Below are positions 1 to 64,000 of a stretch of 64,000 nt of DNA, one piece after another. A program made the translations under genes and the position numbers. The notes beneath the pieces were generated by a model, which was not told the DNA's origin, searched no databases, and saw only the letters and a program-made list of their open reading frames with translations. This DNA is from Corythucha ciliata (lineage: Eukaryota; Arthropoda; Insecta; Hemiptera; Tingidae): assembly GCA_038030265.1 (NCBI GenBank), contig CM075942.1, forward strand, positions 70,374,926 through 70,438,925, read 5' to 3'. Position 1 is the stretch's first letter, and every line of letters starts with the position of its first letter.

Positions 1-1935
1 CTCCTCAGGCACTCGCCCAGAGCCATAGAAATGGCTTCAACCTCCCCGTCAAAGTTGGAGGCTGACTGTCCAACGGGAGCAGTAAGTTGGAAAGAGTTGG
101 AGAAAACTCCTGTTCCAGCATTGGTGGTCGAGTTTTGGGCGGATCCGTCAGTGTAGACATGCAGCCATGTTTCAGGTGGATATCTCTCCTCTATAGTCGC
201 CAGGGCAAGGGATCTCAGCTCCTGGGATGAACACAGCTCCTTACTAACCTCTCTAACGAGGTCAAGTCTTAGCCGGGGGGTGCTCAGGATTGGCATTGAA
301 CCAAGAAAAGCCTCTCTCGGGCCAAGAGAGATGGCATGCTCCTCCTCAATCCTTGCCACTGCAGAAGTGAAGCTTGTCTGGGTCTTCAGTCTAGGTGCCA
401 CTCTGTTGTCCTGGGTCCAGTATGGATCACTAAGCCTTGCCAGCCTTTCCCTCAACATTACAGAGGCTATCTGCTGTCGGTCCTTCAAAGGTTCAATGCC
501 CGACTGGACTTGCATTGCAGTGATTGGTGTAGACCTTGGGCCACCTGTTACGACTCGCAGGGCGCAGTTCTGGGCTTTTTCCAGCTTTGTGAGGTGGGTA
601 TCTGCAGCAGTCACAGTAACCTCAGATCCATACTCCAGAACAGGGCGCACGTAGGTTTTGTAGGTTAAGGCCAGGACATCCTGAGTTGCACCCCATTTGG
701 TACCAGTGAGTCGCTTGAGCAATTTACATCTATTCAGGCCTTTATCCTTCAGAGAATCAATATGTTTCCTCCAGGTGAGCTGCGTGTCCAGTCTCACCCC
801 CAGGTAGACTGCCTCCGATGTTCTCGGGATGGCTTCAGAGTTGTAGAAGAGCGAGATGGAATGCTCCTTTTTGGAAAGGCTAAACAGCTGAAAAATGGTC
901 TTAGTTGGACTCACTGTCATCTCATTTTCGGCAGCCCATCTACCCAGTGATCTCAACGCTCCATTCAGTGCAGTTTCGAGGGCTTGAATCGAGCTGCTTG
1001 TACCCCAGATCACCAAGTCGTCAGCATAAAGGAGTGCGTTAATTCCAGGACTTGTAACCTGGTTGATGACATCATCAATCATTATGCTGAACAGCGTCGG
1101 GCTCAGCACTGAGCCCTGCGGAAGTCCCTGGCGAGTCTGTCTGTACACTGAGACCTCATTGTTGTATCGCACCCTAATGAAGCGCTGAGCAAGAAAAGAG
1201 GCGACAAACCTGTACATATGTCCATGCACACCCAGCTCCAGGAGCTTACTGAGCAGCTTTTTCCGCCAGACAACATCAAATGCTGATTTAAAATCCACAA
1301 ACGCAGCCAGTGAGCTTTGTTTACGTTGGAACCCGTTCTTTATTTCTTGGGACAAATGGGCAATGTGTTCCATGGTACTGCGGTGTGCTCGGAATCCTGC
1401 CTGCGCGTGGGATAGCAGTCCCCGTTCTTCCAGGAATATGTTCAGCCGGTTGAGAACCATCCTCTCCAACAGCTTGCAAAACACACTCGTGAGTGCAATT
1501 GGACGGAAGTTCTCTGGGCAGGTTGGAGATTTGCCCTTCTCAGAAATGGGTATTATTTCTGCTTTTCGCCATTCTGCAGGCATTCCAGCTACCCATACTC
1601 GATTCAGGAAAGTCAACACTGTTTCTTTGGCTTTTTCTGCCATATGAATAAGAAATTCTGGTAGGATCTCATCAGGACCTGCGCTTTTTCCTTTCTTAGA
1701 TTGCGTGAGGGATGCTCTAAGTTCAGAGATAGTGAAAGGGCTGTTGAAAAGGTCCTGCTCCATGGAGTTCAGTGCTACTGGTTTCAGCTCAGTGTATGGC
1801 TTTCCATTGTGCTTCTTTGGTCTGTAGTTGCTTACAGCACAGTAGTGCTTACAGAAGTGTGAAGCTATGTCCTTTGGATTGGTAAGTAGCCTGTCTCCTC
1901 TTTTCATGGGCTGATTTTTTTCTTCCCTTTCATTG
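1..1935 (-). mobile_element. Non-LTR retrotransposon, RT and RNase H part, 5'-truncated
   Basis: Read on the minus strand, one frame stays open from about 1930 to the left edge. It has the reverse transcriptase blocks in order: an SAGPDEI block near 1680, FRPIALTS near 1500, an AFVDFKSAFD block (motif A) near 1290, QGLPQGSVLSP (motif B) near 1110, and LLYADDLVIWG (motif C) near 1035. These are followed by an RNase H start (HVYTDGSAQN) near 150. The RT plus RNase H order fits the I/R1/jockey-like group. The copy is cut at its 5' side near 1935 and runs out of the window at its 3' side. No stop was seen in the part read, so it may be young. Confidence 0.88.
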
Positions 1936-2078
1936 CAATACATATATGGAAAAGGCCATGGTTAAAATTAGGAAAAGGCCCTAGAGGTTACCAATAGAGG
2001 TTTTATGTACAGTTAGAGACTTTTAGGGGCCTCTTGAAGATTTCCGCACCGGGCCCCGATATAGGTCCACCAGTGACC
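1936..2078 (-). mobile_element. Terminal fragment of the minisatellite-bearing hAT-type family
   Basis: Read on the minus strand, this begins CACTGGTGGACCTATATCG and continues with GGGGCCCGG and a GCGGAAATCTTCAAGAGGCC block. Near-identical subterminal sequence occurs at about 14569 and 16655. It abuts the truncated non-LTR element, so the retrotransposon probably inserted into it. No partner end is visible here. Confidence 0.6.
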
Positions 2079-2239
2079 TCACCTCCTTTTCAGCTCACGA
2101 TCCACCAGTGCTCGCTGGTTCGGTACTAAATATGTACTTGGTGACAACTTGTCTACTTTTTTTTGCGCATCGCGGCGCAGCGCCATTTCGCGCTGCTACA
2201 TTTTGTCAACTTGTCTATTGAATGACCTGACATTTTTGA

Positions 2240-2433
2240 ATTATTTATTTTTCGTGTTTTTCGCACTATCTGCCGTCGAAATCGAATTTTTGAAAAGTAT
2301 TTTAAATTGTATTTGTATTTTATTCAAAATACAATTCAAAAAGTATTTGTATTTCAGTATTTAAAATACATTTTTGAAAGTATTTTGGGCTTTGTATTTA
2401 AAATACATTTTCAAAGTATTTTGCCCACCCCTG
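2240..2433. mobile_element. AT-rich end of a hAT-type element
   Basis: The sequence is built from TATTTTAAATAC-like repeats and finishes TTGCCCACCCCTG at 2433. In reverse this is CAGGGGTGGGCAA, the same terminus type as the element at 56754-59483. The opposite end was not found. The rest of the gap, 2434-2685, is the NUP160 5' flank with no recognisable feature. Confidence 0.5.
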
Positions 2434-2685
2434 CATTCCACTTTCCGATGGTTAGTCCTCAAGTCTGGTGTTTTTGAAGAAAAGGGCTCAGCGAAGAGAG
2501 GCCCTCCAATTTCGTCAGAGGTCTCGGCGGGATAGAGCTGAGACTCCCTGGCATTTCTATGAACCTTGAAAGCATAACCTCAGAAAAACTGAGAAGGTTA
2601 TGAAAGTAGGCGGCCTGGATCTGGCGTCGTTCCGTTGGGAAGTTGAATTATTTGAAACTGTTATGTAAATTTCGCTGTTTTAGAA

Positions 2686-5600
2686 ATGAGTTTGTCATTA
2701 GAAGAGAATGCATCGACGCTTTTTCAAGAAGTTAACATACGTAAATGTCCTCGAGAGTGGAAAGAAGTCAATTTGAACACTGGTAAGTATCATCTACCCG
2801 GTGATGAGGTTGAGAAGTTTTGTTGTATAAATCTGTGTCATAGGAGGAGTAGCAAGTACTTTACAAGATTCAAAAGCTCCGCAAAGATGCGGGGGCTACG
2901 TTTTTCAAGAAGCGTCCAATCGATTCATTTACTGGTAAGCCGCAATGAGTTTCAGCCGGCAGAACAGTTCTAAAAAAAAAAATTAAACGAATAGGCGAAC
3001 TTCTCACAACATTCTGGAACTTGTTGAAGAGAGCCTGAACGTTAATCTGGTGGGCAATCAGATTAGATACAAATTCACCGACAGCCCTGTGCTTGAAGGT
3101 TTATCCATCACTGAAACTCTGAACCATATCGTAGTGCTTGTTCCGACTGTTTCAAGCCTCCATAGATTTACATATCCTCATCCGAATAAGATTGCCAGGA
3201 AGGTTTGCACTTGATCATCATCTCTAGTATTCAACTGTGAACTATAGAGATTATTGACAGTAATTTTATTTGTCTTCAGGATGGATCTGACTCGTCAGCT
3301 CTGTCTATTTTTTACAACGTCAAAGAGTCTGACGCAATGGATCCATCGTCCTTTCATCCCCTTACAGTGCATCAAGGTGCTGATACTTTTTAGTAATCTC
3401 TCTTTGATTTTTAACTAATTATTCAATATCTAGGGATTGTATGTGCTGCCTCCTGTTTGGCTATTAACGGTGACGCTGTTTTCGCTCTGGCTATGGCTAA
3501 CGCCTCCGTTGAGATCGTTCGCATGCAGTCGGGATCAGTGGCGACAATGACTCTGTCTAATGACTCGCTTGTTCCTCGGTTTTTATCTGGTCTGACTGAA
3601 ACCATCATGTAAATTCAACTGACTCCTTGTTCTTTCGTCACAACGCCTTACCTCACATCCTCTGGTCTCCCTGTTGTAGGAAAAGAGACCATCATGTGAG
3701 CGTTGGTCTTGTTCTTCACTATGTCAAAAGAAATCTCTACCTCTTCTCTGTGGATCGCCGTGGTTACCTAAAGGCTTGGTGCTGTGAAAGTGGTGCTTCC
3801 GTCGCTTCCATCGATATGGGTCAAAAAGGATTAGTTGGTCTGTAAAGTTAATTTTTTCAAATAAGCTTGATTACTAAGTGCCAGCTTTCCAGGACTTAAA
3901 CACAGAATCACGAAAGGGATTATCGATAACACATTTGTTCTATGCATATTTTTGCATCCCTGCCGACTGATCACCCTAAATCCCATGCTTGATTCGGGCA
4001 ATTTCAACTTCCAGATAATGTCTGGGTATACAATTCCGCTGGTAACATTCCTCCATATCAAGAAAAGTACCATTTTAAGGATATTTTCTGTTTTTTTCTG
4101 TAGAATTTAGAGCTCGTGGAAATGTGCAGTGGAGAAGGGAATGATTTATGGTGTTGCTGGTTGACCCATGATGAAAAAACCGTAGTGACTCGTATTGACG
4201 TGTCCTGCGCAGGAGAATGGGCTGACGTCCATTTGTCTCGTCCTCCTGTTGAGGTTAGTACTTGAGTTTGCCTCATTATTTAGAACATTACCGTTCACAG
4301 TACATTTCTTAAAAAAAAAGGTTAAACCAAATAAGTTTATGCCCTTCGATCCTGCACAATTTTACTTGGACGCAATATTCAAAAGTGGGCATTTAAGTGC
4401 ATTTGATGTCACTCAAGCTTTGTCGGTGAGCCATTGTTTCTCTCTTGTCCTTTCTTTTCTGGAAGTTATCCTTGTGACCACCACTCTTGGCCGCAGGTGT
4501 ACAAGACGGCCGCCATGATTAAACCTAGCGCCGACGTTATCACCCAAATATATTCGGTTGTTGAAGCTGAGATATTCACCGAAGTGGGTGAACAAGACCT
4601 GGAGGATCAGGAGTTTTTGGACTTGTCTTCAAGGTCGCTTGTTGAACTACATTCATAGTTTAACATAATCTCATTTTGAGTGCGTTAACAGGTGCTGGAA
4701 CCGCTTGTACTGCTGTTGCACGCAATACGCTGCCACTAGTTGCGCCCCTCTGGGAATGCTGTGGCTTGGTTCAGGGTCCTTGGCTTTGATTCAAGAGTCA
4801 GGATTTTCTCTCGTCGTTAAAATGGACAGTTTAGGAATCATTTGGAGGTCTCGCTCTCTGTCAAACCATCATTCAAGAGGTTGGTGAATCAGGGGAAATA
4901 ACTTTGTCATCATTAAGCATTCTTTTGTTGTTTACCAGCTTCTTACGCCGAACTTCTCAAGTCAATTCGTGACGTAGACCTTCAGAACTGCCTGGATAAG
5001 TTAGATTTGGCCTTTCACGTTGGATCATTTCTTAGTGAGGATGTTTTGAAGGAAGCAGCCACTTTCTCGCCATCTCTTTTCAAAATGGAGGCACCCAAGG
5101 ACGTCAATAAAATTCTCTCACAGCTTATGAAACAATTGGCGTATCCGGAAAATTGTCAAATAGATGGTGCTGTATTTTTTTTTTTTTTTTACTACGAAGA
5201 ATTTTTCGGCATTGAACAAAATGTATTTCAGGCCCTGAATGGAAAATTTTCTGCAGTCGTGCTGGATTGAGTGCTATTACGTCTGCGTTTAGGGACTTTT
5301 GCTCAGTTAGGTAAGTCCTTCCGCACGATTTTATTGTTCGCGTATGGACAACGGAATTAATACAAATTATTTTCGCAGGCTGGACATTTGTAAACGCCTC
5401 GTTTTGATTCTGAATTCCGCTAGCAACAAATGCTTTTTCGGGGCATCATACGGAGAACTTGCTCTAGCATTGTGCAAAGTAATGTCTCGCTTTCCTTCGA
5501 CCACTGTGACTTAATCACCAATAATATTTGTTTTTTTTGTCAAAGATTTACTACGTTCTTCACTGGGCCTGTACTACGAACATCATGAACAACCAAGCTG

Positions 5601-8600
5601 TTGATATGCCAATTATATACGGTTTTTTAGTAGCCCAACAAGGCAATGTGATGCAGAATACTATTGAAGAAACAGTGCTGTCGCTCGCTCATGTTTTGTG
5701 CGTGCTTATGAAATGAATACCCCCCCTCCCATCATTTTTTTTTTTACTGTGTACATGTGCCGCGTGTTGAACAGGTGGCCTGGCAATGGATGTGAAGCAT
5801 TGGCGCAACATCTTTTCATGTCGAAAGAGTTTGTCCTTCTTCAGGAAATGTCCAGATTCACGGACGCCGGCTCGTGTAAGACCCAGACATGGAATGTCAG
5901 CGACATAATGAGGGCTTTTTTTTTATGTTTTCGTATCTTGTTAAGGGCGATTACTTTTGGCTGAGTCCTACGTCAAGACTGGGGAGTACAATAAAGCCCT
6001 AGACTGTTGCTTGAATACCTCTGACAACGAAGACGTCTCTTACTACCTTAAGATTATTAGCATTTTTGAACATTGTCGTTCGGATTTGGCAATCGCAGTC
6101 GCCAAAGACGCCATCAGTAAGCTGTCTCTTTCAACTTCGGACTTGGTAAAGCAGCCGTTGGACTTTTTCCCAGTTTAAAATCATTTTGAGTAATATTTAT
6201 TTCGTTCCTCCCAGGAAACGTTCCAGTCGGTACTGTTTCACCACGAGCTTCAATTAAAGCACTATGAGTCGGCCTACGAGCTCGTCCAAGCCTGTCCCAG
6301 TTGGTCTCGTCGCTGCGACTCACTTCACCGCCTTGTCACGACGATGGTGGCCGACGGTAAATTCGAAGAATTGGTCGAGTTTTCCTTCACGAACATGATC
6401 GATGAGTTCGACCTTTTTCTGACGACACGAGCGAGGGCTTTGAATTTCGTTCAGGCCTCGACGTATTACAACCTGTTGTACGCTTTTCACGTTCAGAGGA
6501 GCAATTTTAAAAAAGCAGCCTCCGTTATGTACGAAAAGGGACTGAGGAGTGACACAGCCGAGAGCCAGTGGAGGAGTTTTGGCGCCTGTTTAAGTTCTTT
6601 GCTTATGGTCGGTGAAGATGACGGATGGATTGTTCGCCCGAGACACACGTCCGATCCTGAGGAGGTATGTTGATGAAACGAGTATTTCGAATCAAGTAGT
6701 ATTACTATTGGACCAATGAAACGTACGCTTATCTAAATAAATAAATAAAATGAAAGTGATATCTTCCGGACGACGATGAAAGGGCATAGCCCAACACGAT
6801 TCGAGTTTCGAGAAAAATATCAAAGAAGATATCACTTTCATTTAATTTATTTATTTAATTAAATCCCAGCGACAACATCTTTCTTCATCTATCGAACTAC
6901 ATCTACAACATGATAACACCGGCGTGGTTTACCTCTGTCATAAGGAGAAACGCCCAGAGTTTCGAGAAACAATGGTCCTGGGTGGGGTTCGGCTTAGCTG
7001 ATCCCTCGCAGTACGACTTCCAAAGGCGTCACCGTGGCGCAATTGGTAGCGTGCTGGACTAGTAATCCAGAGGTTGCGGGTTCGAATCTCGGCGGGGTGC
7101 CCATTTTTTCTCGAAACTCGAATCGTGTTGGGCTATGCCCTTCCATCGTCGTCCGGAAGATATCAATTTCATTTAATTTATTTATTTAATTAAATACCGA
7201 CAACATCTTTCTTCATCTATCGAACTACATGTACGCTTATCTCCCTGTTGAATGCACAATGGGTACAGGATCCTCTACTACTCCTAGCTAAATTGACTAT
7301 TTGCGCCCCTTAAAATATTAAAACTGACAATTCGCTACTTTTGATTTGCGCCTTGGAAATGGCTAAACTGACAATTTACGAGCTGGCTATTCGCACCTCA
7401 AAATGGCAAAACTGACGATTCGCCCGTATAAAATAGCCAAAAGTGACGAGTCACGATCTGAAAATGGCTAATAGAATGGTCAAACCCGCGCTCTTCGCAA
7501 AGCGTTTGGGTCGATTCTCGTCCCTTGAAAGTGGTAGAAGTGACTGATCAGGCCCTAAAAGGGGCTGCTGGCTGTGCTGACGATTCATTCATGCCCTATT
7601 GACGCACCAAAAATTGTAAACTCAGTCACTGACGAGAATTTGGGTTTCAGACTATGGGTTTTCTTAGCCCCCCCCCCCCGGATACTGTCAATGTCGCCCA
7701 AACTGTCCATTTCGTCCTTAAAACTGTCGATTTAGTCTTGAAAAAAGCAATTTCGCCCGAGAAACTGACAGTTATGACTTGGAATCTGTCAATTTACAAT
7801 TTCCTGGACAAAATGAACAGTTTCTAGGACGGAATTGATGCCGTTGATAGTTTCCAGGAGCCAGGACGAAATCAACAGTTTTGAACGACGAAATTGACAG
7901 TTTTTAGGACGGAATTGGCAGTTTCAGGACGACATTGATGGGTTTGGCGATGAAACTCCTCCTTGAGAGGGTCCATGAAACCGGTTGAATGATACCTGTT
8001 TCTGGACTATGTTCTTCCGGTTAGTTAATTTCCCTTTGCGCCGTTTCACTGATCATGGTGGGCAAATGCCCCTGGCAGACGATCATTTTCGTGTTCAGCT
8101 ACATAAAACCTGTTGCATAACACCATTTTCCGGACTTCGTTCTTCCGGTTAATTAATATCCGTGATTTAGGGAGTTTGACTGATGGCCACCGAGGGAAAA
8201 TGGTCCAGGCAGACGGCGCCGGCGGACGATCATATTTTGTAATCATCTCCATAAAACCTGTTGCAGAAGATCATTTTCCGGATTTCGTTCTTCCGGTTAA
8301 TTAAAATTCCCCCAATTTCGTGTGTTAGGCGAGCCACAGAGGGCAAATGCCCCAGACAGACGGTGGCACACGATCATATTCGTAGTCAGCTCCACAAAAC
8401 CTTTCGAATGATACCAGTTTCAGGACTATGTTCATCCGGATAAATTCATGTCTCAAATTAAGGACTTAAATTACCTATAAAATCCTTAGACCCCAGATAC
8501 GGCATGGCAGACTCCCGGACTCGTAAATAGGAGGTCATAAGCTATCTTTTTTCACAGCTTTCATGACTATGTTCTTCCGGTTGAATGGGACTGTCCCCAG

Positions 8601-11600
8601 CTCTCGGTCTACTAGTGAATTAATTGCATTTAGACGACCCTTTCTACCGATAATTATGGGATTATTCCCCCTCACCGTACTACCTTAGTCACAAATGTGA
8701 ATTCGAGGGAGTGGGGAGGCTGAAAATCAGTGGCGGATCCAAGGGAGGGGCCATGGCCCCTGTGGCCCTTGGGGTCGAGGAAAAACAAATAATCAAAACC
8801 ACCTCAAATATTATCGAGTGGGGGGGTCACCTCAAATTTTAGGGTCATTTTCACACAGACGTGATTTATGAGGCCCCTGAACCACGGCTCAACCACGTAA
8901 TACAGGGGCTTTCCAGCTTGACACGCGACAGAATAGCCGCTATGTCTGGCGGTCTCAGAGAAGTGTCATCTCCTAGAGGCCATAAAAAACGTCCTGCGCA
9001 GGTGCGAGGCACGATGAAATGACCTTGGATGGATTTTTCATACGGTGGGCTTCCGGACTTATAGTAGCAAGAGCTGCCCAGAGGAGGTCCATGTGCTTCT
9101 CGGGACTCTTCCTTGAACTTCAGAGCTGTCCGTGGGAAAGTTCGTGCGTTAGTGGCTAAAAACGGTGGCATCACAGCGAGAGCCCTTTCGTTGAAGCTTC
9201 TCATCGAAAATTCGTTTTAATTTTCGGATTCCTCGTGTGGAGAAATCCCAAAATATTGGTGAGGTTGGAGCTTCACAGTGGTGTAGTCAGACCCTTCTTT
9301 GTCGTTGGCAGGGGTGGTCAGCTGCCCTCCCCGCAGCGCAGACTTATGGGTCAGCTGACCACTGCCTCATACCACCAATAAGTTGAAAACCATCAAGATC
9401 ACCACATTTTGTATAGCGAGAATGTTCACAGGTCTGGCTCAGCAATAAACCAATTGTCCCGATTTCGCCCACTTAATTGCCAAATTCGTGTTTCTTTTGT
9501 GCTGGAAACCAAATTTCGCCACGTGGCCTAATTCAACAGCCCACCTTCGTGATTTTTGTACTCTAAAAAACAATTTTCGCAGCTCTACCTCACTAAAACA
9601 GCAATATCCCAGATTTTCGTCACTAAGACACCAATTTCCAGATTTGTCTTGCCGATCTGGCTCACATAAAAAGTAACTTCTCGGATTTCGCTCGCAAAAA
9701 AAACAATTTTGCGGATTTTTCTCAACAACAAGAAATGTTTACGTGTCTCACTTACTAAAAAATAAATTTACAGATTTTTGTTGCTATCAAACCAATTTTA
9801 CGGTGTACCCAAAATTCAGGGGTTGGCACGCAAAAAAACCAATTTTTCGGAGGTCACTCCCTAAAACATCAATTTTCACGACTTTCCTTGAAAAAAAACA
9901 AATTTCTAAAATTTTGCTCTCTAAAAACCCATTTTGTGGATGTTTTCGCGTGTCGAGTTCGCTAGAAAATAAATATCGCTTATTTAGTTGTCATCGCTGA
10001 CAAACCAATTTTTTCGGGCAGCTCAATTCAGAGACCTAATTTGCTGATTTTGTTTTCGCACTTTAAAACCATTATCGCAGCTCTGACACACCAAAAAAAA
10101 AAAAAAAAACAATTCATAAAAATTCGCTCCTTAAAATACCAAATTTTGCGGATTTTTCTCGCGAAAGGAAAAAGAAAAACAGTTCCCCGAATGTGGCTCA
10201 CTGTAAAATAAATTTCTTGGATTTTGCTCACTGGAAAACCAATTTCGGGGACCAGTAAACCAATTTCACTGGGCGTGAGCCAATTCTCTGAATTGGGGCC
10301 ACCCACCGAAATTGATTTTCCGGCAACGAAAATCCCAAAAATCGCTTTTTTTAGAAAGCAAAATTAAAGAAAGGCCGCGTCTAGGGCAAAATTTAATCGA
10401 AATACACCGTCAATGTCTACATATTTACGCGAAATGTCACATATTTAAGCCTAAAGGTCTCATTCAGGGGGGTCAAAATCCATGCAAAACTGTACACTCT
10501 AGGCAAGCATTCACGCGAGTTGTCGCATTCAACGCGGAATTTGAGCACAACGTCCCACGGAGGGGACAGCGCAACACATTCGGGGAAACACTCGCGCGAA
10601 TCGTCGACTTCAAGGCAAAATTTACGCGAAACGCCACGTCAAGGGCAAAATTCATGCGAAACGCCTCACCAAGTGGCAATTTCATAGTGAAATTGTCCAA
10701 TTTCATGGAAAATCTTGTCAGTTTCGCGGACAAATTGCCAATTTCATAAGAAAATTGTCTGCTTCATGAGAAAACTTGCAATTTTACGGGAATTCATAAG
10801 CTTATGTGCTAATGGTTGATTTTATGAGGAAATTCGGAGCTTAAAAGCTGTCAATTATATGAGTAAATTGCCATTTTGAGGGAATTGTCATTTCCATAAG
10901 GAAACTGAAAGTTTGAATAGGAAATTCTGAATTTTCTTAAAATCGTTAATTTTATGGTTAAATTGTCAGTTTAAAAAGGAAATTGTCATTTTGAAGTAGA
11001 AATTGTCGATTTGAAGTAGAAATTGTTTTTCGGTGGCCCTTTGTGGGTTGGACCGCAAACGGGCTTTTTTTTTGTGTGGTTAAAGCTTTATTGTGGTTTG
11101 GAGCTTTGCTGTAATTCAGAAAGCTTTCGATTATGTGGACACCGAGTGCGGGAAAGTTCAGGCGGCTCTTTATGCAAAGCCACGTGTCACTACAGAGCGA
11201 TAACCTCTTCAACGGCTCTTTTGTGGTACATGAGCAGAGCAGAGCCCATATATAATATGCCTTGCCCCTCCATCCGTGCGCTGAGTTCATCACTTTATTC
11301 GGGACGACGTGGCATATTTTTGCCAAACAGTTAGTTCACGTTACATAAGTTGTTCAATGTTGTTTTTATCCTCATTTTTCCAGCCTTTGGGTTTCCTTCA
11401 TTTTTCGATACTACAATGATCGAAGACGGCGAGTTACTTTGCCACAGAAACCGCGAGAAGTGTGGAATTGGGTGGTTCGGGGGCCGGATGGTGTCATGGC
11501 CCCCTCCTTGAGCCGACCCTGGATCCGCGCCTGCTGAGAATAAAGAAATTAATCTTGAAATTAAATACTTACCATTTTTTTTACTAAATTATCTTCTAAA

Positions 11601-13223
11601 TTCAATTAATTCACTAATTGACGGACATATAAAGAAAAAAGTGACGTAATACATGCACTGACCCGATAGGTGCAGTTTGAGTTCCGAGAGGGGATTTCTC
11701 CTGGGTGGATTCGCTCTTTGCGTTGACTCCCGGGTAGCTCAGTTGGTTAGAGTCCCTGCCGCAAGACCAGGAGGTCGTGTGTTCGAAGCCCACCTGAAGA
11801 GCAATTTTTTCTCGGAACTCAAAACAAGAAGAAAAAAAAAAAAGAAATGGTAAGTATTTAATTTCAAGATTAATTTCTTTATTTTCAGCCTCCCCACTCC
11901 CTCAAATTCACAGTTGTGACTTGAATAGTGCGGTGGGGGGGGGGTAATCCCGTAATTGTCCGTAGAAAGGGCCTTCCAAATTTAATTAATTTAACAAATT
12001 CACTATCTTCAGCGCTGATGGTCAGAGGTTCAAGGGATTAAATTGTAATAATTGCAGTCAGCTTTTCCATTTTTAGTAAATTCTGGAGAAGTGAGATTGA
12101 ATGTGATCTCCTGCATTCATTGTTGGTGGGATTCCTTGCCTTTTGATGATTTTCTTAATGCATTTGAATTATGTACCTATTTTCCTTTCAAGGAAAGCGT
12201 CGAGGTGCTTGATGCCAATGACGTCCGAACGGAGTACGAGCTGGCCGGCGCTAGATACATTTTAGGGAATTGTCTTCCCGGTAATTTTGTTTTTCAATTT
12301 AATTAACTTATGTCCAGATCTGGGAATATTGTTTTTTTGTTGTTGTTGTTTAGACGCTACCAAAGATGAAGTTATTTCAGCGTGTACCTCCGCCCGAGAA
12401 TACCGAATAGCGGCGAGAATTTCAAAAATGTGCCAAATGTCTTGTACCCCTGTCATTCAGAATTTCACTGCTTCTGTCGTATCGTTGTCGGACGACGCTA
12501 ATGACTGGCAATGGCTGTGTTGTAACGAAATTGGCGGTAGGTGAAAATCTAGTTATTTTTTAGCGCACATAAATCTAATCCATTGGTTTGTGTAGGTGTC
12601 AAAGTTTCGGAGTATAACGCTGAGGAAATGGGCTGGAGGATTCTCAGACATTTTATTGATAAGTACGAACAAGTTTCCGAGCTTCATAGAGCAGCTGCAA
12701 GTACAATAATTGAAATGGGTCATTTCTTGCCCTCGTGGTTGGTGTCTTCCTACAAGGTACACGTTTTATCAACTCATTAGTCTCTTTAGAAGCCTTGAAC
12801 TCATAACATCTGTGTTTTGAGCAGAAGAAAAACGCGCCTGAACTTCTCAGGCTTTATCTCAGTCACGGATTGCTTTTTGAAGCCTCGGAATTGGCCTGCG
12901 ATTACCTCAGAGCTGGCATGGGTGTTGGATTTGAAGCATTCAGTATGGATGTGCCACTTGTACCTGACAGCCCTCCAATTTGGCTCCCGATTAATACCAT
13001 AGAGATACTTCTGAAGAATTAAGGGAGCACAAGGTAGGTCCTAACACCAGCAGGTGACAAGTGATCTGTCTAATTCTTGTTGGGGCGTTTATTATTATAC
13101 GTTATTTTGTTAACTTAACAGCTGGAAAAAGAACTGGAAACCACCTTCAACGACTTTATGACTCTGGCTAGAAGAATTTCAAAGGAAATTTGCTTAAATA
13201 AAACACAACAACCGGCGTTTTAA
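2686..13223 (+). CDS. NUP160: Nuclear pore complex protein Nup160, 23 exons
   Basis: Scaffold nucleoporin of the Y (Nup107-160) complex, acting in nuclear pore assembly and mRNA export. I spliced it by hand; every junction has GT/AG and phases agree. Exons: 2686-2782, 2844-2934, 2995-3202, 3280-3376, 3434-3608, 3680-3837, 3893-4041, 4104-4253, 4321-4425, 4497-4633, 4692-4879, 4939-5166, 5232-5310, 5379-5478, 5546-5697, 5775-5875, 5946-6145, 6215-6664, 12193-12280, 12354-12536, 12596-12756, 12825-13033, 13122-13223. About 1,202 residues, against about 1,400 in vertebrates. The N-terminal ~400 residues fit the beta-propeller and the rest the helical stack. Exon 18 is the best match (LVEFSF, then RARALNF, YNLLYAFH, and DDGWIVRP). 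The C-terminal exons also match (LPSWLVSSYK, ELLRLYLSHGLL). The ATG is the first in frame with exon 2. Exon 22 carries a 1-base frameshift (separate entry). Identification is from known family sequence, not a search. Confidence 0.93.
6735..7230 (+). mobile_element. SINE-like foldback element with a tRNA-Thr-like core
   Basis: The element is flanked by a perfect 12-bp direct repeat, GTACGCTTATCT (6723-6734 and 7231-7242), as expected for target-primed insertion. The left arm (about 6735-6816) is the inverse of 7105-7192. A second tail block is repeated directly at about 6826-6907 and 7160-7230. Between them is a tRNA-like unit (separate entry) bracketed by GAGTTTCGAGAAA at 6957 and its inverse TTTCTCGAAACTC at 7107. 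It lies in NUP160 intron 18. The remainder of 6665-6734 is unique intron. Confidence 0.75.
7030..7103 (+). tRNA. tRNA-Thr(AGT)-like sequence with encoded CCA, inside a repeat
   Basis: The A box TGGCGCAATTGG is at 7035-7046 and the B box GGTTCGAATCT at 7079-7089. The anticodon arm CTGGA-CTAGTAA-TCCAG (7054-7070) gives anticodon AGT at 7061-7063. The acceptor strands CACCGTG and CGGGGTG pair except for one G-G position. The T stem has a weak pair. A discriminator C and a CCA follow directly (7100-7103). Eukaryotic tRNA genes do not normally encode CCA, so this looks derived from a mature tRNA or selected as one. It is probably a SINE head rather than a working tRNA gene. Confidence 0.6.
7670..7960. 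repeat. Degenerate minisatellite, GACGAAATTGACAGTTT type
   Basis: Repeated short units such as GACGAAATTGACAGTTT and GGACGGAATTGGCAGTTT, period roughly 21-26 bp, with strong drift. The same family forms arrays at 24000-24560 and 43090-43270. The preceding 7243-7670 has looser units of the form AAACTGACAATTCGC. No coding potential. Confidence 0.65.
7985..8600. repeat. Four to five tandem copies of a ~130-150-bp unit
   Basis: The landmark GTTCTTCCGGTTAATTAA, or a close variant, recurs near 8010, 8138, 8287, 8430 and 8570. Shared blocks lie between (ACGATCAT, AAAACCTGTTGC, GGCAAATGCCCC). Copies are diverged. It sits between the minisatellite and the next TIR element in NUP160 intron 18. Confidence 0.7.
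8728..11533. mobile_element. Non-autonomous hAT-type element, 2.8 kb, exact TSD
   Basis: The ends are CAGTGGCGGATCC and GGATCCGCGCCTG (inverse CAGGCGCGGATCC). Flanking 8-bp copies are CTGAAAAT (8720-8727) and CTGAGAAT (11534-11541), one mismatch. Removing it restores the continuous arm of the surrounding TIR element, which proves the insertion. The interior has no transposase. It holds a ~40-bp-period array of the form CACTAAAAAACCAATTTCGCGG (broken here by drift) at 9430-10320, then arrays at 10370-10760 and 10680-11030. Confidence 0.88.
9430..11030. repeat. Minisatellite arrays inside the hAT-type element
   Basis: Three successive arrays. At 9430-10320, units of about 40 bp alternate CTCACTAAAAAACC with AATTTCGCGGATTTT. 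At 10370-10760, units contain GCAAAATTCATGCGAAACGC. At 10680-11030, units contain AAATTGTCATTTTGAAG. Open frames across them on both strands are by-products of the repeat and not genes. Confidence 0.7.
11727..11802 (+). tRNA. Degenerate tRNA-like sequence in a TIR element
   Basis: The A box TAGCTCAGTTGG (11735-11746) and a B box GTGTTCGAAGCC (11779-11790) are clear, and the 5' acceptor TCCCGGG looks authentic. The anticodon arm is damaged: position 33 is G and the closing pair is C-C, with CAA at the anticodon position. The 3' acceptor no longer pairs with the 5' side. Instead, outer GCTCTT and AAGAGC can pair around the unit. Treat as a pseudo-tRNA or SINE head, not a gene. Confidence 0.55.
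12825..13033 (+). other. NUP160: NUP160 exon 22 with a 1-base deletion and premature TAA
   Basis: Exon 21 ends in phase 0 and exon 23 begins in phase 0, so exon 22 should be a multiple of 3, but it is 209 nt. The reading frame meets TAA at 13019-13021. One extra base near 13012 (for example a lost G in CTGGAAG) would reopen the frame through the donor at 13034 and into exon 23, which still encodes a plausible C terminus ending at 13223. This is either a real C-terminal truncation of about 38 residues or a base-calling error. Confidence 0.8.
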
Positions 13224-13298
13224 TACAGTCCGGATTGTAATCAAATGATATTCCTGATACCCCTCCCAACTTTTATTATTGCTCGAGTTTCTCATGAG

Positions 13299-13304
13299 AA
13301 TAAA
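13299..13304 (+). promoter_or_regulatory. Candidate polyadenylation signal of NUP160
   Basis: AATAAA lies 76 bp after the NUP160 stop codon, the first such hexamer outside the coding sequence. The 745-bp gap to AP3D1 (13224-13968) therefore holds the NUP160 3' UTR and the AP3D1 promoter and 5' UTR. I see no mobile element in it. A GTAAGT-type donor at about 13437 could end an untranslated AP3D1 first exon, but this is only a guess. Confidence 0.5.
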
Positions 13305-13968
13305 ATTCGTCATCTTCGATAAGAGAAATATCAAGCCCCCGTATTAGTCTGAAGTGGGTCGCCGTGAAAACGTGTGAAGAGAAAAGTATTCCGAGTCCGA
13401 AAAACTGCAACGTTGGCGCAAGATCAACGGAAATGGTAAGTTAATTTTTAGAAGTCCAAGAGGAGTTCCAATAATGTTCCACCCTCCCATTTTTTAAATT
13501 ATCGTTCAGCAATGGTGGAAATGATGATAATCAAAAAGATATTTCTTATTTATAATGTTTATTTCGCGTTTCCAAGACGCACGCCGCGCCGAGCATGGGC
13601 AAGTGCAAAAGGGCAGCATGACGTAACGTCGGACGGTCGGACTTCGAGGGGAGGTTGCAAGTTGAAAGGTTACAAATTATTCAGGTTAGAGAAGCGATGA
13701 CGAGTGACGACACGAAGTGATATGAAGAAGGCGATTCGCATGTTCAACTTCTTATAAGATAATTCTAGGAGAAAATTCGCTGTAGAACGCTCCGGTAATT
13801 TATTTTAGCCGAATCTGTGATCTGGAAAATGAGACTTCATTGAAAAACATCGAGTGTCGGTGGCCCTCCCTAGTTTAAGCTTCCAAATCTGTGTCATACT
13901 TTTTGTATCCCTTGATAAACTTGTGTCACTAGTTCTCCAAATTGGATATCCAGAAGAGTCAAGCCGTC

Positions 13969-16900
13969 ATGGCTTTGAAAAAAGTTAAGGGCAACCTGGA
14001 GAGGATATTCGACAAGAATTTAACGGATTTGGTTCGTGGAATTCGGAACAATAAAGACAATGAGGTGAGTAAACATATATGCAAATAACAATTTCCTAAC
14101 GCATTGGACAACACTTTATGTTTGTTAACGTTTCTTTTCGTACTAGTTATTTTAATTATACCTATATTACGGCCCTCGTAACTTCTCCGAGCGTACATTG
14201 GGTGAACAGGTGTTACTTGTTGGCAACGTAAACAAACCGATTTCCCCAGGAAACGCTTCACCAATATTTGTTGTGAGCGAAGGCAGTCCATAGCTCAATC
14301 GTAGAGACACGCAGACCGCTGTGCTGTACCCCACCAATCAATGTTGGAAGTGATGATGACCCTATTGGTGTGAGGTGATGGCGATAATCTAATTTTCGGA
14401 TAGTTTACGTTAATAGTTTGATAGTCTTGGTCATGGGCGCGCAGAGACCAAAATTCTGGGGTGGGCCATGCATAAGCCGGGTGACCCCCCCCCCCAATTT
14501 CGTCACAACATGGTTAAATATTATTCCATATTTTCTTGGTCTACTTTTCTGTTTCATCGAAGGAATAAGCACTGGCGGACCTACACGTATCGGGGCCCGG
14601 GGCGGAAATCTTCAAGAGGCCCCTAAAAGTCTCATCCTAAAAGTTGCATTCAGAATATAAACCTCTATGGCTTTTTCCTAATTTTAGCCTAGCTCTTTTC
14701 CTTATATTAGACAAATTACCGCTATTTCTACAACCTATCCTCCAAACAGCGCTTATTCCAAGTTTAAGCCGCGAATTTCTCCATTTTAGCCGCCAATAAG
14801 CAGTGGCGTAGGTAGGAATTTTCCTAGGGTGAGATCAGATTCGTTGTGGTGAGGGGAGGGGGTAATTTCAGCCATCATTCCACCCAGCCTGCACACTCTT
14901 GAATCTATTGGACATCTTTCTGGTCCCATCATAGCCTTGCCCGAGAATAAGATTACTATTAATCCCTGATTCATCCAGACATTCCAGAATTTTCTTTTCG
15001 ATAAATCGTTCCGTTATGGAATGAGTAGAGTAGAGGCTAGTCTGCTAGTCTCATGAAGTTCTCCCGGATGCAGATAGTGTTGAATCGATACCAGTAAATA
15101 GCGTAAAGTATCATTACTTTACAATCGATACCCAGTAGTTTTGGTATCGATACTTTTTTCGATACCAAGTACTATTTCGATACTTTGATTCGATACAGGG
15201 AAATGAGTACTTCAGGAATTGATACTTTTCATTCGATACTGAGTACGATTCGATACTTTTTAATCAATACCGAGTATTTTTTAATTTTAAATTTTTTAAA
15301 TTAATTTAAACACGTGAACTCCCGGCATCGGAAACGTACCGTTTGAAATGAGTACTTTAATTGGTATCGAATGGGTATTGATTAAAACTAGTACGATACT
15401 GAATCAATACCCATTCGATACCGAGTAAAAGTACTCATTTGAAACGATACCGAATCAATACCCTTTCGATACCGAGTAAAAGTACTCATTTGAAACGATA
15501 CCGAATCAATACCCATTCGATACCGAGTAAAAGTACTCATTTGAAACGATACCCATTCGATACCGAGTATTTACTTGTTTGAATCAATACCCATTTGATA
15601 CCGAGTAAAAGTACTCATTTGAATCAATACCCATTCGATACCGAGTATTTACTCGCTTGAATCAATACCCATTCGAGTACTTTTACTCGGTATCGAATGA
15701 GTATTGATTCAAATGAGTACTTTTACTCGGTATCGAATGGGTATTGATTCAAACAAGTAAATACTCGGTATCGAATAGGTATTGATTGAAATGAGTACTT
15801 TTACTCGGTATCGAATGCGTATTGATTCAAATGAGTAGATATTCGGTTTCGGGTATATTCATTCGGTATCGTAAAAGTATCGATTAAGTAAGAGAGTTAT
15901 AAGCTCGGTGCACACTATGCATTTTTCGTAGCATGATTGCTATTTATTTGGAGGTCGAAAGGAAATTTTTTAAAACCGGTAGGCAATCCTATTTCAAAAG
16001 TCGCATAGCGTGCATCGAGCTTAAGTAGTAATTGTGTTTCACTTAAAATGAATCTGTATTTGTATAAGGGAGTAGTGATTGACGACTCGATAAATCATTA
16101 GAGATGGTAGTGCTTTTGGCTTTTGTTGGTTGGTGGTAGAGGGGTTTTATTACAAGCTTGTTGAATCGATACCACTACGGTATCGATACTTTTGAATCAA
16201 TACGAAGTCCTTTTGGTATCGATACTTCTGTACCGATACCGAGTATATATCGATACTTTTTATACGATACTGTAAACAAGTTATATGAGTATTGATACTT
16301 TTCATTCGATACCAAGTACCATTCGATACTTCCCATTCGATACTTCAAATGAGTAAAGTATCGATACTTTGTTGGTATCGATTCAACACTAGATGCAGAT
16401 CGACGAAGTCGATGACACGAGTGCAAAATTAAACGCACACTTTTACCCAATTTAAGGGACAGTGGTGGCCACTCTATGATGTTGGGAAGGAAACCGCGTA
16501 CGTTGGTTAATTGAGCATATCACCACGGGACTCACACTTTCGGCTCAAATCGAAATATTCAGAAAACATGACCCTAAAACATCTCTCAGTTGGGCGATTT
16601 TTAGAGGAAACGGCTAAAATTTAGAAATGGATGAAACCGCGTATCGTGGGGTCACTCGCGGGCCTACACCTATCGGGGCCCAATCGCGGAAATCTCCAAG
16701 AGGCCTCCAAGTCTCTGTATGAACAAGACCATATAATTATAACTTAGCCTTTTCCTTATTTTAGCCACGAATTACCGCTTTTTCACCTTTTCTATCCGCC
16801 AATTAGCGCTTTATGACTAATTTAAGCCGAGAATTTATCAATTTTAAACATGAATGAGTGCTTTTTGTCAACTTTACCCGCAAATCAGCGCCTATTTTCT

Positions 16901-19900
16901 CAATGTTGGCCGCGTTTATCGTTCTTCTCAATTTCAGCCGCGGATTAGCAGTTTTGTCCCCTCTCCCATAACCATGAATTTGCGCATTTTCTCAACTTTA
17001 GCAGCAAAGTAGAGTTTCTTAATTTTCCACGAGTTTTGGAGCTTTCCTCTATTTTAGCAGGAAATTAGCGATTTTTTCCAATTTCTTAGCAGGGGATTAG
17101 CACTTTTCTCAGTTTTAGCTGAAAATTAGAGTTTTTAAAAAAAGTTTTCCTCAATATTAGCCGCGAAATAGAGGGCTTTTCCCAAATCAGGATTTTTTTG
17201 GTTCACCATATGCTATGCATGAGCGATTCTTCTCAGTTTCACCCGCGCATTAGCAGTTTTTTCCCCTCATTGCCATGAATTCGCGCTTTTTCTCAATTAT
17301 CTGCCTCAAAAGTTGCATTAGAAGCCGCGAATGGCGTATTTATTTAGTTTTGACGAAAATTAGAATGTTTCTCAATTTTAGCCGCAAATTAGCACTTTTC
17401 CTCAATATTAGCCCCACTTTCCTCAATATTAGCCGCGAAACCGAGGGCTTTTCACAAATTAGGATTTTTTTGGTTCTCCATTATGCTATGCGTGAGCGAT
17501 TTTTCTCAGTTTTACCCGCGCATTAGCAGTTTTTTCGTCGATTGCCATGAATTCGCACTTTTTCTCCATTTCTGCCTCAAAAGTTGCATTCAGAAGCCGC
17601 GAATGGCGTAGTTATTCAGTTTTGATGCAAATTAGAATGTTTCTCAATGTTCGCCGCGGGTTAGCACTTTTTATCAATTCAGGCCTAAAATAATTATTTA
17701 TTTTCTAAATAATACCTGCAAATTAGCGGGGTTTTCACATTTTAGCATCGTATTAGCAATTTTATGTTACTTTTAGGTATAGCTTATTGCTTCTTCTCAG
17801 TTCTAGCCCGTGAATCAGCGTTGTTTTTACTTATAACCGTGCATGAATGTGCGGTTTTTCTCAATTTTAGCCACAAAGTTGCCTTCAGATTAAGGCGCGT
17901 GAATTAAAAATTTCACCACACTTCATACGAAAATTAGTGATGTTCCTGAATTTTAGAAGTGAATTGGCGCTTTTTCTAAATTTTAGCTGCCGTAGCGTTT
18001 CCAACCAGTGCACTACCGACTTCTCTCAATGTTTGCCAAGAATTGGCGTTTTCCTCAATTTGAAGCTGCAAATAAGTCATTTTTTCTATTTGTTTAGCTG
18101 AGACTTAGCACTTTTCCCCAATTTGAACTAAAAATTAGCGTTTTTCTCAAATTTAGCCGCGTTAATTAGTGATTTTTTTCAATTTTAGCCACGAATTAGT
18201 GACTTTATACATTTGCATCCGCGAATTAGCGTTTTTCCTCACCTATATCCGCCAATTCCAAATTAGAGATTTCACCCAATTTCAGCAGTGGAATAGCGTT
18301 TTACTCAAATTTTGCGACGATTTAGCATCTATTCCCTTTTTTATACGCGAAAGGGCGATTTTTCGCAATTTCAGTTGTGAATTTGCCATATTTGTCCAAT
18401 TTTAACTTGAAAGCGTATTTTTGTCAATAATATAGCGTGTTTTCTGAAATTCAACCTCGGGGTTGGCCCAAAAACAACACTTTTGCGTTGATTTCCACAA
18501 TTTATTCGTAGAATGGCTTCCATGCACCGCGAATCAGCGATTTTTCCTCAATTTTAGTTTGGAAGTTGCTTCGCGAGACCACGAATAAGCGCTTTTTCGA
18601 AGGTATAGACACGAATATCAGCGAATTTTTCAATTTTTGCCGCGTCAGCAAGTTGGCAAATTGCCGATTAGCACTTTACCGGTCTTTAAGAACCTAATGA
18701 AACTGGGGACACGGTGTATTTCCTCTTTTTAGCCGCGATTTTTCTTCAAGATGTCGTGAATTTTTTCAATTTGAGCCACCAGAATAGCGCTTACGGGTGC
18801 TCATTCGAATAATCGGCCCACAGTCGTTGCTGATATCACTTGCAACGTTATATTCTCCAGGTCCGATAAACAGGAATTTGTAGAAAGTAGCCAAATCGCT
18901 GTCCTACCGTCCGACCTATTCACATACCTACATCCATGGATAACCTAAAAATCCTCATTTTTACGTATTCAAGCTTTTCGGGCGCCCCCTCCCCCCCTGG
19001 CCCTTACCTCGGTACAGAAGCATGGACGCACGCGGACCTTTTCGGGCTGCTTGAAGTCGAGAAAATCAGCTAAACGTAACTTCAACGAGAAACGCTCATT
19101 TTTGGAGATTTTATGAGGCTCTTTAGATCGTTGGTACTAGTGCCCCTTCGTTCGCTTATTTGTAGCTCTGGGGAGGGGGGGGATCTATCCCCCATATCCC
19201 CCCTCCCGTACCTACGCCTCTGCGAATGAGTGCTTTTTGACGACTTTACCAGCAAATTAGCGCTTTTCGCCGCAATTTAGCCGCCGATAAACATAAACAA
19301 ACATATGCGCATCGAAGTACCTTTTTTATCCGTGAGTCAGCAATGTTTATTAACTTTCCTCGGGTTGGTGTTTTCCACAATTTTAGCTGCAAATTCGCGA
19401 TTTTTTCTAGCAGTGACCAGGAAATTGGCACTTTACTCAGTTTGAGCTGAAAATTATAGTTTTACTCAATATTACCGCAAAATAGCGTTTTTTTTTCGCT
19501 AAATGTTTACGACAAATTAGCATTTTTTTTGTTCACCATAATCGTACGCTTCGGAATTAGCGATTTTTTCTCAGTTTTAGCCGCGAATTTGCGGGTTTTT
19601 CACCCATTGCCATAAATTGGCGCTTTTTCTCAATTTTAGCCTCAAAAGTTGACCGAGGAAGCCGCGATTAGCGTATTTCAAATGTTTGACGCAAATTGAA
19701 AATTGTCTCAATTTTCGCCGTGAATTAGCGATTTTCCTCCATTTCAGCCGCGAATTAGCGCTTTTTCGTAATTTTAGCAGCGTTTCTAACCCGTGAATTA
19801 GTGAATTTTGTTCATTTTTAACCTCGAATTGGAGTTTTCCGATATTTTAAGTGCAAATTGGCAATTTTTCCATTTTTGGCAGCGTATTAGCATTTTTTTA

Positions 19901-22900
19901 AATTTCAATTCAGGCTGAGAATTAACCTTTCTATTATTTTTAGCCTGAATAATTTACTTATTTTCTCAATATTGGCCGCGAAATAGCGGGTTCTTTTCCA
20001 TTTTAGCACCGCATTAGCAGTTTTTTTAAATTTTTGCCATGGAATTTGCGTTTCTTCTCAGTTCTGGCGATGAATCAGTGTTTTATTTTACTTATAGCCA
20101 TGAATTTGCCGTTTTTCTCAATTTCGAGACCATGAATCAGCGCTTTTTCGCAGTTATAGTCACGAATATTAGCGAAATTTTCAATGTTTTGCCGTGTCAG
20201 CAAGTTGGAAATTGCCGATCAGCGCTTTACTGGGCTTAAGGACCTAACGAAACTGGGGGCACGGTGTATTTCCTCTTTTTGGCCGCGAATTTTCCTCAAG
20301 GTAGTGCGAATTTTCTCAATTTGAGCTACCCAGAATAGTTCTTTCGGGGGCTCAATCGAATATTCAGCCCACTTTCTTTACTGATATCAATTGCAACTTT
20401 ATATTCTCCAGGTCGGATACACTTGAAATTTGTAGAAAGTAGCCAAATCGCTGTTCAACCGTTCGACCTTTTCTCACATACACCTACGTCCATGGATAAC
20501 CTAAAAATCCTCATTTATCCGTATTTAAGCTTTTCGGGCGGCCCTATCTGATCCGGGGTGGTTCGCCCCCCCCCCCTCGCCCTTCCTCGGTAAGCTACTG
20601 CGTGGGGTGTGAAGTCCAAGGAAGCAGCTGGAATCACGCGGTCCTTTTCGGACTGCTGAAGTCGAGAAAATCTGCTAAAACTAACTTCAACGAGAAACAC
20701 TCATTTTCGGAGATTTTATGGTGTTCTTTAGAGCGTTGGTACTGTCCCTTCGTTCGTATACTTGTAGCTCTGGGGGGGGGGGGGAATCTAACCCCCTTAT
20801 CCCCGTCGTACCAGCGAATCTCGGCGTAAAACGCGTTCAAGCTGTCTTCGTTCTCGCGCCGGCTTCCGGCAGTTTACCCTATAGTTTTTTAACAACCCAT
20901 TGTATTAAGAGGAATGTGTTCTCCATATTTTAGCTATGTACAACATTCTCTTTCAGGCCAAATACATAGCTCAGTGCATAGAAGAAATAAAACAGGAGCT
21001 CAGGCAAGACAATATCGCTGTTAAAGCGACAGCCGTTGCCAAATTAACCTATGTAAGGTCACGCGTTAAGTTATTTTTGCCTACAGGAGTGACTAATTTC
21101 CCTTATTTGACATATATAGCTTCAAATGCTCGGTTATGACATGAGCTGGGCAGGATTCAATGTGATCGAAGTTATGTCGTCGCCTAAATTCACCTACAAG
21201 AGAATCGGGTATCTAGCGTCAAGTCAAAGCTTTCACGCTGACACTGAGGTATGTCTCTCATTCAGCCACTAATAATGTTCTGAAGTTTTAATTTGTTTGT
21301 CTCTTCACCAAAGTTACTTATGTTGACCACAAATATGGTTCGTAAAGATTTGAACAGCCAAAACCAGTATGACGCTGGTTTGGCGCTATCGGCGCTCTCA
21401 TGCTTCATTAGTTCGGACCTGGCGAGAGATTTAGCTAACGATATAATGACTTTGGTCTGTTTTCTACACAAACCTCCTTCAAATAGAATAACCGTGTCTA
21501 AATTTTGGCATCTCATCCTGTAGATGACATCAACAAAACCTTACCTGAGGAAGAAAGCGGTTCTTATGATGTACAAAGTGTTTTTGAGGTACCCGGAAGC
21601 TCTTCGACCGGCATTTCCTCGCCTGAAGGAAAAACTGGAAGATCCCGATTCCGGTTCGATCTCAAGTGTTCAACTCTAATCACGCTGTTGCTGTTCATAT
21701 TAACACATTTTTTTCGATTTTTAAGGCGTGCAATCGGCGGCCGTCAACGTAGTATGCGAACTCGCTAGAAAGAATCCTAAGAACTACCTAAGTTTAGCAC
21801 CAATTTTCTTTAAATTGATGACGACATCTTCAAATAATTGGATGTTAATTAAAATAATTAAATTGGTGAGTTTTTTAATATAGTTCTTACAAGCATTTAA
21901 TAGGTGTTGGTGGCGGTGGGGGGGGGGAATAAGAAAAGGAATTGCTCGCGGCATCCTGTTTCAGTTTGGCTCTATGACGTTTATCGAGCCTAGAATAGGT
22001 ACGCGTCTAACTCGTCCTCTAATTGATCTCATCTCAAGGTAAACTGAAATAAATAACGAGATTCCAACAGAGTCCTAAGGGAGCTAAGTATTCCGCCTGG
22101 AGCTTCTTCTTTCCCTTTGCAATATGTATTATGCTTTGGTTCGTATTTAAGTATTTAATCCCCCCCTCCCCCGCGGGCTGAGGCCAGTTTTTTTCTTCCT
22201 AAAAGTGTGTGATCAATGAAGATGCTATACACATGACGCAAAAATGTATATTAGATGTTGCGTTTCCCTTTTCTAATTTCAGTTTGGTGCGTTGACTCCC
22301 CTAGAGCCTAGACTCGGTAAGAAGCTTATTGAGCCACTCACGAATCTCATTCACAGGTAAAGGTGCACGAATTTTGAAAAAAAAAAAGCTAAGTCTTTAG
22401 CACTCCATCGAAGCTTTTCCTATATTTAATTATTTGTTATTAGGTCTTTATCCCTTTTCCATGTCCCAATAAATGTGTCGAATCAGTGCCTCATAATTTT
22501 AATTTCAGCACGTCGGCCATGTCACTACTTTACGAGTGCATTAATACTGTGATTGCCGGTAAGCATGAACGTAAAAAGCTCCCTGTTCCTATTTTCTTCA
22601 TTTGAAATTTTTTTGTGGTTTCAGTATTAATATCCATATCTTCCGGCATGCCGAACCACAGTGCTTCTATTCAATTATGCGTCCAAAAATTACGTATTCT
22701 CATCGAGGATTCCGATCAAAATTGTAGGTATTTAGGCTGGGACTTGGCTATTTTGAACATTAAAACCGGCTAAATTTGTTTATAATTGTTTTTTTTGTTT
22801 AAAGTGAAATATTTAGGCCTCTTAGCTATGTCAAAAATTTTAAAGACTCATCCAAAGTCCGTCCAGTCGCATAAAGACTTAATAATGCAATGCCTAGACG

Positions 22901-25900
22901 ACAAGGACGAGTCGATTCGACTCAGAGCATTAGATTTATTGTACGGAATGGTCTCTAAGAAGACTCTGATGGAAATTGTGAAGAAGTTAATGGTTCATAT
23001 GGACAAAGCGGAAGGGACTACCTACCGGGACGAGCTTCTTTCCAAAATCATCGACATTTGCTCTCAAAATAATTATCAGTTTATAACTAATTTTGAATGG
23101 TAAATTGATTGCGGTAGGATTTTCCGTCGTGTTTTATTAATTTTTTTTTTATTATATCGAAGGTATGTGAGCGTTCTAGTTGAGTTGACGAGAATGGAAG
23201 GGACTCAACACGGTAAACTTGTCGCTTCGCAAATGGTCGACGTTGCCGTACGAGTACAAGCCATTCGACCTTTCACCGTCTCTCAAATGTGCCTTCTGTT
23301 GGAAAACAGTCATCTTCTAGCGCAACCACCGGCTCGCATGGCCGATGTTTTATACGCGGCCGCTTGGATTTGCGGGGAATTTTCAAGGTGAGAGATTCAT
23401 TGGTTCCGAGTTTGTTTAGGGGTCAGGTGCTTAAATCTATAAATAAGACTGACTGAACCCAGATCACTTTGTGCTCGATTTAATGACGTGCTGTTGAGCG
23501 TCTAGCCCAGGGGCGTAGCGTGACATTTTGATGCCCCGAGCGGTGGTCATGGAGATGCCCCTCTCTCCGCACTATTAAAAAAAAAAACGCGAATATCTGG
23601 CGACTCGCCACAATCGGAAATCATCCATGGCTCAGGGTAGGGGAAAATGTCAGGGTTCTCGAGGAAATTTAGCAAGGAAGGATCATGTTCTATTTTAACT
23701 GCGGATAGATTCTCAAGCCGTATACAGCTTTTTCCGGAATAATTAGACCGTCGTGTCAGATTAACAGATTCTGGGCGTGGGAGTGTTTTTCATTGTCCTC
23801 GTGAACTAGATTTTCTTTATTTGAGCCAAATATGATGTACGATCAAAGATGGGGTGGGTGCAGGATGTTCCGGAGAGAACCAACTTCACGAGAATGGCTC
23901 TTCAAGAAACTGGTTTCGTGGGGTTTAACCGTTGAAAAAAAAAATATGTGTAAGAAATGTAATTGTCAGTGATGTAGGAGAAAATTGATAGTTTGACAGT
24001 TTTGAACGTCGACATCGACAGTTTCAAGGATGAAATCGGCTGTTTCCGGAGCGAAATTGACAGATTATACGATGAAATTAACAGTTTCAAGGACAAAATT
24101 GACAGTTACGAGGACGAAATTGACAGTTTCCAGGACAAAATTGATAGTTATTAGGACAAAATGCAACAGGCTCAATGTCAACTTTTTCACTGGAATAATT
24201 AGTTTCCAGGACACTACGAAAAAATAAAATTGACGGTACTGTAGGAGAGAATTGATAGTTTGACAGTTTTGAACGTCGAAATCGACAGTTTCAAGGGTGA
24301 AATCGGCTGTCGAAATTAACAGTTTATACGACAAAATTGACAGCTTCCAGAACTAAATTGACCGTTTATAGGACAAAATTGATAGTTCCCAAGACGAAAT
24401 TGACTGTTTCTCGAACGAAATAGACTGTTTCCCGGAAAAATGTCATAGATAGTTTCCGGGGAGAAATTGACAGTTTTGAACGACAACATTTACAGTTTTG
24501 AATGACGAAATTTACAGTTTTGAATGACGAAGTTGACATTTTCCGCTTGAAATTGAGAGTTTCAAGGAAATTAAAGTTGCAGGGAAAACTAGAGAAACGC
24601 GCGAAAAATTAAGGAAACTTTTATTAGACGAAAATAAACTTTTTTTTTTTTTTAAACTTGGTAACAACCAAAAAAACAATTCTCAAGGTGAAGCTCATAT
24701 GGCTCCCGCTAACTTTCTTCAAAACAAGTAACTCTCCAACACTCCCTAAGTAGTCCAGTAAACGAGTGTTCAAAAAGGTGGTCTAGAGGGAATGAGCGAA
24801 AGCAGAAAGTTTGACTCCAAAACCATGTTTGGACTAGTTAGGAGGTAAACATACTAAAAGTCCCCACCCCTAGGAGCTGAGTCCGAGTGGGGGGAGCACA
24901 AAGAAGGTACCATTTTTCGGATTTTCACTGATATCTCGAAAACAGAGCATCGTAGGCAAAACTTTTGTAATAACCAATTAAGGCTGACAAAAATATCAGA
25001 AACTTTTGTCATATGCATGTTTCACTAATTCCTAACCGTTCTCGAAATACGTGCCCCGCAAAAGTAAAAATGTCCGAAAAAAATATTTTTATTCCACGTT
25101 TTCCGTTGAACATTCTTCTATATCGTCTAAATCGTTTATCCTAGGAGGAAGCCCTCGGGGAGGAAGTTTCAGACGATTTAATTATCTTTGGAAATTGTGA
25201 ATACATAAACAAATTTATATTGAACAGGTCAAAAGTTATACGAGTTTTAAAAATGTTAGCCAATTTCAACTTTTTTGGTTGAACTATTGTGAAACTTCAA
25301 GAATGGTATACATTTTCTCAATAGGCAAGTTGAGAGACAGGTATGGAAAGGAAAACACCTGTAGTGTGAATAAAAACTGCTTTACCAGCTCAGGAATATG
25401 GGAAACAGGTGCTTTTTAAGCTGGTACGGTGCAAAAAAGATGGATACCTCCCGCAACACCCATCGCCTCTAATGCTTCTTAAAGTCTGCGTCGATCATAA
25501 AACCTGGCATTTCATCCCTTCTACATACCGAGGGAGTAACCCAGGAGCACAGTTTCCGGCCTCAAATTTCGTTTGGAAACGCATTGAGCCATAAAACTGG
25601 GGATGGGATCAGAATAGCAACAACCACCTTGTTCCCATTCAAACCAAGCAACCAGCTCCACTGCACCGGTGTACTATACCCTTAATCTTATATTATTTCG
25701 TCGGTGTATTACCAACCGCAGCACTGGAAAATTTGGATGCAGGAAGGCATCGATGCAATGCTTCAACATCTGCGAAGCTGCTACGGGAGCTGCGTCAATA
25801 GGAGCCACTTGACAATCGGAAAATGATGATGATGACACGGATACAGTTTTTGTGCCGTCGCCTCAAGAGACTAGTGACCTGGACGAACAACGGGCTTAAA

Positions 25901-28900
25901 TCTTCCTCCCGTCATAAGTGGAGTGGTTTATTATTTGAGTTAATCTGATATGTTCAGACTTTCATATACCTACTAAATTTTTGTTCAGCGTGAGCAGAAC
26001 ATAAATATACGTACATGATACGGTGAAAGACCGAGGGCTGGTAAATCTTAGCATTCACCAGTGAATCCTAGCGTTCACCAGCGACGTTCGTTAAAGTTCA
26101 AATGATTCTTGAAATTTGGACTTAGGCCCGGGCCGAACACATGGGATTGAAGCTCTGTTCTCTAAGCTGAGCTTAGGAGCTTATACTCTAATCAGAATTT
26201 TTGGTATTTTGAAAACAAAATCGTTTAAATCCAACGCAACCCTTAAACAGACATTGTCGAGACCTAGCCCTCCTTATACCACTAGAAATACAAGAATGGT
26301 AAAATTCTGAAATTCCTGGAATATAGTAAGATCATCGGACTATTACTAGACAGCTTTGGTACGTAATCCCCGTGCGGCGTTGGTCCACTGTTCGACTACG
26401 CAAGCTCTCCCACATCATTGAAATCCCCCCTCCACCAATCAACTTTCCCACGGCTCATCACCCCTTGAAATGTACTGATAAAAGGCAGAGAAGTACATTG
26501 CGTGTATGAGGGGGGGGGGGCAGTACATGAAACTACACTGTACATGTTGATTGTCTACAGTTGAAGGCTTCAGGAGAGAAATGTCTATAGAAAATAATGG
26601 ATTGGAAACAGTTCAACCAAAAAAGTTGAAATTGGCAAACATTTTTAAAACTCGTATATATTTTGACCTGTTCAATATAAATTTGTTTATGTATTCACAA
26701 TTTCCAAAGATAATTAAATCCTCTAAAACTTCCTTCCCGAGGGCTTCCTCCTAGGATAAACGGTTTAGACGATATAGGAGAATGTTCAACGGAAAACGTG
26801 GAATAAAAATATGTAGAAAAAAGCACAGAAACATTGGGTAAAATCCGAACTACGATCACTATACATTAAAAAAGAACAGATTAACAAAACGCTATACTCA
26901 CTGCACCTCCAATTGACACAATACATGCCAATCGAGACATTAACAGAATTCACAACAAACACCAAAACTAGGGCACACACGGACATAAAGAAGAAGTACG
27001 ACATACTAAAAAAGAAACTAAATTCACTCATTCCACCTAGAGACACAACAAAATACACCGATCACATTTTTTACCCTAGGCTTGTCAACCTCACAAAAAC
27101 GGCACTAAACAAAGACGAAACCGATTTATTAGAAAAAGGTTTCAAACATAACATACAAAGGAACAACATTAGGAAAGACACAGAACAAAACATAATCGAC
27201 ACCGAACACGCAGTTTCCTTCGCAGTTTCCAGAAGAGGAACAAGAACATAGCAGACACATCATATCAGATATCATCAAGGACAACATCAGAACATACAAT
27301 CATTCAAACAATGACGACACTAAAATATTGAACAAACTTCGTAGGAAACTGGGGAGTGACACAATCATAACGAAAGCAGATAAAGGACACACGACAGTAC
27401 TAATGGACAAACAACAATACATTCAAAAAACGGACGAATTCATAACAAAATCAGGGGCCAGCAAATTACACGCAGACCCAACAGAACAGTTTCAGGAACA
27501 CATCCGTAAAGTCATTAAAGATTCACACAGTCTAATACACCCAGCACAATCAAAATTCTACATTAACATGAACCCTAAAGCACCTACACTAAACTCACAA
27601 ACGAAACTCCACAAGCCAGATGTACCGATCCGTCCTGTGGTCAACTACACTACCGCACCAGCTTACAAGTTAGCAAAATTCACCGCACAACAATTAAAAC
27701 AAAAAATACAGTACAATCACACTTACGCTGTTAAAAATTCACTCGAACTAACCAACAAACTACAAAATGTACACATAAACGAAAATTCTGTCCTTGTGTC
27801 GTTTGATATCAAGGACTTGTACACATCCATACCAGTCAATCAAACACTCACAATAGTCAAAGACATGTTACATACAAATTGCGGCAACACTACAGCCAAC
27901 ACATTATTCAACATGACATTGGCCACTGTGAAACAGAACTACTTTAAATTCAACAACAATGTTTATCGACAGTTGGACGGACTAGGAATGGGAAACCCCA
28001 CTTCTGGAGTCTTGGCCGAGACCTTTCTAAACCACTTAGAAAGTAAGTTCGTCCAACAACTCTACGACGACTTTAACATAACATTTTACGCACGATATGT
28101 AGACGACGTTATTTGCATACTGTCTCAGGACAACTCAACACAAATACTACAATTCCTCAATACTATACACCCCAAATTAACATTTACACTTGAAACAGAA
28201 CAAAACAACTCTATTAACTTCCTTGACATCACTGTGACGAAAGATATAACCTCAGGTAACCTACAATTTAAAATTTACAGAAAACCCACTTCATCCGACT
28301 CAGTTATTCACGCCACATCTAACCATCCTACCCAACACAAACTATCAGCATTTAGGCACATGATACACCGCTTACACACCATACCAATGACTCAGCAGGA
28401 TCAGACAGACGAACTCAACATAATCTACCAGATCGCCACAAATAACGGATACAGTAAAACAACAATAGATAGACTCAGATCACGAAGACAGAACAATCAC
28501 AATAACGAACCAACAAACAGTACCGACATAAGAAGATGGACCTCATTCACGTACACAGGTAAAGAGATTTACCGAATCACAAACTTCTTCAAAAATAAGG
28601 GACTTAACATAGCAATCAGCACCAACAACACGATAAAAAATACTCTCAACACTAAAATAGACAAAAACAACAAATATGACCAAAACGGGGTTTACAAACT
28701 AACATGTACTTGCAACGAGGTTTACATAGGACAAACAGGTAGGAAACTTAGAGAACGATACAAAGAACACATCGCATCGTATAACAAAAACAAAGACGAC
28801 TCAAATTTCGCACACCACCTTTCACAACAAAAACATAAACCTCAACCCATAACACAAGCCATGACCTTAATACACTCACAAAACAAGGGTAGGAAACTTA

Positions 28901-31900
28901 ACATACTCGAAAATTTAGAAATATACAAACAAAGGACATTCGGGGGGAACATAATCAACGAACAACTCAACACAACGTCAGATACCATCTTCACACCACT
29001 AAAGGATTTATACCCGACAAAAAGAAAGGCACATACCATCATCTTACCCGAAGCAAAAAGACACAAAAGTAACACGCACACCACACACAGCATATCACCA
29101 CAAAACTCAACACAGCCACCAATCAAGAAACAGAAAATAACGGACTTTTTTGTCAAAACAACACCTGCAAAGTGAAGGGAACAGGGAAAACCCAGGGGGG
29201 GGAAGGGTATATAAGGGGACACACACACGACGGTAACTCAGTTTTCAGTAGACGCTCCAACACTGAAGATGCCGAACAGGCGAAACCGGTCTGTCTTGGA
29301 CACACCTCAACAAGGTATGACTGACAACGTAGGCAACTACGGCTACTTATCTAATTTGTACCTTGGACTTAGTTTAAGACCATATAGGCTTGTTTGAAGC
29401 TTCCACACCCTCCCAGAGCCATCGTCGTACCCTTCCGGCTGACTCACGAACACCTTTTTCTTGAGAAAGCCATATAAAAATGCTGTCTTCACATCAAATT
29501 GGAGCATGTGTGTTGGGTCCTGAGGTGGTGGACTGGATATAAATTTTCAACGAAATTGGTTTTATTACTCAAAGGTGTTTTACAACGAATTATCCGAAAG
29601 CGTTACGAGATAAGATAAAAGAAAAATGGATTCCGTTTTTCGCTCGTTTTCCCGCTAGTCAAGGGAGGCTGGCGTCACCATACTCTCCCCGCCATGAAGC
29701 GCAGTCTTCATCATCAATTGGAAGAGGGCAGAGACTTCGTATATTCCGTTTGAAGAAGCCGGAGGGCGTTCGTACTGTGACTACTCTAACGTGACCATCC
29801 GGTCCTGTGTGAAGGTCTGTCACACGTCCGAGACTCCATGAAAGCGGAGGAGATTGGTCGTTTTTAAGGAGTACATCTTTTTGCAAACTGTCTGATGATT
29901 GTTTCCACTTTGATCGGCGCTGAAGCTCTTGCAGATATTCAGATGACCACCTTTGCCAGAAGTGCTGGACAATTTGTTGTACGTATTGCCAGCGCGATAG
30001 TCGGTTCATCGGCAGATTCCTCAAACCTTGATCTGGGGTCTCGAGTAGACTATTAACGATGTGGAAATGGGCAGGGGTAAGGGCGGATAGATCGTCAGGG
30101 CTGGATGGTAGGGGTGTCAAAGGTCGGGAGTTGACTCAGCCTTCAATTTGAGTTAGCACCGTACAAAGTTCAGAAAACGTCAATATTTTTGGACCAATAA
30201 TTCGCTTGAATAAGTCGTTTGATAAGTTTAACACTCGATTCCCAAAGCCCTCCAAAATTCGGTGATTTAGGAGGAATAAATTTCCTACTAGTTAAACTAT
30301 TGACGATAGCATCATTATGAGGTTTTGTATTTAACAATGAATATAATTTTCTTAACTCGTTATTTGCACCTACAAAGTTAGTGCCGTTGTCAGAATACAT
30401 CACTATAGGGTTTCCTCTTCGTGACGTGAATCGCCGCAGTGCGGCTAAGAAGGAGTTGGTTGACAAATCCTCGACAAGTTCAAGATGAATGGCTTTAGTT
30501 GATAGGCAAACAAACAATGAAATGTAGGCCTTTGATGTCGGTGCGTTCCTTCTTTGCAATGAACGAATAGTGATAGGACCAGCGTAGTCAACACCACAGT
30601 GGTAAAAAGGACGAGATGGCTCTACTCTAGCCTCTGGAAGTTGTCCCATTATTTGGCTGGCAACCTTGGGCTCTGCTCGAAAACATTTAACGCATCCGTG
30701 AAAAACCTTGCGACATAAGTTCCTTCCATTAATCGGCCAATATTGTTGACGCATGGTCGCTAGCAGGCCTTGTGGTCCGAGGTGAGCATTGTCTTCATGA
30801 ATTTGTCTTGCCAAAAGGAAAGTGATTTTATTCACACCGTTGTTTCCTCCATGAGTCAAAAGAATAGGCTGCTTCTTGTCATATGTTAATCTGGAGGCTT
30901 GTAGTCTGCCACCGACTCTGATGAGGTTTTGACGATCAAGGAAAGGACTTAGATTCGAAATACGACTTGAGGTTTTGACACCCTTTCCACTCCGTAAGCT
31001 AGAGTATTCTTCTGGAAACATCAGTTTTTGGCAAATTATCAAAAGAGCCGTTTTTGCTTCCTGGAATTCTTTCGAATCGATGGGACCGATCTCCGTAAAT
31101 CCAATTTTTTGACCCTTGACCCTAGCAAATCTGTAGCAATAAGCTATTATTCGCACGATTTTGTTAAAAGACGAGATCCTGGTTGCTATTGAAGAAACGA
31201 AGTCGAGATGGGATTCTTCGAAATTAACCACTAAAGTCTCAGTTCTTCTCGAACTGACGTCAGGAAGGTTCGATTCCTTGACAAGGTCGCAGTCCCCATG
31301 TTGATGTGTCGATTGTTCGTTGACTAACCAATGTGGTCCTTTCCACCACAAATCATTTTTATTGATCTGGTTGGCGAAAAGTCCTCGTGAAATGAGGTCC
31401 GCAGGATTGTGAGTGGATTCAACGTACTTCCATTGTTCAGGTTTTGATAATCCTTGAATTTTTGACACACGATTAGCTACAAATGTAGTCCATTTGGTGG
31501 GGCATCCACTGATCCAGGACAGCACGGCTTTCGAATCGGTCCACAGGGTGATAGAATCCAGGTTCAAGTTTTTTAGAGACGGAAGAATTTGCTGGACAAG
31601 CTCAACAAGCAGTAGAGCTGCACACAGCTCGAGGCGTGGCAATGACTGAACCTTGATTGGAGTGACCCGCGATTTGGAAGTGATCAAGTTTACGTGGGTC
31701 CCGAATTCGAAGATACACGCATGCTCCGAAGGCGACTGTGGATGCGTCGGCAAAGCCATGAAGTGGCACTTGAGGCTGAAACGCAACGAGGAACTCTTAG
31801 GCTGCTCAGGCACGCCATGGAGGCACAAAGTGTGACCCATTCCTTTAAGAAGCTTTTAGGTAAAGGATCGTCCCATCCATAGCCTTTGTGCCAAAGACCT

Positions 31901-34900
31901 TGCAATAGTATTTTTGCTTTGGTGATCACGGGACCGAGTAAACCGAGAGGATCGAAAAGCTTGGCGATTGTCGACAGGACTGTTCTTTTTGTTATACTGC
32001 TCTCTGGTACGACAGGAAGGATGGTTTCATCGTCGGCGAAAGAGAAGCAGTCCTCTAAAGGTAACCACAATAGACCCAAAGTTCGAACATGGGGTTCTTT
32101 GTCGAAAATAACTGGAATTTTCATTTCTCGATCTGGTTCAGGGACTGAATTGAGAAATTCTAAAGAGTTGGAGGTCCATTTTCGAATATGGAATCCGCCG
32201 AGAGCCAGATGCTCGGTTACAAGGTCCTTGAGTAGAATTGATTCCTCGGTTGTATCGGCGCCAGTGACAAGGTCATCCATGTAGAAGTCATTCTGGATGA
32301 TTTGCGAGGTGATTGGATGGTTATGGTCTAATGCCAGTTGTTTGAGCGTTCGAGTGGCAAGCCATGAGGCGCAACTAGTACCATAACTGACGGTTTGAAG
32401 TTTGAATAGTTTTATAGGATCGCCAAATAATTATTTGGAGCGAATGCTGGGTTGTATTGATTAGAATTTGACGAAACATTTTTTCCAAGTCCCCACAAAC
32501 AAGCACAGTATAGGCTCTTGCTCTGATCAGGTGATTGAAAAGTGTGGCTTGGATCGTTGGTCCTACGGCGAGTATGTCATTCAAAGCGTAACCTGACGAA
32601 GTTTTGGAAGAGAAGTCGAAAACGACTCGAAGCTTTGTGCTTGAAGAGCTTTCCTTAAACACGGGATGATGGGGAACAAAATGGACCTTTTCATCCTCCT
32701 TTAACTGTAAAGGGTTTACATCAGTCATGTGCCCCAAGGAAATGTACTCATCGATGAAGTTTTTGTATTTTATTTTAGGTTGGGATCTCTTTCCAAACGA
32801 GCTTCCAGGGAGATATCATTACTTTGTCCAAGCAGACCTAGGCTGTTTTTTAATGGCATTTCGACTACGTATCTCCCGTCGGAGCGTCTTTGTGTTGTCG
32901 CTTGGTAGAAGGCTTCACAACGTTGCTCGTCAGCCGAATAAATTTCGCATGTTTCGAAGCTATCGATTTCCCAAAATTTGCGTATATTTTGATCGATCGA
33001 TTCGAGAGTAGCATTGGAAACAAGACAACAGTGAGTAGTTTGAACTGGAGCGGGCCTTCCAGTAATGATCCAACCGAGTTTGGTTTCTCTTAAAATCATG
33101 CTGAATCCGGGAATTTCTACTGATCCGCTCACGATCAGGTCCCAAAAAATATCGGCTCCGAGAAGAAGGTCGATTTCGGTTTTATCGAACAGATCAGGGT
33201 CGGCTAAAACGACGTGTGAGGGAATTTTGAATTTGCTTGGGTCGAATTGGACAACCGGCGCGTAGTCAGTAATTTTTGGAACTATCAGCAAGTCGAGAGT
33301 GCGCGAAAACGAGGAACATTTGGATGAGATCCTGGCCTTTGTGAAATGACTGATAGGGATGATCGTGCTGTTGAAGCCAGATGCATTCATGAACGTTTTG
33401 TACTTTTTTAATTGAAGCTTGTCACAAAGCGAAGCGGTCAGGTAACTAGACTGGCTACCACTGTCAAGTAGAGCACGGCATGACGTTCGTTTTCCATTTA
33501 TGCCATGAATGAACACCTTAGCTGTGGCTAACAATGCCCGATTTGGATGAGATAATGACGAAGTTAATGACAATGACTGAGTTTCGTTCGAAATGTTGCA
33601 CGATTCAGCTGCTTGAGGTGATGTATTGGAGGTTTCACCAGCAGATTTTTCAGACTGATCTCGATGGAGCAGAGTGTGATGACGTTTGTTGCAAAATCGG
33701 CATAAAGATGCCCGACAATCGGAGACTTTGTGATTATTGCGTAAACAATTTATGCACCAACCGTTGCTTTTAACAGTCGAAAACCTGTCGGCAACAGATA
33801 ACGACAAGAATTTTTTGCAAATATTTGTGTGGTGCGATTCGTGACATAAACTACAAGTTCCAGTTTTAGCCCCTTTGTTTCCGGATACAAGGCATCGAGA
33901 TGTGTTTTTGGTGTCCTTATCATATTTAAGAGGCTTGGTTTTAGGGATTGGTGACGTATGTGAATTTATGGCATCGAGGACTCTAAAGCGATTTTCCAAA
34001 AAATCGACGAGAAGCATCAAACTTGGGAGCGTTTTAGTCGGCGTGATTTTCTGCCGTTCTCTAAATGTAGAAATGTCGAGTTTGCTTGAGATGAGGTGGA
34101 CTAACATTGCGTCCCATGCATCCGTTGGCTGTCCGAGAGCCTTCAAAGATCGAGTGTGCTTCTGCGCACTGTCGAAAAGGCTGCGAAGTGCAGAGGATGA
34201 CTCCTTTTCTATTTTGGGGAGGTCGAATAGACTAGCTATGTGTTTCTGCACGCCTCGAATCGGGTTCTTCTCCTTCGGGATATCTTTCCTTCAGGAGGTT
34301 CAATGCGATGGATTAGTTTTCCGACGTCAGATCGAACGACTCCACAAGACTGTAAGCTTCTCCACGCAATGCAATTTTTAGGTATTTCAATTTAGACGCG
34401 TCGTGGTAGTTGTTGTTGTCATGGACGATGTCTTTAAAAATGTTAAAGAACGAGGTCCACTCGTCGAAGGCTCCGGAAAAGACCGGAATTTGGATCGGTG
34501 GTAGGCGAAGGTCATTGTCGGGTGTGCTGCGAGGTACGTCTCTTTTTCCGGCATTGACTTTAGTGGTACTTTCAAGTATGTCCTCAGCCGTACCTATGGC
34601 TTGAAAATATCTCTCTTCGAACGAGTCTCTCACGCCGAATTCGGCGCCAAGATCTACGAAGGTATCGTCAATGCCTTCAATTAGCAATTCGTTCGATTCG
34701 AATTTGTCCCAAATGTCTTTGGCTTTAGAGAGGCGAGCTTTAAGTACTCCTAATTGTAGCTTGGTTAAATCTACGTCAGCAAGATACTGCTCGAACCTAC
34801 TTAAACGCTCGAGAATTGATAATCTTTTCTTTAAAAGGATTTCGACTTCTTTATTAATCTTTTTTTGGGGCATGATAAGCATGTATAAACAAGAAAATAT

Positions 34901-37900
34901 GTAGAAAAAGGCGCTTAATGGCTATAATGGTGCTAACCCAACGAAAAGGTGTTTGATTTCAATAAAAACGAACGAAAGGAAAACGAGATGAAGGAGATGA
35001 AAAGGGGAGTGTATTTACCATCGGCGACGATTTGAAAGTGAGACGATTGAGATTTCCGATGTTCAGGCCACGAAGTATCCGACCCGGAGGACCAAATTTG
35101 TTGGGTCCTGAGGTGGTGGACTGTATATAAATTTTCAACGAAATTTGTTTTATTACTCAAAGGTGTTTTACAACGAATTATCCGAAAGCGTTACGAGATA
35201 AGATAAAAGAAAAATGGATTCCGTTTTTCGCTCGTTTTCCCGCTAGTCAAGGGCGGCTGGCGTCACCAATGTGCAAGTCTTCATTAGCAGCAACACTGAT
35301 GACTGTCCTCACAGTTTTAAGTCTCGCCACAGGATTAAACTGTTCATCATAGTCGATTCCCTTCTGATGAGAAAATCCTCTTGCTACGAGACGACCTTTA
35401 AGGCGCTGGACTGTCCCATCTGAGTTTAATTTTTCACGAAGAACCCATCGGCTTCCGATTATTCTGGCTCCCGCAGGCGGCTTTTCAAGCTCGAAGACTT
35501 CGTTTTTCACTAGGGATTCCATTTCTTCATCCATAGCTTCACGCCAGGGGGCTGATGACAGGACTTCTTGGACACTCATCGATTCTTCAGCGACACAGAC
35601 AAATTCTTTGAGGTGGTCTGGTGGCTTTACTTGCCTTCCAGAACGAGTCACAACCCTGTTCTCGCTTGTGCTTTCAGATTCCATTCCACCGGATGCAAAA
35701 AGTTGAGTTATGCTCAACATCGAGGCTGCACGAAGCGTTTTCTGAGTGAGCTGATTCCATTTTGGTCGCATCGGTGGGCTCATTCTCCACTGTTTCCTCT
35801 GGCGCTGTCCCAATATCGATTTCTCCCTCTGAATCGTTGAGGGTGTCGTCCCTGTTGAATGTTAGAGGTATCTGAGCGTATTCCGAAGGTCTCAAAGAGC
35901 ATTTTTGTGTAACGTTATTTTCAGTTGAAAAAACAGTCGTTTCATTGTCAGGTTCAAAAATCACGTCCGCTGACGAGATAACGTGTCCATCGACGTAAAC
36001 CTGAAAACCATCTCGTTATCCGCAGTACCCAACTAGAATGCCTTTCTGAGCTTTCGCTGACCACTTGGTTCTTCTTGGCTTGGGTACGTGGACGTAACAG
36101 GTTGTGCCAAATGCCCTGAAATGTTGGTTGGGCAATTGACATTTTCCTGACCACAACTGTATGGGCGCTTTGCCAGGAACTGACGTCGGTCCAGTTCGGT
36201 TGATTATGTGGCAAGATGTGTTCATGGCTTTTGCCCATAATCGCTTCGGCAAATTCATTGCGTGAATCATAGTACGGGCGCTTTCGACGAGAGTTCTCAT
36301 CTCTCTTTCGATCCCACTAACTTGTTCTGGGGTGTACGGCATCACTGTTCTCATTGTGATTCCGGGTTCGCTCTGAAATGATAAAACCTTTTGTAGAATA
36401 AAGTCCCATTCACACGATGCATTTTTTGAAGGAGGATTACATGCAGGGTGAAAAAAAACATATGATCCCGGGTAGTGACCGGATGGTTTTTTTAAACAGG
36501 CAGACAATCCTCCTTCAAAAAATGCATCGTGTGCATGGGGCTTAAGGCTTTAATTGACAAAATAAACCGTGTGAGAAACGAACTGAACTTTTGAAACAAT
36601 TGTAAACAAAAAGTCATAAGATTGGAGGGTATTTAAATAACATAAAGTGGAATTGATAATTATAACATTCTTCCGTCCAAGAGAGAAGTCTTCATCCAGA
36701 GCTTCGGTATTAAATAATATAGTCCGAGAGATAAGCCGGCAGTTTTCTCGGTCTTGTACTTCTTCTTATTTCGGGTATAGTGGGAGGAGAAGATGGTATG
36801 TTTTGAATTAGTTCAGGAGAGTCTCTTTCGTCCGTGATAGCGTTTTCTAACGAGAGGTCGAGAGGTGAACAGGCGTCGATAATTGGTGGAGACGCATCAA
36901 GGGAGTCCAAATTATCTTGAACGGGGATGGGTGTGATGTCTCTAGTGGATACCACCGTTACTCTTCCGTCTTTCAATTCGATCTGAGCGTACTCAGTGTT
37001 TCCTTCGAGGAGCGTAGCTTCTTCCACCAGCGGGTCGAATTTCGAAGCTCTTACGTGCTTACGTACAAATACTGGACCTGGGGTTGTCAACCAATTCGGT
37101 GTTGATGTCCCGTTCCCCGTTCGCCTGGCAAACTTGAACATCCGGTCATGAGGTGTTTCATTTGTGGCCGTGCAGAGCAATTAACGTATGGAGTGAAGGG
37201 CTGAGTCGAGGACGTCTTCCCAATGAGTGACCGGCAGAGGTTGGCTTTTTAGAGCCAGTTGGACAGATTTCCAAATTATACCGTTGTACCGTTCAGCTTG
37301 ACCATTACCTCTTGGGTTGTAAGGAGTTGTTTTACTACTTGCAATCCCATGGGAACTAAGAAAAGACCGCAGTTCGTGAGACATGAAAGATGATCCCTGA
37401 TCAGAATGAATGTACGCAGGAGTTCCGAACATATGAAAAATGGACTCTAAAGCTCTTTCAACTGTAGCTGTTGTCATGTCTGAACAAGGAATAGCGAAAG
37501 GGAATCTGGAATATTCATCAATAATTGTCAAGATGTAACGATTTCGAGATTTCAAAGGTAAAGGGCCCTTAAAATCCATATTGAGTCTTTCCATCGGGGA
37601 TGTCGCTTTTATCAACGTTCCTTGATGCTTGAAAAATTTTGGCTTGATTTCCGAACAAATTCTACAATTATTTACAATTTGACGAACTTCTTCAACAGAG
37701 AAGGGTTAATTTTTACTCTTTACCCAATGGTGAAAACGTGTTATACCTGGATGACACAAAGTTTCGTGGTATTTTCTCAGATTGTCCTTCGAATTAGACA
37801 CATTGGCGCAAATCCTTGAAAAAGCATCAGCGGCTACATTTTCTTTACCGGGCCTGTACACAATGTCGTATGAATAACACGAAAGCTCTAGCCTCCAGCG

Positions 37901-40900
37901 CATCATTTTTTCATTTTTTATTTTACTAGTATGATCCTTCGAAAAAATAAATGATACGGAACGCTGATCAGTTATGAGTTGAAACTGTCGACCCATTAAA
38001 TAGTGGCGCCATTTCCGTACCGCCTCAATTATAGCACACGCTTCCTTTTCGATTGCCGCATGCCGTTGTTCAGTTTTTGTCAACATTCTAGAGTAAAATG
38101 CGACTGGGAGACCATGCTGAGATAAGGTTGCAGCAAGGGCGAAAGATGAAGCGTCCGTTTCGACGGTGAATGGGGAATCGGGGTCTACTGCAGTAATTGC
38201 TGCGTCAGTGATGACTTCTTGGTATTTTCAAATGCCTGAAGTGATTCTTGATCGAGGGGAAATTTGCATACGACTAGAGGACGAACTTTTTCTGAAAATT
38301 TAGGTATGAATTTAGAGTAATGTGAGAACAGACCCATAACTCTTTTCAAGGATGACGCGTTAGTCGGTGGTTTCAAGTGACGTAGAGGGTCTAGACGGTC
38401 TGGGTCGGGTTTAATGGTTTTGTTTTTAATTATGTAGCCGAGGAGGTTGATTTCTGGCCGGGCGAAGGAACTTTTTTCCGTGTTTATTGTTAAATTGTAC
38501 TTCTTGACAACCTCCATGAATTTTTTGAGATTTTTGTCATGGTCGTTTTTGTCTGAGCCGCAAATTGTGACATCGTCTAGGTATGCAAACGTCGCTGTCA
38601 AGTTTTCCTTGCGGATTATTTCATCTACGACCCTTTGAAAGGCTGCCACGCCATTGGTGACCCCAAAAGGAATTCGCCGGAACTGGAACAGCTGTCCGTC
38701 CGCCTCGAAAGCAGTGTATATCCTGTCAGCATAATTAATGGGTATTTGATGATATGCACTTCGTAGATCAACAGTGCTGAAAATGTTGAATTGTGCTACC
38801 TTGTTTACTACGTCCTCAATGTTTGGTAGAGGGTACGCGTCTAACGTAGTGTACCTGTTTACTGTGAGGGAATAATCAATCACCATACGCCGTTTGTGAT
38901 TTTCGTTTGATGTCACAAGCACTTGAGCCCGCCATGGAGACTTACTGGGCTCTATCACACCCTCTTGAAGAAGACGCTTGATTTCCTCTTTGATGAAAGA
39001 ATTATCGGATGGATTATGCCTTCTTGATTTGACGCTAATTGGTCTTCAGTCTGGAGTCAAATGTGAAAAGAGAGAAGCTGGGGGTACTTTCGCTTCTGCT
39101 AATGCACATATATTTAAAGGAGCATTAGGGCCTCCAAATGACAATTTTAGACTCTCGTGTTGTTGTAAGAGATCATGGCCTAAGAGCACATCGCAGCATA
39201 GATCCCTGAGTACGTAAAGTTTGACTGTAGTGTGTTTATGGCCAGGCAATTTTAAAGTAACAAAGCACTGACCATTGACTGACGAATGAAATGACGTTGA
39301 AGCCATTGTAATTTGTTCCCGACAACGTTGAATTTTCAAATTTAAAGTTCGCGTTAGTGCTTCACTAATGAAACTTATAGAACTACCAGTATCGATCAAG
39401 GCGGATGCTTTGAAGCCGTTTAACAGTACAGTGATGGTAGCCTTTTTTAGACTTGAGGGAGTATAGGAGCTTGCAACAACCACAGATACTTGTTTAACGT
39501 GACCCTTACGATTAAAAGTTGGATTCGATCGACATACCTTAGAGAAATACCCCAATTTATTACAGTTTCCGCATGTGGCGTCCTTGGCTGGACATTGATC
39601 TCTTCTATGATACTGTCGCCCACAAAAAAAGCATGATTTAAAATCGCTAGATTTTTTCGAAGAAACAGAAGCATTCAAATGGTCATTTTCGGGAATTTCC
39701 TGACCAGAATCGAGGTTTGGAACGGACGTGGCGTTCACAGAATAAGAATTACTGTAACCTAACGAGTGTTGTTGAGCTAGTTCTAAGGCTCGCGCCTGAT
39801 CAATTGCTTCGGCCAAATTTAGGGAAGACGATTCGAGTAATCTTAATCTTATTTGACTGGAACTTAGTCCTCTAATAAAAGCGTCCCTGATAAAGTCGGT
39901 CCAGTTTTGTTCTGCCGTCACAGCTTTAAATTTACATCGATTGGCCAAAATATTTAAAGCTTCCACGTACCTTTCAATATTTTCTCCGGGCTGCTGCTGT
40001 CTCGTCTGGAGCTCATGCCGAGCAAATATTTCGTTTATCGGTTTGACGTAAAGATTTTTAAGAACCGTTATTGCGTCTGTGTACGTTCCACATCCGTGTA
40101 TATATTGATAAACAGTTGGAGAGACCAAGTTGTGTAAAATTCTCAACTTTTGTTCATCCGAGGATTGAATAGACGCGACAAGATTAAGGAAAGTCCGGTG
40201 CCAGTGTTCCCATTCGACTGCTGCCGTTGGCGAAGTAGGGTCGAGATTTAATTTTTCAGGCTGGAGAAGTCGTTCCATGCTGGCTGGTGCTGGTGTTCAT
40301 TAAATTTTGTCAATTAAATTGAAATGATAAAACCTTTTGTAGAATAAGGCTTTAATTGACAAAATAAACCGTGTGAGAAACGAACTGAACTTTTAAAACA
40401 ATTGTAAACAAAAAGTCATATAGTAGGGGAGCCCACGATGCTAAATGGGGATTTACTCGAGCGTCGTAGAGACCTATTGGGTTGCAAAACTTAGATGATA
40501 AAAAGATAAAATTGTTATATGATGCACACCTTTTCATCGGTGGGGGGAGCGGCTATAGACTTTCAAAAATGTAAAAAAAAACTGTTGTATGGACATTCTC
40601 GAGCGCGTCAGATATTTACAGCATCAATTGTCTCCGTATTTTTAATGAAGTATGCATGTTAATCTGACAGTTTGCATGGTGGGGGTGGTCGTACGTAAGG
40701 ATTGAAAATGAAAAAAAATTAATCGAGCGCGTCAGATTTTCTAAGGAAATGTTAAGTGAACCTAAAATAAGCTCTCATTCAATAATCTGACGATTTGGAG
40801 GTGACGCAAACTCGTGGCCCTTATCAAAATGTGCAAAAAAAATCGTCATTTTGAAATACTCGAGCGCGTCAGATTAAGATATATTTGCTTCATACTGACG

Positions 40901-43735
40901 TTCTAAACGTGCTCTCTAGTAATCTGACGATTATCTGGAGGGATTCGCCTAATCTGACACTTTTTAAAAAAATTTGCCCTATATTTGGTGCCTAAGTCCT
41001 AGTTTTCTGCACCATTTTCGAAAGAGTAAGTTGAGGTTAACTGAAATTGTGATGTAAAGGACCTTTTTCTACAATAGTTGAATAATGATAACATTATTCA
41101 ACTGATATGAGAGAGAAAAGCGCAATTTTTTTAAAAACTTAATTATTCAACACATATGGCAACCTATTCAGTAAAATTTAGCGCCGGCGCTATCCACCCG
41201 TCTTCCCGAATTGGAACATATGTTTCACACAAGACGGGTGGGCGCTAAGTTTCACTGAATTGGCCCCAAGAGTTGAATAGTGACTAAACTTTATCGACGA
41301 TTTTTTTCTATTTCGGCTTATGGAAATCGTCAGATTAGATATTTTTCGTTATCCTTGAATTATTCCCTTCAAAATAAAAAAAAAAGTAGCCACGCTCGAG
41401 AATGTCAAGATGACGTTTTTTTTTTTACAAGTTTGTAGACCTCCTCCGTTTTTGCGTCACTCTTAAATTATCAGATTAGTGGAATATAGACTTTTTAGCA
41501 TGTAATTAATTCCCACTTCCTTAATCTGACGCGCTCGAGAATGTCTGATAATCAATTTTTTTTTACTAATCTGACGTTTTATCCTTGACGGGCGGCCACA
41601 TTTATGGGGCTCATATTTGGTGGAGATACTCAACTAGGTACAAGATATCCGCAGTATGTTAATCTGACGCGCTTGAGTGAATCCCGAAATCCCCTCTTGG
41701 GCTCCCCTACTAATAAGGTTGGAGGGTATTTAAATAACATAAAGTGGAATTGATAATTATAACACGCTCAAAACGCTTTTTACGGTACGATTGACGAATT
41801 CCGTACCCCCGTCGCTCATGAATGTTTTCACGGTTGTGAAGGCTTCACTTCATGTCTTCGGCGGCGTCTCTACTAAGCAGGCTTCACCTCAACATTATTT
41901 TATAGTTTGTCTCCATCATAATTAAATAAAGAAGGGATAAACTGACGGAGGGGAAAAAACAGTATATAAAGAGATGTTTTTTCCCTTTTCAAACAGTCTC
42001 GAGTCAGTCTTCAAACTGAACTATTGGAGTAAATTCGTCTTAATCTTTAAGGTAGTCTACCGCTTCCGCCAGAGTGGAGACCCGAGGGCCAGTACCGAGA
42101 ACGTACCACCCCTCGACTCCGCTTCACCGGGGTGTAGAAAGTTTAAAGAGAAACTGCTTATTCCTGTGAGAGTGAAGACCCGAGGGCCAGCACCGAACAC
42201 GTGTCACCCCCCGACTTCACTCCGCAAGAAAGTGCACGTTCAACCTCTGATTGAGCAGAGACCCGAGGGCCAGTACCGAACACGTACCACCCCTCGACTA
42301 TACCATTCAGAGGATATCGTTTCGGTGATAGATCACGCGTAAAAAAATTGTTGTTAGGACCTCCTACAACAACGGTGATACCTGCATTTCTAGCTTCGGC
42401 AAGAAAAATGCGAATGCATACAGGCACTTCGGCTTTCTGCTTGATGAAGAATACTCGCCGGAACCGCGAACAGTCGTCTTTGACTACAAGGCAATATGTA
42501 CTTCGAACCACCGACGGATGCCTCTTCCATTGGTCCACACAGGTCGGCTAAGACTGTTTCACCTGGGGATGTTGCTCTCTGTGTCCTCGGCTTGTATGTC
42601 TTCCGGTGTTGTTTGCCATATGGACATCCCTTACAAAATGTCATTGGTGAAGGGCAAACATCTGTCACGCAGTACGATCATCACGTGCTGTTTGTCTTGG
42701 TGAGCGAGACGCTCTCATGCCATTGTTGAAGACTCAAGTTTTTAACGGTCGTGACATGCGCTTCCGAAGAATTCGAAGGTGTGAGCACCTTCAAATTCAA
42801 CTCAAATAATCCATTTTTGAGCTTTCCGACGACAATAGTTTTTCTTGCTTTCATAAAAGCGCATTTAGAACCATTGGCTTTGAAAGTCACTCCTTTCTTA
42901 AGCGTTTGACTAACCGAGAGTAGGTTTTTACCGATGTCTGGTACGAACCATGCGTTATTTATTTCTACTGGGATCCTTTTTTGTCCTATTAGAGCTTCCA
43001 TACGAATCATGCCTTCACCTAGTGCCTTAGTAACAACCAAAAAACAATTTTCTAGGTGAAGCTCATATGGCTCCCGCTAACTCTCCAACAAAGGACGAAC
43101 TTGACAGTTTTGAAGACAAAATTGACTGACTTGAATGACGAAATTAACAGTTCCAAGGACGAAATTGACATTTATAAGAGAAATTGACAGTTCCTAATAG
43201 ACACTTTACAAGGACAGTTTTTATAAGGAAATTGAAGTTTTTATGACGAAATTGAATCTTTAATGACGAAATTTGCGTGAAGTTTGTGAGGAACAGTGAC
43301 CGGCTGTGGGATGCAACCCGCAGAGCTTGGCACGCTCTGGCCAGTTATTATTAGACTTTTTGTCTCTCAAGAGAAGCCATACCATCGCCAACACTCAGCT
43401 TTCGGTCGAATTCATTGTAGTTATTAGCCTTCTCTCACCAACTGACGGATCGTTACACTGCTATAAATAGCTCTTGGGGTGCCCTAGTCTGCAATGGACC
43501 ATTTTGTGTGGTTTTGGTGCTTCGTGAAGCCGCGATTTATTCCAGCACCTGGAAGCTATGGCAATTGAAGAGATGTCGAGTATTTTGTACCGATGGTGCG
43601 CAAAAGGGCGCTATATTTTCTCTGTACTGCGCTCGGTTCTTTAACATATTCATGTTTGAGAATAAATAAAAGCCTCAGCCGACTGATGCCCTCTATATCC
43701 CCCCTATACGCTACGCCACAGGTCTAGCCCTGATC

Positions 43736-43779
<44 letters not shown>

Positions 43780-46700
43780 CCATCACTAGAAATTGAATTA
43801 ACTGTCTTGATTACCGTATTTCCGAACAGTGACCTGGTGAATCCACAGCTGGCCCTTGAATCATTGCTAAATGGGCGTATCACGGGTCTTCCAGCTCATA
43901 TCCAGGCTATTTATGTGCATAATATTCTGAAGGTGTTTTCAAAAATTTTACAAACAGCGGAAGTGGCGCAAGCGATCAATGTAATTATTAAAGTGCTTAG
44001 TCGGCTGGAAAATCGTGTGGTATAATTTTCTTGATTTTTTTTTTCAGACTTGCGAGTTAATTATAGAAAAATTGCCTCAATTCGTCGCTTCTGGTGACCT
44101 AGAGGTACAGGAGAGAGCCTGCTCAGCTCTGGAATTTGTACGAGTCGTAAAATCACGCTACGAAGCCGGCGAGACGACAGTGGCTAGTTCTGTGGAAGCA
44201 CTTTTCTCCGGGGAAATGAATCCGGTGGCTCCTAAGGCTCAACGGAAAGTTCAGATACCAGAAGGGTACGTATTACTTTCCGTCGAAACTGTGCACCAAC
44301 TACCGAATTGAATGAACAATTTTGTCTACAGATTGGACTTGGATGTTTGGATCAATGACGTACCCTCATCATCGTCCTCGTCGGAGGATGAAGAAGAACG
44401 CGAGACCGGTGGTAGAAAAGGCGACATATTTTCAATTGACAAGGAAACTGATAAAACTGCCATTCAAGAGCTAAGTCCCGAAGAATTATCCAAGGTGAAT
44501 ACAAACAAAAATCTTCTAGTTTCGGTAATTTTAATAGATTTGCTCCTAGATGCGACTGGCTCGAAAACAAGAACAAGCGATGAATCCAAACTATCTCAAA
44601 GCCGACTCCAAGAACAACATTGCTAAAGACATTCCTGTTACTCCGATCGATCTCTCTGTTCCTCTGATCATCCCAGGTTTGGATTCAAAAACGATAACTT
44701 GGGTTAATGAACCATTCCAGTTTTTTCCTTCACGGTTCAGGAACCATTTAAACTGAACAAGGTAGAACTGCAGGCAATCTAAGTAGTTAGAATCAGAAAC
44801 CGGTTCCATTTTGCCGCATCTATTCTGAACACTGTAGGAGCTCAGTCGTTTCCTTGGGTTCGTGATATTTAGTTGGGTGGGGAGGGTGTGGTTGGGTTGG
44901 GTGGGGAATTCACTAGAAATCTCTGCTTCTGGAACACAGTGTCTGAAGAAAATAGAAATAATCGAAAATCTGGCCATAAAGGGGGGCCTTGATAGCCCAT
45001 TCCGATACCTGGTCCGCTATTTTGGTCATTCCACCAAAGTTTTGTGGCTTTCTCGAGTGTGAGTTTTGTGTTTGCAAAGATCGCAACATTTATGTACAGC
45101 GGGTAAACAGAATGTGTGCTCATTATTATTAAGGTATAATAAAGGTTATTAGGCCATCTCGAAAATGGCGATTCTGTATCCCCGACAGCCATCAGTTTGG
45201 CAGAGAGGGGCAGGGGCGGGCAGTTGCCCTCCACTAGACGCGAAAGCGAAGGCTTAGTGGGGCAGCTGCCCTCCCCTAGGTATCATAAAAATGTACAAAT
45301 CCTTAAGGGTGTCCACAGTTTGTTAAGTTGACGCTCAAAAAAAAAAAATAAAAAAAAAAAAAAAACAAGAAAAAAAAAATTCTGGAATTTTACTAAAAAA
45401 AAAAAAAACAATTTCGCGGATTTTTCATATCAAATAAACCATTTCCGAAGGTCTGAAAATGGAGGTCATAAGGCTGAAAACCCAATGACTCGGATTACGC
45501 TTCTCCGAAATCTAAAATCGCCAGATTAGTGATACAATTAGCAGTTTTATGCACGGGCGTAAGTACGGGAGGGATATGGGGGAGAGATACCCCCCCCCCC
45601 CCAGAGCCACAAGTATACGAACGAAGGAGCACTAGTACCATAACGAAGAGCCCCATATAATCTCCATCATGAGCGTTTCACGTTGAAGTTACGTTTAGCA
45701 GATTTTCTGTACATGAAGCAGCCCGAAAAGGTCCGAGTACGTCCAGCTTTTTCCTTGGACTTCGGACCCAACGCAGTAGTGAACCGTGGTACAGGGTGGG
45801 GGGGGGGGGGGGTTCGCCCTGGACCCTCAATCAGGTAAAAATCCGTAATATTCGTGGCTATAGCTGCTAAAAAGCGCTGATTCGTGGTCTCGCGATGCAA
45901 CTTCCAGACTAAAACTAAGAAAAAAATCGCTGATTCGCGGTACATGGAGGCCATTCTACTAATAAATTGTGGAAATCAACGCAAAGGTGTTGGGCACACC
46001 CCGCGGTTAAAGTTGAGAAAACACGCTATAATAATGACAAATTAAAGATTCTTTCAGGTTAAAAATGGCAAATTCACAACTGAAATGGCGTAAAATCGCC
46101 CATTCGCGTATGAAAAATTGAATAGGATGCTGAATGGCCGCAAAATTAGCACAAAACGCTATTTCACAGCTGAAATTAGGAAAAATCGCTAATTTGCAAT
46201 TTGCAGATATAAAGTTATGGAAAAACGTTAATTCGCGTTTACAAAATGAACAAAATCACTAATTCGCGGCAAAAATTGAAAAAATCACTAATTAGCGCAG
46301 CTAAAATTAAGAAAAATGTTAATTTTCAGTTCTAGTTGGGGAAAAGTGCTAATTCTCAGTTAACAATGGAAAAAAATTGCTAACTTGCAGCTTAAATTGA
46401 GACAAACGCCAATTCTTGGCAAAAATTGACAAAACTCGGTAGGTAATGCACAGGTTGGAAACGCTACCACGCTGCTAAAATTTAGAAAAAGCGAAAATTC
46501 GCAGCTAAAATTGAGAAACATCACTAATTCTCGAATTAAGTGTCGTGATTATAATTTAAAAATGATGACTTTTTACATAAATGGATGGATAGATGTGAAT
46601 TTTTTGGTTAAAAAAAAAAGTCACTTTTATAATTCAAATTCGCACCTTCTGAAGGAATTTTTGTGACTAAAATTCTGAAAAATGGCAAATTCATGCATGG

Positions 46701-49700
46701 CTATAGTACAATGTTAAAAATACGCTAATTCACGACTAGAACTGAAAAGAAGCAATAATCTATACCTATAAAAGTTACTTAGATTTGCTAACGCGGTGCT
46801 AAAACGTGAAAAACCGCTAATTTGCGAGTAATATTTTGAAAATAAAATAATCAGCCTGGTCAAAATTAAGAGAAAGGTTAATTTTAAGCCTAAAAATTGA
46901 GAAAATTGCTAATTTGCAGCTAAAAATGGGGAAAAAACCTCCAATTTACAGCTAAAATTGCGCCAAACTCCAATTTGTGACGAGATTTCAGTCTGATCCC
47001 CCCCCCCTCTTAGGACAAATTCCTACCTAGGCCACTGGTTTTATGCAAAAATCAAAATTGCACTGCCTACTTGCCTACTAATATTTCACCAGCGCCCCCC
47101 CCCCCTCCCTGTCAAGTTGCCTTCAGGAGCCGCGATTTGGCGTTATCTCTATTTTCACCGCGAATGTATTTTCCACACCTAGCGCTTGTTCTCAATTTCA
47201 TTGGTGAATTAGCGATTTGTCTCCATTTTAGCCGCGAATTACCAATTTTTCTCAATTTTTGCCGTGAATTGTTTGTTTTTTCAGTATTTTAGCCACTAAA
47301 GAGCGATTTTCCCCAATTTCACCCGTGAATTAACGCTTTTTCTCTGTTCGAGCCACGAACTTGTCTTCAGATGATGAGAATGAGGAAGTAACATAAAAAA
47401 AAAAAAAATCGCTGGAAACATTTTTTTTCGAAAGAAAATGACTAAATATGACCAGGAATTGAATATTAGTGCGTGAATGATTGATTTTGATTTATAGCGA
47501 GATTATAACACTTGCCAATTTTTTTTGTTACCTTAAACGGCCGGTCTGTGACTCGTGACGTAGTTAAGGGGTTGTGACCCCTCCCAACACCCCGCATCAT
47601 GACTGTTATCATGTCTTGCCCCTTCTTGTCCTTCCCATTCTCTTAAGTCTTGTTGTTTGATTTGGGGGAAGCTATTGTGAAGGTCATGCGAATGCTGTTA
47701 TTACGTCATCAGTCTATCTAGCATATTTCAAATGGGTCCCGCAATCCAATAGTTTTAAAAATTACATAAAAAAATATAGGGCTTGATTTTATTTGAACGG
47801 ATCGTGTTTTCATGAGTTTTGGGAACCAAGCTGCCACGACGGCATGATTTTGGAAAATGTGTTACTTCCTCATTGGCGTTTTTGTAATTTTAGGCTCGAA
47901 TTAGTGATGTATTGCAAACCCATTGGTGAATTGTTGACTTTCACAATTTTAGCCGTGAATGAGCGTGTTTCGTAATTTTAACCACGAAAAACTGTTTTTT
48001 CTACACTTTACCCCCGATTTTAGCGCTTTTAGCCGCGAAGTAACGATTAACCACGAATTAGCTAAGTCTTTTTTTTTTAAATTTTAACCGTGAATTAGCC
48101 ATGTATCTCAATTGTTCAGCCCCAAATTAGCGCCATCCTCAATTTTGGTCCGGAATTCGTATCGAGACAATTTCGTAATTTTGGCTTTTTCAATGCACAA
48201 TTTCGCTGTCGATTTTTCATAATCAAAAGTTTCAACGAACATTTCGTCAATACGATCATAACATTAAAACTAAGTGCTGTGAAAGACGCAGGATCAATGC
48301 TGCAAAGCACACCAGGTTGAAGTACAGAAGTAGCACTGCGTGTTGTAAGGATGATTAGGTAACGAGTTAGTAGACCCATCAAACCGGAACACCCGTGGTT
48401 AACGATAAAGGGGGGGGGGCTACCTTTGCAACAAATTAAATGTTTATTTATTTCAGGAATCTTGAACGAATTTTAATAACTAGTTACCTACTTATTATTG
48501 TCAGAACATGACATTTTTTGTATAGTAAGCTCAAGTTTCCTGGTTGTAATAAGGCCCCGTTAAAAACTGTCTGTCAACCCATTGACGTGCGACTGTGGAA
48601 GTTTCAGCCTGTGGAAGTGTGGAGCCTGTGAAACCTATGAAAATGCTTTATTTTTCTAGGGAATAAATTGGTTTGGTTGCATAGACTCCACAGGCGCTTG
48701 GCACATGCAGAACTTATGAACGTGGTCTAATACATATTTTTTTAAGTTACTGCAGCACATTTCTCTAAAATTGAAATTAAAAATAGTAATTATACAGGGT
48801 GGAAGGGGATAAGTGTGACAACAAAATTTGGTGAAAATAGACATCATTTGCGACCAAAAACACTACCTATACCATGGTCCGAAAATCAAAACCCTTCGAG
48901 ATATGATTTTTCAAACGCTTTTTCATGGCTTACTTACATCAATTTTTTCAACTAACTGCGAGAAAATCGCTTTCAATTTGCACATTTGCAACTTTTTGAT
49001 GATGGATTCGGGAATGGCACACTATTTTCTGTCAGGATTAGCAATTTGCGGTGGATATGAACTATTTTATGTGGCCTCAAATGCGGCTCTAAGTCGTGCA
49101 AATCGGGGATTTTTTTTTTTTAAAGTCAGTCCCCGTTTGTCTAAAAACAAATCACAAAACTTGTTCAAATTTTTCAGGTCAAAACAAGCGATTTTGAAGA
49201 GAATAATCATTATTTTAAGTTATAAGGGCCTAAATAACAGAAATGTACCTTAGTTTTCTTTATGATCTGTCAACGTTTTATTTTTCAAAATAAAACCCAC
49301 CAATCACCCATGAAAAAACGTCCCAAAGCATCAAACAATAATTTATTTTCATAATTAATTGATTTTCCAAAAAATGTAAAAAAGTACGAATCTTGGTTTG
49401 CCGCCCCCATATAAGCCATTTGCCTTTGACTCATCAATGAAAAGAAGTGCCCCACCTCCCAGGTGTTCGTTTGGAAGCGACAAGTCGCACTAGACTAAGA
49501 AAAGAGATATATGCATTTTAAAACGTTTGGAAAATCATATCTCAGAAACAATTGAGTATCGGGCTATGATGTATTTGGCATTTTCGATTGCAAATAAGGT
49601 CTACTTTCATCCACAAAGTCCGTGCTTGATTCGGAACATCCTGCATAAAAATGGTCAAGGGCCGAGACGAGTTTACAGTAGGTCTATTCGTTTGTCGTCC

Positions 49701-52700
49701 CGGACTACTCCGAGCAGCACGAAATTTTGCAAGTTTCAACAATCATTGTTTGAAATTTGGCACCTTCAAAAACAAACTACACGGGTTTTTGTTACTTGGA
49801 ACTATTTTTCGCTTATTGGAACTTCGCTATTTTTCAGCGTTTAAAGCGCGCGCGCACGCGTTCGTGTTTTTAGATCTTATTGGAAATCAGTTTTGCAGAT
49901 TTGGCGAATTCAGACAGTGAATTTGGCTCTTTAAAAATCTAAATTCCCGAATTTGTCTCATTCCTAACCTAAATTTCGTCAACTTGGGTCTTAAAGATCT
50001 CAAATTTTGCTGATTTATTTTCTTTGAAGACCTAATTTCGGGAATTAGGCTCATTTCAACCACAATTTTTACTGATGTTGGCTATTTTACTAGCCTAATT
50101 TTGTGGATTTTGGCTCTTTCTGGAGTTAACAGTCGCACGGCTGTGACCAATTCGAAAAGCTAACAAAGAGGAAACAAATTTCGGGATTTTGGCAGCTCGA
50201 ACTCAAATTTGACTGAGAATTTTCGCTCTCCCATAGTCAATATTGCTGATTTTGCTTCTTCAAACCCCAATTTTGCGAATTTTTGCAATTTCGAACCCTA
50301 ATTTTTATTTTTTGAAAAATGAATTTTCGCTTTTTTGCAACAATTTGCTCTTTCAAAAAGCAAATTCATGGATTTGGCTCTCTTAGACCCATGTTTCGTG
50401 TGATTTCGCTCTTTCAAAACCTGATTCGCGTATTTCGCTCGTTCAATAACCATAATTTCATAGTTTTAGCTCTTACAATAACCAGTTTCGTGGTTTTCTT
50501 TCCTTAAAAACCTCATTTCCTATTCGAAACGCTTAAACGGTTTTGTTGGCAGACCTCCTGCAACATCAAACAGATCAACGATTAGCCTCGTCGTTCTTGT
50601 ATTTAGGCGTCCTACTTTCCGTCGAAATAGTCCTACTAATGTCCTACTTTTCGTACCGGGCGTCCTCGGACACCACGTTTACATCTGGTCACTCTAAATT
50701 TAGCGGGACAAATAGGGTAGCGGGCCCGCCAGAATCGGGGACGAAACCTGTCAAATTTAGTTTCAAGGGTAAAATCACTAGTATTGCCTTGAAATCTTTG
50801 GTTTTGAAGGTTTTCACCTCAAAAAGTGACGATTCTATAGTCCAATAATAAAGACTTCACGCCAAAGCTACGACATGATCTTTCACAAAACTGAAGATTT
50901 CACTGCAATAATGGTGATCTTACCCTTGATGTAAATTTGTCAATTATTCCTCAAAATGAAAATTTCACCCCAAAACTGGTGCTTTTACCACAAAACAGAA
51001 GTTTATACCCAAGGACAATTACCTGAAAACGAAATTACCGATTTCCTCCTAAACAAAAAATTATAGTGGTTTTACCTCAAAACAGAAAATTTTGTCAGAG
51101 TTTTGGGGAAAACGTCATATTTGGTGTGAAATATTCAGTTTTGGAGTAAAATATCCCAATAATCACTTTCGGGGTGGAATATAACCACCAGTTTGGGTAA
51201 ATTTGTCAGTTTAGGTATGTAACGTTATTTTTGGGGTTGAAGTCGTAAGTTTTAAGGTTAAAACCGTCATTTTTTGGAAAAAAATTGTCAGTTTTTTGTA
51301 GGGAAATATACGGAACAACACTTGAGTTGGGGAGAAAAATCGTCAGTTTTAGAGTAAAATCGCCTTTTCTGTTGAAACAAAGTTCTTTTCGTGGTAAAAT
51401 AAACCTTTTCGGGGTAAAACATCCAATTTTGAGGTAGATCCGTAAACGTTTTGGGGCTAAATCGCCATTTTTGTATTGTGACCGCTTTTGGGGTAAACAC
51501 GTCATCGTGAAATCGTCTGTTTTGGTATAATGTCGTGTCATTTTTTAACAAACCGTCAGTATTGTAGTGAAACTGTCAGTCTTAAAATCGTGAAATCGTC
51601 ATAGTTAAAATCATTCGTTTTGCGGGAAAAAGTCAGTTATAAAGTGAAGTTGTCAGTTTTGGAGTAAAATATCCAATTTTGTGTCGGTTACGGCAGTTAT
51701 AGTCTCATTTGGGAAAAAAATAGTCAGTATTGTGGTGAAATCGTCGGTAAAATCATCAGTTTTAGTGCATAACGTGAGTTTTGGCGGTAAATTCGCCAGT
51801 TGTGTTGTGAAAACTTCATTTTCGCGAAATTGATGTCTCTTCCGGAATAAAATATTCAGTTTCAGAGTGAAATCTTCAGTTTTGGGTTAAAAAAATGACA
51901 GTTTTTTTACGTCTCACAGAGATGTTGAAAAGTCGGGCACTTTGTATTCGAGGACTAAGCCCTTGCTACAAGCATCAATATTTCTGGTGGAAACATTGTC
52001 AATTTTCGGACAGAAAATCCTGAATAGAAGGCTACGACGACAGTTTTCCTGCAGAAATGTTCGTTTTTGACGGATTCTGAACCTTTTTTTTTTTGTGTGT
52101 GAAAATTCACTTTCTTGGGAACAATTTGACGATTTAAAGCGCGTATATCTGATTAGGCGAACTACCAGTTCTCTTGCTGGGGCTCTCTGGTGCATCTGAC
52201 ATCTGTCTGCCCGCCCCTAGACTATGGGCTGGCTACGCCCCTGCAAAGTAACTGAAGTTTTCGGCGATTTTTAAACCTTACGGAACACAGTGGATTTTTA
52301 CGGTCACAAAACTTGGTAGATTTTATGGTTAGATTTTTAGATTATTGGTTGTTAGGGCTGGGGGGGGGCAGGAACTTGTAGGTAACAGGTTATCGTGTTA
52401 AGGCGTCTTTAGCTGTGATCTAAGCCCAGTGGCTTGCTTAGGATTGATCCAAACACAGTGGCAAGGTCACAAAACTGCGTGTCTTGACGGTGAGGTTTCC
52501 ATATTTAGAACTCTGGCTAGATTTTGTAAACGGTTCCTGGGCTTTAGGTTCGTTCACGTTTATTCATTTTTTTTGTCACTATTTTAACTTTTTCCAGCCG
52601 AGGTGACTTCTTTCCGTGTTCTAGGCTTAGCTTCTTCCGACAAATACCTCAAGAAAGCTTCCAAAGACTCTAAACTGAAGGAGGATAAGAAGAAAAGGAA

Positions 52701-54416
52701 AAAGAAAAAGAATTTAGATGGTGATTTGGACGGCGACGGGGAGGTCGGCGACGCATGGCCCGATGAAGCAACCGCCGAGCAGTCTGTGACTGTCTACGGC
52801 GGTCGAGGTGAAATGCCGGACGGTGTCGATGACTCAGGGGAAGATGGTAATTCAGACTTGGAGAAAGACGTAAATGATCCTCATCGGGCTTTGGATATAA
52901 ATTTAGATGAGTGAGTCAACACTTTCTCTGTACGATTGTTTTTTGCGTTTTCACGGCGCTTTTTTCTAGGCCTGAAGAGAGACCTGCTGTGAAGGAAGTC
53001 AAAATTGAAAAACAATCCGCCGTTAAATCATCCAAGAAATCTACTAAAGATAAAGAAAGGTCCAAACATCGAAGTCAGAGCAATGTAAATACTTAGTACT
53101 TGCAGTAAATCCTCAGTTTTTAACGCGAAATTTCATAGGACACCAGTAACGATCTTCTGCTCGATAAATATGAGACCGTTCCTGTGAATTCCTCCGAAGT
53201 GAAAAAGAAGAAGAAGAAAAAATCGTCCAAGAATGCGGAAAAAGAGGAAGAGGACAAAAAAGAAAAATCAAGCAAAACATCAAAGAAAAGTAATTCCATT
53301 TCTCTACGCTTTAAAAGTCTTAGATTTTTCTATTTAAATCAAACGTGTTTAGAACCAAAAAAAAGTAAAACTAAACACAGTGGCGAGTCTGGAAAATCCG
53401 ATCAATTAATCGCGCTGAAGGAAGGCTACGAAGAGGCGCTTGGGATTTCAACACCGTCCAAAGAGTCACAAGTGACTAATTCGAATCAACCGGCGTTTGC
53501 ACGTCTCGCGAGCAACAAGTCAATTTCAATTGACTACCATCTGAGGCCGTTGGGCGGTTTGGAAAGTCAAGCGATCGCGTATTTCCTAGTCACGAATACG
53601 AGTCAGGACACTCTGAAAAATATCGAAGTCAATGTGTGTCACGTGGACGACGTTCAGTTAATTAACGAGGTGTGGTTTTGTTTTACTGTTTCCCAATTCT
53701 TTTTTTTTAAACATTGAAATGATTCATCTAGATGGGAGCTATTGAAGTACGAAGAAAACTGGGGCTTTGTCTCTCTCCGGGAGCCAGCGGAGAAGCTGTT
53801 CTCACGCTTAGGGTATCAGACATTACCATTAATAATAAACTCAGGGCAACCATATCGTATATCCTTCAGGTAGTTTCTATCAGATTGATAATTATTTAGT
53901 TGTTATCGTTTTTTTTAAAATAAAATTTGATTTTTTTTTTCATCTCGTACAGAATGACACTCAGGGGAGCATCGAAGACAAACTGGATCTATGGATATCA
54001 GTTCCAGTCAGTGTATTCCTTACGGGTCATCCAACTCAACCCTACTCTGAGCTCCTACAGTCAGACTTATTAGGCTATTCGTCGTCCGCTTCATTTAATA
54101 TTCAATCGGATTTCAACCAGGTAAAAAAGACCCCACCCCACCCCCCCCCGGTGCTTGGTTTTTCACGTCCTCTCTTTTATTTATATATAATATTTTCCAG
54201 ATATTGAACAAGGTATGCAACGAAGGCGGTCTGACGCTAATCGAACGGATTGACGACACCGCCTCACTCTACTGTCGATGTACCTCAGGACCCGGCCAAG
54301 TGTGCCTCCTTTTGAAATTTAATCCGGACGGTGGTAAATTAACGGTAGACGCGAAATCCGACAGACAGAACTTGATGTCAGCTGTTATCTTGAGAATCAA
54401 CAGTCTTCTCACGTGA
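13969..54416 (+). CDS. AP3D1: AP-3 complex subunit delta, 22 exons plus one duplicated exon
   Basis: Large subunit of the AP-3 adaptor, which sorts cargo from endosomes to lysosomes and related organelles (Drosophila garnet). Exons: 13969-14064, 20957-21052, 21120-21248, 21314-21454, 21524-21653, 21726-21865, 22283-22356 (alternative 21965-22038), 22509-22558, 22625-22723, 22805-23099, 23163-23387, 43830-43980, 44048-44265, 44332-44494, 44550-44676, 52625-52910, 52970-53084, 53139-53289, 53353-53669, 53732-53869, 53953-54120, 54201-54416. Phases close and the product is about 1,174 residues, close to the vertebrate length. Exons 1-13 encode the adaptin trunk (MALKKVKGN start, LDLLYGMVSKK, DLEVQERA). 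Exons 14-18 encode the acidic then Lys-rich hinge (KKKRKKKKN, PHRALDINLDE). Exons 19-22 encode the C-terminal ear. Three introns have been inflated to 6.9, 20.4 and 7.9 kb by mobile elements without damage to the exons. Confidence 0.95.
14801..19222. mobile_element. Inner copy of the minisatellite-bearing hAT-type family
   Basis: The termini are CAGTGGCGTAGGTAGGAAT at the left and CCCGTACCTACGCCTCTG at the right (inverse CAGAGGCGTAGGTACGGG), the same pair as the complete copy at 45552-47037. The flanks CCAATAAG and CGAATGAG match at 6 of 8 positions, which fits an old 8-bp duplication. Most of 16740-18650 is the array. It is interrupted by the element at 15075-16391. No transposase frame is visible. 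Confidence 0.7.
15075..16391. mobile_element. hAT-type TIR element made of ATCGATACC repeats
   Basis: Perfect termini TAGTGTTGAATCGATACCA and its inverse, flanked by perfect 8-bp copies of GATGCAGA (15067-15074 and 16392-16399). About 15340-15890 is an array of ~42-bp units of the form CGATACCGAGTAAAAGTACTC. Units left of about 15665 point one way and those right of it the other, so the array is itself a palindrome. A non-repetitive stretch (15890-16150) is followed by a second short array. No coding sequence. Confidence 0.88.
16740..20350. repeat. ~30-bp minisatellite, TTTTAGCCGCGAATTAGCG type
   Basis: More than 100 degenerate units built on TTTTAGCCGCGAATTAGCG plus TTTTTCTCAA. The array is shared by the nested copies of the element family and interrupted by their ends at about 18830-19222. 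The same array occurs inverted at 45950-46980 and directly at about 47100-48130 and 57290-59040. All open frames here are repeat artefacts. Confidence 0.8.
21965..22038 (+). other. AP3D1: AP3D1 exon 7a, diverged duplicate of exon 7b
   Basis: This 74-bp open block has a TTTCAG acceptor and an AG|GTAAAC donor, the same length and phase as the canonical exon 7b downstream. It encodes FGSMTFIEPRIG followed by TRLTRPLIDLIS, about 50% identical to 7b. It has no stop or indel. Since 74 is not a multiple of 3, a transcript with both copies or neither would shift frame, so only one can be used per mRNA. It could instead be a decaying duplicate; the intact frame and splice sites argue against that. Confidence 0.75.
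22283..22356 (+). other. AP3D1: AP3D1 exon 7b, canonical version
   Basis: This 74-bp exon encodes FGALTPLEPRLG then KKLIEPLTNLIH, matching the strongly conserved adaptin-trunk segment of AP-3 delta. It lies 244 bp after exon 7a. It has a good pyrimidine tract, a TTTCAG acceptor and a GTAAAG donor. It joins exon 6 in phase 0 and exon 8 in phase 2. Confidence 0.9.
24000..24560. repeat. 21-bp minisatellite, GACGAAATTGACAGTTTCCAG type
   Basis: The best-preserved run (about 24060-24160) has exact 21-bp spacing. Units are GACGAAATTGACAGTTTCCAG-like and drift toward both ends. Because 21 is a multiple of 3, the array leaves artefactual open frames on both strands with heptapeptide repeats such as KLTVSRT. 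The same array resumes at 43090-43270 beyond the nested insertions. Confidence 0.8.
24657..24760 (-). mobile_element. Short copia fragment (copy A)
   Basis: The block from GTAACAACC to GCTCCCGCTAAC is nearly identical to 43027-43085, the 5' edge of the large copia copy, in the same orientation. Copy A has 19 extra bases between two TAAC motifs. The two copies bracket all the nested retroelements at the junctions with the 21-bp array. What follows to 25086 is unassigned. Confidence 0.55.
25087..26811. repeat. 200-bp inverted repeats with 1.3-kb spacer, upstream of the Penelope-like ORF
   Basis: 25087-25286 and 26610-26811 are inverse copies with about 90% identity by eye. Shared landmarks are TTTTCCGTTGAACATTC, GGAAGCCCTCGG and GTTGAACAGG-type blocks, and AAAAAAGTTGAAATTGG. 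The right arm ends just before the Penelope-like coding region. Penelope-like elements often carry inverted terminal repeats, so this is probably its terminal structure. The spacer holds no recognised gene. Confidence 0.65.
26913..27251 (+). pseudogene. Penelope-like N-terminal coding part, frameshifted
   Basis: Encodes the block before the RT domain: FYPRLVNLTKTALNKDE followed by LLEKGFKHNI, typical of the start of Penelope-like proteins. The frame is lost near 27208 at a duplicated GCAGTTTCC. The correct frame resumes there and joins the main ORF without a stop, so one small indel separates the two parts. Upstream of 26913 the frame contains stops. Confidence 0.75.
27328..29175 (+). CDS. 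Penelope-like reverse transcriptase with C-terminal GIY-YIG domain
   Basis: 615 codons, uninterrupted. RT motif A FDIKDLYTSIP is near residue 157, the GLGMGNPTSG block near 215, and the catalytic YVDD in YARYVDDVICIL near 256. A linker with SAFRHMIHRL follows. The C-terminal GIY-YIG nuclease has GVYKLTCTCNEVYIGQTG near 453 with the downstream arginine helix (RKLRERYKEH). The domain order is diagnostic for endonuclease-bearing Penelope-like elements. The listed start is the first usable codon after the upstream frameshift; the natural protein starts further 5'. Confidence 0.93.
   Translation: MNKLRRKLGSDTIITKADKGHTTVLMDKQQYIQKTDEFITKSGASKLHADPTEQFQEHIRKVIKDSHSLIHPAQSKFYINMNPKAPTLNSQTKLHKPDVPIRPVVNYTTAPAYKLAKFTAQQLKQKIQYNHTYAVKNSLELTNKLQNVHINENSVLVSFDIKDLYTSIPVNQTLTIVKDMLHTNCGNTTANTLFNMTLATVKQNYFKFNNNVYRQLDGLGMGNPTSGVLAETFLNHLESKFVQQLYDDFNITFYARYVDDVICILSQDNSTQILQFLNTIHPKLTFTLETEQNNSINFLDITVTKDITSGNLQFKIYRKPTSSDSVIHATSNHPTQHKLSAFRHMIHRLHTIPMTQQDQTDELNIIYQIATNNGYSKTTIDRLRSRRQNNHNNEPTNSTDIRRWTSFTYTGKEIYRITNFFKNKGLNIAISTNNTIKNTLNTKIDKNNKYDQNGVYKLTCTCNEVYIGQTGRKLRERYKEHIASYNKNKDDSNFAHHLSQQKHKPQPITQAMTLIHSQNKGRKLNILENLEIYKQRTFGGNIINEQLNTTSDTIFTPLKDLYPTKRKAHTIILPEAKRHKSNTHTTHSISPQNSTQPPIKKQKITDFFVKTTPAK
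29255..29300 (+). ncRNA. Candidate hammerhead ribozyme in the Penelope tail
   Basis: The core strings CTGAAGA and GGCGAAAC flank a short GCC/GGC hairpin, and a GTC cleavage-type triplet follows. Outer TCCAA and TTGGA can pair. Penelope-like elements are known to carry minimal hammerheads in their terminal repeats. Here stem I needs a two-base bulge and stem II has an extra T, so activity is uncertain. Confidence 0.45.
29681..31700 (-). pseudogene. BEL/Pao RNase H and integrase
   Basis: Minus strand. RNase H is at about 31660-31400 (SLPRLELCAALLL, WTDSKAVLSW, NPADLISRG). The integrase zinc region holds the histidines and CVKC near 30690. The core has FYHCGVDYAGP, YSDNGTNFVG and PPKSPNFGGLWE, and runs to about 30170. 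After a frameshift near 30150 the C-terminal tail (LTPAHFHI, RWQYVQQIVQHFW, LCPLPI) runs to the 3' LTR. Confidence 0.88.
31690..32737 (-). pseudogene. BEL/Pao reverse transcriptase and RNase H start
   Basis: Minus strand. The first part (32737-32375) has LRVVFDFSSKTSSG. The catalytic YMDD with DLVTGADT lies near 32270. The RNase H start (HGFADAS) is readable only in a third frame near 31750, so at least three single-base indels interrupt the polyprotein. Confidence 0.85.
32770..34882 (-). pseudogene. BEL/Pao gag and protease
   Basis: Minus strand. Gag starts near 34882 (MPQKKINKEVEILLKKR) and shifts frame near 34280. The second part has three Cys/His knuckles (CSLCHESHH, CINCLRNNH, CRFCNKRHH) and an aspartic protease active site in LLDSGSQSSYL near 33470. 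It continues to 32770, just before RT. Confidence 0.88.
35269..36373 (-). pseudogene. copia integrase C part, linker and RT N part
   Basis: Minus strand. The integrase core tail (YTPEQVSGIEREMRTLV, then LWAKAMNTSCHIINRTG) is followed by an acidic linker (about 35680-35960). The RT start follows (WREAMDEEME, GSRWVLREK, KGRLVARGF), up to the BEL/Pao insertion at 35268. Two small frameshifts break it. Confidence 0.85.
36402..36542. mobile_element. 141-bp palindromic MITE in the gypsy LTR
   Basis: Flanked by TAA on both sides (36399-36401 and 36543-36545). Its ~37-bp inverted ends start AGTCCCAT and AGCCCCAT and share CACGATGCATTTTTTGAAGG. The right LTR lacks it, giving the empty site. A 3-bp TAA target fits PIF/Harbinger-type elements. 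Confidence 0.85.
36710..38086 (-). pseudogene. gypsy RNase H and integrase
   Basis: Minus strand. RNase H (AAIEKEACAIIEAVRKWRHY, FQLITDQRSVSF, NVAADAFSR) is at 38086-37790. An integrase zinc region near 37740 is followed by an open stretch. The core (RLNMDFKGPLP, YIHSDQGSSFMS, PYNPRGNGQAERYN) occupies 37615-37240. One in-frame stop at 37178-37180 interrupts the C-terminal part (TNETPHDRMF), which ends at 36710. Confidence 0.87.
38185..38958 (-). CDS. gypsy reverse transcriptase
   Basis: Minus strand. Canonical blocks: a leading SPWRAQVLV, FSTVDLRSAYHQIP (motif A), RIPFGVTNGVAAFQ (motif B), ATFAYLDDVTICG (motif C, YLDD) and the connection LLGYIIKNKTI. Coding continues upstream to the TGA at 39045 without another stop. 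A frameshift between 38185 and 38110 separates it from RNase H. Confidence 0.9.
   Translation of the reverse strand: MIEPSKSPWRAQVLVTSNENHKRRMVIDYSLTVNRYTTLDAYPLPNIEDVVNKVAQFNIFSTVDLRSAYHQIPINYADRIYTAFEADGQLFQFRRIPFGVTNGVAAFQRVVDEIIRKENLTATFAYLDDVTICGSDKNDHDKNLKKFMEVVKKYNLTINTEKSSFARPEINLLGYIIKNKTIKPDPDRLDPLRHLKPPTNASSLKRVMGLFSHYSKFIPKFSEKVRPLVVCKFPLDQESLQAFENTKKSSLTQQLLQ
39046..40278 (-). CDS. gypsy gag and aspartic protease
   Basis: Minus strand, 410 codons. The N-terminal capsid-like region (EWEHWHRTFLNLV, RHELQTRQQQPGE) is followed by two Cys-knuckles (CFFCGRQYHRRDQC and CGNCNKLGYFSKVC). A protease site ALIDTGSSISFIS lies near residue 300. The frame ends at a TGA in exactly the same frame as the downstream RT, so one stop separates protease and polymerase. 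The first ATG lies 40 bp inside the 5' LTR edge. Confidence 0.88.
   Translation of the reverse strand: MERLLQPEKLNLDPTSPTAAVEWEHWHRTFLNLVASIQSSDEQKLRILHNLVSPTVYQYIHGCGTYTDAITVLKNLYVKPINEIFARHELQTRQQQPGENIERYVEALNILANRCKFKAVTAEQNWTDFIRDAFIRGLSSSQIRLRLLESSSLNLAEAIDQARALELAQQHSLGYSNSYSVNATSVPNLDSGQEIPENDHLNASVSSKKSSDFKSCFFCGRQYHRRDQCPAKDATCGNCNKLGYFSKVCRSNPTFNRKGHVKQVSVVVASSYTPSSLKKATITVLLNGFKASALIDTGSSISFISEALTRTLNLKIQRCREQITMASTSFHSSVNGQCFVTLKLPGHKHTTVKLYVLRDLCCDVLLGHDLLQQHESLKLSFGGPNAPLNICALAEAKVPPASLFSHLTPD
40421..41712. mobile_element. 1.29-kb TIR element with repeated CTCGAGCGCGTCAGA motifs
   Basis: Perfect ends TAGTAGGGGAGCCC and its inverse, flanked by ATA (40418-40420 and 41713-41715). 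The left gypsy LTR provides the empty site. Four motif copies in the left half (near 40455, 40598, 40722, 40858) point inward, and three in the right half (near 41391, 41523, 41660) point the other way, with AATCTGACG blocks between. No transposase frame. It could be non-autonomous with multiple transposase-binding sites. Confidence 0.85.
41835..42371 (+). mobile_element. Solo LTR, 537 bp
   Basis: Starts TGTGAAGGC and ends CTCCTACAACA, flanked by a perfect 5-bp duplication ACGGT (41830-41834 and 42372-42376). Removing it restores copia integrase frame. A TATATAAA box lies at 41963-41970, so transcription would run on the plus strand. Three 39-bp repeats containing ACCCGAGGGCCAG follow at 42079, 42177 and 42260. 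The internal region was lost by LTR-LTR recombination; the family is unknown. Confidence 0.88.
42372..43075 (-). pseudogene. copia gag-pre-integrase and integrase N part
   Basis: Minus strand. It encodes WFVPDIGKNLLSVSQ and a degraded gag-pre-integrase zinc motif with its CKGCPYGK cysteines, then an integrase start with VGGSKYI and KDDCSRFRRVFF. Three frames are needed to read it, so it is a decayed copy. Confidence 0.8.
43090..43270. repeat. Right-hand part of the 21-bp minisatellite
   Basis: Units of GACGAAATTGACAGTT type resume here after the nested insertions, matching 24000-24560. The following 43271-43721 belongs to the right end of the 20-kb hAT-type element and has no gene. Confidence 0.7.
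43737..43779 (+). repeat. 43-nt poly-T tract before AP3D1 exon 12
   Basis: Uninterrupted T run 50 bp upstream of the exon 12 acceptor and 15 bp beyond the end of the hAT-type element. It may act as a pyrimidine tract, or be a retroposed tail in reverse. Its length is likely polymorphic. Confidence 0.9.
45552..47037 (-). mobile_element. Complete copy of the minisatellite-bearing hAT-type family
   Basis: Perfect 8-bp duplication GTTTTATG (45544-45551 and 47038-47045). The left end reads CACGGGCGTAAGTACGGG and the right end, inverted, CAGTGGCCTAGGTAGGAAT, the same pair as at 14801-19222. The interior (45950-46980) is the ~30-bp array in reverse orientation. 1,486 bp, no transposase. It is in AP3D1 intron 15; the stretch before it (44677-45551) has a G-rich run at 44873-44908 and no gene. 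Confidence 0.9.
47100..48130 (+). repeat. Fragment of the ~30-bp minisatellite
   Basis: Units such as TTTTAGCCGCGAATTACC recur at 47140-47340 and 47870-48130, with unrelated sequence between. Ends of a host element are not clear. The stretch 48131-48794 shows no recognised feature. Confidence 0.6.
48795..49643. mobile_element. TIR element of about 850 bp
   Basis: The termini are CAGGGTGGAAGG and, inverted, CAGGATGTTCC. The inner ~90 bp of each arm match at about 65-70% (GAAAATAGAC, CATTTGCG and GAGATATGATTTTTCAAACG in the left arm). No clear target duplication and no transposase. Confidence 0.6.
49850..50530. repeat. Degenerate array, ~35-40-bp period
   Basis: Units alternate TTTCGTGGATTTTGGCTCTTT with AAAACCTAA-like blocks. 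It resembles the inverse of the 9430-10320 array. No coding content. Confidence 0.6.
50690..51920. repeat. Degenerate array, GTCAGTTTTGGGGTAAAAT type
   Basis: About 45 units of 20-28 bp built on GTCAGTTTTGGGGTAAAAT. Open frames on both strands are repeat artefacts. A hAT-type terminus (GGCTACGCCCCTG, ending near 52242) lies downstream and may be its element boundary; the partner end was not found. 52243-52597 is plain intron. Confidence 0.65.
52598..52624 (+). other. AP3D1: Optional 27-nt extension of AP3D1 exon 16
   Basis: Two acceptors precede exon 16. The upstream one ends at 52597 (TTTTTCCAG) and the downstream one at 52624 (GTTCTAG). They are 27 nt apart and both keep the frame. Using the upstream site would add nine residues (AEVTSFRVL, with the shared Gly codon split). 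The downstream site gives the conserved PGLASSDKY junction and is taken as the main form. Confidence 0.5.
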
Positions 54417-54493
54417 TGCCTCATTTTTAAGCGATATTTCTCTCTACACGCACTTTTAAAATGAAAAAAAAAAAAAGTGCGATGATTGTAAAT

Positions 54494-54499
54494 AATAAA
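54494..54499 (+). promoter_or_regulatory. Candidate polyadenylation signal of AP3D1
   Basis: AATAAA occurs 78 bp after the AP3D1 stop codon, and a second AATAAA lies at 54690-54695. Either could end the transcript. The 3' flank is plain AT-rich sequence up to a candidate TIR element that begins near 54742. Confidence 0.5.
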
Positions 54500-54741
54500 G
54501 AACTTAACAATTCGAACGTTGCTCTTCCCAACTATATTTTTATTTGTTCATTCCCAGCAACGTTAGATTTTGTTGTTGTTAAAGAACTGAACTTTTTTAA
54601 AAACGTGCAATTATACAAGGCGTATTTATTACTTGTTCATCAGCTAATTGCGCACCTACGCGAATTATATTACTTATGTTATTGTTCTAAATAAATACAT
54701 GAAGTGATATAGGTAACGTTTTAAAATTTACGAAAAAATCA

Positions 54742-55108
54742 CAGGGGTGGATTAAGGCTAAAATGTTTTGGGGGGGGGCTTAACCTTGAGCTCAAGGCCG
54801 TGGGGGGGGGGTTCGGTGTTGAAGGGGGGGGGGGCTCGCCTAAAAGTGTTCAAAAGTGAGAGAGGTTGGCAAGATGACTCCGATTCGTCCACAATATTGA
54901 AACACTTGGAAAAGGTTGTAGAAACAGTTATACACTCAGGAAAATACGTTGTAAAATTGCTTCGTCCAAGTTAGTCAGCGCGAAGCTAGCTTTCAGTCAT
55001 CTAGACCCTCATCATTTTTCCAGCAGAATATTTAGCACTCAGAGCAAACATTTAGACCCCCCCCCTCCCTCCTGGACGTGATATTCCGGCTGTAATCCAC
55101 CCAATCAA
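54742..55108. mobile_element. Candidate small TIR element downstream of AP3D1
   Basis: Starts CAGGGGTGGATTAAGG and ends near GTAATCCACCC (inverse GGGTGGATTAC). Long G and C runs lie inside. The pentamer AATCA occurs beside both ends but is weak evidence for a target duplication. Confidence 0.4.
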
Positions 55109-55339
55109 CCGCGGTGTCCCAAATCGTTCAATTTGGCCACAGCATCTGTTCGGCCAAAAAAACTGTATTTTGCCCCAAAGCCCACTCTGTCGGCACTTGT
55201 TGTTCCATACGAGCATAAAACTAGAAAACTCAGTCTCGAATCAAGTTCTCACGAAAAACTCGTTTAATCACAACAAACTTTTTTTTAGCAGGCAATTAGC
55301 TTTTTTCTCAATTCTGGGGACGGAAAATTAGCGTTTTTC

Positions 55340-55781
55340 TTGATTTCATCCGCTCTAATCAGTAATTTTCCAAAATTGACCGAAATTTGGAAGGTTATTT
55401 TTTCCTTTTTAGCCCTCAGCATTAACAATAATTTATCTTTAATAAGTAATGTTGCGAAAATTTTAGAAAAAATTGTTAAAGATCGGCTGGTTTCATATTT
55501 GGTCAAGTACGCCATTATTGACAAAAATCAGTTTGGGTTTCAAGCTACGAAGGGGGTTGAAAATGCGTTGTATAAATTTACTACTGAGATTTACGAAATG
55601 ATTGACCAAAAGAAAAAAATATATTTGATGTTTCTGGACATATCGAAAGCTTTCGATTGTGTGGACAAGCAAAAAATGAGTAAGAAACTAGAAGCTATTG
55701 GCATACGGGGCATTGTATTAGATTGGTTTAATAAGTCGTATCTTAAGAATCGGGTACAGCAAGTTAGTGTTGAGGGGATGT
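55340..55781 (+). pseudogene. Non-LTR reverse transcriptase, first piece
   Basis: Encodes ISNVAKILEKIVKDRL, an FGFQATKGVENAL block and motif A FLDISKAFDCVD, then KSYLKNRVQQVSV. It is truncated at its 5' side near 55370, where minisatellite remnants begin (55290-55370). The BEL/Pao element starts at 55782. The piece beyond it (63394 onward) continues in the same frame once the insert and one 5-bp duplicate are removed. Confidence 0.88.
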
Positions 55782-56173
55782 TGTGAGCGCTGGTTAACAA
55801 AATGAAGGGCTTAAAAAAACGGAAGAAGAGAAAATGATGAAAGTTAAAATTAATATATTGAAAATAAAAAAGTTTGTTTCCACGATAACGCTTTTCTTCT
55901 TCTTGTTGAATCTCGCTGTGGGAGATGTTCTCCGCTGTCCGAGGATGTGGCAAGCGGGGGGCAAGGCTGTCGATTGGAAAGTTCGAGGATGAAGAAGTCG
56001 GAAAAGAAATCGTGTTGATTCCGTAGAAAGCTTGCTCACAAAAAAACCCAAGAAAAATATGCTTCTTTTTAGCATCTGTTCTTTTTAAAAAACTGAATTA
56101 ATAATTATTATACAAATGAAATAAAAGTGAAGCGGATCGTCCATTTTCTCGCCCCGAAATTCGCACGAATTTA

Positions 56174-56745
56174 TTATTCGATTGGTAAAGGACACACTTT
56201 GACCACTGATCTAATAAATTCTCCTTGAGAGTTTTTGACTTTCACAACACGAACAATATTGTCCTTGCCCGGATACACTTGTACGACTCTTGCTGTTTTC
56301 CATCGTAGTGGAGGGGAGTCGTCGACGAGAATTCTGGCTGGTGAAAACCATTTCGACTTGGATTGTAATGTATGGAGATAATTTCGCGACCAAATCTTCC
56401 ATATTCTTTGAGTCGCTCTTTGAAGGAATTCCCATCTTGTTAAGAGCCTTTTCTTTGAATCCAAAAGACTTGGTTCGGGGAATGACAAAAGGGGGGAACC
56501 GATAAGAAAATGGCCTGGAGTTAGAACATCGTATTCTTCGGGGTCGGAGGAGAGAGGAGTCAAAGGACGAGAATTTAGAATTGCTTCGACCCGAGTAAAG
56601 ATTGTTTCAAGCTCCTCGTAAGAGACTATTCGATTGCCGATGTTCTTGGCCAGTTGGGATTTGGCTGTTTTTATGGCTGATTCCCAAATTCTACCGAAGT
56701 GTGGACTTTAAGGAGGGTTGAAATGCCAGTTGATGCCCTTCTGCA
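56174..56745 (-). pseudogene. BEL/Pao integrase C-terminal part, second element
   Basis: Minus strand. Holds the final integrase segment (SPHFGRIWESAIK, LTPGHFLIGSPLL, RWEFLQRATQRIW, PLRWKTARVVQVYPG). It ends just before the polypurine stretch and the 3' LTR at 56143. Its sequence continues in frame from the core when the nested element is removed. Confidence 0.85.
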
Positions 56746-56753
56746 CCATGGCC

Positions 56754-59483
56754 AGGGCTGGGCAATAATTGAATTACATGTAATTGAATTACGTAATTCA
56801 ATTACAATTAGTAATTTGTAATTGATAACAACACGCCACTGTAATTGATAATTTGTAATTAAAAGCACTTTTTCGAAGTAATTTGTAATTAACAATTACC
56901 AATTACATTTCCATCTTCAGAGCCAATATTACTTCGAAAACTCAGCGGGTACTATTTCGCGCCTTACTTGGAGCTTTTGGAGGAGTTTTTGCATGAAATT
57001 CTCTGAAAAAAAAAAAGAGTTTCAAAGCAATTATGACACGAGCGATATCCTCGAGCTTAGGGTTGCCAATTTGAAATTTGAGAAAAACGGTAAAAAAGTT
57101 TCAAAGATCAAAACCCCAAACCAGTGGCGTTAGTAGGAATTTGTCTTGGGGGGGGGGGGGAAGGATCAGATTGAAATCTCGTAAGGTTGAAAGGAGGCGG
57201 GTAATTTCACATTTTAGTCATCGTTCCACCCAGCCAGCACACTCTTGAATCTGGACATCTTGCTGGCCTCATCATAGCCTCAATCTCTCAGTTAAGGGCG
57301 ATTTTTGGACTCTACCCGCAAATTAGCGCTTTTCTCAATTTTGGCCGAGTGTACCGTTCTTCTCAATTTCAGCCGCAGATTAGCGGTTTTGCCCCACCCC
57401 CTTCCTAGCTATGAATTTGCGCATTTTCTCAACTTTAGCAGCAAAGTATCGTTTTTACCCTGAGAGCGATGTTTCTTAGTTATCCACGTTTTCCTCAATT
57501 TCAGCAGCATATTACCGATTTTTTAATCTTTTTACCAGGGGATTAGCACTTTTCTCGGTTTCAGCTGGAAATTAACGTTTTTCTTTAGTGTTTTCCTCAA
57601 TATTAGCCGCAAAATAGGGGGACTTTTCACGAATTACGATGTTTTTGTTTCACCATATGTACGCAATGCATGAGCGATTTTTCTCAGTTTACTCGGGAAT
57701 TAGCGGTTTCTTCACCTACCTATTGCCACAAATTGGCTTTTTTTTTTTTAATGTCAGCCTGAAAAGCTGCCTTCAGAATCCGCAAATTGGCGTATGTTCA
57801 GTTTTTGGTGCAAATAAGAATTTTTCTCAATTTCAACCGCGAATTAGCGTTTTTTTTTAAATTGTAGCGGCGACGTGTCGTGGCGTTTCAAACCTGTGAA
57901 TTAGCGAATTTTCTCAATTTCAGTCACAAATTGGCGTCTGGCGCAATTTTAGCTGTAAATTGGCGATTTTTTCCATTCTTAGCCGCGAATTAGCAATTTT
58001 CTCAATTCTTAGGCTTAAAATTAACCTTTCTCTTAATTTTGACCAGGCTGATTATTTTATTTTCTAAATATTACCCCGCAAATTAGCGGGTTTTCACATT
58101 ATACCACCGCATTAGCAATTTTATATAACTTTTATAGATATAGATTATTGCTTCTTTTCAGTTCTAGCCGTGAATTAGCGTAATTTTTAACATTGTACTA
58201 TAGCCGCATGCATGAATTTGCCATTTTTCTGATTTTAGCCACAAAAATGCCTTCAGAAGGTACGAATTTAAATTATAAATGTAATTTTTTTTTTTTTTTT
58301 TTTTTTTCAAACCAAAAAATGTACATCTGTCATCATTTTCTGTCAAAAAATCATCATTTTTAAATTATAAATTTCACGACACTTAATTCGTGAATTATTG
58401 ATGTTTCTCAATTTTAAGCGAATTTTCGCTTTTTCTAAATTTTAGCAGCGTGGTAGCATCTCCATGCAACACGTGCATTATCTACTGAATTTTGTAAATT
58501 TTTGCCAAGAATCGGCGTTTGACTCAATTTAAGCTGCAAATTAACAATTTTTCCCATTTTTAACTGAGAATTAGCACTTTTCCCCCAATTTGAACTGAAA
58601 ATTAACGTTTTTCTTAATTTTAGCTGCGCTAATTGGTGATTTTTTCAATTTTTGACGCGAATTAGTGGTTTTGTTCATTTTGTATCCGCGAATTAACGTT
58701 TTTCCATAACTCTATATCTGCAAATTGCAAATTAGCGATTTTTCCCAATTTCAGTGTGAAATAGCGTTTTGTGCTAGTTTTGCGTCCATTCAGCATCCTA
58801 TTCCCTTTTTCATACGCGAATGGGCGATTATACGCCATTTCAGTTGTAAATTTGCCATTATTGGCCAATTTTAACCTGAAAGCGTCTTTTATTTGTCAGT
58901 ATTATAGCGTGTTTTCTCAACTTTACACAAAACGTTTTGCGTTGATTTTCACAATTTATTCGTAGAATGGCCTCCATGTACCGGGAATCAGCGATTTTTT
59001 TCTTAATTTTAGTCTGGACGTTGCATCGCGAGACCACGAATCAGCCATTAGCGAATTAGCCAAATTAGCAAACCATGACTATCCGGGGTTCCCCGTAACA
59101 GTTCGCAGGCTGGGATGTGGGGCAAAATTTGTCAAATTAGCAAATTTGACCCCGGACATTTCGCAACCCTACTCATGCGACGCGTTTGGCATCTTGGGGC
59201 TATGCTGTTCCTGCTTCCTATCACAAAGATCTGTTCTGACGTTCGATTGTTGGCTGGACGCACTAAAAAAATGACAGTGAACAAGAGCAAGACGCTTGCG
59301 TGTTCCACAAATCCAGCTCTTGGGTAATTTGTAATTGAAAAAGTAATTCAATTACAGTAATTGTAATTTGTAATTATTCGTGGAAGTGAAAAGTAATTGT
59401 TAATTTGTAATTAATCCGCTTTTTTGGAAGTAATTTGTAATTTGTAATTAATTACTCAAAAAGCTTTAATTTGCCCACCCCTG
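56754..59483. mobile_element. AT-rich hAT-type element inside BEL/Pao, itself interrupted
   Basis: Ends CAGGGCTGGGCAA and, inverted, CAGGGGTGGGCAAA. Perfect 8-bp duplication ACCATGGC (56746-56753 and 59484-59491). The terminal parts consist of TGTAATTGAATTAC-like repeats. A copy of the minisatellite family (start CAGTGGCGTTAGTAGG at 57123) lies inside. Confidence 0.88.
57123..59060 (+). mobile_element. Minisatellite-bearing hAT-type copy, right end missing
   Basis: Left terminus CAGTGGCGTTAGTAGG matches the other copies. The ~30-bp array follows from 57290 to about 59040. A 23-bp T run lies at about 58286. The expected GTACCTACGCC right end is absent, so the copy is truncated or deleted there. 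59060-59320 holds an unassigned stretch whose end, near GCAACCCT, mirrors AGGGTTGC at 57059. Confidence 0.6.
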
Positions 59484-59491
59484 ACCATGGC

Positions 59492-60288
59492 GGTATTGAT
59501 AGTGGTGAAATTGGGATCGCTAGTTATAGCCTTTAGAAGAATTCTCTTCGCCCCAACGAAATTGGATCCACGATCTGAATATAGATCAGTGCACAAGCCA
59601 CGGTGAGACGTGAATCTTGTTAGCGCAGCAATGAATGCTTCTGATTTGAGGCTCGTGACGATTTCGAGATGCACCGCTAGTGTTGTAAGACATTTGAATA
59701 TACACATGTATACCTTGACAGGTTTAGAATTACGGGAATTAACGATTCTAATTACGAAAGGGCCCGCGAAATCAGTGCCGACGTGAAGGAAGGGTTTTCC
59801 TTGTTGGACTCGGAAACCCGGTAGATCACCCATTGGAGGGGTTGAGATTCGAGGATTCGCCTTGTTACACTCCTACACGCCAAAATCCAAAATTTCCGCT
59901 GAAGTAGGGCTTGTAAATAAGTGGGACCGACATGGCCGAAAAAAGAATGATAATGATCGATAATCAAATCCGTTAAGTGACATTTTTTGGGAAGTAGGAT
60001 AGGAAATTTTGTATTGAAGTCCAAATCGGAATTACGAAGTCTACCTCCTACGCGAAGTATTCCTTGTTTATCTAAAAACGGGTTCAAACGTTGTAACTGA
60101 GGTGAGTAAAGTGTTTCTAGCTTCATTTGTTTGACATCACGACCAAAGTAATGATTTTGAGTGCCTTTAATTGCCGAAAGTAATGCTTCATTGTATTCAG
60201 GTATTGTCAAAGGACCCTTTTTCACATCCGATTTTAAATAACGAAAGAAACGAAAATACCAGGCAATTGTTTTTTGGAGTTTAACCAA
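59492..60288 (-). pseudogene. BEL/Pao integrase, second element
   Basis: Minus strand. The zinc region with the FFGHVGP histidine part is at about 59930, followed by a degraded second half. The core has FLHVGTDFAGPFVI and LYSDRGSNFVGAKR (about 59560). It is interrupted by the hAT-type insertion; the tail resumes at 56745 and ends near 56174 (LTPGHFLIGSPLL, CPLPIE). A stop occurs at the PP-SPHFGR site near 56708. Confidence 0.85.
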
Positions 60289-60426
60289 CGACGAAAATTT
60301 TTGAATGAAAGTTTCTAGTTTTGAACCAGTGAGAGAAGTCAGGACACTACGCTATCCTTCTTTATTTCTGACATAAACTCATCATCTTCTTGCTGAGAGA
60401 CTGCGCTACTTGGCCAGTCGTTTTGA

Positions 60427-61590
60427 TTACTCGACAACCAGGATGGACCGTACAAACCAATCGAAAGAATTAAGAAAAATATCTGGATAGCATCCACGAC
60501 TAGCGATATCTGCTGGGTTAGTATCCGTCGATACATATCTGAACATAAGAGGATCGAGCAACGAATGAATCTGAGCTATTCTATTCGAAACAAAGGTTTT
60601 CAAACGACTAGGATCGGAATTAATCCACTTCAAAACGGTTGTCGAATCACACCAAGCATAAGTTTGAAACGAAGTAAAACGTTTTTCAATAATTTGACGC
60701 GAATAATGAATTAATTAGACAGTAGAAGAGCGCCGAGAAGTTCTAGTCTGGGAATTGTTAGCGATTTCAAAGGAGCTACTCTTTGACGAGCGACGAGGAA
60801 AAAGGTTTGAACGTCATGATTGGAATAAGAAATCCGCAAATAAACAACTGCCGAGTATGCACTAAGAGAAGCGTCCGAAAATCCATGCAATTGCACTTCG
60901 AAAACGTTTAAAGTATTTACGAATCTAGGGATGGTGAATTGATGCAGAGACGAAAGTTGTTTTGAAAATTTGCCCCCAGGTTAAGAGTAAATTTGTTGGT
61001 AAAGGTTCATCCCAACTCAAGGTTTGCTGCCAAAGTTTTTGAATGAAAATTTTGATCCAAATAACAACTGGACTTAAAATACCGAAAGGATCCCAGATTT
61101 TTGCCAGAGTGGAAAGTACTTCTCGTTTCGGGTTAACGATTTTTAGATGTTCAAAATCAAAAGAAAAAAAATCTTGGCTAGAGTGCCACTGAAGTCTGAG
61201 AACTTTAAAGTTATTTTGAATTTTACCGATATTGACGCAGTCATTTTCATCTATTGGTCCCGAAAGTTCGATTGTTTTTAAGTTGGATTTCCACCCTTTA
61301 TAGATTAAATCCTCCATCGCGAAGAAGTGCAGTGATTTGATTTTTGAGCTCAACTACTTCGTCTATGTTTGAAGTTCCAGTAATGATGTCGTCTACAAAC
61401 CGATCTGAATTTAGGGCTTTAGCCGCTAATGGATACTTATCCTTTTCCTCTTCTACGAGACGTTGGATAGTCTTCATGGCCAAGTAGGGTGAAGAAGTCT
61501 GCCCGAAGGTCACTCGTGTAAGTTCAAGTTCCTGTAACGGCGCGTCTGGACGTTCTCGATATAAAAGAGACTGAAATCGTCTGTCGACAG
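60427..61590 (-). pseudogene. BEL/Pao partial RT and RNase H, second element
   Basis: Minus strand. RT begins in the middle (DRRFQSLLY, FGQTSSPYLA), so the fingers region and motif A are missing. The catalytic core FVDDIITG is near 61400. Frames shift near 61340. Then come WDPFGILSPV (about 61080), RNase H (HGFSDASLSAYSAV, SLTIPRLELLGALLL) and NPADIASRG near 60510. Confidence 0.85.
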
Positions 61591-61593
61591 GGT

Positions 61594-63018
61594 TTACGAC
61601 ATGGGAACGTTAACGCGACGAATTTTCAAGCCTAGGCGATTGACACATTCAGCAGTTAAATAGCTGGACTGGGAACCACTATCTATAACTGCCCGAATTT
61701 TTTGAAAGTTTCCTGAAGAATCCAAAACGTGAATTAAAGCAGTAGCCAAAATGACACCAGCTGATTCCGCAACGAGGCTAGTTAACGCAGTGGATGGTCG
61801 AGGGGATTCTTCTTGAGACAGTTTTGCAGGAGGAGTTACGAAATGTAAAAGGGAGTGATGTTTTTCTTTGCATAGGGAGCAAGTGAATTTTGAAAAACAA
61901 TTTTCTGTTTGATGATTAGAACGCAGGCAGTTGGAACAAAGTCGTTTTGCCCATACGAATGAAATCCTTTCCTCAGCGCTAAGATTTTTGAATTTTGAAC
62001 ATTGATAGAGTGAATGTAAATCGATGCAGTAGGGACATTTTGCCTCTTTTCTAGTAGAGATAAAAGAATGTCCAGGCTTCATTCTAGAGTTGAACGAATT
62101 TTGATTGATCTTATCATTTTTTTAAATCGGTGTTTCGACAGAAGAAAGGGCGATTTTCATGGCATTGCATCGTTTTTGAAGAAATTCCAAAAGATCATTA
62201 AATTTTGGAAAATTTGTCGAATTTTGAGTTTCAAAGTCTTGCCTTGTTTTTGTGTCCAATTTTGAAAGAATGATTTGGAGTAAGAGAAAGCTCCAGTCAT
62301 CTACGGGTAGATGCAATGACTTGAGGGCTGCCAGATTTTTATTCAAATTAGACACCAACTGTTGCAGTTGTTGAATCGACGGGCTGGAAGTGAATGGAGG
62401 AAATTGGAGTACGTTGTTAACATGTATTGATGCTATTCGACGGTGATTATTGTAGCGTTTTTCGAGTTGGTTTAGAGCATTTGTGTAATTTTGCGAAGTG
62501 ACGTCGATTGAAGCTATTTCAGTAGCTGCTTCGCCCTTCAAAGCTAATTTTAAATAATGAAATTTAGCTATTTCAGCAATGTTCGAGTCATCCCCAACAA
62601 GCGAATTGAATGTTTGAATGAACGAAGGCCACTCTGTTTCATCTCCACTGAATTAAGGGATTTTTAACGATGGGAGGTTAGAAAAACGAGTTGTGGAGGG
62701 CGGGACTGCCAGAAGAGTAGCAGAGTTTGTTTTATGAGCAATGGAAGAATTAGCTTTGACCGATTTTAGAAAATAATAATTATCTTCTAGTGTCTTAAAA
62801 AGAGCTGAAATACTTCTCATTTCTTCCTCGTCCGATACCTGGAGCTGAAGACCGATGTACTGCTCTTCGAGGAAATCTCTCTTCGCTTCTATTTCTCCCA
62901 AGCGTAGGTCAAACATGAAATCTTCCATTCCTGCGACGGTGTAGAGTGTCCGGAGATCTTGACACTTCTCGCTCCATCGCTCGAGGTATGTCTTCATTTT
63001 TCTACATTCTTCGTCCAT
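61594..63018 (-). pseudogene. BEL/Pao gag and protease, second element
   Basis: Minus strand. Gag starts at 63018 just after the primer-binding region (MDEECRKMKTYLERW). It breaks near 62650, and continues (62541-62122) with LEKRYNNHRRIAS. Three Cys/His knuckles follow (CPYCIDLHSLYQC, CSNCLRSNHQ, CSLCKEKHHS). The protease site VIDSGSQSSYL is near 61680. Coding then jumps directly to the middle of RT. Confidence 0.87.
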
Positions 63019-63393
63019 TGATGCGACTCGGTAGGACCAAAATGTGAGCGCTGGTTAACAAAATGAAGGGCTTAAAAAAACGGAAGAAGAGAAAATGATG
63101 AAAGTTAAAATTAATATATTGAAAATAAAAAAGTTTGTTTCCACGATAACGCTTTTCTTCTTCTTGTTGAATCTCGCTGTGGGAGATGTTCTCCGCTGTC
63201 CGAGGATGTGGCAAGGCTGTCGATTGGAGAGTTCGAGGATGAAGAAGTCGGAAAAGAAATCGTGTTGATTCCGTAGAAAGCTTGCTCACAAAAAAGCCCA
63301 AGAAAAATATGCTTCTTTTTTGCATCTGTTCTTTTTAAAAAACTGAATTAATAATTATTATACAAATGAAATAAAAGTGAAGCGGATCGTCCA

Positions 63394-64000
63394 GGTGTTA
63401 AGTGATGAGGCAATTATTGATGACTATGGTGTGAGTCAGGGGACTTCCCTGGGACCAATATTATTCCTTATATACATAAATGAAGTCGGTAGTCTTCCTG
63501 TACAAGGCAAAATAACGTTATTTGCGGATGATATGGCCGTGCTGAGTTATGGGGATACCTGGGAGGAATGCAAAAAAACTGTAACAGCGAACTTCACACT
63601 TATCGAAAATAGCCTCCGCTCATTAAAATTGACTTTAAATACTAAAAAATGCATTCTAAACTAGAAGTTAAAATGCATTCTTTATGCAAGAATCCCACAA
63701 TCTGTTGCTGCCCAATAATGTCCCAGGTGAAAACCACGAAGTACCTCGGGGTTGTCTTCGATTATAGAATGAAATGGGCTGACCATATTAATTTTCTCAC
63801 CGATAAAATTCGAAGATGTTCATATGTATTATTTAGGATTAAGTATATGCCAATAAATGTTCTCAAAATAGTTTATTTTTCAATAATACAATCCATTCTG
63901 CAATATGCAATTGTTATTTGGGGCGGTACTTATGTGGCGTCTGCCTTAATCTTAGGATTTAAGGGTTTAATTGCAGAAATAAATTTTTTGTCTATATCTA
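63394..64000 (+). pseudogene. Non-LTR reverse transcriptase, second piece
   Basis: Continues with motif B SQGTSLGPILFLIYINE and motif C LFADDMAVLSYG, stops at 63662, and then resumes in another frame with TTKYLGVVFDYRMKW and a thumb-like region to the right edge. One frameshift or stop near 63665 marks decay. The 3' end lies beyond the window. Confidence 0.85.

Follow-up and report, generated by a model that had tools for sequence, protein, structure and literature searches.

Alternative versions of exon 7 in the AP-3 delta gene of Corythucha ciliata and their probable counterparts in flies, mosquitoes and mantis shrimp

Mutually exclusive exons that are homologous to each other are well known, with Dscam1, Mhc and 14-3-3zeta among the examples. 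Lysosomes and pigment granules receive cargo sorted by the AP-3 complex, whose delta subunit is, to our knowledge, usually regarded as a single invariant core component. The same protein in Drosophila, the product of garnet, is on record with two versions of one 24-residue block, in which M9PHJ5 departs from isoform B and Drosophila isoforms X2 depart from X1. Likewise, the AP-3 delta-1 model of Diaphorina citri (P0001) contains two versions of this block, FGALTPLEPRLGKKLIEPLTNLIH in place and, in addition, FGAFTLVEPRLGRKLSQPLIELIL out of place at residue 435. The same model repeats a C-terminal stretch, and the misplaced block and the repeat are apparently an assembly or modelling error.

Such exons are described in the Kassiopeia account (PMC3923563) as sharing length, phase and homology and as obeying a frame logic. 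The pair presented here, exons 7a and 7b of AP-3 delta in Corythucha ciliata, resembles them in these respects, but differs from other mutually exclusive exons in being a cluster of two, in lying within the trunk of a vesicle-coat adaptor and in that its regulation is putative. For Dscam1, competing intronic pairings are reported in PMC8042237. The candidate pairings of the docking-selector type described below belong to the C. ciliata sequence.

Host gene and anatomy of the exon pair

The window, that is, the whole stretch of 64 kb that was analysed, belongs to a 71.5-Mb contig of an assembly of 400.9 Mb in 57 contigs, and contains the AP-3 delta gene (Table 1). The exons up to 44404 were placed by hand, the last modelled piece (44332-44404) having an arbitrary end, while the parts beyond, up to 54416, are represented by tblastn pieces only. 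Translation of the hand-placed exons gave a protein that aligned with residues 1-638 of the solved AP-3 delta 9rtx_d at 1078 bits, with shared numbering to about residue 470. With 7a in place, the Adaptin_N family was matched at 390.6 bits, and the trunk was accompanied by the hinge and ear pieces by which orthology to AP-3 delta was judged. The modelled protein was 94.6% identical to D. citri AP-3 delta over 368 residues, and stick insects and ants were equally close (94-95%). The donors of exons 4 and 5 are weak, and a site a few bases downstream could replace that of exon 5. A 173-residue trunk query against the species' own 400.9-Mb assembly matched the AP-3 delta gene only, and the 695-base exon 7a/7b cluster matched only itself, so no second copy was found elsewhere in the assembly.

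Intron 11 of the gene is about 20 kb long and carries several retroelements. A long element on the plus strand (26800-29180) has a 615-residue frame that matched no Pfam family, and we take it, by eye, to resemble a Penelope-like retroelement. On the minus strand, a BEL/Pao-type retrotransposon (29500-35250; Peptidase_A17, Integrase_H2C2, DUF1759 and DUF1758) has ends near 29510 and 35100 that, by eye, resemble each other, and is adjoined by an RVT_2 piece (35247-35813). A further minus-strand retroelement stretch, in which domains of reverse transcriptase and of aspartyl protease are present, occupies 38185-40278. Runs of at least seven G or C bases are frequent throughout the 64-kb window (14 of G and 11 of C). 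Elsewhere in the assembly, a 56-Mb contig holds a near-complete bacterial 16S rRNA gene (positions 784894-786418, 1480 bits), of which a 41-base stretch is identical in four bacterial records, three of them from Cardinium endosymbionts. This gene is either an insertion of symbiont DNA or the product of a mis-joined assembly.

Exons 7a and 7b are 74 nt long each and lie 244 nt apart. Both are entered in phase 0 and left in phase 2, with TTTCAG before and GTAAA after them. The encoded peptides, FGSMTFIEPRIGTRLTRPLIDLIS for 7a and FGALTPLEPRLGKKLIEPLTNLIH for 7b, are identical at 12 of 24 residues (BLOSUM62 score 65), and the nucleotides at 44 of 74, with 15/24, 17/24 and 10/24 identities at the three codon positions. 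The initial annotation had described two open blocks of this size, spacing and phase with usable splice sites and about 12 shared residues, and its coordinates proved exact. It had also assigned one block to the canonical adaptin trunk; this is borne out by 7b, all 24 residues of which are identical to those of solved AP-3 delta chains. When 7a and 7b are joined, the frame meets a stop at codon 273, and when neither is used, at codon 256, so the expected breakage of the frame by both or neither was recovered. With 7a alone or 7b alone, it stays open through all 639 modelled codons. Equal length, matching phases and splice-site pattern, homology and frame breakage were all found, and the earlier suggestion of mutually exclusive exons is supported by each of these sequence tests as well as by 7a-like blocks that occupy the corresponding site in dipteran proteins and in that of a mantis shrimp.

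Table 1. Coordinates of the AP-3 delta gene and of the features around exons 7a and 7b (positions in the window).
Feature	Position	Strand	Description
AP-3 complex subunit delta (AP3D1/garnet orthologue)	13969..54416	+	start codon at 13969, stop at 54414-54416
Exon 6, shared	21726..21865	+	ends in phase 0 (after IKIIKL)
G-rich tract, intron 6	21913..21932	+	may pair with 22155-22174, looping out 7a (weak)
7a acceptor core, TTTCAG/TTT	21959..21967	+	can form 9 Watson-Crick pairs, or 12 counting G-U, with the flank of the 7a donor
Exon 7a, alternative version	21965..22038	+	FGSMTFIEPRIGTRLTRPLIDLIS + 2 nt; frame, splice sites, related blocks elsewhere
7a donor flank, AAACTGAAAT	22041..22050	+	complementary to both acceptors; candidate pairing element
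C-rich tract, 7a-7b intron	22155..22174	+	partner of the 21913-21932 tract (weak)
7b acceptor core, ATTTCAG/TTT	22276..22285	+	can form 10 Watson-Crick pairs, or 11 counting G-U, with the flank of the 7a donor
Exon 7b, canonical version	22283..22356	+	FGALTPLEPRLGKKLIEPLTNLIH + 2 nt; same peptide as in solved AP-3 delta
Exon 8, shared	22509..22558	+	completes the split codon (before STSAMSLLYEC)

The match of 7a to 7b is not a product of chance, as three controls demonstrate. The best 24-residue stretch in six frames of 60 simulated 64-kb sequences scored at most 41, as against 65 for 7a. Among the 67 stop-free AG-[74]-GT blocks on the plus strand of the window, 7a was second only to 7b itself (124), and the next best block scored 17. 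Moreover, none of the 13 other modelled exons up to 44404 had a similar block of nearly its own size (differing by 6 nt at most) inside 6 kb, the best score being 15.

Related blocks in other species and the age of exon 7a

A search with the 7a block and eight residues on each side returned 378 proteins from 403 candidates, and a second search, started from the corresponding block in the fly Condylostylus, returned 657 proteins from 678 candidates. As the best 120 of the 378 and the best 120 of the 657 were used, the counts of blocks given here are not frequencies. The odd D. citri block, used as a query, found only itself (one match, four candidates).

Among the matches listed, 30 of 152 distinct AP-3 delta proteins have a diverged block in place and 122 have a canonical or near-canonical one (at least 21/24), D. 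citri P0001 being among the latter. The diverged blocks listed come from the mantis shrimp Oratosquilla and from 29 dipteran proteins, comprising 19 of Drosophila type (including Lucilia, Haematobia and Eurosta), Condylostylus, Pseudolycoriella and eight mosquitoes. Of these 30 listed records, 22 are named isoform X2 or X3, and the remaining eight are D. melanogaster M9PHJ5 and seven single models (six from Anopheles and that of Pseudolycoriella). Isoform names of the X1/X2 kind are usually based on RNA-seq. A 7a-like block was absent among the listed ants, aphids, stick insects, springtails, mite, spiders and Chironomus, where unrecorded exons are possible.

The comparison of isoforms covered 16 same-species record pairs from 15 species. 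All 14 pairs of equal length differ at exactly 12 residues, every one of them inside the block. The pairs of unequal length, D. melanogaster P0007/P0060, which differ in length by one residue, and D. busckii P0006/P0065, first differ in the block and also differ elsewhere. Since the alternative version occurs in fly, mosquito and mantis-shrimp proteins, the pair looks like a genuine switch of some antiquity and not like a peculiarity of one genome.

Five of the 12 residues by which 7a departs from 7b (S3, I7, T16, I20 and S24) are the forms found in Drosophila, Anopheles and Condylostylus. Under independent change, with positions fixed, five shared derived residues arose in 0.014-0.092% of 50,000 draws. 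Derived residues shared with 7a numbered three in the mantis shrimp (p 0.025), three in Pseudolycoriella (p 0.017) and one in D. citri (p 0.54). I20 is present in 7a and in the six other alternative versions compared, and none of the canonical blocks listed has it. Between 7a and the alternative block of D. melanogaster, 14 of 24 residues are shared, five of them derived; the fly block differs in having A2 and A10.

These comparisons bear on whether 7a arose by a tandem duplication specific to its own lineage, independently of the fly exon. Its likeness to the fly and mosquito forms (14-15/24) is little above that to the canonical block (12/24), the only derived residue shared with D. citri is a single one, and many groups among the matches listed have canonical blocks only, all of which would fit such an origin. 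Against it stand the five derived residues that 7a has in common with the fly and mosquito forms (p at most 0.001) and the divergence of the two exons at home. Third codon positions are identical at only 10 of 24 sites, and no long shared stretch was found between the introns flanking 7a and 7b, so a recent duplication is ruled out. We therefore consider an independent duplication improbable. A common origin of 7a and the fly alternative exon is likely from the residues they share, and 7a is best read as the counterpart, in C. ciliata, of an old exon pair.

Another reading would make 7a a poison exon or one in decay, a duplicate included only through splicing errors and serving no protein in C. 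ciliata. In favour of this, 7a alters residues that are constant in the listed canonical forms, for example P6, and its acceptor scores below that of 7b. However, 7a is open, its splice sites are usable and its substitutions are of a conservative kind that neutral decay seldom leaves. When 7b was randomly substituted to 30 differences, a score of 65 was reached in 0.085% of 20,000 runs, and an open frame with at least 12 identities was retained in 2.0%, on the assumption of a 7b-like ancestor for 7a and of change on the 7a side alone. The derived residues shared with the dipteran 7a-like forms likewise argue against decay, which we hold to be very improbable. From these features we infer that 7a is used in C. 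ciliata.

Splice sites and candidate pairings

According to a splice-site matrix built from the other introns of AP-3 delta, only about a dozen, the 7b acceptor scores 11.9 and the 7a acceptor 6.4. By the same matrix, 0.25% of plus-strand AGs score as high as the former and 3.7% as high as the latter, and the donors of 7a and 7b are alike (5.6 and 5.0). As the 7b acceptor is the stronger and the donors are similar, 7b is likely the default exon.

The flank of the 7a donor is complementary to the cores of both acceptors, and these two are the longest Watson-Crick matches among all 196 donor-acceptor combinations in the gene as modelled, the others having at most 7 pairs. Since both acceptors have the same core, the two pairings are not independent of each other. 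At least 10 pairs occurred in 10 of 7968 GT..CAG pairs that were 100-500 nt apart (1500 sampled GTs). Among the 3541 GTs in the window, three match the 7b acceptor so well, four match the 7a acceptor at 9 pairs or more, and one does both. Of the 239 GTAA sites in the window, the single one that matches the 7b acceptor is the 7a donor, as this donor is itself a GTAA site.

Folding gave a less distinct picture. A local hairpin in which both 7a splice sites are paired had a z of -1.14, with 25 of 200 shuffles as good, and a neighbouring stretch was less stable than its shuffles (z +1.78). No extra stability was found for the fold of the whole exon cluster (z -0.09, 7 of 20 shuffles as good), and overall RNA stability was dropped as support for a structure. 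Because the hairpin is only slightly more stable than its shuffles, the cluster is average and G/C tracts are frequent, control by pairing is advanced as a hypothesis only. Pairing of the donor flank would be a candidate mechanism, new here, of which the complementarity is suggestive.

A different pairing, compatible with the mutually exclusive use of 7a and 7b, would bring the G-rich tract in intron 6 together with its C-rich partner in the 7a-7b intron and loop out 7a in the docking-selector style of Dscam1. The 20-nt arms are 85% complementary, the minimum-energy fold and the centroid fold each show them paired, and the duplex energy of the two introns is in the best 2.3% of pairs with the same spacing. 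On the other side, the total fold is no better than shuffles, and since runs of this kind are common in the window, the loop was kept as a weak rival only and appears unlikely.

Effect on the protein and meaning of the exon choice

The swapped block comprises delta residues 245-268, or 246-269 in the fly 7a isoform (P0007). In a model of the latter it forms, at low confidence, the end of a helix (236-252) and a second helix (254-268). This model, based on 36 aligned proteins, has a mean pLDDT of 59.3, with 70, 61 and 49 in three ten-residue bins over the block, and was therefore used for helix positions only. The swap of a helix foreseen in the initial annotation was about right in that most of one helix is replaced, but, by this low-confidence model, the block also takes in the end of the preceding helix.

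The contact residues of delta mutated in PMC13178560 are 77, 110 and 111 (ARF1 site 1), 157, 159, 163 and 187 (ARF1 site 2), 313, 314 and 316 (mu3), and 342, 371, 378, 379 and 386 (beta3). In the chain, the block follows ARF1 site 2 and precedes the mu3 contact, and every delta residue for which section 10 of the paper gives a mutation falls outside it, which leaves the suggested alteration of partner binding without direct support. A tuned or reshaped solenoid, an effect on the sigma3 side or a changed contact with an unmapped partner would be likelier than the loss of mapped ARF1 or lattice contacts.

With their anatomy, their frame logic and the likeness to recorded isoforms observed directly, 7a and 7b are very probably homologous mutually exclusive exons of AP-3 delta, the counterpart of the choice in flies and probably of that in mosquitoes and mantis shrimp. 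Exon 6 would normally be joined to 7b, giving the canonical trunk, and in some setting to 7a, so that the last part of one HEAT-type helix and the greater part of the following one would be replaced. Products with both exons or neither would presumably be cleared by nonsense-mediated decay. More speculatively, the 7a donor flank could pair with the 7a acceptor and hide 7a or, alternatively, pair with the 7b acceptor and block the frame-breaking 7a-7b join.

The history of the pair may be longer still. An insect/malacostracan ancestral duplication would imply an age of some 500 million years. We tentatively envisage, at somewhat less than even chances, one duplication in the common ancestor of insects and malacostracans, after which a two-state trunk was kept with 7b almost unchanged, 7a came to tune curvature or cargo in a cell-specific manner, and, in C. 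ciliata, pairing of the 7a flank came to select between them.

Hatje and Kollmar 2013 may include the fly exon pair. Among the papers listed in a literature search, judged by title and abstract opening, no study of an AP-3 delta exon pair was found. The words 'garnet' and 'AP-3' are absent from the main texts of the exon-pair papers PMC3923563, PMC3303723 and PMC6071210. The initial annotation knew of no report of such a pair; this holds for the papers listed, but the alternative version itself is already public in protein records of flies, mosquitoes and mantis shrimp. What C. ciliata adds is thus a new species record of a real, probably old exon pair, together with a testable idea about its regulation.

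Drosophila, in which garnet provides an eye-colour readout and both versions are on record, would allow the trunk choice to be tested at once. If this choice is conserved across flies, mosquitoes, mantis shrimp and C. ciliata, arthropods would have two forms of the AP-3 coat.
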